Shown: in pieces, positions 1 through 64,000 of the stretch
Numbering within the stretch: the first letter of the stretch is position 1
Layout: each line of letters begins with the position of its first letter
DNA from: Selaginella tamariscina
Taxonomy: Eukaryota; Streptophyta; Lycopodiopsida; Selaginellales; Selaginellaceae
Assembly: GCA_003024785.1 (NCBI GenBank)
Contig: PUQB01000527.1
Coordinates: 1-64,000 of the forward strand
DNA: 64,000 nucleotides
Reading direction: 5' to 3'
Translations under genes and position numbers: made by a program
The notes under the pieces: model-generated
Databases searched by the model: none
Seen by the model: only the letters and a program-made list of their open reading frames with translations
What the model was told of the DNA's origin: nothing

Positions 1-680
1 TAGGGTTGACCTAACCCTAGGGTTGCCCTAACCCCCCCTAAAACCCCCACCCCCCTTGAGCTTGATTCCGATAAAAGTCTCATACCTAGTTTGACGTGAC
101 TATATACTAAAGGGGGATAGGTATAGTAGCAGACCCTTATGAAAAGGGGTAATGAGAAACACCGAAGGATGTAGAAATGTAAAGCTATAATATCGTAACA
201 TGTGGAGATGTGGACCATTGAAAAATCAAAGAAATGCGTAGGTGTTGATCAAGCATTTGGGAAGTGCTTGTTGTGAGCTAGATGACAAAGGTCGTCAACA
301 ATTTAATATAAAGAAACAAAGCAAGTCTTTATTTTTATTAACCAAGGGGCCGGCAACAACACTAACTAGAGGCCTCTAATATAAATTCTAGTTAAGTAAA
401 GAAATTAACCAGTGTTGTGTGCGTCGGGTACAGACTTTGCAGACATGCAAAAGGTCTCCAGGTGACTTCATGTCACAGGTGGTGCCTTCGGCAGCTAGGT
501 TTACGACTCAGTGAACGATGGTTCTGAAGTACTTAGCTTCACGTAATGCAAGGGGGTAATGAAACTTATGTGAACTTTTAACTGACTCCACATAGAGTGA
601 TATGTTAGTTTTGGTTAACATTATCTAGTCTTGGAGTTAGACGTCAACGAGGACGTTAACATTTTCAAAGGCGAGGAGTG
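1..680. repeat. Repeat DNA with degenerate telomere-like motifs, likely 3' end of an LTR-A element
   Basis: No gene is visible. The first 50 bases carry AACCCTAGGG/CCCTAACC-type motifs that recur inside LTR-A. The purine-rich stretch just before base 681 (AAAGGCGAGGAG) sits where a polypurine tract would be if 681-2299 is a 3' LTR. The assignment to an element interior is inference; no reading frame with recognisable gag or pol similarity was found here. Confidence 0.35.
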
Positions 681-2299
681 TGTCATAGTTTTTACTATGA
701 CTCGACTCTTTACTTTGGAGGTTGATTGTTATTACCTACTGTACTATGTTGATAGACCCTAGATGTAATGAGAAACAACCCTGCTTAGTGCACTTAGGTG
801 TTTAGGGGTAGTCCGGCCAGCTATCTTTAGATGTCGCGAGAAACTCTAAGTGAAGGTAGCACTTACCTTCTAGAAAACCCACCTCTGATTTTGACGTCCT
901 AATAAGATGAGTTTGGCATGTTAAATAGGGTTAGGAACACCCCTAGGGTTGCCCTAACCACCCCCTAAAACCCCCACCACCCTTGGGTAGGGTTTAGGGG
1001 TAGGGGTTAGTGTGCAAACTCATCTCATTAATTAAGGGGTTGGCATTTTGTGCCAGCCCACTTACACATATAGGAAAGAAGGGGGGGGGGGGGGTGGTGC
1101 TCCGTCACATAAATAAGGTAGAGTATGTAGGAGTGAGGGTTCCTGGGTTCATGACTGAGCTCGTTACTCTTCTCCCATGCAAGCTAGCTTGTGTCGTTAA
1201 GGCATCAACCCTATGTTGTGCCGCCCTAACTTCCAATGATAGGGTACGTCCCACCTTCGGGGTAGCTTACCCTTAACGTTGGTGAATCCATGCCTGGGAG
1301 GTCTTGTCGGAATGCACGTTCCAAGAGGCAAAAGTTGAGGCTTGTCTCCAGCCTCCACGTCAAGCTAGGTGTAGCACTCACAACCAAGCAAGGCACATCC
1401 GTGTCCTTGTTCAATGTGGGCATGGGATCTTGTTTGACAGGTTCACGTTGCCTAGTTCCTGAGGGTTCATTGAGGGGTTCTAGAGTTAGCATTTAGGAGT
1501 CACGTTTGTGGCACTTGATGCAACTCCCAATCTAAGGGCTATGGCATGATAGCCCACATCGTGGAAGGTAGTGTCACATGGAGATGTGACACTGGGCTAG
1601 ATGTCACACGATAAATGCCTGAGGCACGCCCTTTGGGTTGTGTCATGGGCTTGGATACTCTAACAAACAGACATGCTTGTGCTCGCACTAGGGTGTTAAA
1701 CCTTGGGCATTTGCTCAAGAGAGGTTAGGCCTCGTAACTAGGTGTGCTTAGGCACATTTGACTAGGGAGTGTTCCCCTTGGAATCCAAGGGTTAAACAAC
1801 CTAAGCTTGTTAGCAGGAGCCCTTTCATGAGGCACTTGCACGGTCATGTACTTAGGGTTATCCAAACCTAGCCTTAGGGAGTTTGCTTAGCAGAACACTC
1901 ATGTCCGCCTACGATGCACACTCGTGTTCTCATTAAGTACTAGCCCTAGGTCTAGGTATGACTGGCCACTCAAACCCTTAGGGGTTAGCCTTGGTTCAGG
2001 TACCCCTTGTCGCCTAAAAGGGTTGTACTCCCGAATGAGGGTAATTCCTCAAGGGGTAAGTGACGATGCCTTGGCTCTGTCATGGGGGTATATGTGAGAC
2101 ACATCTCCTTTGTGGGGTTAGGGCATGAGCCTGTCTAGGTCTACTGGGATAGGATCCTAAAGTCTACTCAAGTTATCCTCTATGGTTTAGGGGATGGTCA
2201 TTCTAAGGACTTAGGGTAGGACTTTAAGTCTTCTACCTAATTGGGCCTCTGAGTTAGACGTGTTGCCACGTGTAGGTCCTTCGGGTTAAAACTTTGACA
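681..2299 (+). repeat. LTR-A copy, about 1.6 kb, plus orientation
   Basis: Starts TGTCATAG and ends TTGACA, giving TGTCA...TGACA terminal inverted bases as in an LTR. The same long sequence recurs in this window at about 2300-4268, 5000-6268 (reverse), 18443-19350, 19765-20546 (reverse), 44587-46271, 61119-62236 and 63856-64000. Recognisable internal landmarks are an ACTATGAC inverted repeat at the start, a telomere-like AACCCTAGGG block, a G-run followed by GCTCCGTCACATAAA, and TTCGGGTTAAAACTTGACA at the end. No target duplication was found for this copy (GAGTG against CTAGG). Whether it is truly an LTR or another long dispersed repeat is inferred from its ends. Confidence 0.6.
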
Positions 2300-4268
2300 C
2301 TAGGGCTAACTTTCCATGCTAGTCCACTCTCACAAGTCTCACAAGTAGGAAAGGGAGGGAAGGAGGGGGGGCTTCGTCATAAAAATAAGGTAGGGTAGTT
2401 TGGTCATCGGGGACTCCGCAGGCCAGATATGGTGCTTCTCAGGGAAGCTACAGTGGTCGCCAGGACATTGTGGAGAGCGTCCAACTCCGGGGGTCCGAAC
2501 TGGCAAGCCGACCTTACCTCGGAAGTGGTGGAAGGTGTTGGATGGCCTCTACCCAGATGCCGCGAGGGTCTGTGTATAGGATAGGGGAGTTCTACTACGG
2601 TGGTTTGGCAGAGAGTGTTGCTAAGCCCAAGAGTAGGACAAGCGGGGAACACCCGCTTGTAAGGTGAATAGAAGGAATATGGATATATTATATTGCTTGT
2701 CTGAGTACAAACTATCTCTAACAGAGGAGCAAAATATAAGACGCAGACTTGATTCCTAAAGACCCCGACCCACTACTCGCCTTCCTGCTTATGTAGTGGG
2801 TTACCTAACGCTAGACCCTAGGTACAGGTGGCGCCTTCCTACTGGTTTGCCACTGGTGACATAGTCCTGCCTATCACATTTATGTGCCTCCTGCCCGCGT
2901 GTTGTCCTACGTACCCTGGTAGTTGGTCTGGACGATTGGATCTACGCCTGGTTACGCGCCGCCTGCATCGCGTCGTCATCAGTTCGTACCTAAGGTACCT
3001 TCCTTATCCGGCTCTTCGTCCCTTTGCTCGTCTGCGCCACCTGGCTGTTTGACGGTGTCTGACCACCGTCAACCATAGTTGTAAAGATAGTTTTTGGGTT
3101 CATAAGTGAGCTCGTTATTCTCCTATCAATGTAGCTTTTAGCTTATGTCGTCAAGGCATAACCCATATTATGCCACCCTAACTTTAAGCGCATAGGGGTA
3201 TGTCACATCGTAAAGGTTGTTCAACCCATATCATTAACAAATCTGCACCTAAGAAGTCATGTTGAAGTACACATTCCAATGGTCAAAGGTCAAGGCATGT
3301 CTTCGGCCTTCTTCTCCACATCAAGTTAAGAGCAGCACACATAGCTAAGCATGGCACATTCATGTCCTTATTCAATTGTGGGAATGGAATTTCAATTGAC
3401 AAGTTCTCTTTATCATGTTCCTTAAGATTCACAAAGAGGGGGTTCTAGGGGTTGCATCTACAAGCCACGTTCTGGGACCAGGTGTAGCTCTTGAGTCTGA
3501 AAGACTATGTGAGATAGTCCATGTCTTGTTGAGATATATCATATGAACATGTAACACTGGGCTAAATGGTGCATGATACAATGTCGAAGCACAACCTTAG
3601 GAGTTGCATCACAGGTTTCGACGCCAAGAAGTTGGATATTTCTAGCAAGTTGCGTGCTTATGCTCACATTAAAGTGCTAAGCCTTGGGAATCTGCTAAAG
3701 GGAGGTTAGGTCTTAAAATCAAGTGTGCTAGCAAGCACACTTGGCTAGGGGTGATCTTCCTATGAACATGTATTGGAGATGAACAACCTAAGTTCATTTA
3801 GTAAGAGCCCTCTCATGAGGCACTCTTATGGTTGTATGCTTAGAGTTCTCCAAACTAGCCTTAAGGTATTTGCTTAATAGCACACTCATGTCCATCTCTA
3901 GGACACACTCGTGTTCTCACTAAGTACTAGCCTTAAATTAAATTATGTCTTAGCCACTCAAACCCTTAAGGGTTAGTATTGCCCTCATCGACTTAAAAGG
4001 GTTGTACTTCTGAATGAGGATGATTTCTCAAAGGGTAAGTGACACTACTTTAGCTCTTTCAAGAGGTATGTGTAAATATGTCTCCTTGGTGAGGTTTAGG
4101 GCATGAGCCTATCTAAATCTTATGAAGCAGGATCTTAAAGTCTACTCGAATTATTAGGGAATAGTTATTCTAAGGGACTTAGGGTAGAACCTAAATCTCA
4201 TGCCTTTTAACAAACTTAACATTGTTCACACAGGGTGATATGTTGATCCTTTGGGTTAAAACTTGACA
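2300..4268 (+). repeat. LTR-A partial copy, interrupted by a solo LTR-B
   Basis: Lacks the first third of LTR-A and begins near the CCACTCTCACAAGT region. It continues to the same GGGTTAAAACTTGACA end. Bases 2401-3075 are a later insertion; removing them and one TAGTT rejoins the LTR-A sequence. Confidence 0.55.
2401..3075 (-). mobile_element. Solo LTR-B with 5-bp target duplication
   Basis: On the minus strand the element reads TGGTTGAC...GATGACCA. It matches over its length the LTRs at 34283-34961 and 41754-42435. It is bounded by TAGTT at 2396-2400 and TAGTT at 3076-3080, a perfect 5-bp target-site duplication. No internal sequence is left, so it is a solo LTR formed by LTR-LTR recombination (inference from the standard mechanism). 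It is nested in an LTR-A copy, so it is younger than that copy. Confidence 0.9.
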
Positions 4269-4990
4269 ATGAATGTCAATCAAGTAGGAAAAATTAGTCA
4301 AGGAACTAGGTTGACAAATCTAGGTCATGAAGCAATCATAAAATCTACGGTGTAGAGATGACCATGGAGATTGAGATCGAGGTAAAGACAGAGGAGATAG
4401 TTTGTCTATGTAATGGCCAACATCCCTTTTACAAATGCATGTGGAATGGCAAGGTGAAACCAAGAAGAAGTTTGGTGTGTCGCAATTGTTACAATCCTTG
4501 GTAAACTAGCCAATTTACCCAAGGATTAGTAAATTCAATAGCCAAAAATGTATTTCAATCCTTTTATCCTCTCAATCTTTAAAACCAAGACTTCACAATT
4601 CATAAGATTCTTATCATATTTTCATTAACCAAATGAACAAAGAGGCAATTGCTTATTTGAACTTTCATTCCATACAGGTTTAACCATGGTGTGTAACAAT
4701 AATCACCTCAGCCATTTATTATCTTAACATCGGAGGCTGGTGTTAGTTATACACTCACCAAGTTGTGTAGCTATAACTCATGTACAAGCCATGAGATTGA
4801 GTTAGGAATGTTGCTTAATCAAGAGGAGCTATATTAGGAGAGCTAGTGCACGAGGCAAAGTTCCATTGGGAGAGTGGGAGCAATCCTAAGACCAAGCTAA
4901 CACGAAAGTAATAGCAACCAAAGGGAGCATAATGTTGGTGTAACAATATATATATATATATTGAGAAACATCTTGCACCTCTCCCGAGAG
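4269..4990. other. AT-rich intergenic DNA, nothing recognised
   Basis: No supported coding region, RNA gene or repeat similarity was seen. A short TA microsatellite lies near 4949-4961. It may be the interior of an LTR-A element, but nothing diagnostic is present. Confidence 0.4.
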
Positions 4991-6268
4991 CACAACCCTT
5001 ATAAAGCTATGAGGGTAGCATGACCCACAATTAACCCCAAGGGTTTGGGTGTCCAAGCCATACCTATCTTAGGGTTAGTAATTAGTGACCACACAATTGT
5101 TTGCTATTGGCAGGCATGAGTGTTTCCCTAAGCAAACCCTAAGACTAAGGTTGGAAAACCTTGACCATATGTCCCCCGCGGGAACCATGCACATGTCTTT
5201 AGGAAGGCCTCACAGGTTGTTTAGCCCTCATACATGTTCACACACTTTGAGAATGAACATCCCTAGCCATGTGTGCCAACATGCACACTTGGCCAAGAGA
5301 TAGCACCCTCTATCTAGAACATAAGCATGTGTGCTCACCAAAATCACCAACCTTTCAGCCTAAAACCGAGACATGACCCATGAGTGTTCTATTGTATGAG
5401 ATCCATCGTAGTACTACGTGTAGCAAGACACTATTTCCAAGACATACGCTATCGTTATAGCCCCTCAGAGACTAGAACTACATCTAGTACCATGAACATG
5501 ACTAGTTAGATGCCCAATTCAAGAAGCTCACACTTGGAAATCCAAGAACCCACACACATACTTAACCAAGAGCATAGACAATTTTTATAGTGTGAGTTAA
5601 GATGTGTGTTTGTGGCAATGTCATGATGATAAGGGTAGGTTAACCCCTAGGGTGTGATGCACCCTAGAAGAAAGTGGGATGTAGGCGACATAACTTGCCT
5701 AACTCTGCCTTATTTTGTTGACAAAGCCACCCCCTTAAAATCTTGTCTTAAAATGTGGGCTAGCACTAAAATGCTAACCCTTTGTTTAATAGTTAAGCAC
5801 TAATTAAATTTTGGAAATATTCTAAATCTAATGCAATATTATGAGCAACCCTAAAGTTAAATCGGGTGTTTCTAACCCTAATTGATATGTCAAACTCACT
5901 AAACTTGAAAAGAACTTTTTAAAAGGTAAGTTCTATATTCGCTTAGACTTTCCTACAAATACTTTGTGACATCCATCCAAACTAACCCTCAATACCCAAG
6001 TGCACTAACAAGTTTTTTTCTTATTATATCTAAAAGTTCAATTACAAACTCAATAAGTAACAACAATCAACTTTCAAAGTAAATTTAAAAGTTCAATCAC
6101 AAACTCAATAATTAACAACAATCAACTTTCAAAGTAAATTTAAAAATTCAATCACGAACTCAGTAAGTAACACCAATCAACTTTCAAAGTAAATTTAAAA
6201 GTTCAATCATGAACTCAGTAAGTAATAACAATCAACTTTCAAAGTAAAAGGTAATAAAAACTATGACA
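4991..6268 (-). repeat. LTR-A copy, reverse orientation
   Basis: The reverse complement follows the LTR-A order: the TGTCATAGTTTTTA start lies at its right edge (6268), followed by the GTGCACTTGGG block, the GCTAACCC/GGGTTGGCA block and the GGTATGGCTTGG block near 5040. The left edge is approximate because similarity fades. It contains the tandem array described separately at 6020-6250. Confidence 0.5.
6020..6250. repeat. Tandem repeat, about 59-bp unit, four copies
   Basis: Four successive copies of a unit containing AAAAGTTCAAT, AACTCA, TAACAACAATCAA and CTTTCAAAGTAAATTT. The equivalent position in other LTR-A copies has only one unit, so this is a local expansion inside the reversed LTR-A. 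Confidence 0.8.
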
Positions 6269-7737
6269 AAAACAATATTATTAGTATCCATCAAAGAACT
6301 ACTAAGGTCTCATCCAACTTGTAAGGGATTCTAACAAGAGAGTTGCGTAATATCCCCAACTACAAGCCAACTAACACTGGTATGGTAGACTATGTCAATG
6401 ATGTTCTATTGATCCAAGTAATCATTGATAAGTAGAGGATAAGGCATGATATTTCTTTGCTTGCACTATAGGTTAGGCCTTTTAGATCCCAAGCTAATGC
6501 AATTTTGGTTCAAATAACAAACTAGGCAAGGTAGTACCACACAGGATTGTGTGTGACCTTATAATTGAATATTGTGAAGATGGACATGCATACAAACAAT
6601 GGGTATGATGGATGCTAGGCAAACCATGTTGAGAGAAGCCAAGTATAGCATGGTTGGGAGCATAAGTACTTTCTCCATGGATGGCAAGGAGATCACCATG
6701 CTTAAAAGTTAAGTTCAAGTGAAGTATATGTTCCAAACGAGAGGTTAGACTTGAGGTTCATATTACTAGTTTTCTAAGGGTTTGAAGATTCACAATGAAG
6801 AATTTTGAGGTTGACGTATGGTGAGTACTATTACACACCATGATTAAGAATGAGGATTAAATAACTTAATTAATTTATGACAATATAATGTCATTAAAGT
6901 CCTGCATTAATAATTAAGAAGGTAAAAAAGTTTGAAATGATATACAGTCGAGTTAACAATAATATATAATAAACGGACCGTGGCATTGATCATAAATAAT
7001 TATTAATCCTTGTGTGAACAACATAGTTTACTATAATTGTAACTATGTTATTAATCCTTATGTAAATGGCATAATTTAATAGGATTCATGACATCGATCG
7101 AAAGGAATCTAAAATCAATACAATAACCCAATAGTATTTTATCATAACCCAATACTATTTAATCTAACCCACTACTTTCTTGTAGAAATCCACAAGAAAA
7201 GAGACTTTTCACTTTTCTTCTTAGTCTTTCCATTTTCCACTCCAAATAGCAGCTTCTCATGAATTCATACAAGAGCCCCATCTTACCTAATGTGTGGATG
7301 CATATAATATATACATTAGTTTTAAAGAAGCCATAAATCTACATATTGGCGTAAACAGAGAACTCACTCATCATCCATAAAATCCCAATGTACCCTATGG
7401 CTCTTGGATCTACACGGCTGCCTTGGAATGTGAATATTGGTGTACAAAGAGAACTTGCACGTGAGAGACAGAGGTTTAGGGTTTATTACCAATACCAGCA
7501 CCATGCGATGAATGATAGAACACAGTTTGTATACTTGAAAGTAATGTAGATTACCAAGCGTCAAGAGAGTCTCTCTACCGATTTGGATGTTGAAGATGGC
7601 TGCCCTGCTTCGTGGCCTGTGCCAGCCTAGGAAAACATGTTTCCGGACTTAAAAATAAAGGTTTAATAAATATATTGTATATAAAAGAGTGACGGTAGCA
7701 TATAAATATATATATATATATATATATATGAATGCAG
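6269..7737. other. Intergenic DNA before EIN2, with TA microsatellite
   Basis: No supported gene. Bases 7706-7729 are a TA dinucleotide run lying just past the EIN2 stop codon, in its presumed 3' untranslated region. The remainder is AT-rich single-copy-like sequence. Confidence 0.5.
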
Positions 7738-10700
7738 TTAAGACCTTCGACCACTCTTGCTTCCCCCCAGCCGACGTTTGTAGCGCTTCAACACCGATGC
7801 CAAGTTCTCCTTGCCCTTGGGAAAGGCAACATCTCCTGCCGCAGTTCCCGTCCTTCCCTTGCGTGAACCAACGGCCATTTCAACTTCCTTGATCATTTCT
7901 AGATAGCGGCTGCCGCTAGCCGGCTTCCCATTTGGGTTGCTCGTGTTCCTTCCCCAAGACCAAGGACATGGCGCATCAGCACTATTGACCTTCCGAGTTG
8001 TGCAGCACGAGCATGGATGCATCACAATCCTAGTTGCATTTGAGAATGCTGGCTCGATGATACCCTGCACATGCACCCATCAGTATATACACACACACAC
8101 ACGGACCGGCGCCACTTACCTGCAGCCGGTTGAGGACGTACGTGTACTTGCCCCACAGCTCGGGCCTGCTCTCCATTAATGCCAGCTCCAGCAGCCGGTG
8201 AATGCACCATACTCCAAAGCTCACGACGAGGAGAGAGCTCCCCCACACGCATGAATCACTACAAGGGGCCACCAGTCCAGATCCACGCCCATGCCACCCC
8301 ACTGCCGATTCAAGTGCCGACTTCTCTCGAGCAGTAGCCGCAGTCCCAGCGACGAGGTCCTCGTCACAACCATTATCCGTTCGGAAGAGCCAATCCGAGC
8401 CCTCTAGTTGCAGAAGCTTCCTAACGCACAACTGTAGGTGCTCAAATACCTCCCAACCAAACTCCACGCCGTGTGACAGCGACACAAGAGCCCTCTTCTT
8501 GCTACAGTTGGTACCAAAAAGCTGCTCAAATGGTTGCCTCGACCATAACGACTCCGTTTGTGAGGCAGCCTGAATCGAGAAACCATCCCTGTGACTCTGC
8601 GAAGGGGAAATGTCGTCAAAAGACAGGGGAGCGCTGTCCCCTTGGAGAGACTTCTCCAGCTCCCCAGTAGCTCTGTACACTAACGGATTCCACTTGTCCA
8701 CCGTCTTAGTTGAGAAGCTGCTCCACTCGTACTCTCCTGGCATATTGGCTGTCTGATCATACCCCGCTTGCTTTGAAAACACGCTGCCAACCTCCTGCTG
8801 AGATGTATCGTCCACATTCGTCCTGAAGTGATAAGTTGATGGTATCCGCTCCGGTCGTGCCCTTACACTCTCCACCGGGCTTGGCCTGTTATACGACGCC
8901 AGGTTGTAGCCGTGAATTGTCGCAGGCTGAAAATTCAAGTCTTCATGGTAAGAAAAATGTCGAAGGCTTGAATAGCGGTGATCGCGTCCAGCGTAATCCC
9001 GCAACCAACTCTGAGATGTTGATGCAGAGTGTGTGGTTCCAAACGCATCTCCCGATAAGCTGTTCCTCCTGGCGTCCCAGCTATTCCGACAGGCATTGGT
9101 TTTCATAGGAAAGCTCGCTAAATCCTGTCCAACAGGTTGACCATGAAAATCGAATAGCCGCCCCCAAAATTCATCCAAGATGGCGGCAAACTGCCTTCTT
9201 GCTGCACGTCCCAGTCCGGACAACCTGGAAAAGCTGCCCCCGCCTTCACTTCCAAGGGTGCCGACTTCATTTGATTCAGTTCTAGATATGACTGACTCTT
9301 CGGAGCTAACACCTGCACCTGTAGCAGACGAAAATCTGTCGAAATCCGCAACCTCCTCCCAGCTTTCTTCAACTCCCACAGGTTTTCTACTTTCTTCTTC
9401 TTCGAATTCCTCTTCATCTTCTTCTTCTTCTGTTGCTTGCGGTTCTGTTGCATCTTCAGCTTGAGCTGCTTCAGTTGGTGTTAATTGAGCGGCAGCAGAA
9501 GACAATGGAGATGAAATTTCTCCAGTCTCATAAGGTTCCGCATGATCCACAACAGTGATTCTATCGTTCTCGCGGTCCTCTGCACGGCATTTCCCCTGCT
9601 TCTCGTCACTTCTGCATGCCCGAGTATCCAAGCCCTCCTCTAGAACAGGCGTAGAGACTGGTGGTTCTGCGGTAGGGACTAGCGTCTCAGGGAGAGCACT
9701 CGTGACTTGGACGCCATCGGACCTGATGGGAGTGAAGGACAGCCAGAGCAGAAGAGCAACTAAGATGCTAACCACCAACACCACAAGGAATATGTTGGAA
9801 TCATGAAACTCCCAGCTCGTTGGGCCGCCCCAGTCTTCGCTGTGACCGAAGAACGCGCTAAACAACAGGCAGATGTTCAGCAGCAGGACGAAAATTAGTC
9901 CCAACCATGCCAACAGTTCCACCGGTGGAGAAATCCTGCTTTTTCCCAGGTAAGCTGTCGATGAAGTTAAGCGGATGAGAGGGATCGATAAGAAAGGAAG
10001 TTGAAAAGCCAGTACAACCTGGGATAGAAGCAGCATCTGGTAAGCTCCTTCACTCCCGCAGGTCCATGCACAAATGTATGCAATGATGACAGCTGCTACT
10101 CGCATCAAAAGCCGGTGTAGCCAAGCATCAATGCGCTTTCCTAGCAGGCCTTCACTAGCTATCTGACAAACCATCGTCCCCGTCAGAGTTGAGAGCACTC
10201 CGGCGCAAAGCAGAGCCAGGCCAAAAGCTAGAGGAGCGAGAGTGAGCGATTTAAGCCCTGCAGCGCGGAAACATGTCAACCCCTAAACATGTCAAGCTCA
10301 ACTGCGTACCTGCTCCATAATCGCATACCCATCCTGAAGCGTAAGAGCAGCAAAGCCCGCGTTGTGAAACGTTGTTGCCGATGCAACCATGATACTCAAA
10401 TTGATGGCCAAAGGGATAGCCCAGATGAATATAAGACGAGCTTGGTTGTTGCTCTTGTGCTGTTCCTCGGTAAGACAAGAAGAAGAAAAAGATTAGTTGC
10501 TTGTCCAGCCGCTCCTACGTACGACGTACCTGAACAATCGCAGAGTTAAGATACAAGTTGTGAGGCATGACGTTAGCGCCAAAAAGAGCAACTATTGCGT
10601 AGAGACTGTCACTCTTCAGCCTGGGCCACAAACCCCCAAGAATGGGCACAATCGAAGGCCTGCCAAGCAATGCGTTCAGCACGGAAACAAACACCGCGGA

Positions 10701-11325
10701 CACAGCAATCACCCCGACAACAAGCTCCGCTTTAAGAGGGCCCTAAAGTTGCACAGAGAGCATGAACAAATGCATTTCGTACAAGAAAATTCCTCGGCTT
10801 ACCAGGGACGGCAACAAGCTCATCAGGAAAGGCACGTCTACTGCAGCAACCAACACGCCAACAAGCAGAGGGAGCCCGAGGAGCAGATTTAATCCAACCG
10901 CACTGCTCAGTACCTGAAAGAAAGTAGGGATTAGGGAGCAAGCCAAGAAATGGAGGTTGCTCACCATTGCACAATCTAAAACTACGAGTGATGTCTCAGT
11001 GAGAAACCACAGCAGCAAACAGACTGCGATGGGATATTCGTCATGACAAGCCTGGATGGAGAAAAAGGTGAGTAAGAGAACAAGGAAGGCCCGGAGAGAG
11101 ATTGCCCACCTGTGCCAAATGTTTACCGCTAACAAGGCCAAGATGTAGTGCGAGTGTGTGGAGGAGGAGCGCAATCGAGTTGGCCAGAAAAACCACCCAC
11201 ACAAGTTCATACCCAAATCTGGACCCTCCTTCTATGCAAGTTGCCCAGTTACCCGGGTGCAACGACCCAATTGAGAGTAGCAAGGCAGGGGCAAGAAGCG
11301 AAATGTAAGTGGGCGACCTCTTCAT
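7738..11325 (-). CDS. EIN2: EIN2 orthologue, ethylene signalling membrane protein
   Basis: EIN2 is the ER-membrane transducer of the ethylene pathway; in angiosperms its C-terminal end is released and moves to the nucleus. The gene has seven coding exons: 11325-11110, 11051-10965, 10913-10803, 10742-10530, 10465-10310, 10257-8120 and 8064-7738, for about 1,080 residues (Arabidopsis about 1,290). The first ~440 residues form an Nramp-like block of hydrophobic helices. This is followed by an acidic Ser-rich cytosolic tail and the very conserved end GRTGTAAGDVAFPKGKENL and LKRYKRRL, the latter equivalent to the known EIN2 nuclear localisation signal. The exon 5/6 junction is one base short (G-run at 10256-10258), probably a consensus error. 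The start codon was chosen because the first helix follows at once. It is divergent from the glycosylase gene, 162 bp away. Confidence 0.93.
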
Positions 11326-11487
11326 ACCTGCTTCGCCTCCGTACTCAGCTGAATTCAGCAGCCATTGCGCAAAGCGAAGGAAGCCCTAACCAGCGCCAGT
11401 AAAAAAATGTGACCTATCTATCTACCAGATCGCTTTTAGGGATAAAAAGCGTTGTTGCACCATAAGCCCGTTCTTTGGAGTACAGCC
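11326..11487. promoter_or_regulatory. Shared intergenic region between EIN2 and MBD4-like gene
   Basis: Only 162 bp separate the two divergent start codons, so both 5' untranslated regions and core promoters must lie here or overlap the neighbouring gene. No clear TATA box was identified on either strand. The bidirectional role is inferred from geometry. Confidence 0.5.
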
Positions 11488-12461
11488 ATGGCGGCCCGTC
11501 GTCTACAAAGGTACAGAGTGGATTTTTAATCTCTATCTAATTTGGACTGTGTGCGGACAGAGCTTCACAGAGTTGATATCCAGATTCGCGTTCAAGAAGC
11601 CTGAGCCAGCCCCTGGCCCGTCCCCCTTAGCATTAGGCAAGAGCCTGATTCAGCGTAAGCTGGAGCAAGCGACACTGCTCGGGATACCAACGAAGAAGAA
11701 GCAACAAAGTCGGCCGCTTGCAGCTACCAAGACAATCTCGAAGAAGAGCAAAAACAAGACGACGACATGCCTTGTTAAAGTGGAAGAGGAAGATGGGATG
11801 TTCCTGAAAGAGCAAGACAAGCGTGTGGGCCTTCTAGAAGCTGCTCTTGCCAAGCGCAAGGCCCGCCACGAGCGTCTGGATAAGGTGAGGGCGGAGGCGA
11901 AGAAGCTCGAGTTTGAAAGGAGGAAGCGCAAGCTGCGGCAACTTTTGCAAGCTGTAGAGCAGCGGAATGAGTTTCCTCAGCCTGCGTGGGTTCCGCCACG
12001 CTCTCCTCATAGATTGATACAGGAGAAACTGTACAATGACCCTTGGAAGATGATTGTGGCTTGTATCTTCCTGCACAGGACCACCGGTACACAGGCAAGT
12101 ACAGAGTTGCATTCCTTTCTTTCGGTTATAGGCCTAATTTCGTGTGCAGATGAGGAGAGTGTTGTGGAATTTTTTCGAACTCTTTCCGAGCCCTCAAGCG
12201 GTTATAGATGCGCCGGTTGAGCAACTGTTGTCTGTATTGAAGCCTTTGGGACTCTTCAACAAGCGCGCGCAACTCATACAACGCTTCTCACACGAGTACT
12301 TGTACACAAATTGGACAGACATTGCCCAGCTCCATGGAGTTGGAGCTTATGCGGATGATGCTTACAAGATCTTCGTGGATGGCCGGTGGAGAGAAGTGGT
12401 ACCGGATGACGCAATGCTAGATAAGTACTGGGAGTGGCTTCATGAGACTCAGCCCGAGTGA
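11488..12461 (+). CDS. MBD4L: MBD4-like DNA glycosylase (HhH-GPD fold)
   Basis: Predicted nuclear mismatch glycosylase that removes T or U paired with G in base-excision repair. Exons are 11488-11510, 11563-12094 and 12150-12461, giving 288 residues. The N-terminal half is a Lys/Arg-rich, partly coiled region without a methyl-CpG-binding domain, as in plant MBD4L proteins. The C-terminal half is the glycosylase domain: NDPWKMIVACIFLHRTTGTQ, the hairpin LHGVGAYADDAYKIF containing the catalytic Asp, and the final DKYWEWL helix typical of MBD4. Intron 1 is 52 bp. Intron 2 begins with GC (CAG/GCAAGT) and ends GTGCAG, a GC-AG intron. The gene converges on the peptidase gene with 56 bp between stop codons. 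Confidence 0.9.
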
Positions 12462-12517
12462 GGTCGTCTAGTCGAAATATTATATGAAATAGCGTGTGCG
12501 TGTGTATATGTTTAGAA

Positions 12518-14941
12518 TTACAAGTTTCTGTCCAAGAAGTCACATATGCGCTCCTCCATGTACATCCGCTCCCGCAGGCCCCTGGGCATATGCCGCTCCT
12601 CTGGAAACATGAGGAGTTCATAGTCTTTCCCGGCAGCAATCATAGCATTAATAAGCCTGGCAGTGTGCCTGAAATGAACGTTTTCGTCAATCATGCCATG
12701 CACCAGTAACAGCTTGCCAACAATCCTATGAACGTGATGCATCACCGAACTTGACTCGTAACCTGTTTGGTTCGCTGCTGGCAAGCCCATGAATTTCTCT
12801 GTGTAATATGTGTCGTATCCATCCCATGCTGTCACGGGCGCCCCAGCCACTGCACACTTGAATATCTCCGGGCACCGAGCGAGCGCCATAGCTGCCAAAT
12901 AGCCACCGTAGCTCCACCCATATATCCCTATCTTATCCGGCATGGCAAGCCCTTGCCTGACCAACCACTGCACACCAGCTTCCTGGTCCTCTACGTCTAC
13001 ATGTCCCATATTGTACTTAATAGCTCCTTCAAACTTAAGCCCCCTCCTTGCAGTCCCTCGATTGTCCAGCTGTCAGTAAGCCAGTAAGTATAGGTGTGAT
13101 GCAAAGGCAACACAGAGCATATAACTTACCTTCCACACAAGGATGCCTCTGCTCCGGAGGTATTGAGCCCTCATGTCAACCGTGTTCATCCAAGAGTGAC
13201 AGACGGTCTGAACGTTGGGGCCACCATACACACTGACCACCGTCCTGTAAGGAGGAGGACCATCAGGCTTGTAAAATGCTCCGTACAAGCAGGTGCCGTC
13301 GTTCGCTGTGATTTGCACCATCTCAGGAGAGACTAGTCGCAGCTTTCGAGCTCGAGGGGTGGGTGCTGGCTGCTCGAAAATCGGGACAATGAGCTTGCCA
13401 TCATCAAGAGAGCAGAGAACAACACGGGGTGGCATCTGTAGCGAATCATGGATATCGACAAAGCGCTGCATAGCATGGTCCAACACCACCATGTGCCTGC
13501 CTTGTCCTTGCGTCAGCCTCTTCGGGATGGTGGGATGGAAGAAACTCGTGCTGTACAGGTGCGTCTCAAGGGGACTGTCCAAAGTGGCCGTGAAATAGAC
13601 GAGGCCTCTATCTTCATCCACGCCTGCTACTTGCTCAACTATCCACTGGCCCCGTGTCACTGACCCTAGACAAACACCTGTGTTGTCATATAAGTACAAG
13701 TGCCTGAACCCGTCCTCTCACTCGCCCAGATGAAGCCACCTTTGTGAAGCGGAGTGAAACAGTCGTGTAAATTGATCCAGATCTCACTGCTCTCTTCAAC
13801 AAGAAGAGCTCTGCTGCCCGTCTTAGAATCAAACTTGAGCAGCTTGAGCTTCGTGTGATCCCTGCTCTGGACCTGCACTGCCAGCGAATTGTCAGGCATC
13901 CATGCCACACGTGCCAGGTACTCCTCTTCCTCTGTATCGCCACATTCCAGCTCCATCCACATCACTTCACCACAACCAACAGCCACAACCCCAAGACGCA
14001 CCTTGACATTCGACTGACCTGCAAACGGATATGCATGGTCTTCTTCTGCATCGCCTCCAACACTGGCCTTTCCCTGGTGCATTATCCTGAACCTCGGAAT
14101 AGCTGAGGCATCCACTTGCGTGAACGCAATGTATCTACTGTCTGCAGACCACCAGAACCCAGTTCTTCTTTCCATCTCTTCCTACGGAGAAAGGTGAATT
14201 AAGTGAAAAATATTCCATGTGTAACACTTTACCTGAGCAATGTACTCTGCAAGCCCATGCGTCTGTTTGGGGACAAAAGATAAAGAACGGACCAATATCA
14301 GTACTAAATATCAATAAACAAAGCAAGGAAGTTGCATACCTTCCCACTAGATCGCGCATCAAAAGTAATCTGTCTGGGCTCACCATACATAATGGAGACC
14401 ACATGAATCTCGTCATTCTGAACGTAAGCAATGGAAGTTCCATCAGGGGACAACTGAGGATCGATGATCGAAGAGCACGAGTCACTTGGGATTCTCAGTT
14501 TGAGCTCCGCGCCTAGTCCGGGCTGCACGTAGATCTAAGTGGAGGAGATTAACACGTAGCGAACATTAAAATTTTAAGTATACTACTACTTACCCCTCTT
14601 GGAAGAGGAATCATGAGGTGAGCAGGCTTAGCCCAGTCATAACGAGTCACTCCCAACCCACGCTCCCTCAGCCTCTCCCTCCTGAGCTTCTCAGGCGTGG
14701 ACAAATTACATTCATCTACGCCGCCATTGGGAGGTGACACAAGCAATAACTTCTGCCTGGTATCTGGATTGAAGGCAAAGATCTTCCTGCTCAGTGTGCA
14801 GTCAGGGCTGAAGAGATAAGTGATCAATTTGTCATCTGGACTGAAACTAACAGAACATGGCGCCACGTATCCGGGGAGCGGATTCTGTACTATGTCCTCT
14901 ACAGGAAACAAAGTTGCAGCTAAGTCTTCCGTAACTGGCAT
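12518..14941 (-). CDS. DPP-IV-type prolyl oligopeptidase family serine peptidase (S9, DPP8/9-like)
   Basis: Probably a soluble dipeptidyl peptidase cleaving after proline. Exons are 14941-14594, 14534-14340, 14262-14233 (only 30 bp), 14181-13130 and 13069-12518, for about 725 residues. The N-terminal beta-propeller region contains [17 protein letters not shown] and [19 protein letters not shown], as in plant relatives such as At5g24260. The C-terminal alpha/beta-hydrolase domain carries the nucleophile GWSYGG, the Asp in [10 protein letters not shown] and the His in EERHMPR, a complete catalytic triad. Exon 4 is one base short near 13707, where the frame changes between WASERTG and HLYLYDN; its length is 1,052 and one added base restores a multiple of three. 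No signal peptide or membrane segment was seen. Confidence 0.9.
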
Positions 14942-15318
14942 AATGTACACCTTCTCTACCCTGGTTGCGGTGGGATACTTTTAGTTGGCATTCCAAGAGA
15001 ATCTATTCCACACCGATGTCTATCCTCTGACCTTCATCTTGAAGCCCTACCCTGTTACAAAAACCTAACCTTCCTTATCTCCTAACTATCTAGACACGGA
15101 CTGTCCACGTGTGTCCTGCTGTTAATACGTGTGTCTAATTAAGATCTTGTTTGCACCTTTTAGTCTATAGTGTATAATGGATAGGTTGGAATCGTGAAGA
15201 TAAAATTTGGTTATCTTTTAATATGATTTTGTAACAATATATATATGCCGCGTATGATAGAGAGGCGACAAGTGGCAACATGGGTGAGTCATGGAGGTAA
15301 CCTACTAGGTCATGTAGT
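14942..15318. promoter_or_regulatory. Divergent promoter of peptidase and SnRK2 genes with ABRE-like motifs
   Basis: A 377-bp intergenic region. Two ACGTGTG motifs are visible: a G-box-type CACGTG within CCACGTGTGTCC at 15105-15116, and TACGTGTGTC near 15126. Such cores bind ABA-linked bZIP factors in angiosperms. A functional role here is inference. Confidence 0.45.
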
Positions 15319-16790
15319 ATGGAGCGCTTTGAACTGGTGAGGGACATTGGTTCTGGTAATTTCGGTGTTGCGCGGTTGATGCGCGATAAGAAGAGTGGAG
15401 AGCTAGTTGCAGTCAAGTTTATTGAGCGTGGGGACAAGGTAACCAAACAGGGCATGACATTTGAGTGCATCCTCAGCACCGGCTCTCTCTCTTTTTCTCC
15501 AGATTGATGAAAATGTGCAGCGCGAGATTATAAACCATCGATCTTTGCGCCATCCCAATATAATTCGCTTCAAAGAGGTGTGAACGAGAGATGCGAATTT
15601 GTTATCTACAAAGGGGTAATTAGATCACAACGTAAATGCAGGTGCTGTTGACATCCACCCATCTTGCGATCGTTATGGAGTACGCTGCTGGGGGCGAGTT
15701 ATTCGAACGCATTTGCAATGCTGGAAGGTTCAGTGAGGACGAGGTAATACGCTAATACAAGTTATAATAATGGCTAGCTAGTTATTATATCTGCAGGCCA
15801 GATTCTATTTCCAGCAGCTCATTTCAGGAGTGAGCTACTGCCATCAAAAGGTATGCCTCTTGTAGTCTAGCCTGTTAGGCGTGAGATAATGGTAACCAAA
15901 CAGGAGATATGTCACCGGGATCTCAAGCTGGAGAATACTCTACTGGATGGCAGTCCTACTCCTAGGGTTAAGATTTGCGATTTTGGTTACTCAAAGGTAA
16001 CTCTTACTAGTTTGTTGGAAGCTGAAATATAATGTTTTCTACCCCCGCGCACGCACACGCGCACAGTCTGCTTTATTGCACTCGCAACCAAAGTCAACAG
16101 TGGGAACTCCTGCCTATATCGCTCCCGAGGTCCTGTCTCGCAAAGAGTACGACGGAAAGGTAACCTTTTCTAACTCACTGTGACATAGTGTTTATCAAGT
16201 TTGTGCAACAGATAGCAGATGTCTGGTCTTGCGGTGTAACTCTTTATGTTATGTTAGTAGGAGCGTACCCATTTGAAGATCCTGAAGATCCCAGGAACTT
16301 CAGAAAAACTATAGGGTGAGTTACAACTGATTTAGTACTTAATGTATAAATACAAAACTGATTTAGTACTTAATGTATAAATACAACTGCAGCGTATTCT
16401 CAGTGTTCAGTACTCTATTCCTGACTACGTAAGGATTTCAAGCGACTGTAGACACCTACTCTCTCGCATTTTTGTTGCGAATCCGTCGAAGGTAATTTGA
16501 ATCTCTTTTTTCTTAACGTACCTTGACTTTTTCTTTCCTAGAGGATAACGATTCCCGAGATTATGAACCATCCATGGTTCTTGAAAAATCTTTCTGCAGA
16601 TCTGTTGCAAGGTGCAGATGCAACTTATGAGTTTGAAGGTCTTGATCATCCCCAGCCAAGCATGGAGGAGATAATGCGGATAATTAACGAAGCAAAGACG
16701 GCAGGGCACCGAGATTTGTTGGATCTGGATGAGATGGATGATGTTGATCCCGACGTGGACAGCAGTGGAGAATTTGTTTGCTCTGTCTAG
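15319..16790 (+). CDS. SnRK2: SnRK2 protein kinase, OST1-like
   Basis: A cytosolic/nuclear Ser/Thr kinase of the ABA and osmotic-stress pathway. Nine exons: 15319-15438, 15503-15577, 15642-15743, 15797-15850, 15904-15996, 16067-16159, 16212-16315, 16393-16491 and 16542-16790, for about 329 residues. Visible motifs are the P-loop GSGNFGVA, the ATP-lysine in VAVKFIERG, the catalytic [14 protein letters not shown], the activation segment [14 protein letters not shown] and the [14 protein letters not shown] helix. The tail contains the SnRK2 box and ends with an acidic Asp-rich stretch, [20 protein letters not shown], as in ABA-responsive subclass III. Exon 7 is one G short at the 5' splice site (ATAGGGTGAG), giving a phase error. 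All introns are 49-77 bp. Confidence 0.93.
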
Positions 16791-17431
16791 GATTTGATAG
16801 CCTGCAATCAAACTCTGTACTTATTATAAAAAAGGTTCATTTTTTAGAAATTTGTAATAAGTCTGATACCACTTTAGAAGTTCTTTTTACGGTGGTTTCT
16901 AATCTAGCGCTCATGTCCAGACTGAGGTTATCTCGGTTCAGGACTGGCCACTGCCTTTGTGGGAGTCAAAAGATTGCAAGACTCCAAGAAGCATCTTTCC
17001 CACTCTTTGTCAAAGAATGTTTGCCTCCGGAAAAGCCACACCCCTGCTCAAATAATCATCAATTGAAGGGGTTAGTTTGATTAATTAAGCACTCTCTCTC
17101 TATAGGAACTGCAGACCATGGATTTGACAGGCGCAGCACGGATACGTGCTCGGAATGCTTGCATTTTACAAATTGTTTTTCTAACTTATACAACTTATAC
17201 TGTCTTTTAGCAGTGGGATATAAGCCCCTTTGTTTTTCATACTTTTATAATATTACTGTAACTTTTTTTTTTACTTACATTGTTTACCTTCAAAATTTGT
17301 GAGAAACAGCCTTACAGTTTAAGTTTTTAAGAATTGTTCAGTTGGTTATTAATGAATGCTTGAGGTAAACATATAACTTACCTTTTCAAAACTATCTCTA
17401 TGTTTCACTATTTGAATCGTCGTCCTGACAA
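16791..17431. other. SnRK2 3' flank and intergenic DNA
   Basis: AT-rich DNA following the kinase stop codon, presumably holding its 3' untranslated region. No other gene was recognised. Confidence 0.5.
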
Positions 17432-18442
17432 GTTCGAATTGTGGACTGTCTTTTAGGTTTTATGTTGCGTGGGCTCTTTCTGTTCCGCTTTCTTGCCTAC
17501 TGGATCTTCCTCCTCCCGTTGTCTTAATTCTCTGATAGTTGCATACCGTTGATAGGTCCTTCTAATGGGGGATGCACTCTTCCGTGAGTTCTTCGATGAA
17601 GGAGCCATTGGAAACCCGGTATCAACTCATTCTGACTTGTTTATCAGATGAGCGATTACCTACTATGGGTTCTGTGGTGCTGGTTTGTGTGGGTTAGGCA
17701 CTTGCTGGTGCTATTGTGGCACATTTGGGTGTGGTGTGGTGTGCCAGATGATTCATCCATTGGCTTGGCTCATGTGGGTCGTTGTCAAGGTAGTATAAAT
17801 GGTAACAAGTTTTGAAGGGTGTTGGTTGGTGTGGGTTAGGCACCTCTCAATACTATGTGGAGGAAGGACTTATATATAATTAAGTTGCACATTTTCATGT
17901 GGGCTTCTTGGGGTTGTGTACAGTGCTGGTGAGTGTGAGTTAGGCATTTGCCAGTACTTTCTTGGTGTGAGGTGTGAGTTGGTCTCATCCTCCTTGGTGA
18001 TATCTTTTACTTGGTTACCATCTTGGAGATTCTTTGGAGTTGGATGAATATTCCTAAGGGATATTCTTGGGATATACTATTGGGAATATGCTGGTGGAAT
18101 ATGTTGCTTTATGCAGTATGTTTTTGCAGTATGTACAGGTCTCCAAAAAGATATATACAGGGGGCAGGTTCTTTGAGTTGTTTCATCTGGGTTGTTTCTG
18201 TATGTGGACTAGTTCGTGGATCGGTATGCAACAGTATCCTAACAGAGATCGATAAAGGTCTGAAGCATGACAAAACTAGGTGTCTGTGAGCTTGAGCTTT
18301 TAAGTCCAAGACTCAAAAGTATATGGGATATTCTTTGAATATTCTTGGGTATCTTGGAGACAATATATAGGTTAGCATACAGAATTTCTTGTATATTTGT
18401 TTTCTCGTTTTTTAATATGATTATCGTTCGAATTGTGGACTG
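17432..18442. mobile_element. Candidate retroposon-like insert flanked by 17-bp direct repeats
   Basis: GTTCGAATTGTGGACTG occurs at 17432-17448 and again at 18426-18442, enclosing about 977 bp. Such long exact direct repeats resemble target-site duplications of LINE- or SINE-type insertions. The insert has no recognisable protein. It contains three loosely spaced copies of a GTGTGGGTTAGGCA-type unit (near 17680, 17828, 17925) and a short T-run near its right end. No clear poly(A) tail was found, so the class is uncertain. Confidence 0.4.
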
Positions 18443-19350
18443 GGCCTTGGGTTGCCCTAACCCCTTAGGATAGGGTATGAGTAGGATCCTTAAACAAAAG
18501 GTGTTGGCACCACTTTGTTAAATAGGAAGAGGGGGCTCCGTGATAGAAATTAGGTGTGGGGGTGAATATATCATAGATCGAGGTCTCTACTTTCATAGTT
18601 TCTCGCCCAACGTAAGTTCAACTTGTGTCATCAAGGTCCAGCCTTTGTGTCGCCACCTTGTGCATGTATGTCACACCTTAAGGATTTTCATACAACATTG
18701 TTCCTTGGGACAATAATTTTATATTTATATTACATTAATTATATATCTTATAATCATTATTTATTAATTCACTTATACAATTAAAAAACTACACCTTCTA
18801 CAAGTTTAGTGGTTGAGACATTTGTTTGTTTCCCCTTTGACATTAAATTAAGAATGGCATTTGTAACTAAGTAGGCATGGATCATGACTCACAAGATGAG
18901 CATTGTCCATGCCCCTAACTAATTGTGAACGTGAGTTCTTGGTATAACACTTGTCAAGTTTTCTTTACTAAATTTATAAAGGTTTGTAATGATGAATTTC
19001 AAGGTTATAAATACCTATTATATGACCCTCATCATTATATTGAGGGGTTGGTGATTTTGGTAAAAGGATAAAGGCTTGTGCTTAAATAAGGGTGTTAAAT
19101 CATAGGTCTTTTAAGCATGTGTGCTTGTTAGCACACTAGGTTTGGGGGTTAAACAACTTAAGCTCATTAGTGAGGCCCTTTCATGAAGCACTTAGATAGT
19201 CACCTATGACGATCACTCGTGTTGTCACTATGCACTAACCCTAGGTCTAAAGTACAATTTAATTACCCAAACTCTTAAGGGTTAATTATGAATTAGGTTA
19301 CTAATATCAAGGTACCACTAAAAATGTAACTTTTGTGTTGAGAGCCAAGG
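18443..19350 (+). repeat. LTR-A partial copy
   Basis: Begins at the GGGTTGCCCTAACCCC block and follows LTR-A order (GGGGCTCCGTGATAGAAATTAGG, the Ser-gene-free middle, ACTAACCCTAGGTCT) before similarity fades near 19350. It is strongly diverged. The 5' part of the LTR is missing and the 17-bp repeat of the preceding insert abuts it. Confidence 0.45.
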
Positions 19351-19764
19351 TTAGTTTAATTTACATTTTCACACAACCTGATGAGTTAATTTGATTTAGC
19401 TTATAAACTAAATCTTGGGAAGTAAGTTTACACATTTTAAAAAAATTTCTTTTTCTTTAAGGTGTATGAATTTGGGGGTTACACATTATTTAAGTATGTG
19501 ACACTATTTATTGTGTTTTGATGTAGGTCAAGATTTAGTAATAATAATGTTTAAATGAGGAAAGGCTTATGTTCAAATGTGCATTTTTTATTACAAACAA
19601 ATGAGCATATTTGGATATAAAAGTGTACACTACATTTTAATAAGAAGTGCTAAAAAGTGTTACAGTTTTTACCTGGTGCCACAAAGGCGGCTTGCCAGGT
19701 GCCAACCCTGGAATCCTCTCTTTGGAAACCCCATGGAATCTGGTAAAATAACCCGTATTAGGAA
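19351..19764. other. Unclassified repeat-rich DNA
   Basis: Bases 19425-19490 resemble 34045-34110 (AAGTTTACACA...TTTCTTTAAGG). Bases about 19668-19700 share TTTTTACCT.GTGCCACAAAGGCGGCTTG with 62976-63003, so pieces of at least two dispersed repeats are present. No gene. Confidence 0.4.
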
Positions 19765-20546
19765 CCCAAGCCCTAGGAACTCAAACCCCTAGCTGACTAA
19801 GTCCATGAACAAAACTCACCTTATGAATCAAGATACACTAACTAGTCGAGCTTTAGGTGTCGTTCCTAGCTTGGCATGGTTGAGGCGGCCGGAGCAAGGC
19901 CTCAACCACTAGTTTTGCGGAACGTGAACTCGAGCAATGCCTTTGAGCTTGCGAGCAAGTTTTCGGACCAAAGAATCTGACTAACTCCTTGAAAGTGACG
20001 TGCCCCTATCTCAAAGGCAAGATCCTGCCAACGATAAGGATAGTCTAACCCTAGGGTGGGTTGTACCCCTGTCGTGTGAAAGTTTGGCCTCACAACGGAG
20101 GGTTACACCTTGACGACACAAGCTTAGCTTGCATCGGTAGGAGGTTAACAAGCTCTCTTTTGAACCCAGGAAGCCTCACTACATATACTCTACCTTATTT
20201 ATGTGACGGACCCCCCCCCGTTTACCTAAGTGAGTAAGTGGGTTGGCACGGAAATGCCAACCCTTAGAGAAAATAGTTGTCCTAACCTAACCCTAAACCT
20301 AACCCCTACTTTGCAAAGAACCCTAACCTGGAACGTCAAACTGGGGGAGAGTTTTTAGAAGGTAAGTTCTAGCTTTGCCTAGAGTTTCTTGCAAATACCT
20401 AATGACACTGGCCGGACCATCATTAGATACCCAAGTGCACTAAACGGGCATGTTTCTTACTACATCTAGGGTTCGTCACACAACTCGATAAATAACAACA
20501 GTCAAACCCCAAAGTAAAGGGTCGAGTCATAGTAAAAACTATGACA
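19765..20546 (-). repeat. LTR-A partial copy, reverse orientation
   Basis: The reverse complement reads TGTCATAGTTTTTACTATGAC at its right edge (20546) and continues with the GTGCACTTGGG block, the telomere-like block, the long G-run and the GAGCTCGTTA-type region to about 19770. Confidence 0.55.
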
Positions 20547-20696
20547 AAAAGAATTCTCACTAGAGCACACATGTTTTTTAGATTATTAACTCAAGAAGTA
20601 AGCAATAATGTTCAATTTAGGTTATAAGTGGAAAATTGATTTAGGTTATAGGTCCTTCACGTCATCCCTCAACCCAAAACAAAAGTGTTTGATCAA

Positions 20697-20724
20697 TATG
20701 CACGTTGTAACTAAAGTGGGCATG
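20697..20724 (+). repeat. Candidate left terminal inverted repeat
   Basis: A 28-bp sequence beginning TATGCACG and ending GTGGGCATG. It is the inverted partner of 33930-33957 with two mismatches. Confidence 0.45.
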
Positions 20725-21210
20725 ATACGTGAAAATGGGAATATAAAATAAATTACTAATTAATACTTAAGTTTTAATTATTAATTAATCATTTAATTAA
20801 TATGTAATTAAGCCTTAAATATTAATTAATTAATTAATTAATCCTTCAATAACCTTACTTAGTAAGGAATATTCCTAAAATATCTTAGAATATTCATATT
20901 ATTCTAAAAATAGTTTACAATAATGAAGAAATACTATCAAACATAATTACAAATGAAATCATTTCTTATCAACATGTTAATTTTTTATAAATACTTTCTT
21001 CCTAACCATACAGAGAAATCTCCTCATTTTGTCTAAATCATCACTCTCCGGATTAATCAAATCATTTTGGTCAATATCTTGATGTTGTTGCCACCACTTA
21101 ACACTCTCACGAATGCAATTGGGAGTTGCCATCCTTGTTAATACATAAGATGTAATAAGACCAGGTCTGCATAAAGGCTCATCTAAAAATGACGTTCCTT
21201 AAGAATAATA

Positions 21211-22156
21211 TTATAAAGCCCGGTTGCTATCCTTCATTTTATAAAATTCAAAATCACGAGAAAGAAAAGCTTCAGGAAATGTATGATACGGTGGATACTG
21301 CTCACAAAAATTTTCGAGATTCTTCTTTCTGAGGCACGTATCCAAGTAGTTCACTAGCTCATCCATGATATCGGTATCAGAATATGGATCGAAAGTGATT
21401 GGATGAATACAAGCAATGTTTTGGTTGAGCATAGCCTTCTGAGGAGAGTCGTCTACTAAAGATATGTGCATTCTTCATTATCCTTAAGCGACTGATCTCC
21501 CCATGAGTCCCAATTATTCTTTCATTCTTGAAGAAGTATGGCTTGCTTTCCTTTCTTATATTGTGAAATTCGAGAGGTTTATAACACATTCGCTGGTCAA
21601 AAATCCAATCTTTACGAATCACCTCTTCTGCAACACTACAATGTTTCTTAAGCAAATTCAACAGCGGTGTTAAGTTATGAATCTGCATGCATGACCAAAT
21701 CCCCACAAGCGCACCCATCTCCTTAAGCTTTTGAAAGAGACGATCCAACCCTGGACGAAAAATAATATCATATCGAAATTTACCATGACAAGGAATGAAA
21801 TCTCCTTGTTTGATTTCTTTTTTCCTATCCTCGGGCCTTTGTCGATGAAGCAGAACACCATTGACATCCAACAACACAATATGGCCATGAGTAACATGAG
21901 ATAGCGTTGCCTCTTGAATACTTTGCAAATCACTTGTTTGCTCCCTTTCACATTTATCCGTTGCCACTATCTCGTTGCCTATCCCTTCATCATTTAATTG
22001 TACATCATCCTTACAAGATTCAGATATTGCATGCGCTGAAGAAATTGATTTCGGAACTGAAGCCAATAAAAATGATGATGAAAAAACTGAAGTGGCCCCC
22101 ATGGTAACGATGTTTTGAGCTGCATTATTATCCATTTCCTGCATGAACTCTGTCAT
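21211..22156 (-). CDS. FCP1/NIF-type HAD phosphatase-like protein
   Basis: Resembles the FCP1-homology (NLI-interacting factor) phosphatases, HAD enzymes acting on phosphoserine in proteins such as the RNA polymerase II tail. After ~100 residues of low-similarity leader comes HIVLLDVNGVLLHRQRP. Its first Asp fits the nucleophile, but the usual second Asp of DxDG is Asn (DVNG). Next come RPGLDRLFQKLKEMG and WSCMQIHNL, and in a shifted frame SLVDDSPQKAMLN, the expected acidic motif. The frame changes by one base near 21470, between KNAHI and SLVDDSP. It lies 367 bp past the ParB/methyltransferase-like gene on the same strand. The start ATG at 22156 is the first in frame. Reduced or absent catalysis is possible because of the Asn. 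Confidence 0.65.
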
Positions 22157-22522
22157 TCTGACATGTGGCACAAGAAATTGTCGCCAAACCCCTCTCTTAC
22201 CTCATGCCAATGCTGAAAATCCATGTTCTCAATTGTTTCATTACATCTGCAAAATGATAATTAGCTGACCTTAAAATTATCAAGGTATATTATTTACCTT
22301 GTTAATGTGTGACCCATGTTTGAACTAAAAGCTTCATTAATCCTTGAGAATTTATTTTCTGTACAAATATAAACGAAATATACAAAAAATGCCTTATGTT
22401 ACACTCATTTACAACTATTCGTCACTCTAAGAACTCATTAACAATTCTTCTTCGCTATTACCTTCTGAGTGAGGCGAAGAAGGTCTAAGCCGCTTGTGAG
22501 ATGGTTCAAGATCTTCTATCTT
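22157..22522. other. Spacer between the two minus-strand transposon genes
   Basis: AT-rich 366-bp spacer that would hold the end of one transcript and the start of the next. A possible upstream small exon for the HAD gene (ATG GATTTTCAGCATTGG, minus strand near 22230) does not join in frame, so it was not included. Confidence 0.4.
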
Positions 22523-25500
22523 CTATTGATGTTTCCATGGGTAATGGAGTGTGCAATGTTCTGTACTCCTCGAGATAACTTCCGGTCTAATATCTGATTG
22601 AAGTTCGTCCTCAGACTGACATTGAACCAGATTCGTCTTCAGAGCTATCGCACTTATCGGAGGGAACTTTCTCAAATACTCCTTTATGGATTCGTTGGGG
22701 TAGTCAGTTGAGAACCTATCTATCCACTTGTTCAGGTCCTCAACCATGGTCTTATCCTTTTCAACGGCAAATACACATGTATGCCGAAGGTAACACTCCT
22801 TCAAGACGGACCCCCTAGTGCAGTAGTCAAAAACCCACGCATCACTGTGAGGACCCCTGATCAAGTTGACGATGCTCCGTGCCGCTTGACTTGTGATGTT
22901 TGGATAACGTACATTGCCGAATACGTCACTTCCTATCGGTGTATCGGATGGAGGTTCAGGGCCGTTGGAGTGCAAACAGATGCCTGGCCAGTCATTTGGA
23001 AGTTTGAAACTGTTTGGCGCATTCCTAACAACCAAGTGAACAACCGAATCAATGCACTTCGGATCAGCATCATTCATATAAAATCCTGTCCAACGATGTT
23101 TATTCCTCTTGGCAAAGGAGAAGGCAAAGGTATCGGTGACATGAGCAAGAATCAAGAAATAAATACCTGAAAACGTAGATATCAGTCAAGAGTGCAAGTA
23201 TGAATTCAATAATAAATACCTTCTTTGTACATACTTGCACGCTAAGTTTCTCCACCAAATCCTCTAGTGTCCTGTCTGTCGAAGGATTTTTTGACACCCG
23301 CCGATCCATCACGAACAATTGAAACGGTTTCCTACAAGCAGTGATTAAAGTCTCCGAATCCAACAACAAACATCTGTAGGGCTTGTCGTGATTCGTAGCA
23401 TCCTCCTTTATAAGGTTCAACTCGGTTCTCCGCTGCTGAAGGACTGCCATAAGAGAAGGCGTCATCGCAATGTTCTCCTTTTTGGCGTTGGCGTGCAATA
23501 GATTCTTGCCCAGATCTTCCGATTGATTCACCCATTCGACAAGCATATCATCATTTGTCACATGCAAATATTTGCTGACCTCTTCATATGTTGAAGCCGA
23601 AATCCAACCCAGTTTGTGGCAGTGTATTCCCAACCACTCCTTGAAGTGCCTGACCGTCTTCAACTCCATTGCCTTGAGATGAAAAGGAGAGGTGGGGCTG
23701 CTGTTGTTAATCTGTAATTTGCCATCAATCACCAAATCAGCCAAGACTTCCATCTCCTCCATCGTTGTTCCATTTAAAGGCTTCAACCATGTGAGCTTGA
23801 AATCGTTGTCTACATCCTTTATAGATTGAACAGACTTAGCCTTCGGCGTCTTACTGGGTTTCTTTGCAGACTTCTCTGAGGGCTCCACTTCACTTGTCTG
23901 CTTCTTCTTCAGTGTTCCTTTTGCAAAGGATTCCATAATCCCCAACCATTTCACAAAGATCCTATCCTCGGGACAAGAAATCAACATCATCAAAAGGATG
24001 TTTCCTTCCCGCCCACCTGGGCAAAATCAACTGCTACAATTTCTTCAACTCTCTGAGAAAAAAGACAGATTAATATACCGGCGAGATAAATCCCGCCCAA
24101 ACAATTTGCTTACCCGGTAGTCCGCAGATTGTGTATTCCCTGCGGTAGCTCTTTGTGGTCGCTGAAGAGATTCCCACACGGCTCGCGTGTGTTTGAACTT
24201 CTCCCATATTTTGCTGTTGTAGTGGTTGGTGTCTGCAGCGTCCCATTCCGCCGATAACTTATGGTACTGCTCGATTGTGAGATTCGGCTTCGCTAAAAAC
24301 GCCGATCTTTTCGTCAGCTTCTCACGGGTATGCTCGGAAAGTTTTGTTGCCATCGTTCCTTTGTTGTGTTCGTCGAGAAGTCGTTGGGCTGTTATTGTGT
24401 GCTGGCCACTAATGATGTAGTACTTAACTGATTTTCTATTCTCCGTCTGAACCTTCCTCATTTGTTCCGGTGTTGTGATCCACACTTTGTCAGCGCCTTT
24501 GTTTCTCTCGTAGTATGCGCACAAAACAGCATTATGTGGAACGGTATAAGAATTGTCGTCCTTCATCTTCTCCATGAGCTCAGCTACACGTTCCTGATTG
24601 AGTGGCCTGTAATTGAAGTTTGGGTTGACGCTGCAATACTTAACCCTACACTCGTAAATCCTATCATCCAACATCATTTCCTTGTGGCTTATTGCAGCAT
24701 GGGACGCCACAGGTGCAGCTGACAAAACGACTAATGATTTTCTTCTACGATCCGAATCAACATGTGTGATCCCCGATTGATGCTGTTCTAATGTTCTCGG
24801 CACACTCTTCCAGCTCCCGAAATTTGCTAAGCAAATTGAACGTGATCTGTAAAGAACCTGAGACCAAGCCACCCTCTCAATCTCCTTTATGATGTCGTTC
24901 TTCTTCAATGTGAAGAGGGACGATTGCTCCACTTGGATTTTCTGTATTGTGAAGCAATATCTCCTGAGAATACACCTACTCGATGAGTCTGAAGATCTTC
25001 GAAGTAGACATCCATGGATCCCCTCCATAGATGGGCTTTCGTTGAGTTGAAGAAGAACTCCAGGTCAACATCATTAGTGAACACGTGAACGTCATTATCC
25101 ACAAGTCGACAAAACCACCCGAAATTAATGTTGTAACTGGCGACCTCTGGATCCGAGAACGTGACATTGGATGGAACAAGGCATATGTGTCGAGCATCGT
25201 TCAATCTGGGTTCACAGCATGCTTTCGGATGCTTGACTAGCACACCACTTTCCATTGTTTTGCTTGTCCATGCGATGTGACAGAGGTTAGTTTGACAGCA
25301 ACCATGGTTGTTCCAATGCGCTTCCCGTTTAGTTTGAAATATGGCCAAGTTGATTCCAGAATCCCCCTGCCCATCTCTTCTCCTGCTCTCGTCTTTAATG
25401 TCACCTCAATTCCACATCTGAATACAAAAATGATTAGTTCAAGCACATATCCGAGTATAACAGATTTTATTTTAATTCTTACCCAGAATTTGACGACGAC

Positions 25501-25543
25501 TCCATACTAATGACTCGATCTCCTTGTTTAATTAAATCGTCCT
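22523..25543 (-). CDS. ParB-like domain and DNA methyltransferase-like transposon protein
   Basis: Exons on the minus strand are 25543-25483, 25417-24114, 24052 to about 23240, and 23166-22523, about 940 residues. In order: an N-terminal beta-rich module (GDRVIS, EEMGRGILES, VAVKLTSVTS); a middle region; a ParB/sulfiredoxin-like segment (YRPLNQERVAELMEKMKDD ... KYYIISGQHTITAQRLL); and, after a Lys-rich linker, a C-terminal segment AWVFDYCTRGSVLKECYL ... VFAVEKDK. The last is arranged like the AdoMet-binding motif (D-x-F/Y-C-x-G-S ... E) of amino-methyltransferases. A DPPY-type catalytic motif was not found. Three one-base frame changes sit in A4, A4 and T4 runs (near 25250, 24940, 24030). The intron at 24053-24113 contains one palindrome related to the nearby arrays. 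Function is inferred from motif shape, without any search. Confidence 0.55.
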
Positions 25544-25846
25544 TCTGCAAAATAATACACTATGAATACAAATCATATAAAAACGCACACACACTTGTAT
25601 AAACCCGAATATACAAAAATAATACACAGAGAGAAGTAGACGGAATTAACTGTCCAAAGCTCACCTTTGTGCTAGTGCAAAAGAAAGATAACATTTCGTT
25701 TTAGAACCACCACAAATGTGAGCTCTGGACAGTTTTACATAGTTTCCTAGCTTTTACTCGAAATATTATGATAAGATGATAAAAGTAAATAAAATGAGAT
25801 ATGCAACTTATATATACTAATACACATATATATTCACATGGAAGGT
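25544..25846. promoter_or_regulatory. 5' region of the ParB/methyltransferase-like gene, containing an inverted repeat
   Basis: Upstream of the first coding exon, whose acceptor (TTTTGCAG) lies at 25544-25551 on the minus strand, so at least one untranslated upstream exon is implied. It contains the hairpin at 25648-25734. No promoter element was recognised. Confidence 0.4.
25648..25734. repeat. Inverted repeat, 24-bp arms, 39-bp loop
   Basis: Left arm 25648-25671 and right arm 25711-25734 are complementary at 22 of 24 positions (AACTGTCCAAAGCTCACCTT and its partner). It could be a hairpin RNA precursor, a regulatory cruciform or a MITE remnant. Confidence 0.8.
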
Positions 25847-26545
25847 GCGGCGGGATTAATCTCGCCACCCTTCAATGCCTCCTGAAAGAGTGGGCGGGAT
25901 TAATCTCGCCACCTTTCTGGAGGCCTTGAACGGGAGTGCGGAATTAATCTTGCCACCCTTCTCGGTCTCAGAGAGAACTGGGCAGGATTTATTTGGCACA
26001 CCCCTTCAGTGACTCCAGAAAGGAGGCGGGATTAATCTCGCCCACCATGTAAGGGATGGTTAAATGAATTTCCCCACCCTTCCCAGTTCTCTCCATTGGT
26101 ATGTTGTAAACCTTCTACGTCTCAGACAGAAACGTTTGGGATTGGAGAAAAAAGGAAGGGTGGCGGGATTCATTCCTCCAACAGGCATTGAAGGCTCGGC
26201 GGGATTAATCCCGCGCCCAGGGCCTTCACTCGGTCCCTATGCGGGGATTAATCCCGCCGGACGCCAATTCCTGCTCGAAGCATTAATCCCGCCGCCTAGG
26301 CCCTTAGGCAGGCCTGGCGCGGGATTAATCCCGCCGATTCGCGCGCATCGGCGGGATTAATCCCGCGCCTAGGCCCTTCAGGCAGGCCAATGGCGGCGGG
26401 ATATAATCCCGCCCGATTCCGCGCAGGCATGCGTAGGCGGGATTAATCCTGCCGCCCAGGCCCTTCACTCGGCCTGAAATGGCGGCGATTAATCCGCCGC
26501 TACACACGTCTCACCATATAGCGGCGGGATTAATCCCGCCGCTAC
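25847..26545. repeat. Left palindrome array, about 15 copies of GGCGGGATTAATCCCGCC-type sites
   Basis: The first five copies begin at 25850, 25894, 25938, 25982 and 26026, exactly 44 bp apart. After one decayed unit, further copies occur at about 26163, 26199, 26241, 26277, 26319, 26351, 26396, 26437, 26484 and 26524 with looser 32-47 bp spacing. The palindromic core GCGGGATTAATCCCGC is conserved far better than the spacers, which argues for a binding site rather than simple tandem copying. It lies just upstream of the minus-strand gene. Confidence 0.92.
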
Positions 26546-26748
26546 ACACACACAGATATATGTATATGTGTGTGTAGGAGAGTGCGTGTGTGTGCCAAAG
26601 ATAGTCAAATCAGATAAAATTATACAGATACACACACACACACATATATATGTATATGTATATGTATATACGCGTGTGTGCGAGAGATAGATAAATAAAT
26701 AAAATTATACAGATACTGATACACATAATATGTGTGTGTATACATAGG

Positions 26749-26779
<31 letters not shown>

Positions 26780-27499
26780 ATATATATATCGTGTGTATGT
26801 GTGTGTGAAACAAATAAAATCATACAGATAAACAAACACACACACACACATATATATATACAGGAGTGTGCGTGTGTGTGCGAGAGATACAATTAACAAA
26901 TCAATAAAATTATATAGATACACACACACACATATATATAGATTAATAAATAGAAAATATATATATATATGTGTGTGTGTGGTGTGTGTGTGTGTGTATT
27001 TATTATATATCTGTGTGTGTATATGTATACGAGTGTGCGTGTGTGTGCGAGAGATAGAGATCTAAATTATATTATTAAGATACACACAATATAAATATAT
27101 ATGTGTAAAAATAAATAAATAAATTCAGAAGAGTGTGCGTGTGAGAGAGAGAGAGAGATCTCACCTGTGTGAGAGAGAGAAGGAGATTTCCACGCTGCCG
27201 CCGCCGCCTTACAAACCCTAAAAGGAATAGAATATATATTAACCCTAATCGAATATTCCTTTTAAGAATATACTTAAACCCTAAAAAGAATAAACTATAG
27301 ATTCGCCCTAAATAAATATTCTTTCATTATATGATCAGCGTGTGCGTGTGCGTGGGTGTATCACATACACCCAAGAATAAATATCATGCAAGGGTTTAAC
27401 ACATGTGTGTCCATGAGAGTGTTAAAGTTTCACGTGCAGCGATACATATATACACATAGTATTATACACATAGACATACATACATATTAATACATATTA
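26546..27499. repeat. Microsatellite-rich core (CA/TG and TA runs)
   Basis: Long TG/CA and TA dinucleotide tracts with interspersed GAGAGATA and ACAGATA motifs fill most of 26546-27180. Further AT-rich DNA follows. No coding frame is credible here; open frames consist of repetitive Thr-His/Ile-Tyr codons. Confidence 0.85.
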
Positions 27500-28060
27500 A
27501 TATTAAAGAGACAGAGTACAGGATCATGTATGGTGTGTATGTATGAGAGAAGAGTGACAATACATATTATGGATCATGCATGGTGTGTATGTTTGAGAGA
27601 ATAGAGACAGTACATATTTACATGGATCATGCATGGTGTGTATGTATGAGAAAAAGTGAGAGTGTTAACAAATTAAATTCATACACATTGGATATATTAG
27701 TACACACATATACATACACACGTGTATACACACATACATACATACATTACATGTGTAAATTCAATGTAGGGTTTAGGGTTTAGGGTTAGGATGGATCATG
27801 CATGGTGTTTATGTATGAGAGGAGTGAGTGTTATACACAAATATACATTATACATATTACATAATATTGTAACATCAGTACATATTATGGATCATGCATG
27901 GTGTGTATATATAAGAGAAGAGACAGGCTACATATTATGGATCATGATCATGCATGGTGTGTATGTATGAGAAGGGATTATGTATGAGAGAAGGGATTAT
28001 GTATGGTGACACTGTGTATGTATGAGAGAAGAGATAGAGTGTTAACAATGAAAATCGTAC
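27500..28060. repeat. Imperfect repeats around GGATCATGCATGGTGTGTATG
   Basis: Seven or so copies of GGATCATGCATGGTGTGTAT followed by GTATGAGAGAAGAG occur near 27513, 27571, 27624, 27792, 27888, 27940 and 28000, separated by 45-160 bp. Each contains ATCATGCATG, a palindromic RY-like core. At 27770-27790 there are two to three plant telomere-type TTTAGGG units. Confidence 0.75.
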
Positions 28061-29377
28061 ACATTGCATATATTATATTAGTACACATATATACATACAC
28101 ACGTGTATACACACAGACATACATATATATTACATGTGTAAATTCAATGTGTTACATACACACACACTGAGTACATATAGATCATACATGCGTTGAACAT
28201 GATGTTTTTCAATAAAGAAGCAACATATAATTTCTCAAGTTTGGTTTAGGGCAATGTGCATGTGTGTGCATATGTGTCTCTGTAAGTGCTTCTAATGCGT
28301 GTGCACATGTATATATATTTATGATTGTGTTTATATATAATATGTGCAAAACAAACATCGAATAATTAAGAAAATAATATTAATATACACACTATGAACA
28401 TATTTTAAATTATACATAATAATATATGATTTTATCTAATATATAGCCATATATAGTTTTAATAATATATATTAATTTAATATTGATAATAAGGTTTAAC
28501 TAGAATATTCTTGAAATAATAACAAATTAATTGAGAAAATCCCATTAATATATACAAATGTAGAATAATTACTGAGATAATTAAGAATAAGACTAATTTA
28601 ATTATGATAATCATGTTTAATATTGGAATATTCTTTGAATATTAAGAAAATAACAAAGAATATCCCATTAATAGTAGGAAATGTAAATTAATTACTCGAG
28701 TAATTAAGAAAATAATAATAATAAACAGACTATGAATATATTTTAAATGATACATAATAATATATCAATTTATTTATTGTATTAGTGTATATATATATAT
28801 AATATAAACTTAATAATATATACTTGAATATTAAGAATGTAGAATAATTACAAAAATTTCGTAATATTAAACAGCTTGAAGCACTTGAATGACATTAAAT
28901 GCAATTTTAAAACACTCATTGGAATTGGAGAGTATATATGTCAGACTGTCGGTTATTTGTTTCAACTCATCTTAAATTTTCTTTTTGTTATTTCAAAAAT
29001 TTTAATTTCTGACATAAGTATTATCAGTCTGACATGTAAATTTGAAAATACATTTAATTTCCCACTCAAATTCAGATCTGGTTCTTTCTCCGGCAAGGGT
29101 TTCTTCATTTTCACTCTTCAGATTTTCTTTTTTCTTCTTAGTGATCAGCTCAGGAGCGACATTAAATTGGGTGCGCTATTGTTTATAGGAAAGCACGGCG
29201 CCTTCAGTGCTGTTTACAAGTAAGTATTATAAAAAATTTAGATATATTTATAAAGATTCACTCTCTTACATTCTCTCTTAAATTTTAGAATTTAGGATGC
29301 ATTAGGATTACAATATATTCTGTTAGGGATTTATCCCGTTTAAATATACTTTTAACTTAATATTCTCGGTTAGCCGG
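28061..29377. other. Very AT-rich DNA upstream of the right array, possible 5' exon
   Basis: Mostly AT-rich, with TTGAATATT/GAATATTC-type motifs. An open stretch at about 28876-29219 ends at a good donor (ACAA/GTAAGT) and could be an upstream exon of the plus-strand transposase gene, but it lacks recognisable protein similarity. Listed as possibility only. Confidence 0.3.
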
Positions 29378-30184
29378 GGCGGCGGATTAATCCGGCCATT
29401 TTTTTTCGCCTCTTTGAAGAGGTGGCGGGATTAATCCCGCCACCATCTCTTTCATAGCTATGGCAGAATTAGTTCGGGCAATGCTTCTCCGCCTCTTAAA
29501 AAGAGCGGCGAGATTAATCCCGCCGATAACTCTCTCAACTGATAATGATTTACTTGAATTTATTAGAAAGAGTTGTCGGCGGGATTAATCTCGCCAACCA
29601 TTTTAGGAGGCAGAGAAGGGGTGGCGGGATTAATCTCGCCACTACTTCCCTGTTTTAAATATTTGTGGGCAGAATTCATCCCGAATCTCTTTGAAATCAT
29701 AGTTTCGGAGAGAGTTGTGGGCGGGATTAATCCCGCCGCTTATTCCCCGTCGTCAGAGTTGTGGGCGGGATTAATCCCGCCGCCTATTCTCCGTCGTCAG
29801 TGTTGTGGGCGGGATTAATCCCGCCCCCTCTTCCTCGTCGGAGGAATTTGCGGCGGGATTAATCCCGCCGACTCTCACAGACGAGGAAGATCCGGCGGCG
29901 GGATTAATCCCGCCGGTACTTCCTAGTCGGAGGGAGCCCGCGGCGGGATTAATCCCGCGCTACTTCCTCGTCGGAGGGAGCCCACGGCGGGATTAATCCC
30001 GCCGGTACTTCCTCGTCGGAGGGAGCCGCGGCGGGATTAATCCCGCCGCCTCTCTCCGACGGGGTAGAGTCGGCGGCGGGATTAATCCCGCCGACTCTCT
30101 CCGATGGGGTAGAGTCGGCGGCGGGATTAATCCCGCCGACTCACTCTGAAGGGGTAGAGTCTGCGGCGGGATTAATCCCGCCCA
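29378..30184. repeat. Right palindrome array, about 17 copies with strict 44-45 bp period
   Basis: Eleven consecutive copies of GCGGGATTAATCCCGC begin at 29721, 29765, 29809, 29853, 29898, 29943, 29987, 30031, 30076, 30121 and 30166, a spacing of 44 or 45 bp throughout. About six looser copies precede them from 29378. Spacers of the younger part share a CTTCCTCGTCGGAGGGAGCC-like text and then change to CTCTCCGA/GGGGTAGAGTC, showing stepwise tandem growth. The array ends 130 bp before the first coding exon of the plus-strand gene. Confidence 0.95.
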
Positions 30185-30313
30185 TCAGTTATATTAATAA
30201 AGCATGAGATATTATTTTTATATATAATTATGTATTATTGCACATGCATATTATTAAGCAACTGCAGTTATGATTTCTTACAAATATTGCATAAACAGAT
30301 ATCATAAATAACA

Positions 30314-33300
30314 CAATTATTTATGTGCAGGACAATATGTATAATACTGGAGATAAAGTATGTCTTCTTCGGAACAACGAGATAGTTGGCACTGGAACTG
30401 TGGAAGTTCGAGATGATAATGCATCATGTCACAATATTGCCCAAGGATCTTGTGTGTACGTATGGGTGAACACCATTTTCAAGCATGTTGAGGTTCCTGG
30501 AATGGAATTTGAGGAGGGTTCTCCTGTATTGTGGAATTTGGATGAAGTCAAGGCTGACACAGAATATACAGAGTCACAAACAAACAGTAGCACGAGTTTT
30601 CCAGATGATGGCTTGCCTGCTGTGATGGATGAGGTGATTCTCTTTCTTCATGAGATTGAGGTTGGGAGAGGCATCATCACAGCTATAAATCCAATGGAAG
30701 CAGTGTCAGAAGAGAAACTAGGGTCCGACTTCGTGGGTGTAGTTGTGACAGAGGTTTCACCTAATGGCACTTTGCATCCTGGATCCCTCGTGAGGTGGCG
30801 AACATCTGAATTAAGACGGCAAGATGGTTCAACATATTCTGGGTTGGATTTCAATAATAACAACCCGGAAGAACAACTCATATTTGAAGAGGTTCCTTGC
30901 ATTGGTCCTATTGTAAGAAAAAGGCGATTCATGGGTTGCAGATCTTCCCCTACATGTTTCAGCAAGAGGATGAAGATGGATCCTACATCTTCCGAAAGTG
31001 TTACGAGCATTTCCACGATTGACTGCTGCAAGAAGAAGTGTTGTCAGATGGCAGACCGGAATGAAATTACCCAATGTAGACATGTCTTTCGTACGCTCAC
31101 CCAAAAGCAAAGGCATGAGTTTGTATATGCTGCACTAACTGGGTGTATTGATGGAATGGCTTCGGACACAGGTTATCAGAGTACATCCATGGTATTTAAT
31201 AAGGTGGCCATCTGCTTCAAAGCTTGGTACAGTATATATGGGATCCCAAAGACCACGTTCTACCGTCGGAGGGATGAGTGGTTAGATGGAGCGCGAACCT
31301 CAGTACATGGGAACACTGGCTTGGTCAAAACCCGCTCTCACATTATGGCAGCCATAGAGATACTCAAGGCTTTTGTGGAAGCAAATGCAGACAGGATGCC
31401 TCACAAATGCCGAACCACAAATGCAGGGGTCAGGGAAAATCTCAAGGTTTTGCCTTCGATCTACACTCAATTGAAGCTGTGTGAACATGTGAACAAGTGC
31501 CTCAGCTTGATGGGGCTGCAAGCAATCTGCACTGGTACCTTCAACAACATATGGAATACTCATTTTAAGGATGTGGAGATTGCAAAACACTCTAGCTTTT
31601 CCAAGTGTGACACTTGTACATCATTGAAGGCTGCAGAGGCTTGTGCAAAAACCTTGGTGGAGATCACTGCCATTCAAAAGAAGATGGAGGCCCACATGAT
31701 TGCGCAACAAACTTGCCGGTCTCAGTACTATGCACACCGCATGCTTTCTGTGTCACACCCATCAGAGTACCTGTGCTTGATCCATGACAAGATGGATCAT
31801 TCAAAGACCAGCATTCCAAAGCTCGTTGCAACACCAAAGTGCCTTGGAAATGTCATGAAACTTCCGATTTCATTGACATGTGCTAACACATGGACACGGT
31901 TGTGAATCATATGGACACTTTTCACTTCCACATTGGTCTAGCGACTCCAATTTCACTATTGGGTCGTTGGCCATGTGTTTCAGAAACCTTGAAGCCCACT
32001 CACAGACAAGTCCTATCGGTGATCTCAAAGTGAAGAAAAACACCTTCAACCTTTACATAATGCTCTCATGAACACGTCTGCACTTGAGGCTACTTGGGAA
32101 TATGAGAGGCATTGTCAGCAACCTGCACAAAAAACAGATGGCCCTGTTGAGAGTTCAGGTTCAGTGGAGGGATCTAGCTCAAATAGTGTACATGTGTCCT
32201 CAACATCAAATAAGCTTCCTCGTCATTTGCTTTTACAGATGGATAATTGTGCAGGCGAGAACAAAAATAGGTAAATCATTTTACTTAAGGGTTTCTCAAG
32301 CTCATACTTACTTTTATTTTCTAGATATGTGCTAGCATACTTGTCAATGCTTGTTGCCAAAGGTGTGTTTGAAACAATCACGCTCAGTTTTCTTATGGTT
32401 GGTCACACTCATGAAGATATTGATGCGTTCTTCAGCAAGGTCTCCAACTCTACAAAAAGGACAAGTGCACTTACCTTACCGCATATGATGAATCTTTTTG
32501 AAAATTGCATCTCCAAAAAAAGTTGTGCTTTGCTTGTGACTGAGGTGCCAGACTTCAAAAAATTTCTCAAGGAGTATATAAAAGAGGGGAGTGATTCTTT
32601 AGTTGGTCACCTTGTGCCGCTACAATTCTTTTTCTCCATACGAGATGGTATACCTATTATGCAGTACAAGTTACGGCCATCAGAGCAGGAGTGGTTACCG
32701 AAAGAGGGGTTAATGCTCTTCAAAAGTGGAGAGAATGGAAAGCCACTTCTCCCAGAAGGACAACCAGACCCTATTCCATTGAGTGCCCAGCTCAAGGAAC
32801 AAGAGGTTATTATTGATGGCATCAAAAATATGTGGCATGGGTTCAAAAATCGATGCCAAAGAATTCTGATAAGGCAACTGGTTACTCAGAACTATATAAG
32901 CATGTGGTTGACTATTGGGAGACTGTTGTTCGAGAGTTGGAAGGGCCTACTGTCACAAGTACAGAATTGCAACACCCTTTTTGGCCTAAAACAAGGTGGC
33001 GAGAGGAGATTGAAATGACATCACTGAGCACAGACGACATAGAAGCCAGTAGTGATGTGGAAGTGCAAACCCCACACTTTGTTGGACAAAGGAACCAAAA
33101 ACCTAAAGCATACTTTGATTGCTGCCAGGATCTTCAAAAACTAATGATGGTTCTCATTACTCCAGATGCGTCATATAATCAGCCTATTTGGATGGGTCAA
33201 ATTATCGACACACCTGAAGTAATCACAAAAAATAGTATTGTTAAGGTTGCATGGTTCAAACCACAAAAAAGGCGACACGAGAAGGAGAGCGAAAGATATA

Positions 33301-33452
33301 ATGGATGCCTAGAGAAAACATGGTCTCCCAATCAAAAAGACCCAGCATGTTTTATAAATGTTAAATCCATTCGATATGGGTGGATGTCAAGAAGCGTTGA
33401 TAAAGTCACGATTAACAAAACTGCAAGGGAATGTATGTTTTCTGAAGCTTAA
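30314..33452 (+). CDS. DUF7869-like DDE transposase candidate
   Basis: Exons lie about 30331-32270 and 32325-33452, with a 54-bp intron inside the conserved core; a further untranslated exon is implied by the acceptor TTATGTGCAG. The N-terminus has two copies of a beta-rich module (NTGDKVCLLRNNEIVGTG and MDEVILFLHEIEVGRG) like that of the minus-strand gene. Next are a Cys cluster (CCKKKCCQ), an HTH-like stretch with GIPKTTFYRRRDEWL and HGNTG, and the RNase-H-like core: Asp in HDKMDHSKT, Asp in LLQMDNCAGENKNR, and MVGHTHEDIDAFF, which together suggest a DDE/D triad. Frame changes near 31879 and in an A5 run near 32846 interrupt the reading frame. Family assignment is from memory of motif style and is not search-confirmed. 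Confidence 0.65.
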
Positions 33453-33929
33453 AGCAATTACAAAATTATAAAATATCATATATTTAATATTCATAATTAT
33501 TATAAACTCTTTAATAATAGTACCAAATTGTTTACTTAACTATATAAATTTAAAAAATGATATGGAAGATTGACTATATTATTATAGGATTTTATATATA
33601 TATATTATACTACAAATTTTTAATTAATAATGTTATATTTAAATATTAATATTTTAATAACAACATCAATATTTATATAATGTACCTCTTATGCTCTTCC
33701 TTAATTGTTATATTAGGCAATATATTATATAATTTAATACCTTCTACTTTTATAATGTTATTAATTTTTGTTCAATGAATGCTTAATTTATTAAAGGGTA
33801 GAATACAAAATAGAATATTCTAAAGAATATTCTATTTTCAAACATATATTCTAAAGAATATTCCTTTAATATTAGAAAATGCTAATTAAATAGCTAAAAT
33901 TGCTAATTATTAGGAAATGGGACTATAGC
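33453..33929. other. AT-rich 3' flank inside candidate transposon
   Basis: No gene. It contains TAGAATATTCTAAAGAATATTC-type palindromic repeats near 33810-33865 that mirror motifs close to the left end (20876-20915). Confidence 0.5.
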
Positions 33930-33957
33930 CATGCCCATTTTAGTTACAACTTGCATA
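33930..33957 (-). repeat. Candidate right terminal inverted repeat
   Basis: Inverted partner of 20697-20724; 26 of 28 positions agree. Confidence 0.45.
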
Positions 33958-34277
33958 CATGCTAGTTTATTTACACTTCCAAGGCATGGCAATTAAATTT
34001 GTTATGACTTACAAATTAAGTCTTGCGACTGATCATGTGTTATTAAGTTTACACACTCTTTAAGTTTTGTTTTTCTTTAAGGTATATGAATTTGGAGTGG
34101 CACATGATTTAGATTTGAACTAAAATAGCTATTCACCTAATGTTGCTTATAGTTAGCATCATTGAAATATTGAGACCATCAGACAATATTTTAACTACAT
34201 TACTAGCTTTGAACAATCTAAACATATTCATTTTATGTTATACACTAGACTTTCTCACCGAATCCTAAGTTTAACAC
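33958..34277. other. Repeat fragment between the two large elements
   Basis: Resembles 19370-19510 (AAGTTTACACA, TTTCTTTAAGG, TATGAATTTGG) and weakly LTR-A. No gene. Confidence 0.4.
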
Positions 34278-34282
34278 TATAG

Positions 34283-34961
34283 TGGTTGATGGTGGCCCAT
34301 CATCATGGCCAGTTGGTGGGACGCCCACCGGCGCGGACGAGCGATTGGACGAAGCACCGGATAAGGAAGGTACTTCGGGTAGGGATTGATGGCGACCGGT
34401 GTTAGGCGGCGATGTAACTGAGCAAAGATCCGATCGTCCAAACCAACTACCCAGGGTACGAAGGACAACATGCGTGGGGAGGCACATAAATGTGACAGGC
34501 AGGACTCTGACACCAGGCGGCAGACCAATGGGAGAGCGCCACCTGTAGCTAGGATCTAGTGGTAGATACCCACTATATAAGCCGGAAGGTAGGTAGTGGG
34601 TAGGGGTTTTTTTGGAGTCAAGTCTGCCTTATATCTTGCTCCACTGTCGGAGATAGTTTGTACTCAGACATGCAATATATATCCATTTTCCTTCTATTCA
34701 CCCACAAGCAGGCATTCCCCGCTTGCCCGACTCCTGGGCCCCGCAACACTCCCTGCCCAGTCATCTAAGTAGAACTCCCCTTACCTGTACATGGACCCTC
34801 GCGGCGTCCGGGTAGAGGCCATCCAATACCTTCCATTACTCCTAAGGTAAGGCTCGGCTTGTCGGCCGAACCCTGGGGTTGGACGCCCTCAATAGCGTCC
34901 TGGCGACCACTGCAGCTTCCTGAGAAGCACCACATCTGGCATGCGGAATCCTCGATGACCA
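34283..34961 (+). repeat. LTR-B, 5' LTR
   Basis: 679 bp, TGGTTGAT...GATGACCA. A TATATAAG-like box (CACTATATAAGCC near 34570) and the downstream TTGGAGTCAAGTCTG stretch are conserved in all copies and probably mark the promoter and transcript start. Confidence 0.92.
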
Positions 34962-34997
34962 TTTGTGGCGACCACAGAGGGATAGAAGTACACACAG

Positions 34998-35264
34998 ATG
35001 GAGTTCATTGTAGCAAGTAGAGTGGCAGCCCAACGAAGAGCCGAGATTAACTCATTCGAGCAAATAAAGATTGACGAGCAACAGCTGACCAGGAGAATGC
35101 GGCGGGCCGGCCAAGGGAGATTGATGGACGGTGGCGAGGCACCTCGGTTGCCGCAATCAGCCTCTGCCTCACCTACTAGAGGGAATGACGGTAACGGCAT
35201 AGCCGAATCTCCGAGCAGCGGTAAACTCGATATACCAGCGGTAGAGGCAGTCGCACGCCGCTGA
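34998..35264 (+). pseudogene. LTR-B N-terminal gag-like open frame
   Basis: An 88-residue open frame starting 36 bp past the 5' LTR and rich in Arg, Gln and Glu (RRMRRAGQG). Its position fits the start of a gag polyprotein, but no conserved motif is present. It is cut short by a stop codon. Confidence 0.4.
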
Positions 35265-35723
35265 CGACGAAGAAGGATATGAAGGAACCACAGCACGTTC
35301 GGACGACAATCCAGGCACGGCAGCATGCGGATATGAACAGCACCCGAATGGGCGACTTGCCCAACAGTAACCTACGACGTAGAGTGGGACGGATGGCAAG
35401 ATGACGAAAGCCCTTCGCCTCTCGACGTAGGTGAAAGTGACGGCCACGAAGAGCCCCCATACCAACAAGCAGAACCAGTCTTTGACGAGTACCCCGAAGG
35501 AGGAAACCTCACCCAAGACAACCCAGGAGAGGGCAGGCTTGCGACGGAGGCAAGAATCTCGAGGGGCGAAAGCAACACGAATAGCGACGGAGGACGTGAG
35601 CCAGAACCCACCGTGACCAACACCACAATGGAGGTAAGATAGGAAACCCAGGGCCATCGTCACCCATCAGGGTGAAGCGGGGGGCCTGTGTTTTGCCCAG
35701 AAAGAGGGGAGGAAGAGCCTCAT

Positions 35724-36402
35724 TGGTTGACGTGGCCCGTCATCATGGCCAGCTGGCGGGACACCCACTGGTGAGAACGAGCGACTGGACAAAGCGTCGG
35801 ATAAGGAAGGTACTTCGGGTACGGACTGATGACAACTGGTGTCAGGCGGCGGCTAACCGGGCGAAGATCCGATCGTCCGGACCAACTACCCAAGGTACGA
35901 AGGACAGCACACGTGGGGAGGCGCATAAATGTGACAGGCAGGACTCTGACACCAGGTGGCAGGCCAATGGGAGAGCGCCACCTGTAGCTAGGATCTAGCG
36001 GTAGATACCCACTATATAAGCCGAAAGGCAGGTAGTGGGTAGGGGTCTTTTTTGGAGTCAAGTCTGCTTATATCTTGCTCCACTGTTGGAGATAGTTTGT
36101 ACTCAGATAGGGCAATATATATCCATTTTCCTTCTCTTCACCCCACAAGCGGGCATTCCCCGCTTGCCCGACTCTTGGGCCCCGCAACACTACCTACCCC
36201 AGCCATCTCAGTAGAACTCCCCCTTACCTATACATGGAACCCTCGCGGCGTCCAGGTAGAGGCCATCCAATACCTTCCATTACTTTGAGGTAAGGCCTGG
36301 CTTGCCGGTCGAACCCCCGGGTTGGACGCCCTCAACAGCGTCCTGGCGACCACTGCAGCTTCTAAGAACACCACATCTGGCCTGCGGAGTCCCCGACGAC
36401 CA
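35724..36402 (+). mobile_element. Nested solo LTR-B with target duplication CTCAT
   Basis: Identical in layout to the other LTR-B copies. CTCAT flanks it at 35719-35723 and 36403-36407, showing an independent insertion into the interior of the 34283-42435 element followed by loss of its own interior. Confidence 0.92.
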
Positions 36403-36407
36403 CTCAT

Positions 36408-38660
36408 CCGGGAAACCCCCATAGGGAGGGCATCGATTGCCAACAAGGCAACCTTTGCACTAGGAGTTCAGTCGATCGGAGATGCAGCAGGTCAGGGTGG
36501 TTACCAGGATGAGAACCCAGGCTTCGGAAAGCCGGGGTACACATGGACGACCGCCTACGCGGAGGCGATTGGACGTCGACGAGCTGACAGACTAGGAGGA
36601 GGCACAGAAAGAGGGGCTGCATAGTGGCTACCTTGGAGAAGGGACGAGAGGAATTCGTCCAGGTAGGACAGATTCGCCCGAGTGACTAGTATCGCACCGG
36701 CCCCGCGAGGGAAATCCGCCTGGGCACATCGCAGAGCCGCAACCATCACCAGACGGGGGATACCATCTTGGGGCGAGGAGGAATCGCCCCATCAATCACG
36801 GCCGTCTAGACGTCGTGGGGGGATTCCGTGCACGGTCATACAAAGCTACTCGCTGGAGGAGGGAAAACCGTCCAGCCAAGGTAAGCCGCACCACCACCAG
36901 GTTGGTCCCGCGGTGGGGCCCCCGAGGGACAGCCTGGAGGAGCCCGTCCTCGTCACCCACCCTCAACGGGAGGGCAGGGCCGTGAGGAAGGAGAAAGGTG
37001 CCCACAGATTACCGGACGTGTACTACACCATGTCCAAAGCGGAGGGTCCGGATCAGAACAACTCTCAAGCACAACGAGATGCCATGGGAACCGACCCGGT
37101 CACCTTATTAGCTGAGTGCTCAATCGGATGCAGGAGAGCACCGTAACGGTGCGCCCTTACCCGTGTTCCGTGGAGCGAAGGGGGAAGACGCAGACCAACA
37201 CGTACACAAGTTGAACAGGTGTGCGAACTTCGGTGTGTGAGTGACAACCACAAGAAGTTGAGTGCCTTTCCATGCACTCTGGACAAGAAGGCACACACCT
37301 GGTGGATGCGATTCCACGAGGCGAACGAAGGACCCCGTTGGGAAACCGCACGAAGGGTGTTTTGAATACCTTCCAGGAGGAAAAGAGTGAAGAGGAGGTG
37401 ATCTACAAGCTAACGAGCTTGAAACAGAAAGCAGGAGAGTCGGTGACAAATACACTGTCGCATGGTAGGGTATATCGCTCGGCCAAGAGACGCCCCAGTT
37501 GACCTGATCAAGAAAATGTGGTACCGAAAGGGACTGCGGCTGGAGATCCGTAAGTGGATTGGCTTGGATGACGACTGAACGTTCGACAAGTTACTCCGGT
37601 ATGCCAAGAAGGCCGAAAAGCGGAAAGCTGAAAGACGCCAAGAAAGGAAGGCACATGACAAATCGGACGCAGATGAGGCGAACGATACCGCATCGAATGA
37701 GGAAAACTCTTGAATGCTGAAAAGGCCGACCAAAAAGGAGAAACAGTCGGGTACCAAGGGACACATGCAGCTGCAGCGGGCAAACCCTACGGGGGGCCAC
37801 GCAAAAGGAAGACTTATCCACGACACTGGCTCAAATGGGATACACTGCACGGGGGGATAAGTACTGTCGGGTGTGTAACATCGCGGATTTCACAACATGG
37901 ACAATTGCTACCGACTAGCCGAACTCCTGAGCAAAAGGCTACCACATGCAGCCACACTGACGGTAAAACAAGGAACTGAAGAGGGGGCATATGGCCAAAG
38001 AAGTTACGACCGCAGAATGGAGGGAGACAACCAACCTCGTAGGAGGTCTCGTTCAGGGGACTGAAATCGTAGGTCCCATTCCCGAGAACAGCCACCGTAT
38101 CGACCCAGGTATGGCGACAGAGAGAGACGACCAAAACGCAAAGAGGTGTTGTGTGCACTGTGCGGAGACCCACACCCACTCTACCGATGTTCATGGGTAT
38201 CATTGATCAAACCAATGCTAGAAGCGCAAGCAACCGGCGTCGCCAGGACGAGCAACGGGCAAATTCCCCAAACCCAATTCCAAACTCCACACCGCAAGTA
38301 AACCAAGTAACGGTGGTACTACCAGAACAGGACGTTGAGACAAACATAGTACCACAAGCCCCTTAGCGGACGAAACAAGGGAAACACAAAGGCGGAGAAC
38401 CAGGGGAGCGCAAAGGCTCGAAAAGAGAAGACATGCAACAAAACCCCAGTTTTAAAGCAGTGGGAAGGAAGCAAATGCAAGAACTGACAGTCTCGGAGCC
38501 TGTGGATCGCCCAGCGAGGCCAAGAATCCCTAAGAAAAGTAAGGAGAAGGCGAAACCATGCATTCGTAAGGGGAGAGGCCCAGATCATAACAGGAAACGC
38601 CGCTGGTTCCCACCGCACGATGGGAGAATTAGGTATGACCAGCAGCAAGACCCCCACCAA
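36408..38660 (+). pseudogene. Decayed gag region of LTR-B element
   Basis: Pieces in different frames read like a retrotransposon gag. At 37200-37450: FPCTLDKKAHTWWMRFHEAN, then RRVFNTFQEEKSEEEV and YKLTSLKQKAGESVT, which follow the usual W..F...F...L..L.Q..GES order of the gag core. Near 37850 the frame YCRVCNIADF suggests a damaged Cys-rich motif. Several stops and frame changes separate them. Confidence 0.6.
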
Positions 38661-38677
38661 GAGGCACTGCAACCATA

Positions 38678-38968
38678 GTGGACTACGTGAACGACGTACC
38701 AACTATCCCGGTTCACATGGCGGGTCACACAATCAGCGAAGTGATTATAGATGGGGGTCAACAGTCAATGTCATGTCAGTGTCATAGAGAAATTGCGTAT
38801 GCCAACTCCGGAGCCCACTCCATTTTAGGTACGGATCAACGTTGTGGTCCTGGATATGCACGCCAGGGGGGATTCGACCTACTCCTTGATCGACCCTGCT
38901 CAAGGGTGCAAAGGTACAGCACAATTGGGAACACCAACAGATACGGTTCCGCACCAAACGAGCAATAA
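38678..38968 (+). pseudogene. Decayed aspartic-protease-like region of LTR-B element
   Basis: VPTIPVHMAGHTISEVIIDGG followed in the next frame by a VNVMS-like sequence matches the beginning of retropepsins in which IDGGS precedes VNVM. The usual DSG/DTG active site is replaced by DGG, as in some plant Ty3-type elements. A frame change occurs just after DGG. Confidence 0.5.
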
Positions 38969-40850
38969 GGTCCATACCCACAAGCAAACCCTAGGCCCCC
39001 GCACGGAGATTCGGGGCGTTGGAGCATCAGGAGCCCGGCAGGCGCGGGGGATGGAGCGAGGGTGAACAGCGACCTTCGCAGGCCGACTTCCGGGATTGGG
39101 TTGCGCCAAACAGGAGGCCTCGCATCAGAGGTAGGCCAACGTGAACAAACTAAAGATCGCAGGAGACAGATCGAAGCTCGAAACTATCCGGCACCGGAAC
39201 TTTGGTTCACCAACCATTGGGACAGGTCCAGAGGGCTTATGTGGACATACCCAAGTCAAACGGCTGCCCCAATCAAGTGGAGCCACCCCAGAGCTGATAT
39301 TGATAGGGATTGGCAGCCCTTTTCCAGTCCTGGTCCCAAGAAGAAATACCCACTACCTGGGCCAATCGAGATCATCCCGAGAAGTGGGGAGGGAGAAGCT
39401 CCGATGGAAGTAGGACACGAAAATCTAGATAGGGACATACAGACCAGTGTGGGGAAGAAGCGGCAGGAAGGGATCAACAGGTAAGACTGTGCAGTTAGAG
39501 CCAGGATGGGCCTCACCAGGCGGCAGCAAAACCACCACAGTCTACGATAACGGACAAGTACCATGACAGACGGCCAATAGTAGCCGTGCTAGTCACACAG
39601 ATGGAGCACAGATTGAGGAATCCCGGGGCAGAACCAGCGAACCATGGGGCGAAGAGATAGGGAAGACGGAGGAGTCGGAAGTAGGATCTCCAAACGCACG
39701 TGTGGCCAGCTCACAGGATCACATGGTCCACGAGGTTGGACCACAGGCGTGAGGCACGCACTACGAAGGCAATGATGGTCGGGCGGCCATCATTGCGTAT
39801 CCAGGCGCAGGGATAGACACGCCAGTCACCTCGGAGGATGCCACAAGGATTGCCACAGCACCTACACTTAGAAAGGAGGTGCACAATGCCACACCCCCAT
39901 TACCATGACCATGGGGTGGACAGAGAGAAATCGGCCAGTGGTGATCAAAGAAATTCGCATGTTCATCAAGGGCCAAGAACGAGCAGCGGAGCTAGTATCG
40001 CCCAGGTACTCCAAGTTCAAGGAATTAATCGGGCAACCCGATGTCCGGCGAGTCAGGAAGCAATTGCGATTGGATGAATTCTTCGACCTTCTGTGGGGAG
40101 AAGTGGAGGACTCAGGATTTGATGAGAAGGCCAGACAATTCCTCTAGTTAGTGGAATTAGTGGCTAGTCAAACCGGGCATAGGGGGATACAATTCTGCAC
40201 AGATGGGAGTGCCGTCTTCTGCATTATTTCGATGAAGTAGCAATAGTCTTCCGGCTACCAGGGGATGGCCTAGCCCTAGGGGAATGCTCGGACGCGGAGG
40301 TTCAACAGCTCGGCACCACAGGAACTCATGGACTACGAGACATACAAGCAAGGAGGAAGCAGTCGAGTTCGTAACACTAGTGGCCTTCATGCTCACAAGA
40401 AGAACAGGGAGTCGAATCACCAGGCGATTGGCGAATGGTCTTTGCAGGGTGTGGGAAGGAGTCGCGATAAATTGGGTTGACTGCCTTAAGTAGTACCTGA
40501 TTTCGGCTCTAACTAGTGGGATTCACGGAGTGCGGGCCGGCACTGAGCAAAGGCTACCCACGGCTGGTCACATTGCTATTATGACCACGGGCTCGTTCGG
40601 CCGAACGGTAGTAAGAGCACCACCACCACTCCAAATGGGGGAACAGCCAGAACCCCCGGAGTCAACAGAAAAGGATTCAACGAAGGGACCGACGTCTACA
40701 GAAGAACAGGCGTCAACAAAGGAGCAGGCGAAGGGTAGCCTCCTTCTGGACTAGGAATCACCAGGGTATGTAACGCAAGAACCCATACACGCAATTCCCC
40801 TGGCTATAGGATCCCCACTACCAGAATCCTCGTCAGACGCAATCGAGCAA
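38969..40850 (+). pseudogene. Uninterpretable decayed interior of LTR-B element
   Basis: Short open pieces in all three plus frames, none with recognisable reverse transcriptase (no YxDD) or integrase (no HHCC or DDE) motifs. Codon content stays Arg/Gly/Glu-rich like the surrounding coding remnants. Confidence 0.4.
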
Positions 40851-41710
40851 TCTACTGGGCCCAACCAGGGAGGGAAGAAGGACAAGCCCGAGGACGAGTA
40901 CGAGAGTAACTACCAACACTTCCAGACCAACGGACGATGGACCTCCACGGTCTATACCAGTCTCGCAGGGGTCTTCGATTAGCTAGATGAAGCCACGGTG
41001 ATATATGACAGCCTTGACCTCCCAGCGGTGGCGAGAGAACACGACGACATAGTGATAGAACTCATGGAGCGGCAGCAAAGAGCCTGAGAAGTTGCCCAAA
41101 GGGCTAAGGAGCTACTGAGTGAAGGGGGACTGTGTATGTTGACAATGAAGAGAACGAAGGACACCTTGGAAAGCTGGAGTGAAAGGAGAGCGGAATTCTA
41201 GTGGATGTACAGTGAGTGCGAAACTCTCCTAGGGCTACTCAATGATGACCAGCACGCCCGCAGCTGGGTCATAGCCAGAAGGGAACAATAGATATAGGAA
41301 TGCAAATCTCGGTTAGAATGAAGGTGTGGGGAGCTCGCTGAGGCACAAGCAAAACTGACGACGGTTAGAAGGGAGTTACTGACAAAGACTCAAAGCCAGA
41401 ATTGAGTGCCACCAGGCTAGCCGGCCTGAGACAGGACTCGGCCCGGACCATCAGGGAGCTAGAGGTACACACCCAGCTACAGGCCCAACTCCTCGCGGCA
41501 AAGGAACAAGAATTACAATACTCCCAGAAAAGGATGCAAGACCTGGAGGATCAACTCCAGCAGGCCCGGGAGCAACAGACAGGGTTTGAGGCAAAGCTCC
41601 GAAGGGTGATTGCGCTTCGAGAGGCGACCATCACCACATTAAAGACCATGCTAGCGGCAACAGAGAGCGAGATCGCCATGTACCGGGAGCTCCAAGGGGC
41701 AGATCACTAG
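40851..41710 (+). pseudogene. Coiled-coil protein remnant at the 3' end of LTR-B element
   Basis: Bases 41402-41710 encode ~100 residues with strong heptad character (RELEVHTQLQAQLLAAKEQE, MQDLEDQLQQAREQQ). Upstream, 40851-41400 continues in another frame as charged helix-like protein broken by TAG and TGA codons. It occupies the place of an extra ORF between pol and the 3' LTR; function unknown. Confidence 0.5.
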
Positions 41711-41753
41711 GGCACATGGCTCGAGGACGTACCAACGAATAAGTCTAGGCATC

Positions 41754-42435
41754 TGGTTGACAGTGGCCTGTCATCACAGCCAGCTGGCGAGACGCCCACC
41801 GACACGGACGAGCGACTGGATGAAGCGCCGGATAAGGAAGGTACTTCGGGTACGGACTGATGGCGACCGGTGTTAGGTGGCGGCATAACTAGGCAAAGAT
41901 CTGATCGTCCGGACCAACTCCTAGGGTACGAAGGACAGCACGCGTGGGGAGGCGCATAAATGTGACAGGCAGGACTCTGACACCAGGCGGCAGACCAATG
42001 GGAGAGTGCCACCTGTAGCTAGGATCTAGCAGTAGATACCCACTATATAAGGAGGAAGGTGGGTAGTGGGTAGGGGTCTTTTTTGGAGTCAAGTCTGCGT
42101 CTTATATCTTGCTCCACTGTTGGAGATAGTTTGTACTCAAACAGGCAATATATATCCATTTTCCTTCTATTCACCCCACAAGCGAGCATTCCCGCTTGCC
42201 CGACTGCTGGGCCCCGCAACACCCCCTGCCCAGTCATCTCAGTAGAACTCCCCCTCACCTGTACACAAACCCTCGCGGCGTCCGAGTAGAGGCCATCCAA
42301 TACTTTCCATTACTCCTGAGGTAAGGCCCGGCTTGCCGGCCGAACCCCAGGGTTGAACGCCCTCAACAGCGTCCTGGCGACCACTGCAGCTTCCTGAGAA
42401 GCACCACATCTGGCATGCAGAGTCCCCGATGACCA
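41754..42435 (+). repeat. LTR-B, 3' LTR
   Basis: 682 bp, followed by the TATAG target duplication. It differs from the 5' LTR at many single positions, so the insertion is not recent. Confidence 0.92.
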
Positions 42436-42440
42436 TATAG

Positions 42441-44586
42441 CATGCTTTTCGAGTTACCTTCTTGAAAACATGTGATGTTGTGAGAACTTATTTCGTACTT
42501 TTTATCAAAATGTAGTGTTCATTCTTATGTTTGAATATGCTCATTTTCTTGAAGTTAAAGATGGACATTAAACATAACCTTTCCCCATTTAAACACTATT
42601 GCCAAAACCAACATTGAACCTTGACCTAAGCCAAAACTTAACAAATATTATTATGACTTGATTTGGACAAGTATAACATGAAACTTTAGTTAGTTATAAT
42701 TGTGCACTATGTATTCAATGTTAACTAGCTCGACTAACTAAATTATAATTGTGTCTTATGTGGGGATCATAAGAAAGAAATGGGATAATAACTTATGACA
42801 TTAGAGATATTTAATATTGCATTATTGTTGATGCAAATGGTGTGATTTACCAAAAACAAAAAATGATTGAAAGTATGTTACATTTTTAGTTTATTAAATA
42901 TAATAGGAGAACTTGCATGGTGAAAGCATTTGGTGCACACATATGCATTTCATTGTTAACTTTAAACTTAATATTTAATGTTGTTTTGCATTGTAAGGAT
43001 TGATTGATTTGATCTCTTGATCAAGGGTGATTTTTTAATTAATAAAGGCTTCAAGTTGAGGGTTTCTATCTTTAGTTGTAAATTAATCAAGTCAACTTGC
43101 TAATCTTATAACTAATGCTTGAAAATATCAATGACCCATTAATGCTCAAATATACATTGAAGGTTTTGGTTCATGTACCTTCTCAAAGAGTTGATATTTG
43201 GTGTGATTGAAAGTAAGCAGTATTTGAATCGGTTTCTTAATTCTACATCATTGTTCAAATGTGAATGTTTAGAATTATACAAAGTATGTATCTTCAATTC
43301 TCTAGAACGTCGGAAAACAAAATTATGTTCAATTTAGTATCCATAAAGTACACTATTAAATTACTAAAATAATTGAAGAAGATGGTCTCCCTTCTTGATG
43401 GTCATAATTCGAAATCCTTAGTGTACAATTCGATGCCCGATTTAAGAACGTAAGGTTTCATATGACCTCATATATTGAAATATTCATACTATACTTTGAA
43501 AGTATTTATAATTGTTTTTATGAGATTGTTATAAATAACTTGGCAAAGTATAGTATAATATTGTTAAATATTGAGATAGGAACACTCAATATTGCAGCTT
43601 ATTTATGATCACATGGAGTGGTCATAATCATGAAATATAAAGAGGATATAAGTTATATGTGATAAATTAGTGTTGAAACTTAAAATATGTTTTCAAGTTA
43701 ATTGAGAAATAAAAAAGAGTTTCTCAATACATATTTTGGGAAAACAATGTGGTACTTTGTAAGATTGTAAGTGTTTAGAATGAATAATGGTATATCTTAG
43801 TTCAATGTACTAAATTAAATGTTTTACTTATGTTTGGGGAATTTAGTTGAATTATAAGATATAACTGAAACATGAGATTAATATGACACTTCAATGTCAT
43901 GATAATATTGTAAAAGTTAGTATTTTATTAAATTGGTTAGATGAACGAAATGTTGATTCTTAATTCCTTTTAGTCCCTAAACTGTTAAACACTATATTTT
44001 CATCTTAAAAACTGAAGTTTGGTTAGTACAAAACTAAGTTCATGTCCATAAAATAATCATCCCATTTCAATAAATTGATACATTTATAATGTAACAATTT
44101 GTTAAATAAACTCGAAATTTAAAGGTTATTGATAGATATCAATTCAAATGTATCAATATTGAAATTGCAATTGTTTATAAAATGAGGATTAGTTTTAAGG
44201 TGCTTGTCAAACACAAATTGTTTGAATTAGTGAAAACATTTATATGATTAATTTAAGAGTTGAAAATAAATATAATGTTATAGTATACAATATTACGAAT
44301 TCAAAGAAACTCTTATCGTAATAACTAAGTTATGAAATTCAATATATTAAACTTAGTGAAATAAAGAGTTAAAAATTATTAAATGAACCTAGTTGTTGTG
44401 CTATTTGAGGAATGAGTATAATGTGAGCATGTTAGGTTGAGACACATGATATTTAGAGAGCACCAATTAAGGCACTTAGTCTAGGTATAGGTTGAATTTT
44501 TAATTTCCACATTGGTTTGTTAGAATTGTTCCACAAAGTATGCAAACTTATGTTTGCTCCTTGAACTAGTCAGTGTTGTGAAGGGG
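42441..44586. other. AT-rich intergenic DNA, nothing recognised
   Basis: About 2.1 kb of very AT-rich sequence with many TTGAATGTT/AATTAAA motifs. No open frame of useful length and no similarity to other parts of the window was noticed. Confidence 0.45.
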
Positions 44587-46271
44587 TGTTAAGTTTTTTT
44601 ATAACTGCTTTTATTTTAAATGTTGAATGTTGTTACCTATTGAACTCGTTGATGGGTCTTAGGTATTGTAAAAAACAAACCCGCTTTGTGTAGTTATGTA
44701 TCTAATAATAATGGTTCAATTGGGTGTCATTAAGTATTTAGGAAACTCTAGGTGGACTTAGCACTTTCATCTAAAAAAATTTCCCTCGTTTTTAGTGTCC
44801 CAATTATATTTTTATTTGGTTTTTGTGAGTTTGGTGTGTTGGATATACCTAGAAACACCCATAGGGTTGACCTACCCTAGAGTTGTCTAATCCCATGCCC
44901 TAAACCCCTCAAGTTAGGGTTTAGGGGTTATGGGTCATTAGATGAATTATTCCATTGAGAATAAAATTTTGTACTAGCTCACTTTATAAAAAAAGAAAAA
45001 TGATGTGGAGGGAGGCTCCATCACATAAATTAAGTATAGTAAGTGTTGAGGAATTATGCTTAATTTATGTAATTTATCTATTACATAAGCCTAACTTATA
45101 TCATTAAGGCACATCTCTTTGTGCTACCCTAACTTCTAGCATGTAAGGGTACATTACACCCTAAGGGTAAGCCTACCCTTAGCATTAGTAAATCCACACT
45201 ACTATGCTTAGGTATGCCACATCAAGGGGGTTAATTAACTCTTTTCGTCTGTAACCCAATCAGTCTTATTAAAGTACATGTTTTACTATTCAAAGGTTGA
45301 GGCATGTCTTTCCATACCAAGTTAAGAGTAGCTCTCATAGCTAAGTATTGCACACATTATGACTTACAATGTGAACATTGTTCATGCCCTTGGGCCTTGT
45401 CCAACTGTGAGTGTGAGATCTTGACAAAGGGGTTCTAAAGTTGACAATTGCGAACAATGTTTATGACACCATGTGTAACTCTTGAGTCTAAGGGGCTATA
45501 GCAAGATAGCCTGCATCTTGAAAATAGTGTCATGTGAATATGTGAAACTAAACCAGATGACACACAGCACAATGCCCAAGGCATGACCTTTGGGATCGTG
45601 TCATAGGGTTAATACTGAGGGGTTGAATATTTTAGCAAGTAGGCGTGTTTGTGCTCACATTAGGGTGTTAAACCTTAAGTCTCATAACCAAGTGTGCTAC
45701 TAGGCACACTTGCTAAGGGTGTTCTCCCTAAGTTAGGAACGTGTGAACATGTTCAATGATGCCAATGCTCCTTTGCAAGCCTTACTACATGAAAATGTTC
45801 CTTTTGTGTGACTGACGATTATGGATGGCCTAAGCTCATTAACATAAGTCATTTTATGAAGCATTTGTGTGGTCACGTGCTTAAGCTTGTCCAAACCTAG
45901 TAGAATACTTATGTCCGCTTATAGCACACACTCATGTCCTTACTAAGTACTAGCCCTAAGACTAAGGTATGGTTTGGCCACTCAAACCCTTACAAGTTAG
46001 TTGTGGATTAAGGTACCCTTTGTCGCCTTTAAGGGTTATACTCCAGGGAGAATGATTCCCCAAGGGGTAAGTGATGATGCCTTAGTTTTGTCATAGTCTC
46101 CTTAGTGGGTTTTAGGGCATGAACATGTTTGAGTCTCTTGGAACATGATTCTAAAGTATATTTGGGTTTCGGAGAATGGTCACTTTAGGGAACCCTAAGT
46201 CTTGTGCCTACTTAGGTATTTGAGTCAAGCTCTTATTGTCACATGTCAACCTTTCGGGTTAAAACTTAACA
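44587..46271 (+). repeat. LTR-A copy, near full length
   Basis: About 1.69 kb from TGTTAAGTTTTTTTA to GGGTTAAAACTTAACA, with the internal landmarks in order. It is followed directly by AGTGGTGCC, which could be a primer-binding site if this is a 5' LTR. It is diverged from the other copies. Confidence 0.6.
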
Positions 46272-47160
46272 AGTGGTGCCAATAATAAATAGTGATCAAT
46301 TGCATGATCGATGCAAATGTGAACCCAACTCATTTTTCCATGAATCAAGCTAGGTTCATGGTGAACTCATTTGGGTTTGCCATGAATTCATTTGAGTTCA
46401 TGGAAACATGAGTGGGTTCACCACAAACTTACTTAAGTTTGTTCTTGGTCAATGTGTCACTGTTCAACTATTAACTCATTTGCTAAACTCAAAAAAAAAA
46501 GGACAGCCCCTTCTGAAGATTTTATGAAAATAAAAATTATAAACATGTCTTATATGGCATGCAAAGATCTTTATTCTATGTATTTAACGAGTTTATTACA
46601 CCACGGAGATCACGAATTATGCGGCGTGCAAACGTCTTTATTTATGTATTTAATGAGTTTAGTACATGACGAAGATAAAGATAACCATAATCACACGAGT
46701 TGTTCAAATGGTAAGAAATAATTTAGTAATTGTAGTTTGTTTAAACAAATTGTTTGAATGACATAGGTTTTGCAAATAACTGTAACTATTTTCTACTTTG
46801 AACATAAAAGATTTTTAATTCGATCACTTTTTTCTATTTTGAATATAAAAGATTTTTAACTCAGAAAAATATGTTTGGGATTCACGGTGAACTTTATGTG
46901 GGTCATGAATGTTAAAAAGCATAGTCAATTACAGTTGAACACAAGTTTGACTCTTAAACTTAATCAAAACCGCCAGTCCCGGAGAGTAACACATCAAGCT
47001 CCAACAACAACAATATGCCTTAGGATGGAAAGTTGTTACCTAGTGTTTACTCCACTTGTCCTCTTTACCACAAGATGTGTTCATCTGAATTGAGTGCTTG
47101 ATGTGCCTAGCATTTTCTACCCAGCCTAGCCAACATTAATTTAGGTCTTGACCTTGAACT
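46272..47160. other. Intergenic or element interior, no gene
   Basis: Contains a short-period repeat of GGTTCATGGTGAACTCATTTG-like phrases (46330-46440). Short open frames here show no recognisable motif. Confidence 0.35.
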
Positions 47161-47162
47161 AA

Positions 47163-47440
47163 TTGTTGGAAGGCTGCAAAGCACACTCTGAAGTATTTTG
47201 CTACACAAATGCAAGTTGGACAACAAACAAAGAGTTGTTTATCACAGATTTTTGCTTACGTGGGGCTGTGGTCTCTACTGAGGCAGAGTATATTGGGTTG
47301 CAAAGAGCTGGTGTGAACTTGCTTCCTGACAGACATGGGGAAGGGTACAATCGTTGTATGGTGTGATAACCAGAATAGTGTACCAGGGTGATTAATAATG
47401 ATTATTACGGTGCAGCTCAATTTTTCATGGGAGCTATTCT
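47163..47440 (+). pseudogene. Ty1/copia RNase H fragment
   Basis: The reading frame contains CYTNASWTTNKELFITDFCL, then RGAVVSTEAEYIGLQRAG, and after one frame change VVWCDNQNSV. These are the D-A-S-W, S-T-E-A-E-Y and DNQ motifs of copia-type RNase H, shortened between the first two. It is only the end of a pol gene; no LTRs were found nearby. Confidence 0.75.
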
Positions 47441-47711
47441 ACCATCAAACCGGGGCACGTTCGTGGGAGCTACGTTCTCTCTCTGCGCCACGGTCTGCAA
47501 AACAACCGAACGATGACTACATTCAGGGCAAGCATGGCCTGAATCTGAGGTGCGTTGGGTCACTGGTTCCTGCATAGCAAGGTGTTCCAGCAGGCAATAA
47601 GAAATAATGGGCAATCCACTCTTTTGGATGGAAAAATGCAGAAAAAGATAATGCCATGTAATCAACACCATCTTCAACGTCCTGACTTGTGGAAGACAAG
47701 GGGTTTGCTTT

Positions 47712-49133
47712 TTAACTCAACTCTTGCAACCAAAAGTCCCCTCCTCTTGTGGCTGAAATGACCAGACTTTCCACTTGGCTGTGCCACTGAGCCTTCACTA
47801 CCATATGGAATTGCCCTGTAATAGTGTGCGTTGGTAACTTGCTGTTGTGGCGGATATCGTATATATGGAACTTGTTCTCCAAGCTTCCAGTCGACATATA
47901 CATGCCGTCCGGAGACCAGCATTGCTGTATCTTACCGGTTACCGTGCTGTTGTTTAACGGCCAACCATACTCTTGGAGTGATTTCTCGTTATCGAGACAC
48001 CGCAAATCATGCAGCATTATCTGCTCATGTGCAACACCGCTGTATCAACCGCACACAACGTCAGGAAACAAAACCGAGACAAGAAAGCTTCACTTACCAC
48101 CCCACCAGCATCAGGAGGTTAGGATCCCGCGGATTCATGTGCAGGCCAAGCAATTGAGTGCTGAATTTACTCTCGCAGCAGCTCACGCCCTTGGCAACGT
48201 CAAATATCCGCAAATGCTTGTCCAAACTTGCAGATAATACCCACTCTTTCACTACGCTTCCAACCACCCCATACACAGAAGAGTTGTGCTTGGTGTGTAT
48301 CCTTTGGCAAGTCCATTTATCCTCTGACTCGCTCCAGATGACTACCGCATGGTCATCGCCACAAGTTGCAAAAGCAGGTGCTCCGCAGACAGTCCAAGGC
48401 ATAAATTTGATGCAGCGAAGGGTGCCAGCGTGATGAGGCTTGTCTTCCAAGCGGCTAAAACGCTGCAAAGGAGTTCAAAGGGAACTGGCAAGAAAGGAGG
48501 AACTTACCCCAGACGAAGCATCAAGCATTACAACTTGCCCAGGAGAAGAGAACTTATAAACAGTGAACAATCTTTTGTTGTCGGGATGCCAGGCAAAGTC
48601 CTCCGCATAACCATCTTGGCAAACAGCCTCACGAGACAAAACCAAGGGATCACTGAAAGCAGACCGTTAACACACACATACACGGGGGAAGTGCAACAGT
48701 TACCTGTTCTTCTTGTTGAGGGTCCAGAACTTGAAATTCCCCTTAATGTCACTGAAGAACAGAAGAGCGTGGGTCAAGCCAAGAAGAAACACGACGGCAA
48801 GTACCTGCTAGCAACTACACCGCTGTCGCTAATTGCCATTGACTTGAGGGCATTGTGAGCAGGGACAATGAGGGGATTTCCAACCCTGTAGAGTCTCGCC
48901 ACTTGGAGGATCCGGGAAGGTCAGTTAGATTCGGATGGCGTCGGGGCCGTGCAAGCTGAACACCTTGCAAAACCCCTGACTACATGGATGAGAGGAGAGA
49001 TGGAATTATTACTTACGGGATATGGGGTACACCCTAGCCTCTTGGCAACTTGATCGACGACGACGTCTGGGCCTGTCTCTTGCCGCCCATAGCCGCTAAG
49101 CTTAGCTACCCTAACCGCCCACGCGATGCTCAT
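47712..49133 (-). CDS. WD40-repeat protein, unnamed
   Basis: Exons are 49133-49017, 48979-48805, 48751-48704, 48652-48508, 48462-48098 and 48039-47712, giving roughly 390 residues. WD-type blades are visible: FKFWTLNKKN, RCIKFMPWTVCGAPAFATCG with VVIWSESEDKW, LSASLDKHLRIFDVAKG, MLHDLRCLDNE, SPDGMYMSTGSLENKFHIYD and a final blade ending GGDFWLQELS. WD40 proteins are scaffolds, and no partner can be named. Two oddities are present: the first splice junction is one base out of phase, and exon 2 has an in-frame TGA at about 48913 between PTPSESN and RILQVARLYRVGN. Start at 49133 was chosen for MSIAWAVRVAK; it lies 90 bp from the divergent SAP gene. Confidence 0.7.
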
Positions 49134-49223
49134 ATTTGTATCGTTCTTTCTCCCGCTCAGGGAGGGAAAGAGAATAAAACTTGGGGTTAGGGCAAAACAG
49201 AGATCATTCAGCAGCAAGAAGAT
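49134..49223. promoter_or_regulatory. 90-bp divergent intergenic region
   Basis: The two start codons are only 90 bp apart, so a shared bidirectional promoter and overlapping 5' ends are implied. No specific site was recognised. Confidence 0.45.
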
Positions 49224-50152
49224 ATGGAGGTAGGGTGTAGTACAGAGGCGGCGCAATACCTCGGGAAGCTGCCCTCGCGCGGCTACTTCTCTTCCACAGT
49301 GCCCTCGTCCACTCTTGTAAGCAAATCCCTTGATCCCGTTCGTACAGATCAAAATGTTGATTCCACGTTTTTACGTGACAGGGCGGCCTGCGAGTTTATG
49401 TGTGCGAGCACGAAACGGGCCCACCAGGTAAATATACTTCCATCTTGCGATTTCTCTGACGTCCTTAACAGAGGGCCAAGAGATTAAAACGGATCAGACC
49501 AACATATTGATCCGATCCCTGACATTGAAGAAACCCGATCAGCACAAGGTAAGCAGGAAGCCAAAGGGAAGGGCAAGTATGGAGCCAAGGATGAGCACAA
49601 GGACGTTGAGAGCTCCAAAGGGAAGAGGTCGGTATTTGTGTCCAGTCCATTTTGGTACTTGGACTCACTTTTTGCTGCAGGCCCGCAGGTGTACCAGCCG
49701 AACCTGCTAAGAAGAAGAAGAGGAAAGCTGATGCAGCTAAGGAAGCAGAAGCATCTTCCAGAAAAGGTTTGTTTGTGAGGAGGGCTTTAGCATGGTCTGG
49801 TCTAGGCTAACACATGCTGCAGATGGCGCCGCCAGCAGTTCTCCACACAAGAACTACCGTGGCTACACCGTTGACAAGCTCAAGTCTCTGCTGAGAGAAA
49901 GAGGTCTTCCCGTTAAGGGGAAGAAGGTAAGCGTCGGATTAGTTTGGTTTCTGTATAACAGGCGCATTTCCTTGTAGGACGAGCTGATTGCGCGCTTGAC
50001 AATTCAGAGGAGGTATGATGTTATTTTGACCAGTTATGAAAAGCTTTAACGACATGCCTTCCAGGGCAATCTCAATAGCACCTCGGAGGGATTGTACAGA
50101 GAGAGACTGCCATGCATTAATTTCATCAGAATGTTGTAATACTTGGCACTAG
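49224..50152 (+). CDS. DDA1-like protein with C-terminal SAP domain
   Basis: The N-terminal part resembles DDA1, the small DET1/DDB1-associated component of CUL4 ubiquitin ligases: YLGKLPSRGYFSSTVPSSTL, VYVCEHETGPPEGQEIKTD and TNILIRSLTLKK. After a Lys-rich linker comes a SAP motif (YTVDKLKSLLRERGLPVKG, then KKDELIARL), which binds AT-rich DNA in other proteins. Exons are 49224-49316, 49382-49427, 49472-49627, 49681-49766, 49823-49926, 49978-50012 and probably 50065-50152, about 210 residues. At 49547-49550 one base is missing between DQHK and KQEAKGKG. The last exon and stop are uncertain. It is divergent from the WD40 gene. Confidence 0.72.
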
Positions 50153-50156
50153 CTTA

Positions 50157-52468
50157 ATGAAAGCAAGTAGCTTTGCGACTTTACTCAGGCAATGTGCGAA
50201 ACAAAAGGCATTGTGCCAGGGAAAGCGACTTCACGACCAAATCTTAGTCTCAGAGGAGCATAGCCAAGATACATATTTAAAGAATCTCCTGATTGATTTG
50301 TACGGGAGATGTGGCAGTGTCAAGGAAGCTTGGCTCGTGTTCCAGAATATGGAACAACCCACCTTTCTTGGAACCTCATTTTACGGCTTGTGCAAGGAAC
50401 TGGCATGCTTGTGCCCCAAGAGCCCTTTTTGACGAGGCACCACTGCGCGATGCAGTCTCCTGGAATGCCTTGCTAGCTGCTTACTCTCAAACTGGGGACT
50501 GCGAAGCTGCCTCCCGACTCTTCCACCTGCTTCCACAGAGGGATGGCTTCTCCTGGAACTCCATAATGTCTACACTTGCTCGCGGAGGGCACTTGTCCGA
50601 GGCCAAGCACCTGTTCCACACGATGCCTGCTCGCAATGTGCTCTCCTGGACCAGCATGCTGCAAGCACTGGCCGGGAACATGAGGGATGCGGAGAGCGTG
50701 TTGGAGAGGATGCCGTGTTGGGATGTCGTGTGTTGGAATGCCATGATCACAGCATATGACCGCCATGGGCATTTGGAGTGTGCACTGTGCGCATTCAGCG
50801 TGATGCCCCAGAGGAATGCAGTCACTTGGAATGCTGTAATACACACTCTCAGCCACAACGCTCACTACCATAGTCAAGCCGAGGCTGTCTTCTGGAGAAT
50901 GCCACAGTGGGATTCTGCTGCATGGAATGCCATGATAGCTTTGGACCGCGTCCTATTTGCACAAATGCCACAACGAGACCAAGTCTCGTGGAACGCGCTG
51001 ATTGCAGCTTGCTCAAGGAATGGCTGCCCGTTGGATGCATTGGAAGCGTTGCAAAGAATGCCATCGTGGGACCTGGTCTCCTGCAATGGGGTGATAGCTG
51101 CATTTGCGGCTGTTAACCACGTGGAGATGGCCTTGAACATATTCACCAAGGCACCCCAGCGGGACATTGTGTCCTGGAACACTATGATTGCCGCCTTTTC
51201 AGGCAAAGGAGATGTACAAACCTCAGGCTTGCTCTTTCAGAGCATGGCCCAGCATGACATTATCACTTGGAATTCAATGGTGCAAGCGTACGCTTCCACC
51301 GGGCAGACTGCAAACGCGTTGAGAATGTACGAGAAGGTGGGTTGCTTCAGCCTCGTGGCTTGCAACATCATGATCCAAGCTTACAGTGAGCAGGAGAGAG
51401 TAGAAGACGCAAGGGATTTTCGACGGGATGCCAATGCGGGATGAAGTGACTTGGAACTCAACCATTGCAGCATATGCCAGGAAGGGTGACTGCTGCAATG
51501 CAAAGCTCTTGTTCGATGGCATGCAAAGGCGTAGCGTTGTGTCCTGGAACGCAATGCTGCACGCCTCATGCGATGACGCAGCTGCCTTCTTCCACAGGAT
51601 GCCAAGTACCTCCGTTGCTTCCTGGAATTCCATTGTCCAGGCTTGTGGTCTCAAGGGAGACATGGTGCAAGTTAAGACATGCTTCGACTCCATGCCAGAA
51701 CGAGACGTCATCTCCTGGAACGGTTTGATCTCGGCACACGTGGGGAACAAGCAGTGGACGGAGGCCCTTAATCTCCTCAGTTGGATGGACTTGGACGGTA
51801 CGAAGCCTAACATGGTGACCTACCTCAGCCTACTGGATGCGTGTACCAAGCTCGCACATGTGACCCAAGGTAGAATGCTGCATGTAGAATTGGAGTTGGC
51901 AGACAGTAGCATGCAACTAGAGACAAGAATTAACACTGCACTCATCAACATGTACAGCAAGTGCGCCGAGTTAGATAAAGCATTCAGTGTGTTTAGGGCC
52001 ATGAACAAGAGAGACATGGTGTTGTGGACTGCAATGGTTGCAGCCTTGGCTGAAAACGGACATTCCAGATTAGCCTTTGAACTTTTCCAAATAATGGAGC
52101 TCCAGGGATTCCAGCCAGACTCCATAAGCTTCATCAACATTCTCTCGGCATGTAGCCATGCAGGCAACATGCAAGCTGGGTGGATTTACTTCACCTCTAT
52201 GATTAATGACTATGAGATCCAGCCCTTGTTCGATCATTACGCTTGCATGCTCGACCTGGTCGCTCGAGCTGCCGAGTTGGAGGATGCTTACGACTTGCTA
52301 GCACACATGCCCTTTGAACCCGATGCTGTCACGTGGATGAGCGTGTTAAGTGCCTCCAGATGCCAAGAACAGACTGCCAGAGCCGATTTGACAAACATTG
52401 TGCAGCCTGGAGCCACAGACGAGGACGCCTTCTACGTCATTCTGGCTGGCATTCACGCCGTCGCTTAG
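50157..52468 (+). CDS. Pentatricopeptide repeat (PPR) protein, PLS-type
   Basis: A single-exon PPR gene of about 770 residues, probably an organellar RNA-binding protein for C-to-U editing or splicing; no targeting signal was assessed. It starts MKASSFATLLRQCAKQKALC, the usual PLS beginning (LLRxCxxxKxLxxGxxLHxQI). Then come about twenty repeats with the phrase RDxVSWNxxIxAxxxxG, many of them short S-type repeats linked as MPxRD. The end resembles an E domain (SACSHAGNMQAGWIYFTSM, PFEPDAVTWMSVLSASR), and there is no DYW deaminase domain. Three one-base frame changes occur: two T-run losses near 50362-50385 and one extra G near 51415. The stop TAG of the upstream gene may lie only 4 bp before this ATG. 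Confidence 0.85.
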
Positions 52469-52493
52469 GCTTGGTTCTGCAACATTCTAACGT

Positions 52494-55400
52494 AATTGTA
52501 TAGTACTTCTGCCGCTGAAGATGAACTTTGCAATTATTCCGTTGCTTGCTACAACATAAGTAGCATAACCTCTTGATACAGCTGTGGGAACCATTCCGGC
52601 TGCAAGGACACTTAATATGCAATTGTGTGTTCCACTTCTTTTCCCAGTCGGGTCTCTGCTTGTACAGTTGCAAATTTGTACCTGCCAAGCACAAAATCGA
52701 TTAAATAGCAGTCTCACACATATATCTCCAATACAACGTACCAGCCTTTACTAAACTCTGCTGTTGCTCCCGCTTAGCTGTCACAAAAAAAGGTTAAAGA
52801 CCAGAAGTATCAGAAGTACCATCATGATGACGAACCAGTATTAGCCAGAGCTCCCGTTCGCACAGCTTGCCTTCGCTTTTCAAAATGATTCCCCTTTGTT
52901 GTGGGATCTTGTTTTGGAAAGCTCAAGGTTTCCGGCCTCTCCTTGACTGTCTTTTCTGTAAGAAACTTCGAGTTAGCAATGTTATCCCTCAGCTTCGAAA
53001 CATACCATTATCTGCTGTAAGTTTCTCCCTCCCTGCAAGGTTGTACAAAGTTAATACCGTTAAAGAGCAAAACTGTAAAACCTACTTCTCCGTTGGTGCT
53101 TGTCACTGTCATGTCTCCTAGACGACTCTGCCCCTGAAATACACGTCAACATTATCACTTTACCGTCTCTTTTGCAACCTTCAGAACCCTTGCCCGTCTC
53201 TAATCACATGGCAAACATTAATCACCTCTCTAGAAGAAGACTACTTACTACTACTAATCTGGTGTCGAATATCTTCCTCTATGTTGCGTTCCTGGGCTGA
53301 TCCATCCGGAACTACATGCCTTAGCACTTCTTTCTCTGTTATGAAGAAAGCTGAGACCGTGTCAAAAACAACAGAGTGAAATACCTCTTAAACGTTTTCT
53401 AGGCTTTTCCAGCTTTCCCACGCTCGCCTCTGGAACCCAAATTGTAACTTACTTGTCAGTAGTAACCGCAGAACACTACCTGTCTGTAAAAGCACTTCCT
53501 TCTCTGGATCCTTGTCCTTCAAAACGTCTGCACGCTCTAGTTACAAGCTGCTCAAAGACGTCCACACAGCAAAGTTACCTTCAACCACTTGTTCTCTCTT
53601 CCTTTTCTTGCTTTTCTTACGACATCCTTGCACTTGTGTATCACAGTCTACATGCAAGAGAAAGAATGGTTAAGTACAACACGCAACGTTCAGAGTACCA
53701 GAATCTAGAGTTTGCGCCGGTTCTTGCTTTTCCGCAGTTGCAGCTTCTTTCTGGTGTTTTCTCTTCTTTTTCTTCTTCTGACCAGCTTCTGGATCATGTA
53801 CCGCAAGGTCTACGGCTGCCATTCCCTCTTCTGCTTTTCATTAAATATAATAAACGTCAAAGTAAACACACTTAAGCGCCTGAGAAAGTACCAGGTTTGT
53901 CGCCCACATGAGGTTCCACCCCGACGACTTCTTCCTGCAACCCTTCTCCTGCACGCAGTTCAACGTTACCATCAATATCCAAACCCGGCAACTTCTCCTC
54001 TTATGACATTCAAAAGGAATATCAGCAAAACTATAAGAGAATCAAGCCGCTTACTGACTTTGAGGAGGCTCCCTTAGTCCTCGTCTCTTGCTTCTGTTGT
54101 AGCTAGATGCTATAGCACTAAAATCATGTACAACAGGAACATTACGAGTGTATCTATCCTCTTCTCGCTCTACATATAAAAAGCACGGAAGATAGTGAAC
54201 AAGTTTTTATACAAAACCTTGCAAGAAATAAACCTGGAGGTCCGTCACCCTTGCAAATTGAACCTTGAGCTCTTATGTTCTCAACGTCCTTTGTACTTTC
54301 TGCGTTCATACATCAAACTCTTAATAGAGGATGAGAGAGGTAAACTCCAACTACCTCGTATTACAGTTGGAAATACTTGCTCCACTGCCATATATAACAT
54401 GGGAAAAACATAAGGTCAATAAGAGATAAAAGTCTTACGGACTTTGCCCTGTTTTGGTTTTGGACTTGTTTTTCTTCGTCTGCTTCGAAGATGCCGCATC
54501 ACCAGAAGCCGGAAGATTAAGACTGCCTCTATGCTCTTCTTTCCCTGAATCCACTAGGAAACATCAATTAGAAGAGCACCAGATTGCGGCTATTTAAATA
54601 TTCCAGGCAATGTCAATAAGGATAAATGCATACCAGAATGCCCGAGACTTTCAGTGGGTGATTCATTTCGCAATGAGCTGTGCTGAGTCTCAAGTCCTGC
54701 ATCAATTAAGAACGGTGAAAGCTAGTGAAACCTGACAAACAAAGCTATCAAGTGACCTTGGCGTGCTTGAGTGCAAGAATAGGGAGTTTCTCCAGAATTT
54801 CTTTTCGATCTGCCATGTACCTTTCCCTCTGTATCAAAGTGGAGGTACGAACGAGCATCAGAAAGTCAAACTTACCTAAAACTTGCAGTTTCTGGGAAGT
54901 AATATGTGCGACCTCCTTTCTCCGATCCTCGTCCAGCCATTGCTGAAAGACACAAGCATGCGTGTGAAACCCATGTATATAGCAGCAGCAGGTTACCTGT
55001 CGCCAAATGTCAAGCTCTTGCAGCTTTTTGTAGGTGTAGTCGAAGCAGTACAAGTAGGGAAGTTTCTTCCCGCCTGAGCTCCAAACGACTTCTAGCTGCA
55101 TATTGGGTCATGAGCGTGCAAAGGGGAGGCCAACCGCCAACCCACCGTGTATTTACAACCGCTGTCGGAAACAGAAACCACACGAGCTGCTATTGTGCGC
55201 CTAGACACGCTGTTCTCAACTCTGCAATGAGAATGAATGGAAGGCCAAAGGGAGAGCTAGCTCACAGGCTTACCCTTCGGGACCGTCCTCTTCAAACTTA
55301 ATGAGGTCACCCTCGCAAACTAATCCTGATAAGAGGGATCCACATCAGTACATATATAGAGGTAGGAGAGCTAACCTTTGCAGGAAATGTTAAAGGACAA

Positions 55401-55707
55401 ACATGGATATACATTCTCCCCTCCGCGCTTTTGCAGACTAAATCAAACAAGTCAGGAAGCCCACGGCAGCGCTACCCTAACTTACTTGAGGTGCTCGCGG
55501 ATCCGATCGACGAGAACGGACTTGGAACCCACCAGTCTGAGCCCGTGGTGTACTAAATAGGCTTTACATTCCTCCTTTCTCATCTTCTCGATCGGAAATC
55601 CGGCTGCAAAAGCATCCACATTTGATCAGACAAGCAAGGGGAAGGAGAAACAAACCGTTTATGATCTGCACGGCTTTCTGCAGCGCCTCGCTCGCCTTGG
55701 CGGCCAT
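52494..55707 (-). CDS. SAP-domain protein of the plant CCCH62-like family (3' extent uncertain)
   Basis: The first exons are clear: 55707-55656 (MAAKASEALQKAVQIING), 55603-55486 (SAP motif MRKEECKAYLVHHGLRLVG, SKSVLVDRIREHL), 55437-55376, 55325-55274 (GLVCEGDLIKFEEDGPEG), 55221-55146 (SRRTIAARVVSVSDSGCKYT), 55095-54997 (LEVVWSSGGKKLPYLYCFDY ... LDIWRQ), then QWLDEDRRKEVAHI near 54940-54884 and RYMADRKEILEKLP near 54833-54757. This order matches plant SAP proteins that have a beta-rich middle domain with FTVEVLWSKG. Further Lys/Ser-rich small exons probably run left, and a Cys-rich segment (CPCSRNGSHSCIKRLCYLCC) near 52560-52620 may be the C-terminus. Nuclear location is inferred. Divergent from the CW gene. 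Confidence 0.6.
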
Positions 55708-56027
55708 GTTCTTACTGATTCGATTTGACGGTATCCGCCCTAAAACCCCAGTTGCAGGGTACGAATATTCCCGCACACGTGGCGCCATGGTTTAGGGCTA
55801 AGCAAGTGAGATTAGGGGTTGAGTTTAGAGTGCGATAGGAAGCAGGAACAAGGTGATGCGTAGGTAGTGCTAGAAAGTCCTGAGGTTGATTAATTGGGGT
55901 GCTCTCTTGTAGGCGATAGATAGCGTAGATCAATCAGGGTCCTGATCTGTGCCAAATCTTCTGGATTTCTCCGCTGCGGTGGAGATAACTGGAATCCTAA
56001 TTAAGGATTTGGAAATTTCATGGCCCA
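55708..56027. promoter_or_regulatory. Divergent intergenic region between SAP and CW-finger genes
   Basis: 320 bp between start codons on opposite strands. An in-frame upstream ATG at 55788 could extend the SAP protein by 27 residues. No specific motif was identified. Confidence 0.4.
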
Positions 56028-59000
56028 ATGGCATTACAAGCGTGTCCACGACCGGCTGCGTACAGACAGGATGTGATAGGCATGGAGGAGGGTAACGATG
56101 AACTTGAGGAGGGTGAGGCCTTTGAACCCAACGACACGACCGACCTCAACTTTCCACATCTTGTAAGTTGCAACAACGCTGTCTTCCAGTTGTTTCATCT
56201 GATCGCTAAAAGCTTTCCAGGAGCTCAAGCTAGCAGAAGTCTTGGGCCATGCTCGCAAGGATTTTGAAGGAGGCATCTACGCGGATAAACTAGGTATGTC
56301 TGATCAACTGGGTGATCGCCTTTTTCACGAGTGGAAATGCAGGGTCTAAGTTCGGAGGATATGGAACTTTCTTACCGACAGTCCCTGCGGCTCCGCCGCC
56401 GCCCCCTACGTCCGGAAGGAGATCGCCCCTTTGGGCACAAACTTCACCCGAAGTAAGTAGTAAGTTTTCTGACAAGAGAGTTTTATTTGATCTTCTTGCC
56501 TCCTTTTTAGGAGGTGAAGCGCGAGAATGGCATCGTTCAGTCAAAATCTGAGGATGTTAAGAAGCCTTTCACGCTGAGAATAAAAATGGGGCCGGACGTA
56601 CGGGCCAAGAATGCTGCCATCTATAACAAGCTCGGCTTCTCTTCGCCTTCCATTTCCGAGGATGACGAAGACGAGGAAATATCCTCCCCGGAAAGCCCTG
56701 ACAGGAGCCCGGCATCCATGATTCAGGTCTCTCTCTCCCTCTCTCCCTCCCTCTCTGACTTTTGTGGTTCTCGCAGTTCATACTGTCGCACCGGCCTCCT
56801 CCTCTCCTCTCTCCTTTGCCGGATCTGATTCAGAAGGAGAAGTCAACTTCAAAAACTGCCAAGGCTTGTGAACGTAAGCAGCAGGGAAGAAGAGAAGTTT
56901 CAGTGGATGATAGCGGTACGGAGCAGATGAAGCAGAGCAAGGCCGGTAGGCTCCATGAAGACGCGAACAGAGCTGGCATCGAAGCTGGCAAAGTGTTATC
57001 TAAGAAGGAGAACAGGCAGGGGGTGAAAGCACAGATTTCTTTGGAGGAGGGTTCTTCCGACAAGAGAAAGTTCAAAGACGGTGTGGAGTTTGAGAGTCTA
57101 AAGAAGAGACACAAGTCAAACAGCAGCACAGGAAGCATTGAAACTAATGCTTCTAAGGAAGGTAAGAAACACCGGAAGCAACCGTTGGTTGTTCTTCCGG
57201 AGGAGAAGAAGAAAGCTAAGGTCAAGGCAGAAGCACCCGAGGCAGGGTTGACTAAAGCAAGGGCAACGAAAGTTGTGAAGAAGAGTGAGCCGCAGCAGCC
57301 AGCTGCATTTCTGATTCCAGATGCTGTAGTTGCACCGCCTGCAATCATAAAAGAGAACTGGGTTGAATGTGAGGAATGCCATCAATGGCGCCTTCTTCCT
57401 CCGACAATGGATCCGCCCTCGCAGGCAGATACGTGGCTCTGCTCAATGAGCACATGGCTGTAAGTTCCTTTCGTTCTTCCTTTTGCCATGGCTTTCGGTT
57501 CTAATGGGGAGCTTTTCTCCAGGCCGCCAGGAATGAACAACTGCAGCTTCACTGAAGAGCAAACAACCAATGCTCTGTACACTTCCCTTGGTATTTCTCA
57601 ATGTCCTGTTCCTGTTGATCCAGCCTCCGCCACCCTTCCGCCACTTCCAGTCGCCCTTCCTGCAACCGAACCAAAGCTGGTACAAACTAAGAAAGCCTCA
57701 GATGGGAAGCTGGGAAGGACGCCGCAGCAGAAGAGGGATAAGCCGCCCAAGCAACAGCTTGCGGAAGGTATGCATTTGATTTCACTTGATTGTTTCCTGC
57801 TGCTAGAGTTACATCCTGTCTGTTAGATGCCAACGAGGAGAAGAGGAAGAAGAAGAAGAAGAGGCCCTTGTCTGAGGAGCCTCCTGTGGCCAAGAAGATT
57901 AAATCGGAAGAAGGCCTTCAACGTGGCAAACATGCACACACAGAGGAGCCATGTGAGATGGACGAAGATGACGAGAGGGGCAAAATGCCAAGACTATGAA
58001 GAAAGAGAAGCATGACGAAGATAAAAAAGGAGAAGATGGAGGAGCGCGAAGAGACCAAGGAGAGAGGAGGCATGTTGAGGATTTGCCTGGGAAGCTGTCC
58101 AAGTATATCAAGCCTGACAAAATCTCTAAAGGAAAAAAACAGTTTCCGAAGTTAGGCACAGCAAGGCTCAGGCTTGTGCAAAACTGAGTAATGACGGCAC
58201 AGAGCAGAAGAGGAAAAAGAATTTGTCGCCTCCGTCCCGTGCGATTCTGTGGACGCATTCCGTATTGGTCATGATTCTGCCCAAGGATTAAACTTTGTGG
58301 ACAAGGAGTTCCGGAAGAATACATACGACGAAGAGAACCATTGTAGATCCTTGGAGTTACAGAGTGCTGATCTTGTTGAACACGAGACTGATGGCACCAA
58401 GCACTTTAAGGAATGGCAGGAGGACAGTTCTTGGGACGAGGCAGACAAAAAGCAGCGGACTTGGGACAGAGATGACAGATACAGGGATGGGAATGATGAA
58501 AGGGACAGGGATTTGGATTCCAAGTGGGAGAAACGGGAGGACAGGCACAGGGAGGAAAAAAATCCCAGGAAGAGCATCAGAAGAGTGGAAGGAGGCGAAG
58601 TTCGGCTGAAGTACGCTGATGCGTTGAAGGGGGACACGAGGAAGGTAGGGTTGGGAAAGACAACACAGATGACAGTCGCAGAAAAGGAGCAGTCGAGTGT
58701 TTGGAGGGAAAAGAGCTCATGGATAGAAAGGATGCGTCCTCGCTTGCGAGCAATGCTATCAAAGCGGCCACAAATCTGAAGCATACTGCTGATCGTCTGA
58801 AGGTTGTTGCGTTATGGTTTTCGCCATGATGATTTTGACTTGTCATGTATTGCAGGACGAAACTGCTACGGATATCTATCTCCAGGCGGCTCTGAAGTTT
58901 CTGCAAGGAGCTGCGCTTATGGAGAGTGTGACTTTGTATAACGACACTGCTGTTCTGTTCAAGTGAGTCTGATTCCAAGCTTGTAGCCTTATGTTTGCTG

Positions 59001-59671
59001 ACCTGCGGGTTTTGATATAGATATTGTGCTGGCCAATATGAGCGGGCAAACGACATGCCGGGTGCTGTGCTCGCATATAAGTGTGCAGCGGTGGCACGTT
59101 TCCGCTTAGTGATGGTAAAGAATCCATCAATGAGCAGAGACCGTGCGGATCTTCAGGCAGCGTTGCATCGGGCTCCTGCAGCAAATCAGCCAGCCCCAGC
59201 CACAGGTTGTTTTTTGATGTTGAGTTTAACGTGTGCATAAATAATATATATAATCATGCAGGGGAACGCCGTCTTCGTCTTCGGCGTCTGACCTGGACAA
59301 CTTGAATAGTCAGATGATCCCGTGGAGAAAATCTTCTCCAGCGTCAGCAAAGGTACTCTGTCGCCATTGGTTCAAGGCTCCGAAAGTGTCCCTGCTGCAC
59401 TCCAGCCTACTCTAGATCGATTCGTGCGGAATGTAAGTGCAGTATATTCACAAACTTATGAATGAGCTCTTTTTGTGTACAGACGGCAGATGTATTTGAT
59501 GCGTTTGACGTATGGAATAAGGCAGACTGTGTGTTGGCTGCGGTTGTAACAGCCAAGGGTTTGAGTTCGGACAAGCTGACCGCCTTGGAGAAGGTTGGGA
59601 GCGTCGGATTCAGCGATGTCGAGGCACTGGTACGTCTTGTCAACCAAGCACTAGAGGCTCTTGGTCGATAA
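56028..59671 (+). CDS. CW-type zinc-finger protein (plant CW-domain nuclear factor)
   Basis: CW domains read histone H3 lysine-4 methylation. Order: acidic start (ELEEGEAFEPND); a plant-specific block AEVLGHARKDFEGG ... GSKFGGYGTFLPT; KPFTLRIKMGPD; an acidic segment; a Lys-rich linker; the CW finger (NWVECEECHQWRLLPPTMDP, DTWLCSMSTW, NNCSFTEE, with the four Cys and Trp residues); a long Lys/Glu-rich coil; and an alpha-helical C-terminal domain (DIYLQAALKFLQGAALME, QYERANDMPGAVLAYKC). Clear exons are 56028-56162, 56221-56293, 56343-56452, 56511-56726, 56777-57459, 57523-57767, 57827 to 58802, 58856-58962, 59021-59205, 59262 to about 59432 and 59483-59671. The Lys-rich exon has several one-base frame changes in A and G runs (near 57975, 58135, 58230, 58710). 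Nuclear role is inferred. Confidence 0.85.
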
Positions 59672-59791
59672 AAAGGATTATTTCTTCTTTTTGTGAGTGA
59701 ATGAGGAGAGGAGAGTTTTATTTGTGTGTAATATATATAGTCAACAACAATGTCCGCTTCATGTACAATGCGTTAGTAATACAAATCCCAC

Positions 59792-60099
59792 TCAAAATAC
59801 CTGGTTTTCCGTTGATGATGACATTGACTCTAGTAGTTGTTGAATCTCAGTCAGTGACATGCCAGATTTCTTGAGCCACTGAATGCCCTATAAAGACGAA
59901 TAATAAGTGTGCGCGCGCGCGGGTGTGTGTTCTGCGCGCATACTTGTTGGAGATCCGTCTCTACGCCATAGCCGCAGCAATACATTTGGCCTACATAAGC
60001 CTGCATGGCCCGATCGCCCTGCTTGGCCTGCTCAAGCGCGTCTGTGAACCACTTCCGCACGCAATCCGCTACCACTTGAGGAAGTGGCCTTCTCTCCAT
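59792..60099 (-). CDS. Small Sel1/TPR-like protein
   Basis: Two exons, 60099-59944 and 59887-59792, make an 83-residue protein. MERRPLPQVVADCVRKWF and the following EQAKQGDRAMQAYVGQMYCC, GYGVETDLQQGIQWLKKS fit one Sel1-like helical repeat (AxxGDxxxQxxxGxMYxxGxGVxxDxxxxxxWxxKA) as in small plant Sel1 proteins. The function is unknown; such repeats mediate protein contacts. The intron is 56 bp. It converges with the CW gene, 120 bp between stop codons. Confidence 0.8.
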
Positions 60100-61118
60100 A
60101 CCTAGGGTTTTTCAGCGGGCCATACAGGTATATACGCATCTTTTCTACTGCCTTTAATCGTTGACTAATAACACTCATCAGCAATCGCATCTTAATTACA
60201 CGCGCGCAGGCAGCCATGAATCCCTACTCATTATCCTTCTTGACCGAATGAGTTAGACGATAAGTTGAGGTGAACCCTAAACAGGTTCGTAGTAACAACA
60301 TGAAGTCAATGAAACTTTCCATGCCGGTCAAGGCATGGCTTCCGTTAACAAGTTCGCCAACACGTATAAAGGTTGTCATAAATTTTGTAAAAGGCGTTGC
60401 ATGATGAGCACGGTTTATATCCCAAGCAACTAGATTGCTCGAATTTTGTATTTCATCCGCAACTATTTATTGTTCCACTAACAACCCTATTATTATGGTG
60501 TTTCACTCGAGAGATTTATAAACACAAACACAACTTAACACATCGTCACCTTATATAATATATAAGTAGTAAAGTGCCCAATGCCATTCGACGGCCTTAT
60601 ATAATATATAAGTAAACTCCATTCGACGGGACAAAGCAGACAAAGGATAGTGACTGTACCTCACGTGTGTATATGGGAGTTTTTTCTGACACATGTGAAG
60701 TAAGTGTCTATGTGTGAATGCAGCTTGGTAATATGCGTGGATAAAATGAAAAATACAACACGCATATAATGAAAAATACAAATGTCCAAAATCAGTTGAA
60801 CATGAGTTTGACTCATAAACTGGAGTGTTTGAAATGAAAAGTGCTGGCCCTACTCAAGACTTCATTGGCATGAGTGTTCAAAACATTATTTATGTTCATG
60901 CGGATGGAATGTCCACAAGCTTGATCAACAACAAATGAACATTGAGTGGGTATTTCCTCAAATGAATGTGCAAGATGGTTGAGTAATCCAATGGTTACTC
61001 TTATTTAAGATGTTGCCATACAAGTAAGCAATGAACATGTAAGCATGTTTATTTTACCGTGGATTGGTCCTTGACGAGGTTGGATAATCAAATATAAGAA
61101 AAGAAATAAAATGAGACA
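60100..61118. other. Intergenic DNA, no gene seen
   Basis: AT-rich, with an imperfect direct repeat of GGCCTTATATAATATATAAGTA near 60550-60615. A purine-rich stretch (GAAAAGAAATAAAATGAGACA) ends at 61118 immediately before an LTR-A start and could be a polypurine tract. Confidence 0.4.
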
Positions 61119-62236
61119 TGTCATAGTTTTTATTATAATTTTACTTTCTTTACTTTCTGTACTACGTTGTTAGGCTTCGGATGTAATTGAAACAACCCCA
61201 CCTTGTTAGATTACGTATTTTGGGATAGTCTAGCCAATTGTCTTTAAGCATATAGAGAAACTTTAGGTAAAGTAGAACTTACTCTCTTCTCATTTTTTAT
61301 TCATAGTTAAATATTGTTTAGTTGGTTTGGTGACATGCAAATAGGATCGGTTGCCTTACCCATGGGGTGGATTCAAGATTAAGTTAAGAGTTTAACTCAC
61401 TAAACATTTAGTGCTAAGCCACTCTCACAATTCAAAAGAGGGGGGGGCTATGTGGGCTCCGTCACATAAATGAAGTATGGATGTTACAGTGAGAGTTTAT
61501 GGGTATGGATGTTGTAGTGAGAGTTTATGGGTATGGATGTTGTAGTGAGAGTTTATGGGTATGGATGTTGTAGTAAGAGTTTATGGGTTCATAAGTGAAC
61601 TCGTTAGGTTATCCAACCTTTATCATGGTGAATCTGCACTTAGGAGGTTTTATTGAAGCACATATTCTACTAGTTAGAGGTTGAGACATGTCTCAAACTT
61701 CCTCCTTTTGCAACTAAATATGACATATTTGTATCCTTGTTTAATTGTGGACATGGATTCTTGAATGATAGGTTTGTTTTACCATGTTCTTGAAAGTTCA
61801 CAAAAGGGTTCTAAAGTTGACATCTACAAGCCATGTTTGTGGCACCATGTGTAGCTCTTAAGTTGAAGGGGTTATGACAAGATAACTCACATCTTGGGAA
61901 ATAATGTCAAATGAACATGTGACACTAGGCTAGAAAATACATGATACAATGCCTAAAGCACGCCCTTTAGGGTTGTGTCATGAGTTCAATGCCGAAGAGT
62001 TGTATACTCTAACAAGTGTGTTTATGTTCTTATTAGGGTGCATTCCCTCAAGAAGGTTAAGTCTCGTAATTAAATGTGCTAGTTGGCACACTTATGTTTA
62101 AGGGTTGATCATTAGCGCTTTTTTGTGAAGCACTCACGAGTGGTGTGCTTGGGGTTGTCCAAACTTAGCCATAGTAAGTTTGTGTCATAATTTTTATTAA
62201 GACTCTTCTTTACTTTGGACGTTGATTGTTGTTACT
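61119..62236 (+). repeat. LTR-A copy, truncated and rearranged
   Basis: Starts TGTCATAGTTTTTA and follows LTR-A order to the GTCCAAACTTAGCC block. A second short LTR-A start (GTGTCATAATTTTTATTAAGAC) appears at 62187 and is cut at 62236 by LTR-B sequence. Confidence 0.55.
61480..61582 (+). repeat. Tandem repeat, about 28-bp unit, four copies
   Basis: Four near-identical copies of GTATGGATGTTGTAGTGAG plus AGTTTATGG inside LTR-A. Other LTR-A copies have one unit at this point. Confidence 0.85.
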
Positions 62237-62945
62237 AATCATCGGGGACTCTGTATGCCAGATATGGGGTGACTTACAAAGCCATGGTGGTCGCCAGGAC
62301 ACTATTACAAGTGTCCAATTCCAAGGGTTCGCACCAATGAGCCGGCCTTAACCTTGGGAGCATTGGGAGGTGCTATGATGGCCTCTACCTAGACGCTGTG
62401 AGGGCCTATGTACATGTGGGTAGGAGTTCCACTATGCGCAATGTTGTTGCCCCCTTGATGGTATTGCGTTAGGTTGGGATCAGAGCAAGAGGAGAGTAAT
62501 CGGGAGAGATGAAGACAAAAGGAATCTACAGATATACATATATTGCCTGGCTGGATACAGTGTGGCCCTAGAGAAGGTGGAGCAAGATACAAAGAAGAAC
62601 ACTGACTTGAAGGACCCTGACCCCCTACTAGCCTTCCTGCTTATATAAAGGGTCGACCAGTGCTAGATCCTAGTTCTAGGTGGCACTCTCTCACTGGTCT
62701 GGCGCCCTGTGACAACGTCCTACCTGTAGCATTTATGCGCCTCCCTCACACATGAGTCCCTGAGTTAAGCGCTGCCTAATAGTTGTCATTGTCGGTGAGT
62801 ACCTACTGTACCTTCCTCGCTTGACCGCTCCATCCTGTCACTCATTTGTGTTGATTGGCGATTTGACGGTGGTCAACTCATCGTCAACCAGATGCCCGAA
62901 CTTATTTGTTGGCACATTCTTGGGCCATGTGCTTCCTGATCCTAG
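62237..62945 (-). mobile_element. Truncated LTR-B (3' LTR plus short interior piece)
   Basis: 62237-62890 is a degenerate reverse-orientation LTR-B (TCATCGGGGAC ... GTCAACCA). The next ~52 bp (GATGCCCGAACTTATTTGTTGG, then GGCCATGTGC) match the 3' interior of the full element just before its 3' LTR at 41700-41753, so this is a truncated element, not a solo LTR. Confidence 0.8.
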
Positions 62946-63855
62946 GTCATGCCAGAGTGGTCGCATGTCAGAATTTTTACCTAGTGCCACAAAGGCGGCT
63001 TGTTGTCATGACTTGATATAAAATACAGGATACAGGATACGAGATACAGGATATGCCTACAAAATATACTTACAGGATATACCTACAGGATAAAGGACAT
63101 TATTTTTATCTCATTGACTAGATTAGCTCTTGGAGTATATTTTTAGCTCATGACTAGATTAGCTCTTGGAGTATATTTTTAGCTCATGACTAGATTAGCT
63201 CTTGGAGTATATTTTTAGCTCATGCCTAGATTAGCTCTTGGAGTTGTGAGCATAAAAGCTCTGACCTAATTGCTTTTGAGTCAAGCCTCCTTGCTCTTTA
63301 ATCGCAGAATGATTGGTGTTACTAGTAATAATTGTACAACAGGATAAGAACTAGGAACAAGACGAGAACAGAAGGCAATGAGCAAAACAAGAACAGGAGG
63401 CAAGGAGCACGACAAGAACAGGAGGAAAGGAGCAAAACAAGAACAGGAGACAAGGAGCAAAACAAGAACAAGACAAGAATGATCGTAAAATAACTAGTAT
63501 TGATAATAACTAATTATATAACAATTAGGTTGGAGCTTTTATGCTCACAACTCCAAGAGCTAATCTAGGCATGAGCTAAAAATATACTCCAAGAGCTAAT
63601 CTAGTCATAAGCTAAAAATAATGTCCTTTATCTTGTAGGTATATCGTGGAACTCGTCCTTAGGGAGGAGGTGCTGTTATGACCCGATATAGGATACAAGA
63701 TATAGGATGTAAGATACAAGATATGGGATATAAGATATGCCTACAAGATATACCTACAGGATATGCTTATAGGATATGCCTACAGGATATGCTTATAGGA
63801 TATGCCTACATGATATACCTACAGGATATACTTATAGATATACTTACAGGATAAG
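62946..63855. repeat. Composite element: inverted-repeat arms, tandem repeats and direct flanks
   Basis: Arms 63076-63261 and 63533-63645 are inverted copies (GATAAAGGACATTATTTTTA ... GTGAGCATAAAAGCTC); the left arm has two extra copies of a 36-bp unit (GACTAGATTAGCTCTTGGAG plus TATATTTTTAGCTCAT). The loop holds four copies of a ~30-bp AAGAACAGGAG.CAAGGAGCA unit (63354-63475). The outer flanks (63005-63075 and about 63676-63850) share TATGAC..GATATA and arrays of TACAGGATATGCCTA in direct orientation. No protein frame. Confidence 0.75.
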
Positions 63856-64000
63856 TGTCATAGTTTTTACTATGACTCGACCCTTTACTTTGGGGTTTGA
63901 CTGTTGTTACCTACCGAGTTGTGTGGCAAACCTAGTTGTAGTGAGAAACAGCCCGCTTAGTGCACTTAGGTGTTTAGGGGTAGTCCGCCGGCTGTCACTA
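63856..64000 (+). repeat. LTR-A start, cut by the window edge
   Basis: TGTCATAGTTTTTACTATGAC through the GCACTTAGGTGTTTAGGGGTAG block; closest in sequence to the copy at 681. Confidence 0.7.

Follow-up and report, generated by a model that had tools for sequence, protein, structure and literature searches.

The window analysed here, a stretch of 64,000 nucleotides from the plant Selaginella tamariscina, raises the question whether a eukaryotic DNA transposon can carry, in addition to a transposase, a second long gene whose product acts on the DNA of the element itself. A sequence-only reading of the window had described a large transposon with divergent gene sets, one of them encoding a ParB/methyltransferase-like protein, and arrays of CpG-rich palindromes that the element might use to mark, count or partition its own DNA. 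Does this element exist as a unit, what does the second gene encode and what are the arrays for?

The element extends from 20697 to 33957. It is bounded by terminal inverted repeats (TIRs) of 28 bp that are identical in 26 of 28 positions, compared with 22 of 28 in the best of 40 Markov shuffles. In the window copy the two gene sets indeed diverge from one central region, as had been read from the letters. The probable start codons of the second gene (minus strand) and of the transposase gene (plus strand) are separated by 4.8 kb, and the second protein is encoded by several exons on the minus strand between 22523 and 25505. The features, in order along the window, are:

20697..20724, plus strand: left TIR, at the second-gene end, 26/28 identical to the right end
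21211..22201, minus strand: FCP1/NIF-like phosphatase (Pfam NIF), in two overlapping frames in the window copy
22523..23166, minus strand: last exon of the second protein, with the stretch VFDYCTRGS, which resembles motif I of methyltransferases
23167..23234, minus strand: probable intron, read as GT...AG; the flanking frames do not join in the window copy
23235..24052, minus strand: middle part of the second protein; its frame is broken in the window copy
24053..24113, minus strand: probable intron with a single palindrome variant
24114..24677, minus strand: ParB/sulfiredoxin-like segment (by motif only), with the GQHT box
24978..25505, minus strand: probable start codon, first intron and an N-terminal domain that resembles a stretch of the transposase
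25849..26540, no strand: palindrome array 1, upstream of the second gene
26541..29379, no strand: low-complexity, AT/GT-rich middle between the arrays
29380..30182, no strand: palindrome array 2, upstream of the transposase gene
30337..33452, plus strand: DUF7869 transposase candidate (PF25273), with a probable intron at 32271-32324 and frame breaks in this copy
33930..33957, minus strand: right TIR, at the transposase end, 26/28 identical to the left end

The window copy is broken. Both long genes contain frame breaks, and a 4-bp target-site duplication was not found at its ends. Elsewhere in the window, an ORF of 750 amino acids (8030-10282, minus strand) has a partial Nramp domain (E 1.1e-25) and resembles plant EIN2, two ORFs at 12518-13717 (minus strand) make up a prolyl oligopeptidase/DPP IV-like gene, and an ORF at 56759-57463 (plus strand) has a CW-type zinc finger (E 2.3e-10). 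The region 34300-42000 is GC-rich with a strong AT skew (up to 0.34) and is probably another mobile element. A long PPR-repeat protein (50293-52468, plus strand) lies in two overlapping frames and is either a pseudogene or split by an assembly indel; an indel of this kind may also be relevant to the broken frames within the element.

The assembly searched for relatives comprises 300.7 Mb in 1,391 contigs. A TIR pattern of 27 bases with two positions left free had 2,642 matches genome-wide (1,350 + 1,292), and the reversed pattern, which served as control, had none. The exact 18-bp palindrome of both arrays, GGCGGGATTAATCCCGCC, occurs 27,128 times, compared with zero for the same letters read backwards and not complemented. 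A search with one exon of the second protein gave 6,084 candidates, and all of the 150 that were scored were at least 85% identical; the last exon reads without internal stop in 142 of 150 scored genome matches, the window's own included. DUF7869 had 300 matches in the assembly, and the 150 listed all exceed the cut-off. Taken together, these totals imply a family of probably well over a thousand copies. Among 100 listed places, 28 adjacent TIR pairs face each other at distances of 6.7-304 kb, and 13 of them are spaced 13.8-15.4 kb. The TIR list of the genome also holds other types, e.g. ATGCATGTTG...AAAATGGG, perhaps from a second family or an older subfamily.

The family makes 4-bp target-site duplications. 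Identical 4-bp flanks are present at four of ten TIR pairs (TAGA, CTAT, TGGT, CGTT), with a chance expectation of 1/256 per pair; the remaining six pairs are without identical flanks, and some of these may join ends of different copies. Read by eye, identical flanks are also present in copies C36 (GATA), C335 (ATGT) and, if the nearer of two left ends is taken, C501 (CAAT). Duplications of 4 bp are typical of Sola transposons.

Whether the parts travel together was followed in 13 further copies, which were drawn from the listed matches to an exon of the second gene and picked before their neighbours were known. Twelve of the 13 hold the N part of the transposase and the arrays next to the second gene. 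This bears out the proposal of one large eukaryotic DNA transposon with both gene sets, copies of which combine both genes and the palindrome. The phosphatase gene was found in 12 of the 13 (C529 has 2,617 masked bases) and the C part of the transposase in nine; C529 and C47 are truncated by the limits of the stretch retrieved, C14 is without about 0.9 kb there and C661 is without this part. With up to 8 mismatches allowed, the left TIR is present in nine and the right TIR in five of the 13. In C661 (249701-269700) the left TIR, the phosphatase and the C-terminal part of the second gene were found, and the ParB-like part, the arrays and the transposase were not; it is probably an internal deletion derivative.

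Among the 150 matches listed for each query, 19 second-gene places share a contig with a DUF7869 place; the distance is at most 20 kb in at least 10 of these, and the divergent layout within 20 kb is seen in at least 7 of the 19. Among the first 100 listed palindromes, which all lie on contig C1, there are six pairs of clusters that are 3-4 kb apart, the others being unpaired, and for five of the six pairs a listed DUF7869 place lies 2-2.5 kb off. Copies C501 and C1059 had looked like divergent modules by their low tblastn identities. This was rejected, since frame breaks explain the low values and the DNA of the transposase pieces is 96-98% identical; the verdict on C1059 draws on a reading of its frames, and DNA identities were obtained for both copies.

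The transposase candidate is defined by a known domain. The signatures DNCAGENKN and HTHEDID, which had been singled out as hints of a DDE-type transposase, both lie within Pfam DUF7869 (E 1.9e-6 and 3.7e-27), and PF25273 scores 95.6 and 28.1 bits against a curated cut-off of 26. The protein search gave only two relatives, the ENA proteins P0001 (33% identical, aligned over 86% of the transposase) and P0002 (29% identical, over 78%). The candidate acidic residues are the same in all three sequences. We infer that the DUF7869 protein is the transposase of the element. A search of IMG/VR with the transposase alignment gave no relatives, and PF26133, an accession listed for P0001, was not seen in that protein by hmmscan.

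How the genes have been kept can be seen from dN/dS. For the second gene, compared with a second subfamily (six copies), the ratio is 0.14 in the middle part, 0.20 in the ParB-like part and 0.19 in the first 143 codons of the last exon. The whole last exon gives 0.48-0.57 in this comparison; in its tail each copy shows about 10 nonsynonymous changes and not one synonymous change, and the raised value is most likely due to a frame break in the tail of the window copy. Within the window's own subfamily the last exon gives 0.55 on 0.1 synonymous changes per copy, too few to judge. The N part of the transposase has ratios of 0.15-0.40 in 10 of 12 copies, the outliers being a short partial copy (0.58) and the badly frame-broken C1059 (1.12). 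Its C part has 0-0.13 in seven of nine copies, and the other two are without synonymous change. The phosphatase gives 0.13 and 0.38 on few changes. By these ratios both long genes are under purifying selection; they have thus been maintained as proteins during the spread of the family.

What the second protein is, is less clear than that it has been kept. The FCP1-like phosphatase named as its neighbour is confirmed (Pfam NIF, E 7.5e-9, 35.9 bits against a cut-off of 21.8), with DVNGV in HIVLLDVNGVLL at the place of the DxDxT/V motif of NIF/FCP1-like phosphatases. For the second protein itself, the ParB/sulfiredoxin segment had been proposed from the string KYYIISGQHTITAQRLL; the string is present, and support from a family profile was not obtained. 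The assignment of an AdoMet-methyltransferase is likewise a motif-level lead, with neither a profile match nor a DPPY/W motif. Pfam, PHROGs and NCBIfam gave weak matches of the second protein to unrelated families (best E 0.002, below the cut-off). DUF6551 touches the GQHT stretch of the window at E 0.059 and is not listed for another copy. No match was obtained with PDB sequences at E 10, with the protein database at E 0.01 or at E 5, or, for the ParB-like segment, with phages at E 1; two pieces of the protein searched against IMG/VR gave none that was confirmed, and PF02195 (ParB) had no match across the whole assembly at E 0.001.

Profiles built for the purpose gave the same result. One ParB profile reached 13.8 bits with none of 1,000 shuffles as good; its consensus held the window's own words (PNFNYRPL) and it was discarded. 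A ParB profile from PDB sequences alone scored -0.4, and 244 of 1,000 shuffles were as good. A methyltransferase profile that included a hand-typed consensus was equalled by 98 of 200 shuffles, and one from PDB sequences only gave no alignment. The profile of six phage ParB-methylase fusions gave nothing significant (hhalign probability 0.1%); in its best local alignment, at this same probability, the ParB box of a phage ParB-methylase is paired with the GQHT stretch. AlphaFold models from single sequences reached a pLDDT of 45 for the ParB-like part and of 32, too poor to use. In the former, we read with low confidence the order of strands and helices expected of a ParB/sulfiredoxin domain; such folds are absent among the best 50 rows of each structure list, which at a pLDDT of 45 is meaningless.

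Could the second protein nevertheless be a true ParB fused to a beta-class DNA methyltransferase, one that would attach to the arrays and methylate the element that encodes it (4mC or 6mA), in line with the proposal made for transposons of algae? The GQHT box, its position in the best hhalign stretch and the purifying selection all speak for this, as does VFDYCTRGS...AVEKD, which in a by-eye comparison occupies the place of motifs X-I in beta-class enzymes; the layout is also like that of Sola1-1_Ec32 from Ectocarpus (PMC12477816). Against it stand the missing matches to such families in Pfam, PHROGs and NCBIfam, profiles that do no better than shuffles and structure models of poor quality. 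In addition, the likely place of (D/N/S)PP(Y/W/F) reads LLLDSETLWG in copies C14, C47, C335 and C336. As a ParB-METHYLTRANSFERASE the second protein is a motif-level lead, possible but unproven, and we regard methylation of the element by it as doubtful.

A firmer lead comes from the N-terminus of the second protein. About 40-50 residues resemble a stretch in the N-terminal region of the transposase (score 60, none of 1,000 shuffles as good), and the same residues match P0002 (score 65, none of 1,000); the match to P0001 is weak (9 of 1,000 shuffles as good), and no match was obtained with the first N-terminal stretch of the transposase (148 of 1,000). Ten pairs were compared in all.

The palindrome arrays announced by the sequence-only reading are real and confined to the element: 12 exact palindromes and 29 with at most four mismatches occur in the 64 kb, all of them within 24080-30182. 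Each array stops 150-350 bp short of a start codon. The single variant at 24080-24097 lies within the probable intron 24053..24113, and in 11 of the 12 array-bearing copies, C445 being the exception, a palindrome stands equally far from the ParB-like exon. The palindrome is conserved and the spacers are nearly random. At 387 array sites from 13 array-bearing sequences, the window included, anchored by the central ATTAAT alone, the six flanking positions on each side carry 1.2-1.9 bits, whereas spacer positions carry 0.01-0.49. The spacing between palindromes peaks at 43-46 bp. A single palindrome was also seen in the viral contig L001.

This bears on the explanation that the arrays are functionless tandem-repeat expansions of the palindrome. 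Tandem repeats do expand by themselves, and array length differs among the copies. Nevertheless, a palindrome that is kept among near-random spacers, at both promoters and in 12 of 13 copies, makes this highly improbable. A second explanation would look to the host: the palindromes could be sites of a host transcription factor, e.g. two inverted E2F-like half-sites that would tie expression of both genes to S phase. The E2F core motif is GGCGGGA/TCCCGCC, with WTTSSCSS as the plant consensus, and transposons are known to amplify binding sites of host factors. The half-sites of the palindrome resemble this core and the arrays stand in both promoters, but WTTSSCSS has one mismatch in each half-site and only five full matches in the element, and the conservation of all 18 bp together with the 43-46 bp spacing suits a dedicated ligand better. 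We therefore consider a host factor of this kind unlikely.

The substitutions within the palindrome were counted in 465 sites from the 13 sequences, a set chosen by similarity, so that conservation in it is inflated. Among single changes, C to T at position 14 is the most frequent, with 61 of 465. T to A at position 9 comes next (39), and then G to A (37) at position 5, which is the mirror of position 14 (CCG context). The same kind of transition is rarer at the four CpG positions (11-16 of 465 each), where G/C exchanges amount to 20-27 of 465 each; the change at position 14 and its mirror at 5 is thus several times commoner than the like transitions at CpG. In the genic parts CpG transitions are not clearly raised (1.2% and 2.1% versus 1.3% and 1.5%), and therefore nothing is concluded about 5mC.

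The N-terminal stretch common to both proteins also allows the view that the transposase alone binds the arrays, which would serve it as an internal enhancer or for synapsis, and that the second protein has an unrelated role. Repeats bound by the transposase occur in other transposon families. Here, however, the arrays stand at promoters well inside the element, with 5.1 and 3.8 kb between them and the nearer end, and the TIRs do not contain the palindrome, which makes this view improbable as well.

The reading that we prefer, and consider probable if only just, is that of an autonomous family of cut-and-paste transposons of about 13-15 kb in which the palindromes form operator arrays for an element-encoded protein. 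It builds on what was observed of the ends (27-28 bp TIRs), the copies, the duplications, the gene order, the arrays, the selection and the shared stretch. The DUF7869 protein would cut and paste the element. The second protein, or else the transposase with which it shares the N-terminal stretch, would bind the arrays cooperatively and thereby hold both promoters in a given transcriptional or chromatin state. This state might be a methyl mark, anti-silencing or simple autoregulation; ParB-like DNA binding combined with methylation by the second protein is one possible, unproven form. Some points argue against this reading: C661 has the C-terminal part of the second gene without arrays and transposase, the window copy is broken and without duplication, six of the ten TIR pairs have flanks that differ, among the 150 matches listed for each query the divergent layout within 20 kb is seen at only 7 of 19 second-gene places, and a host factor could bind the arrays as well.

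It is tempting to go one step further and to think of parS-like self-recognition, in which an element protein that shares a domain with the transposase would bind dozens of palindromes at both promoters and chemically mark or shield the element, which would have aided its spread through a plant genome to more than a thousand copies and 27,000 sites. This is speculative and rather unlikely. Of the roles suggested by the sequence-only reading, marking has a published counterpart as a hypothesis for similar transposons of algae (PMC12477816); none of the present observations speaks for counting or partition. If the arrays were self-recognition sites, however, the genome would offer about 27,000 identical natural sites in probably over a thousand copies, a testbed for the control or marking of transposon DNA by the transposon itself in a plant. 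The case would also link the ParB-methyltransferase transposons of algae to plants and supply the DNA target that has been missing. Promoter arrays of one palindrome that are family-wide and mostly spaced 43-46 bp call for a specific ligand even if methylation plays no part.

Proteins of an element that act on its own clustered short motifs are familiar from the anti-silencing VANDAL transposons with VANC and from the TnpA repeats of En/Spm, from which the Selaginella element differs in the motif and its position. P0001 and P0002 have the same Pfam domain as the transposase; their longest contigs, of 4.4 and 5.3 kb, give no context. Phage fusions of a ParB-like protein and a DNA methylase (L002-L007) have the same proposed order of domains, without a significant profile match. 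A further likeness is found in algae. For algal transposons with ParB and methyltransferase accessory genes, a self-marking hypothesis has already been published (PMC12477816). Sola1-1_Ec32 of Ectocarpus is described there as having a gene for a ParB-like and N4C/N6A methyltransferase protein on the strand opposite the transposase, and similar genes are mentioned for transposons of green and red algae (PMC12477816, its refs 50, 51). With Sola1-1_Ec32 the Selaginella element shares the nature of a giant DNA transposon with an accessory gene opposite the transposase. It differs in its plant host and in its DUF7869 transposase, which may or may not be related to that of Sola1, and the ParB and methyltransferase domains reported for Sola1-1_Ec32 are not demonstrable in the second protein from Selaginella. 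The promoter palindrome arrays are a feature of the Selaginella element that goes unmentioned for Sola1-1_Ec32 in the passages of PMC12477816 on these genes. Measured against those passages, what the present case adds is the palindrome arrays, the N-terminal stretch shared by both proteins and the plant host.
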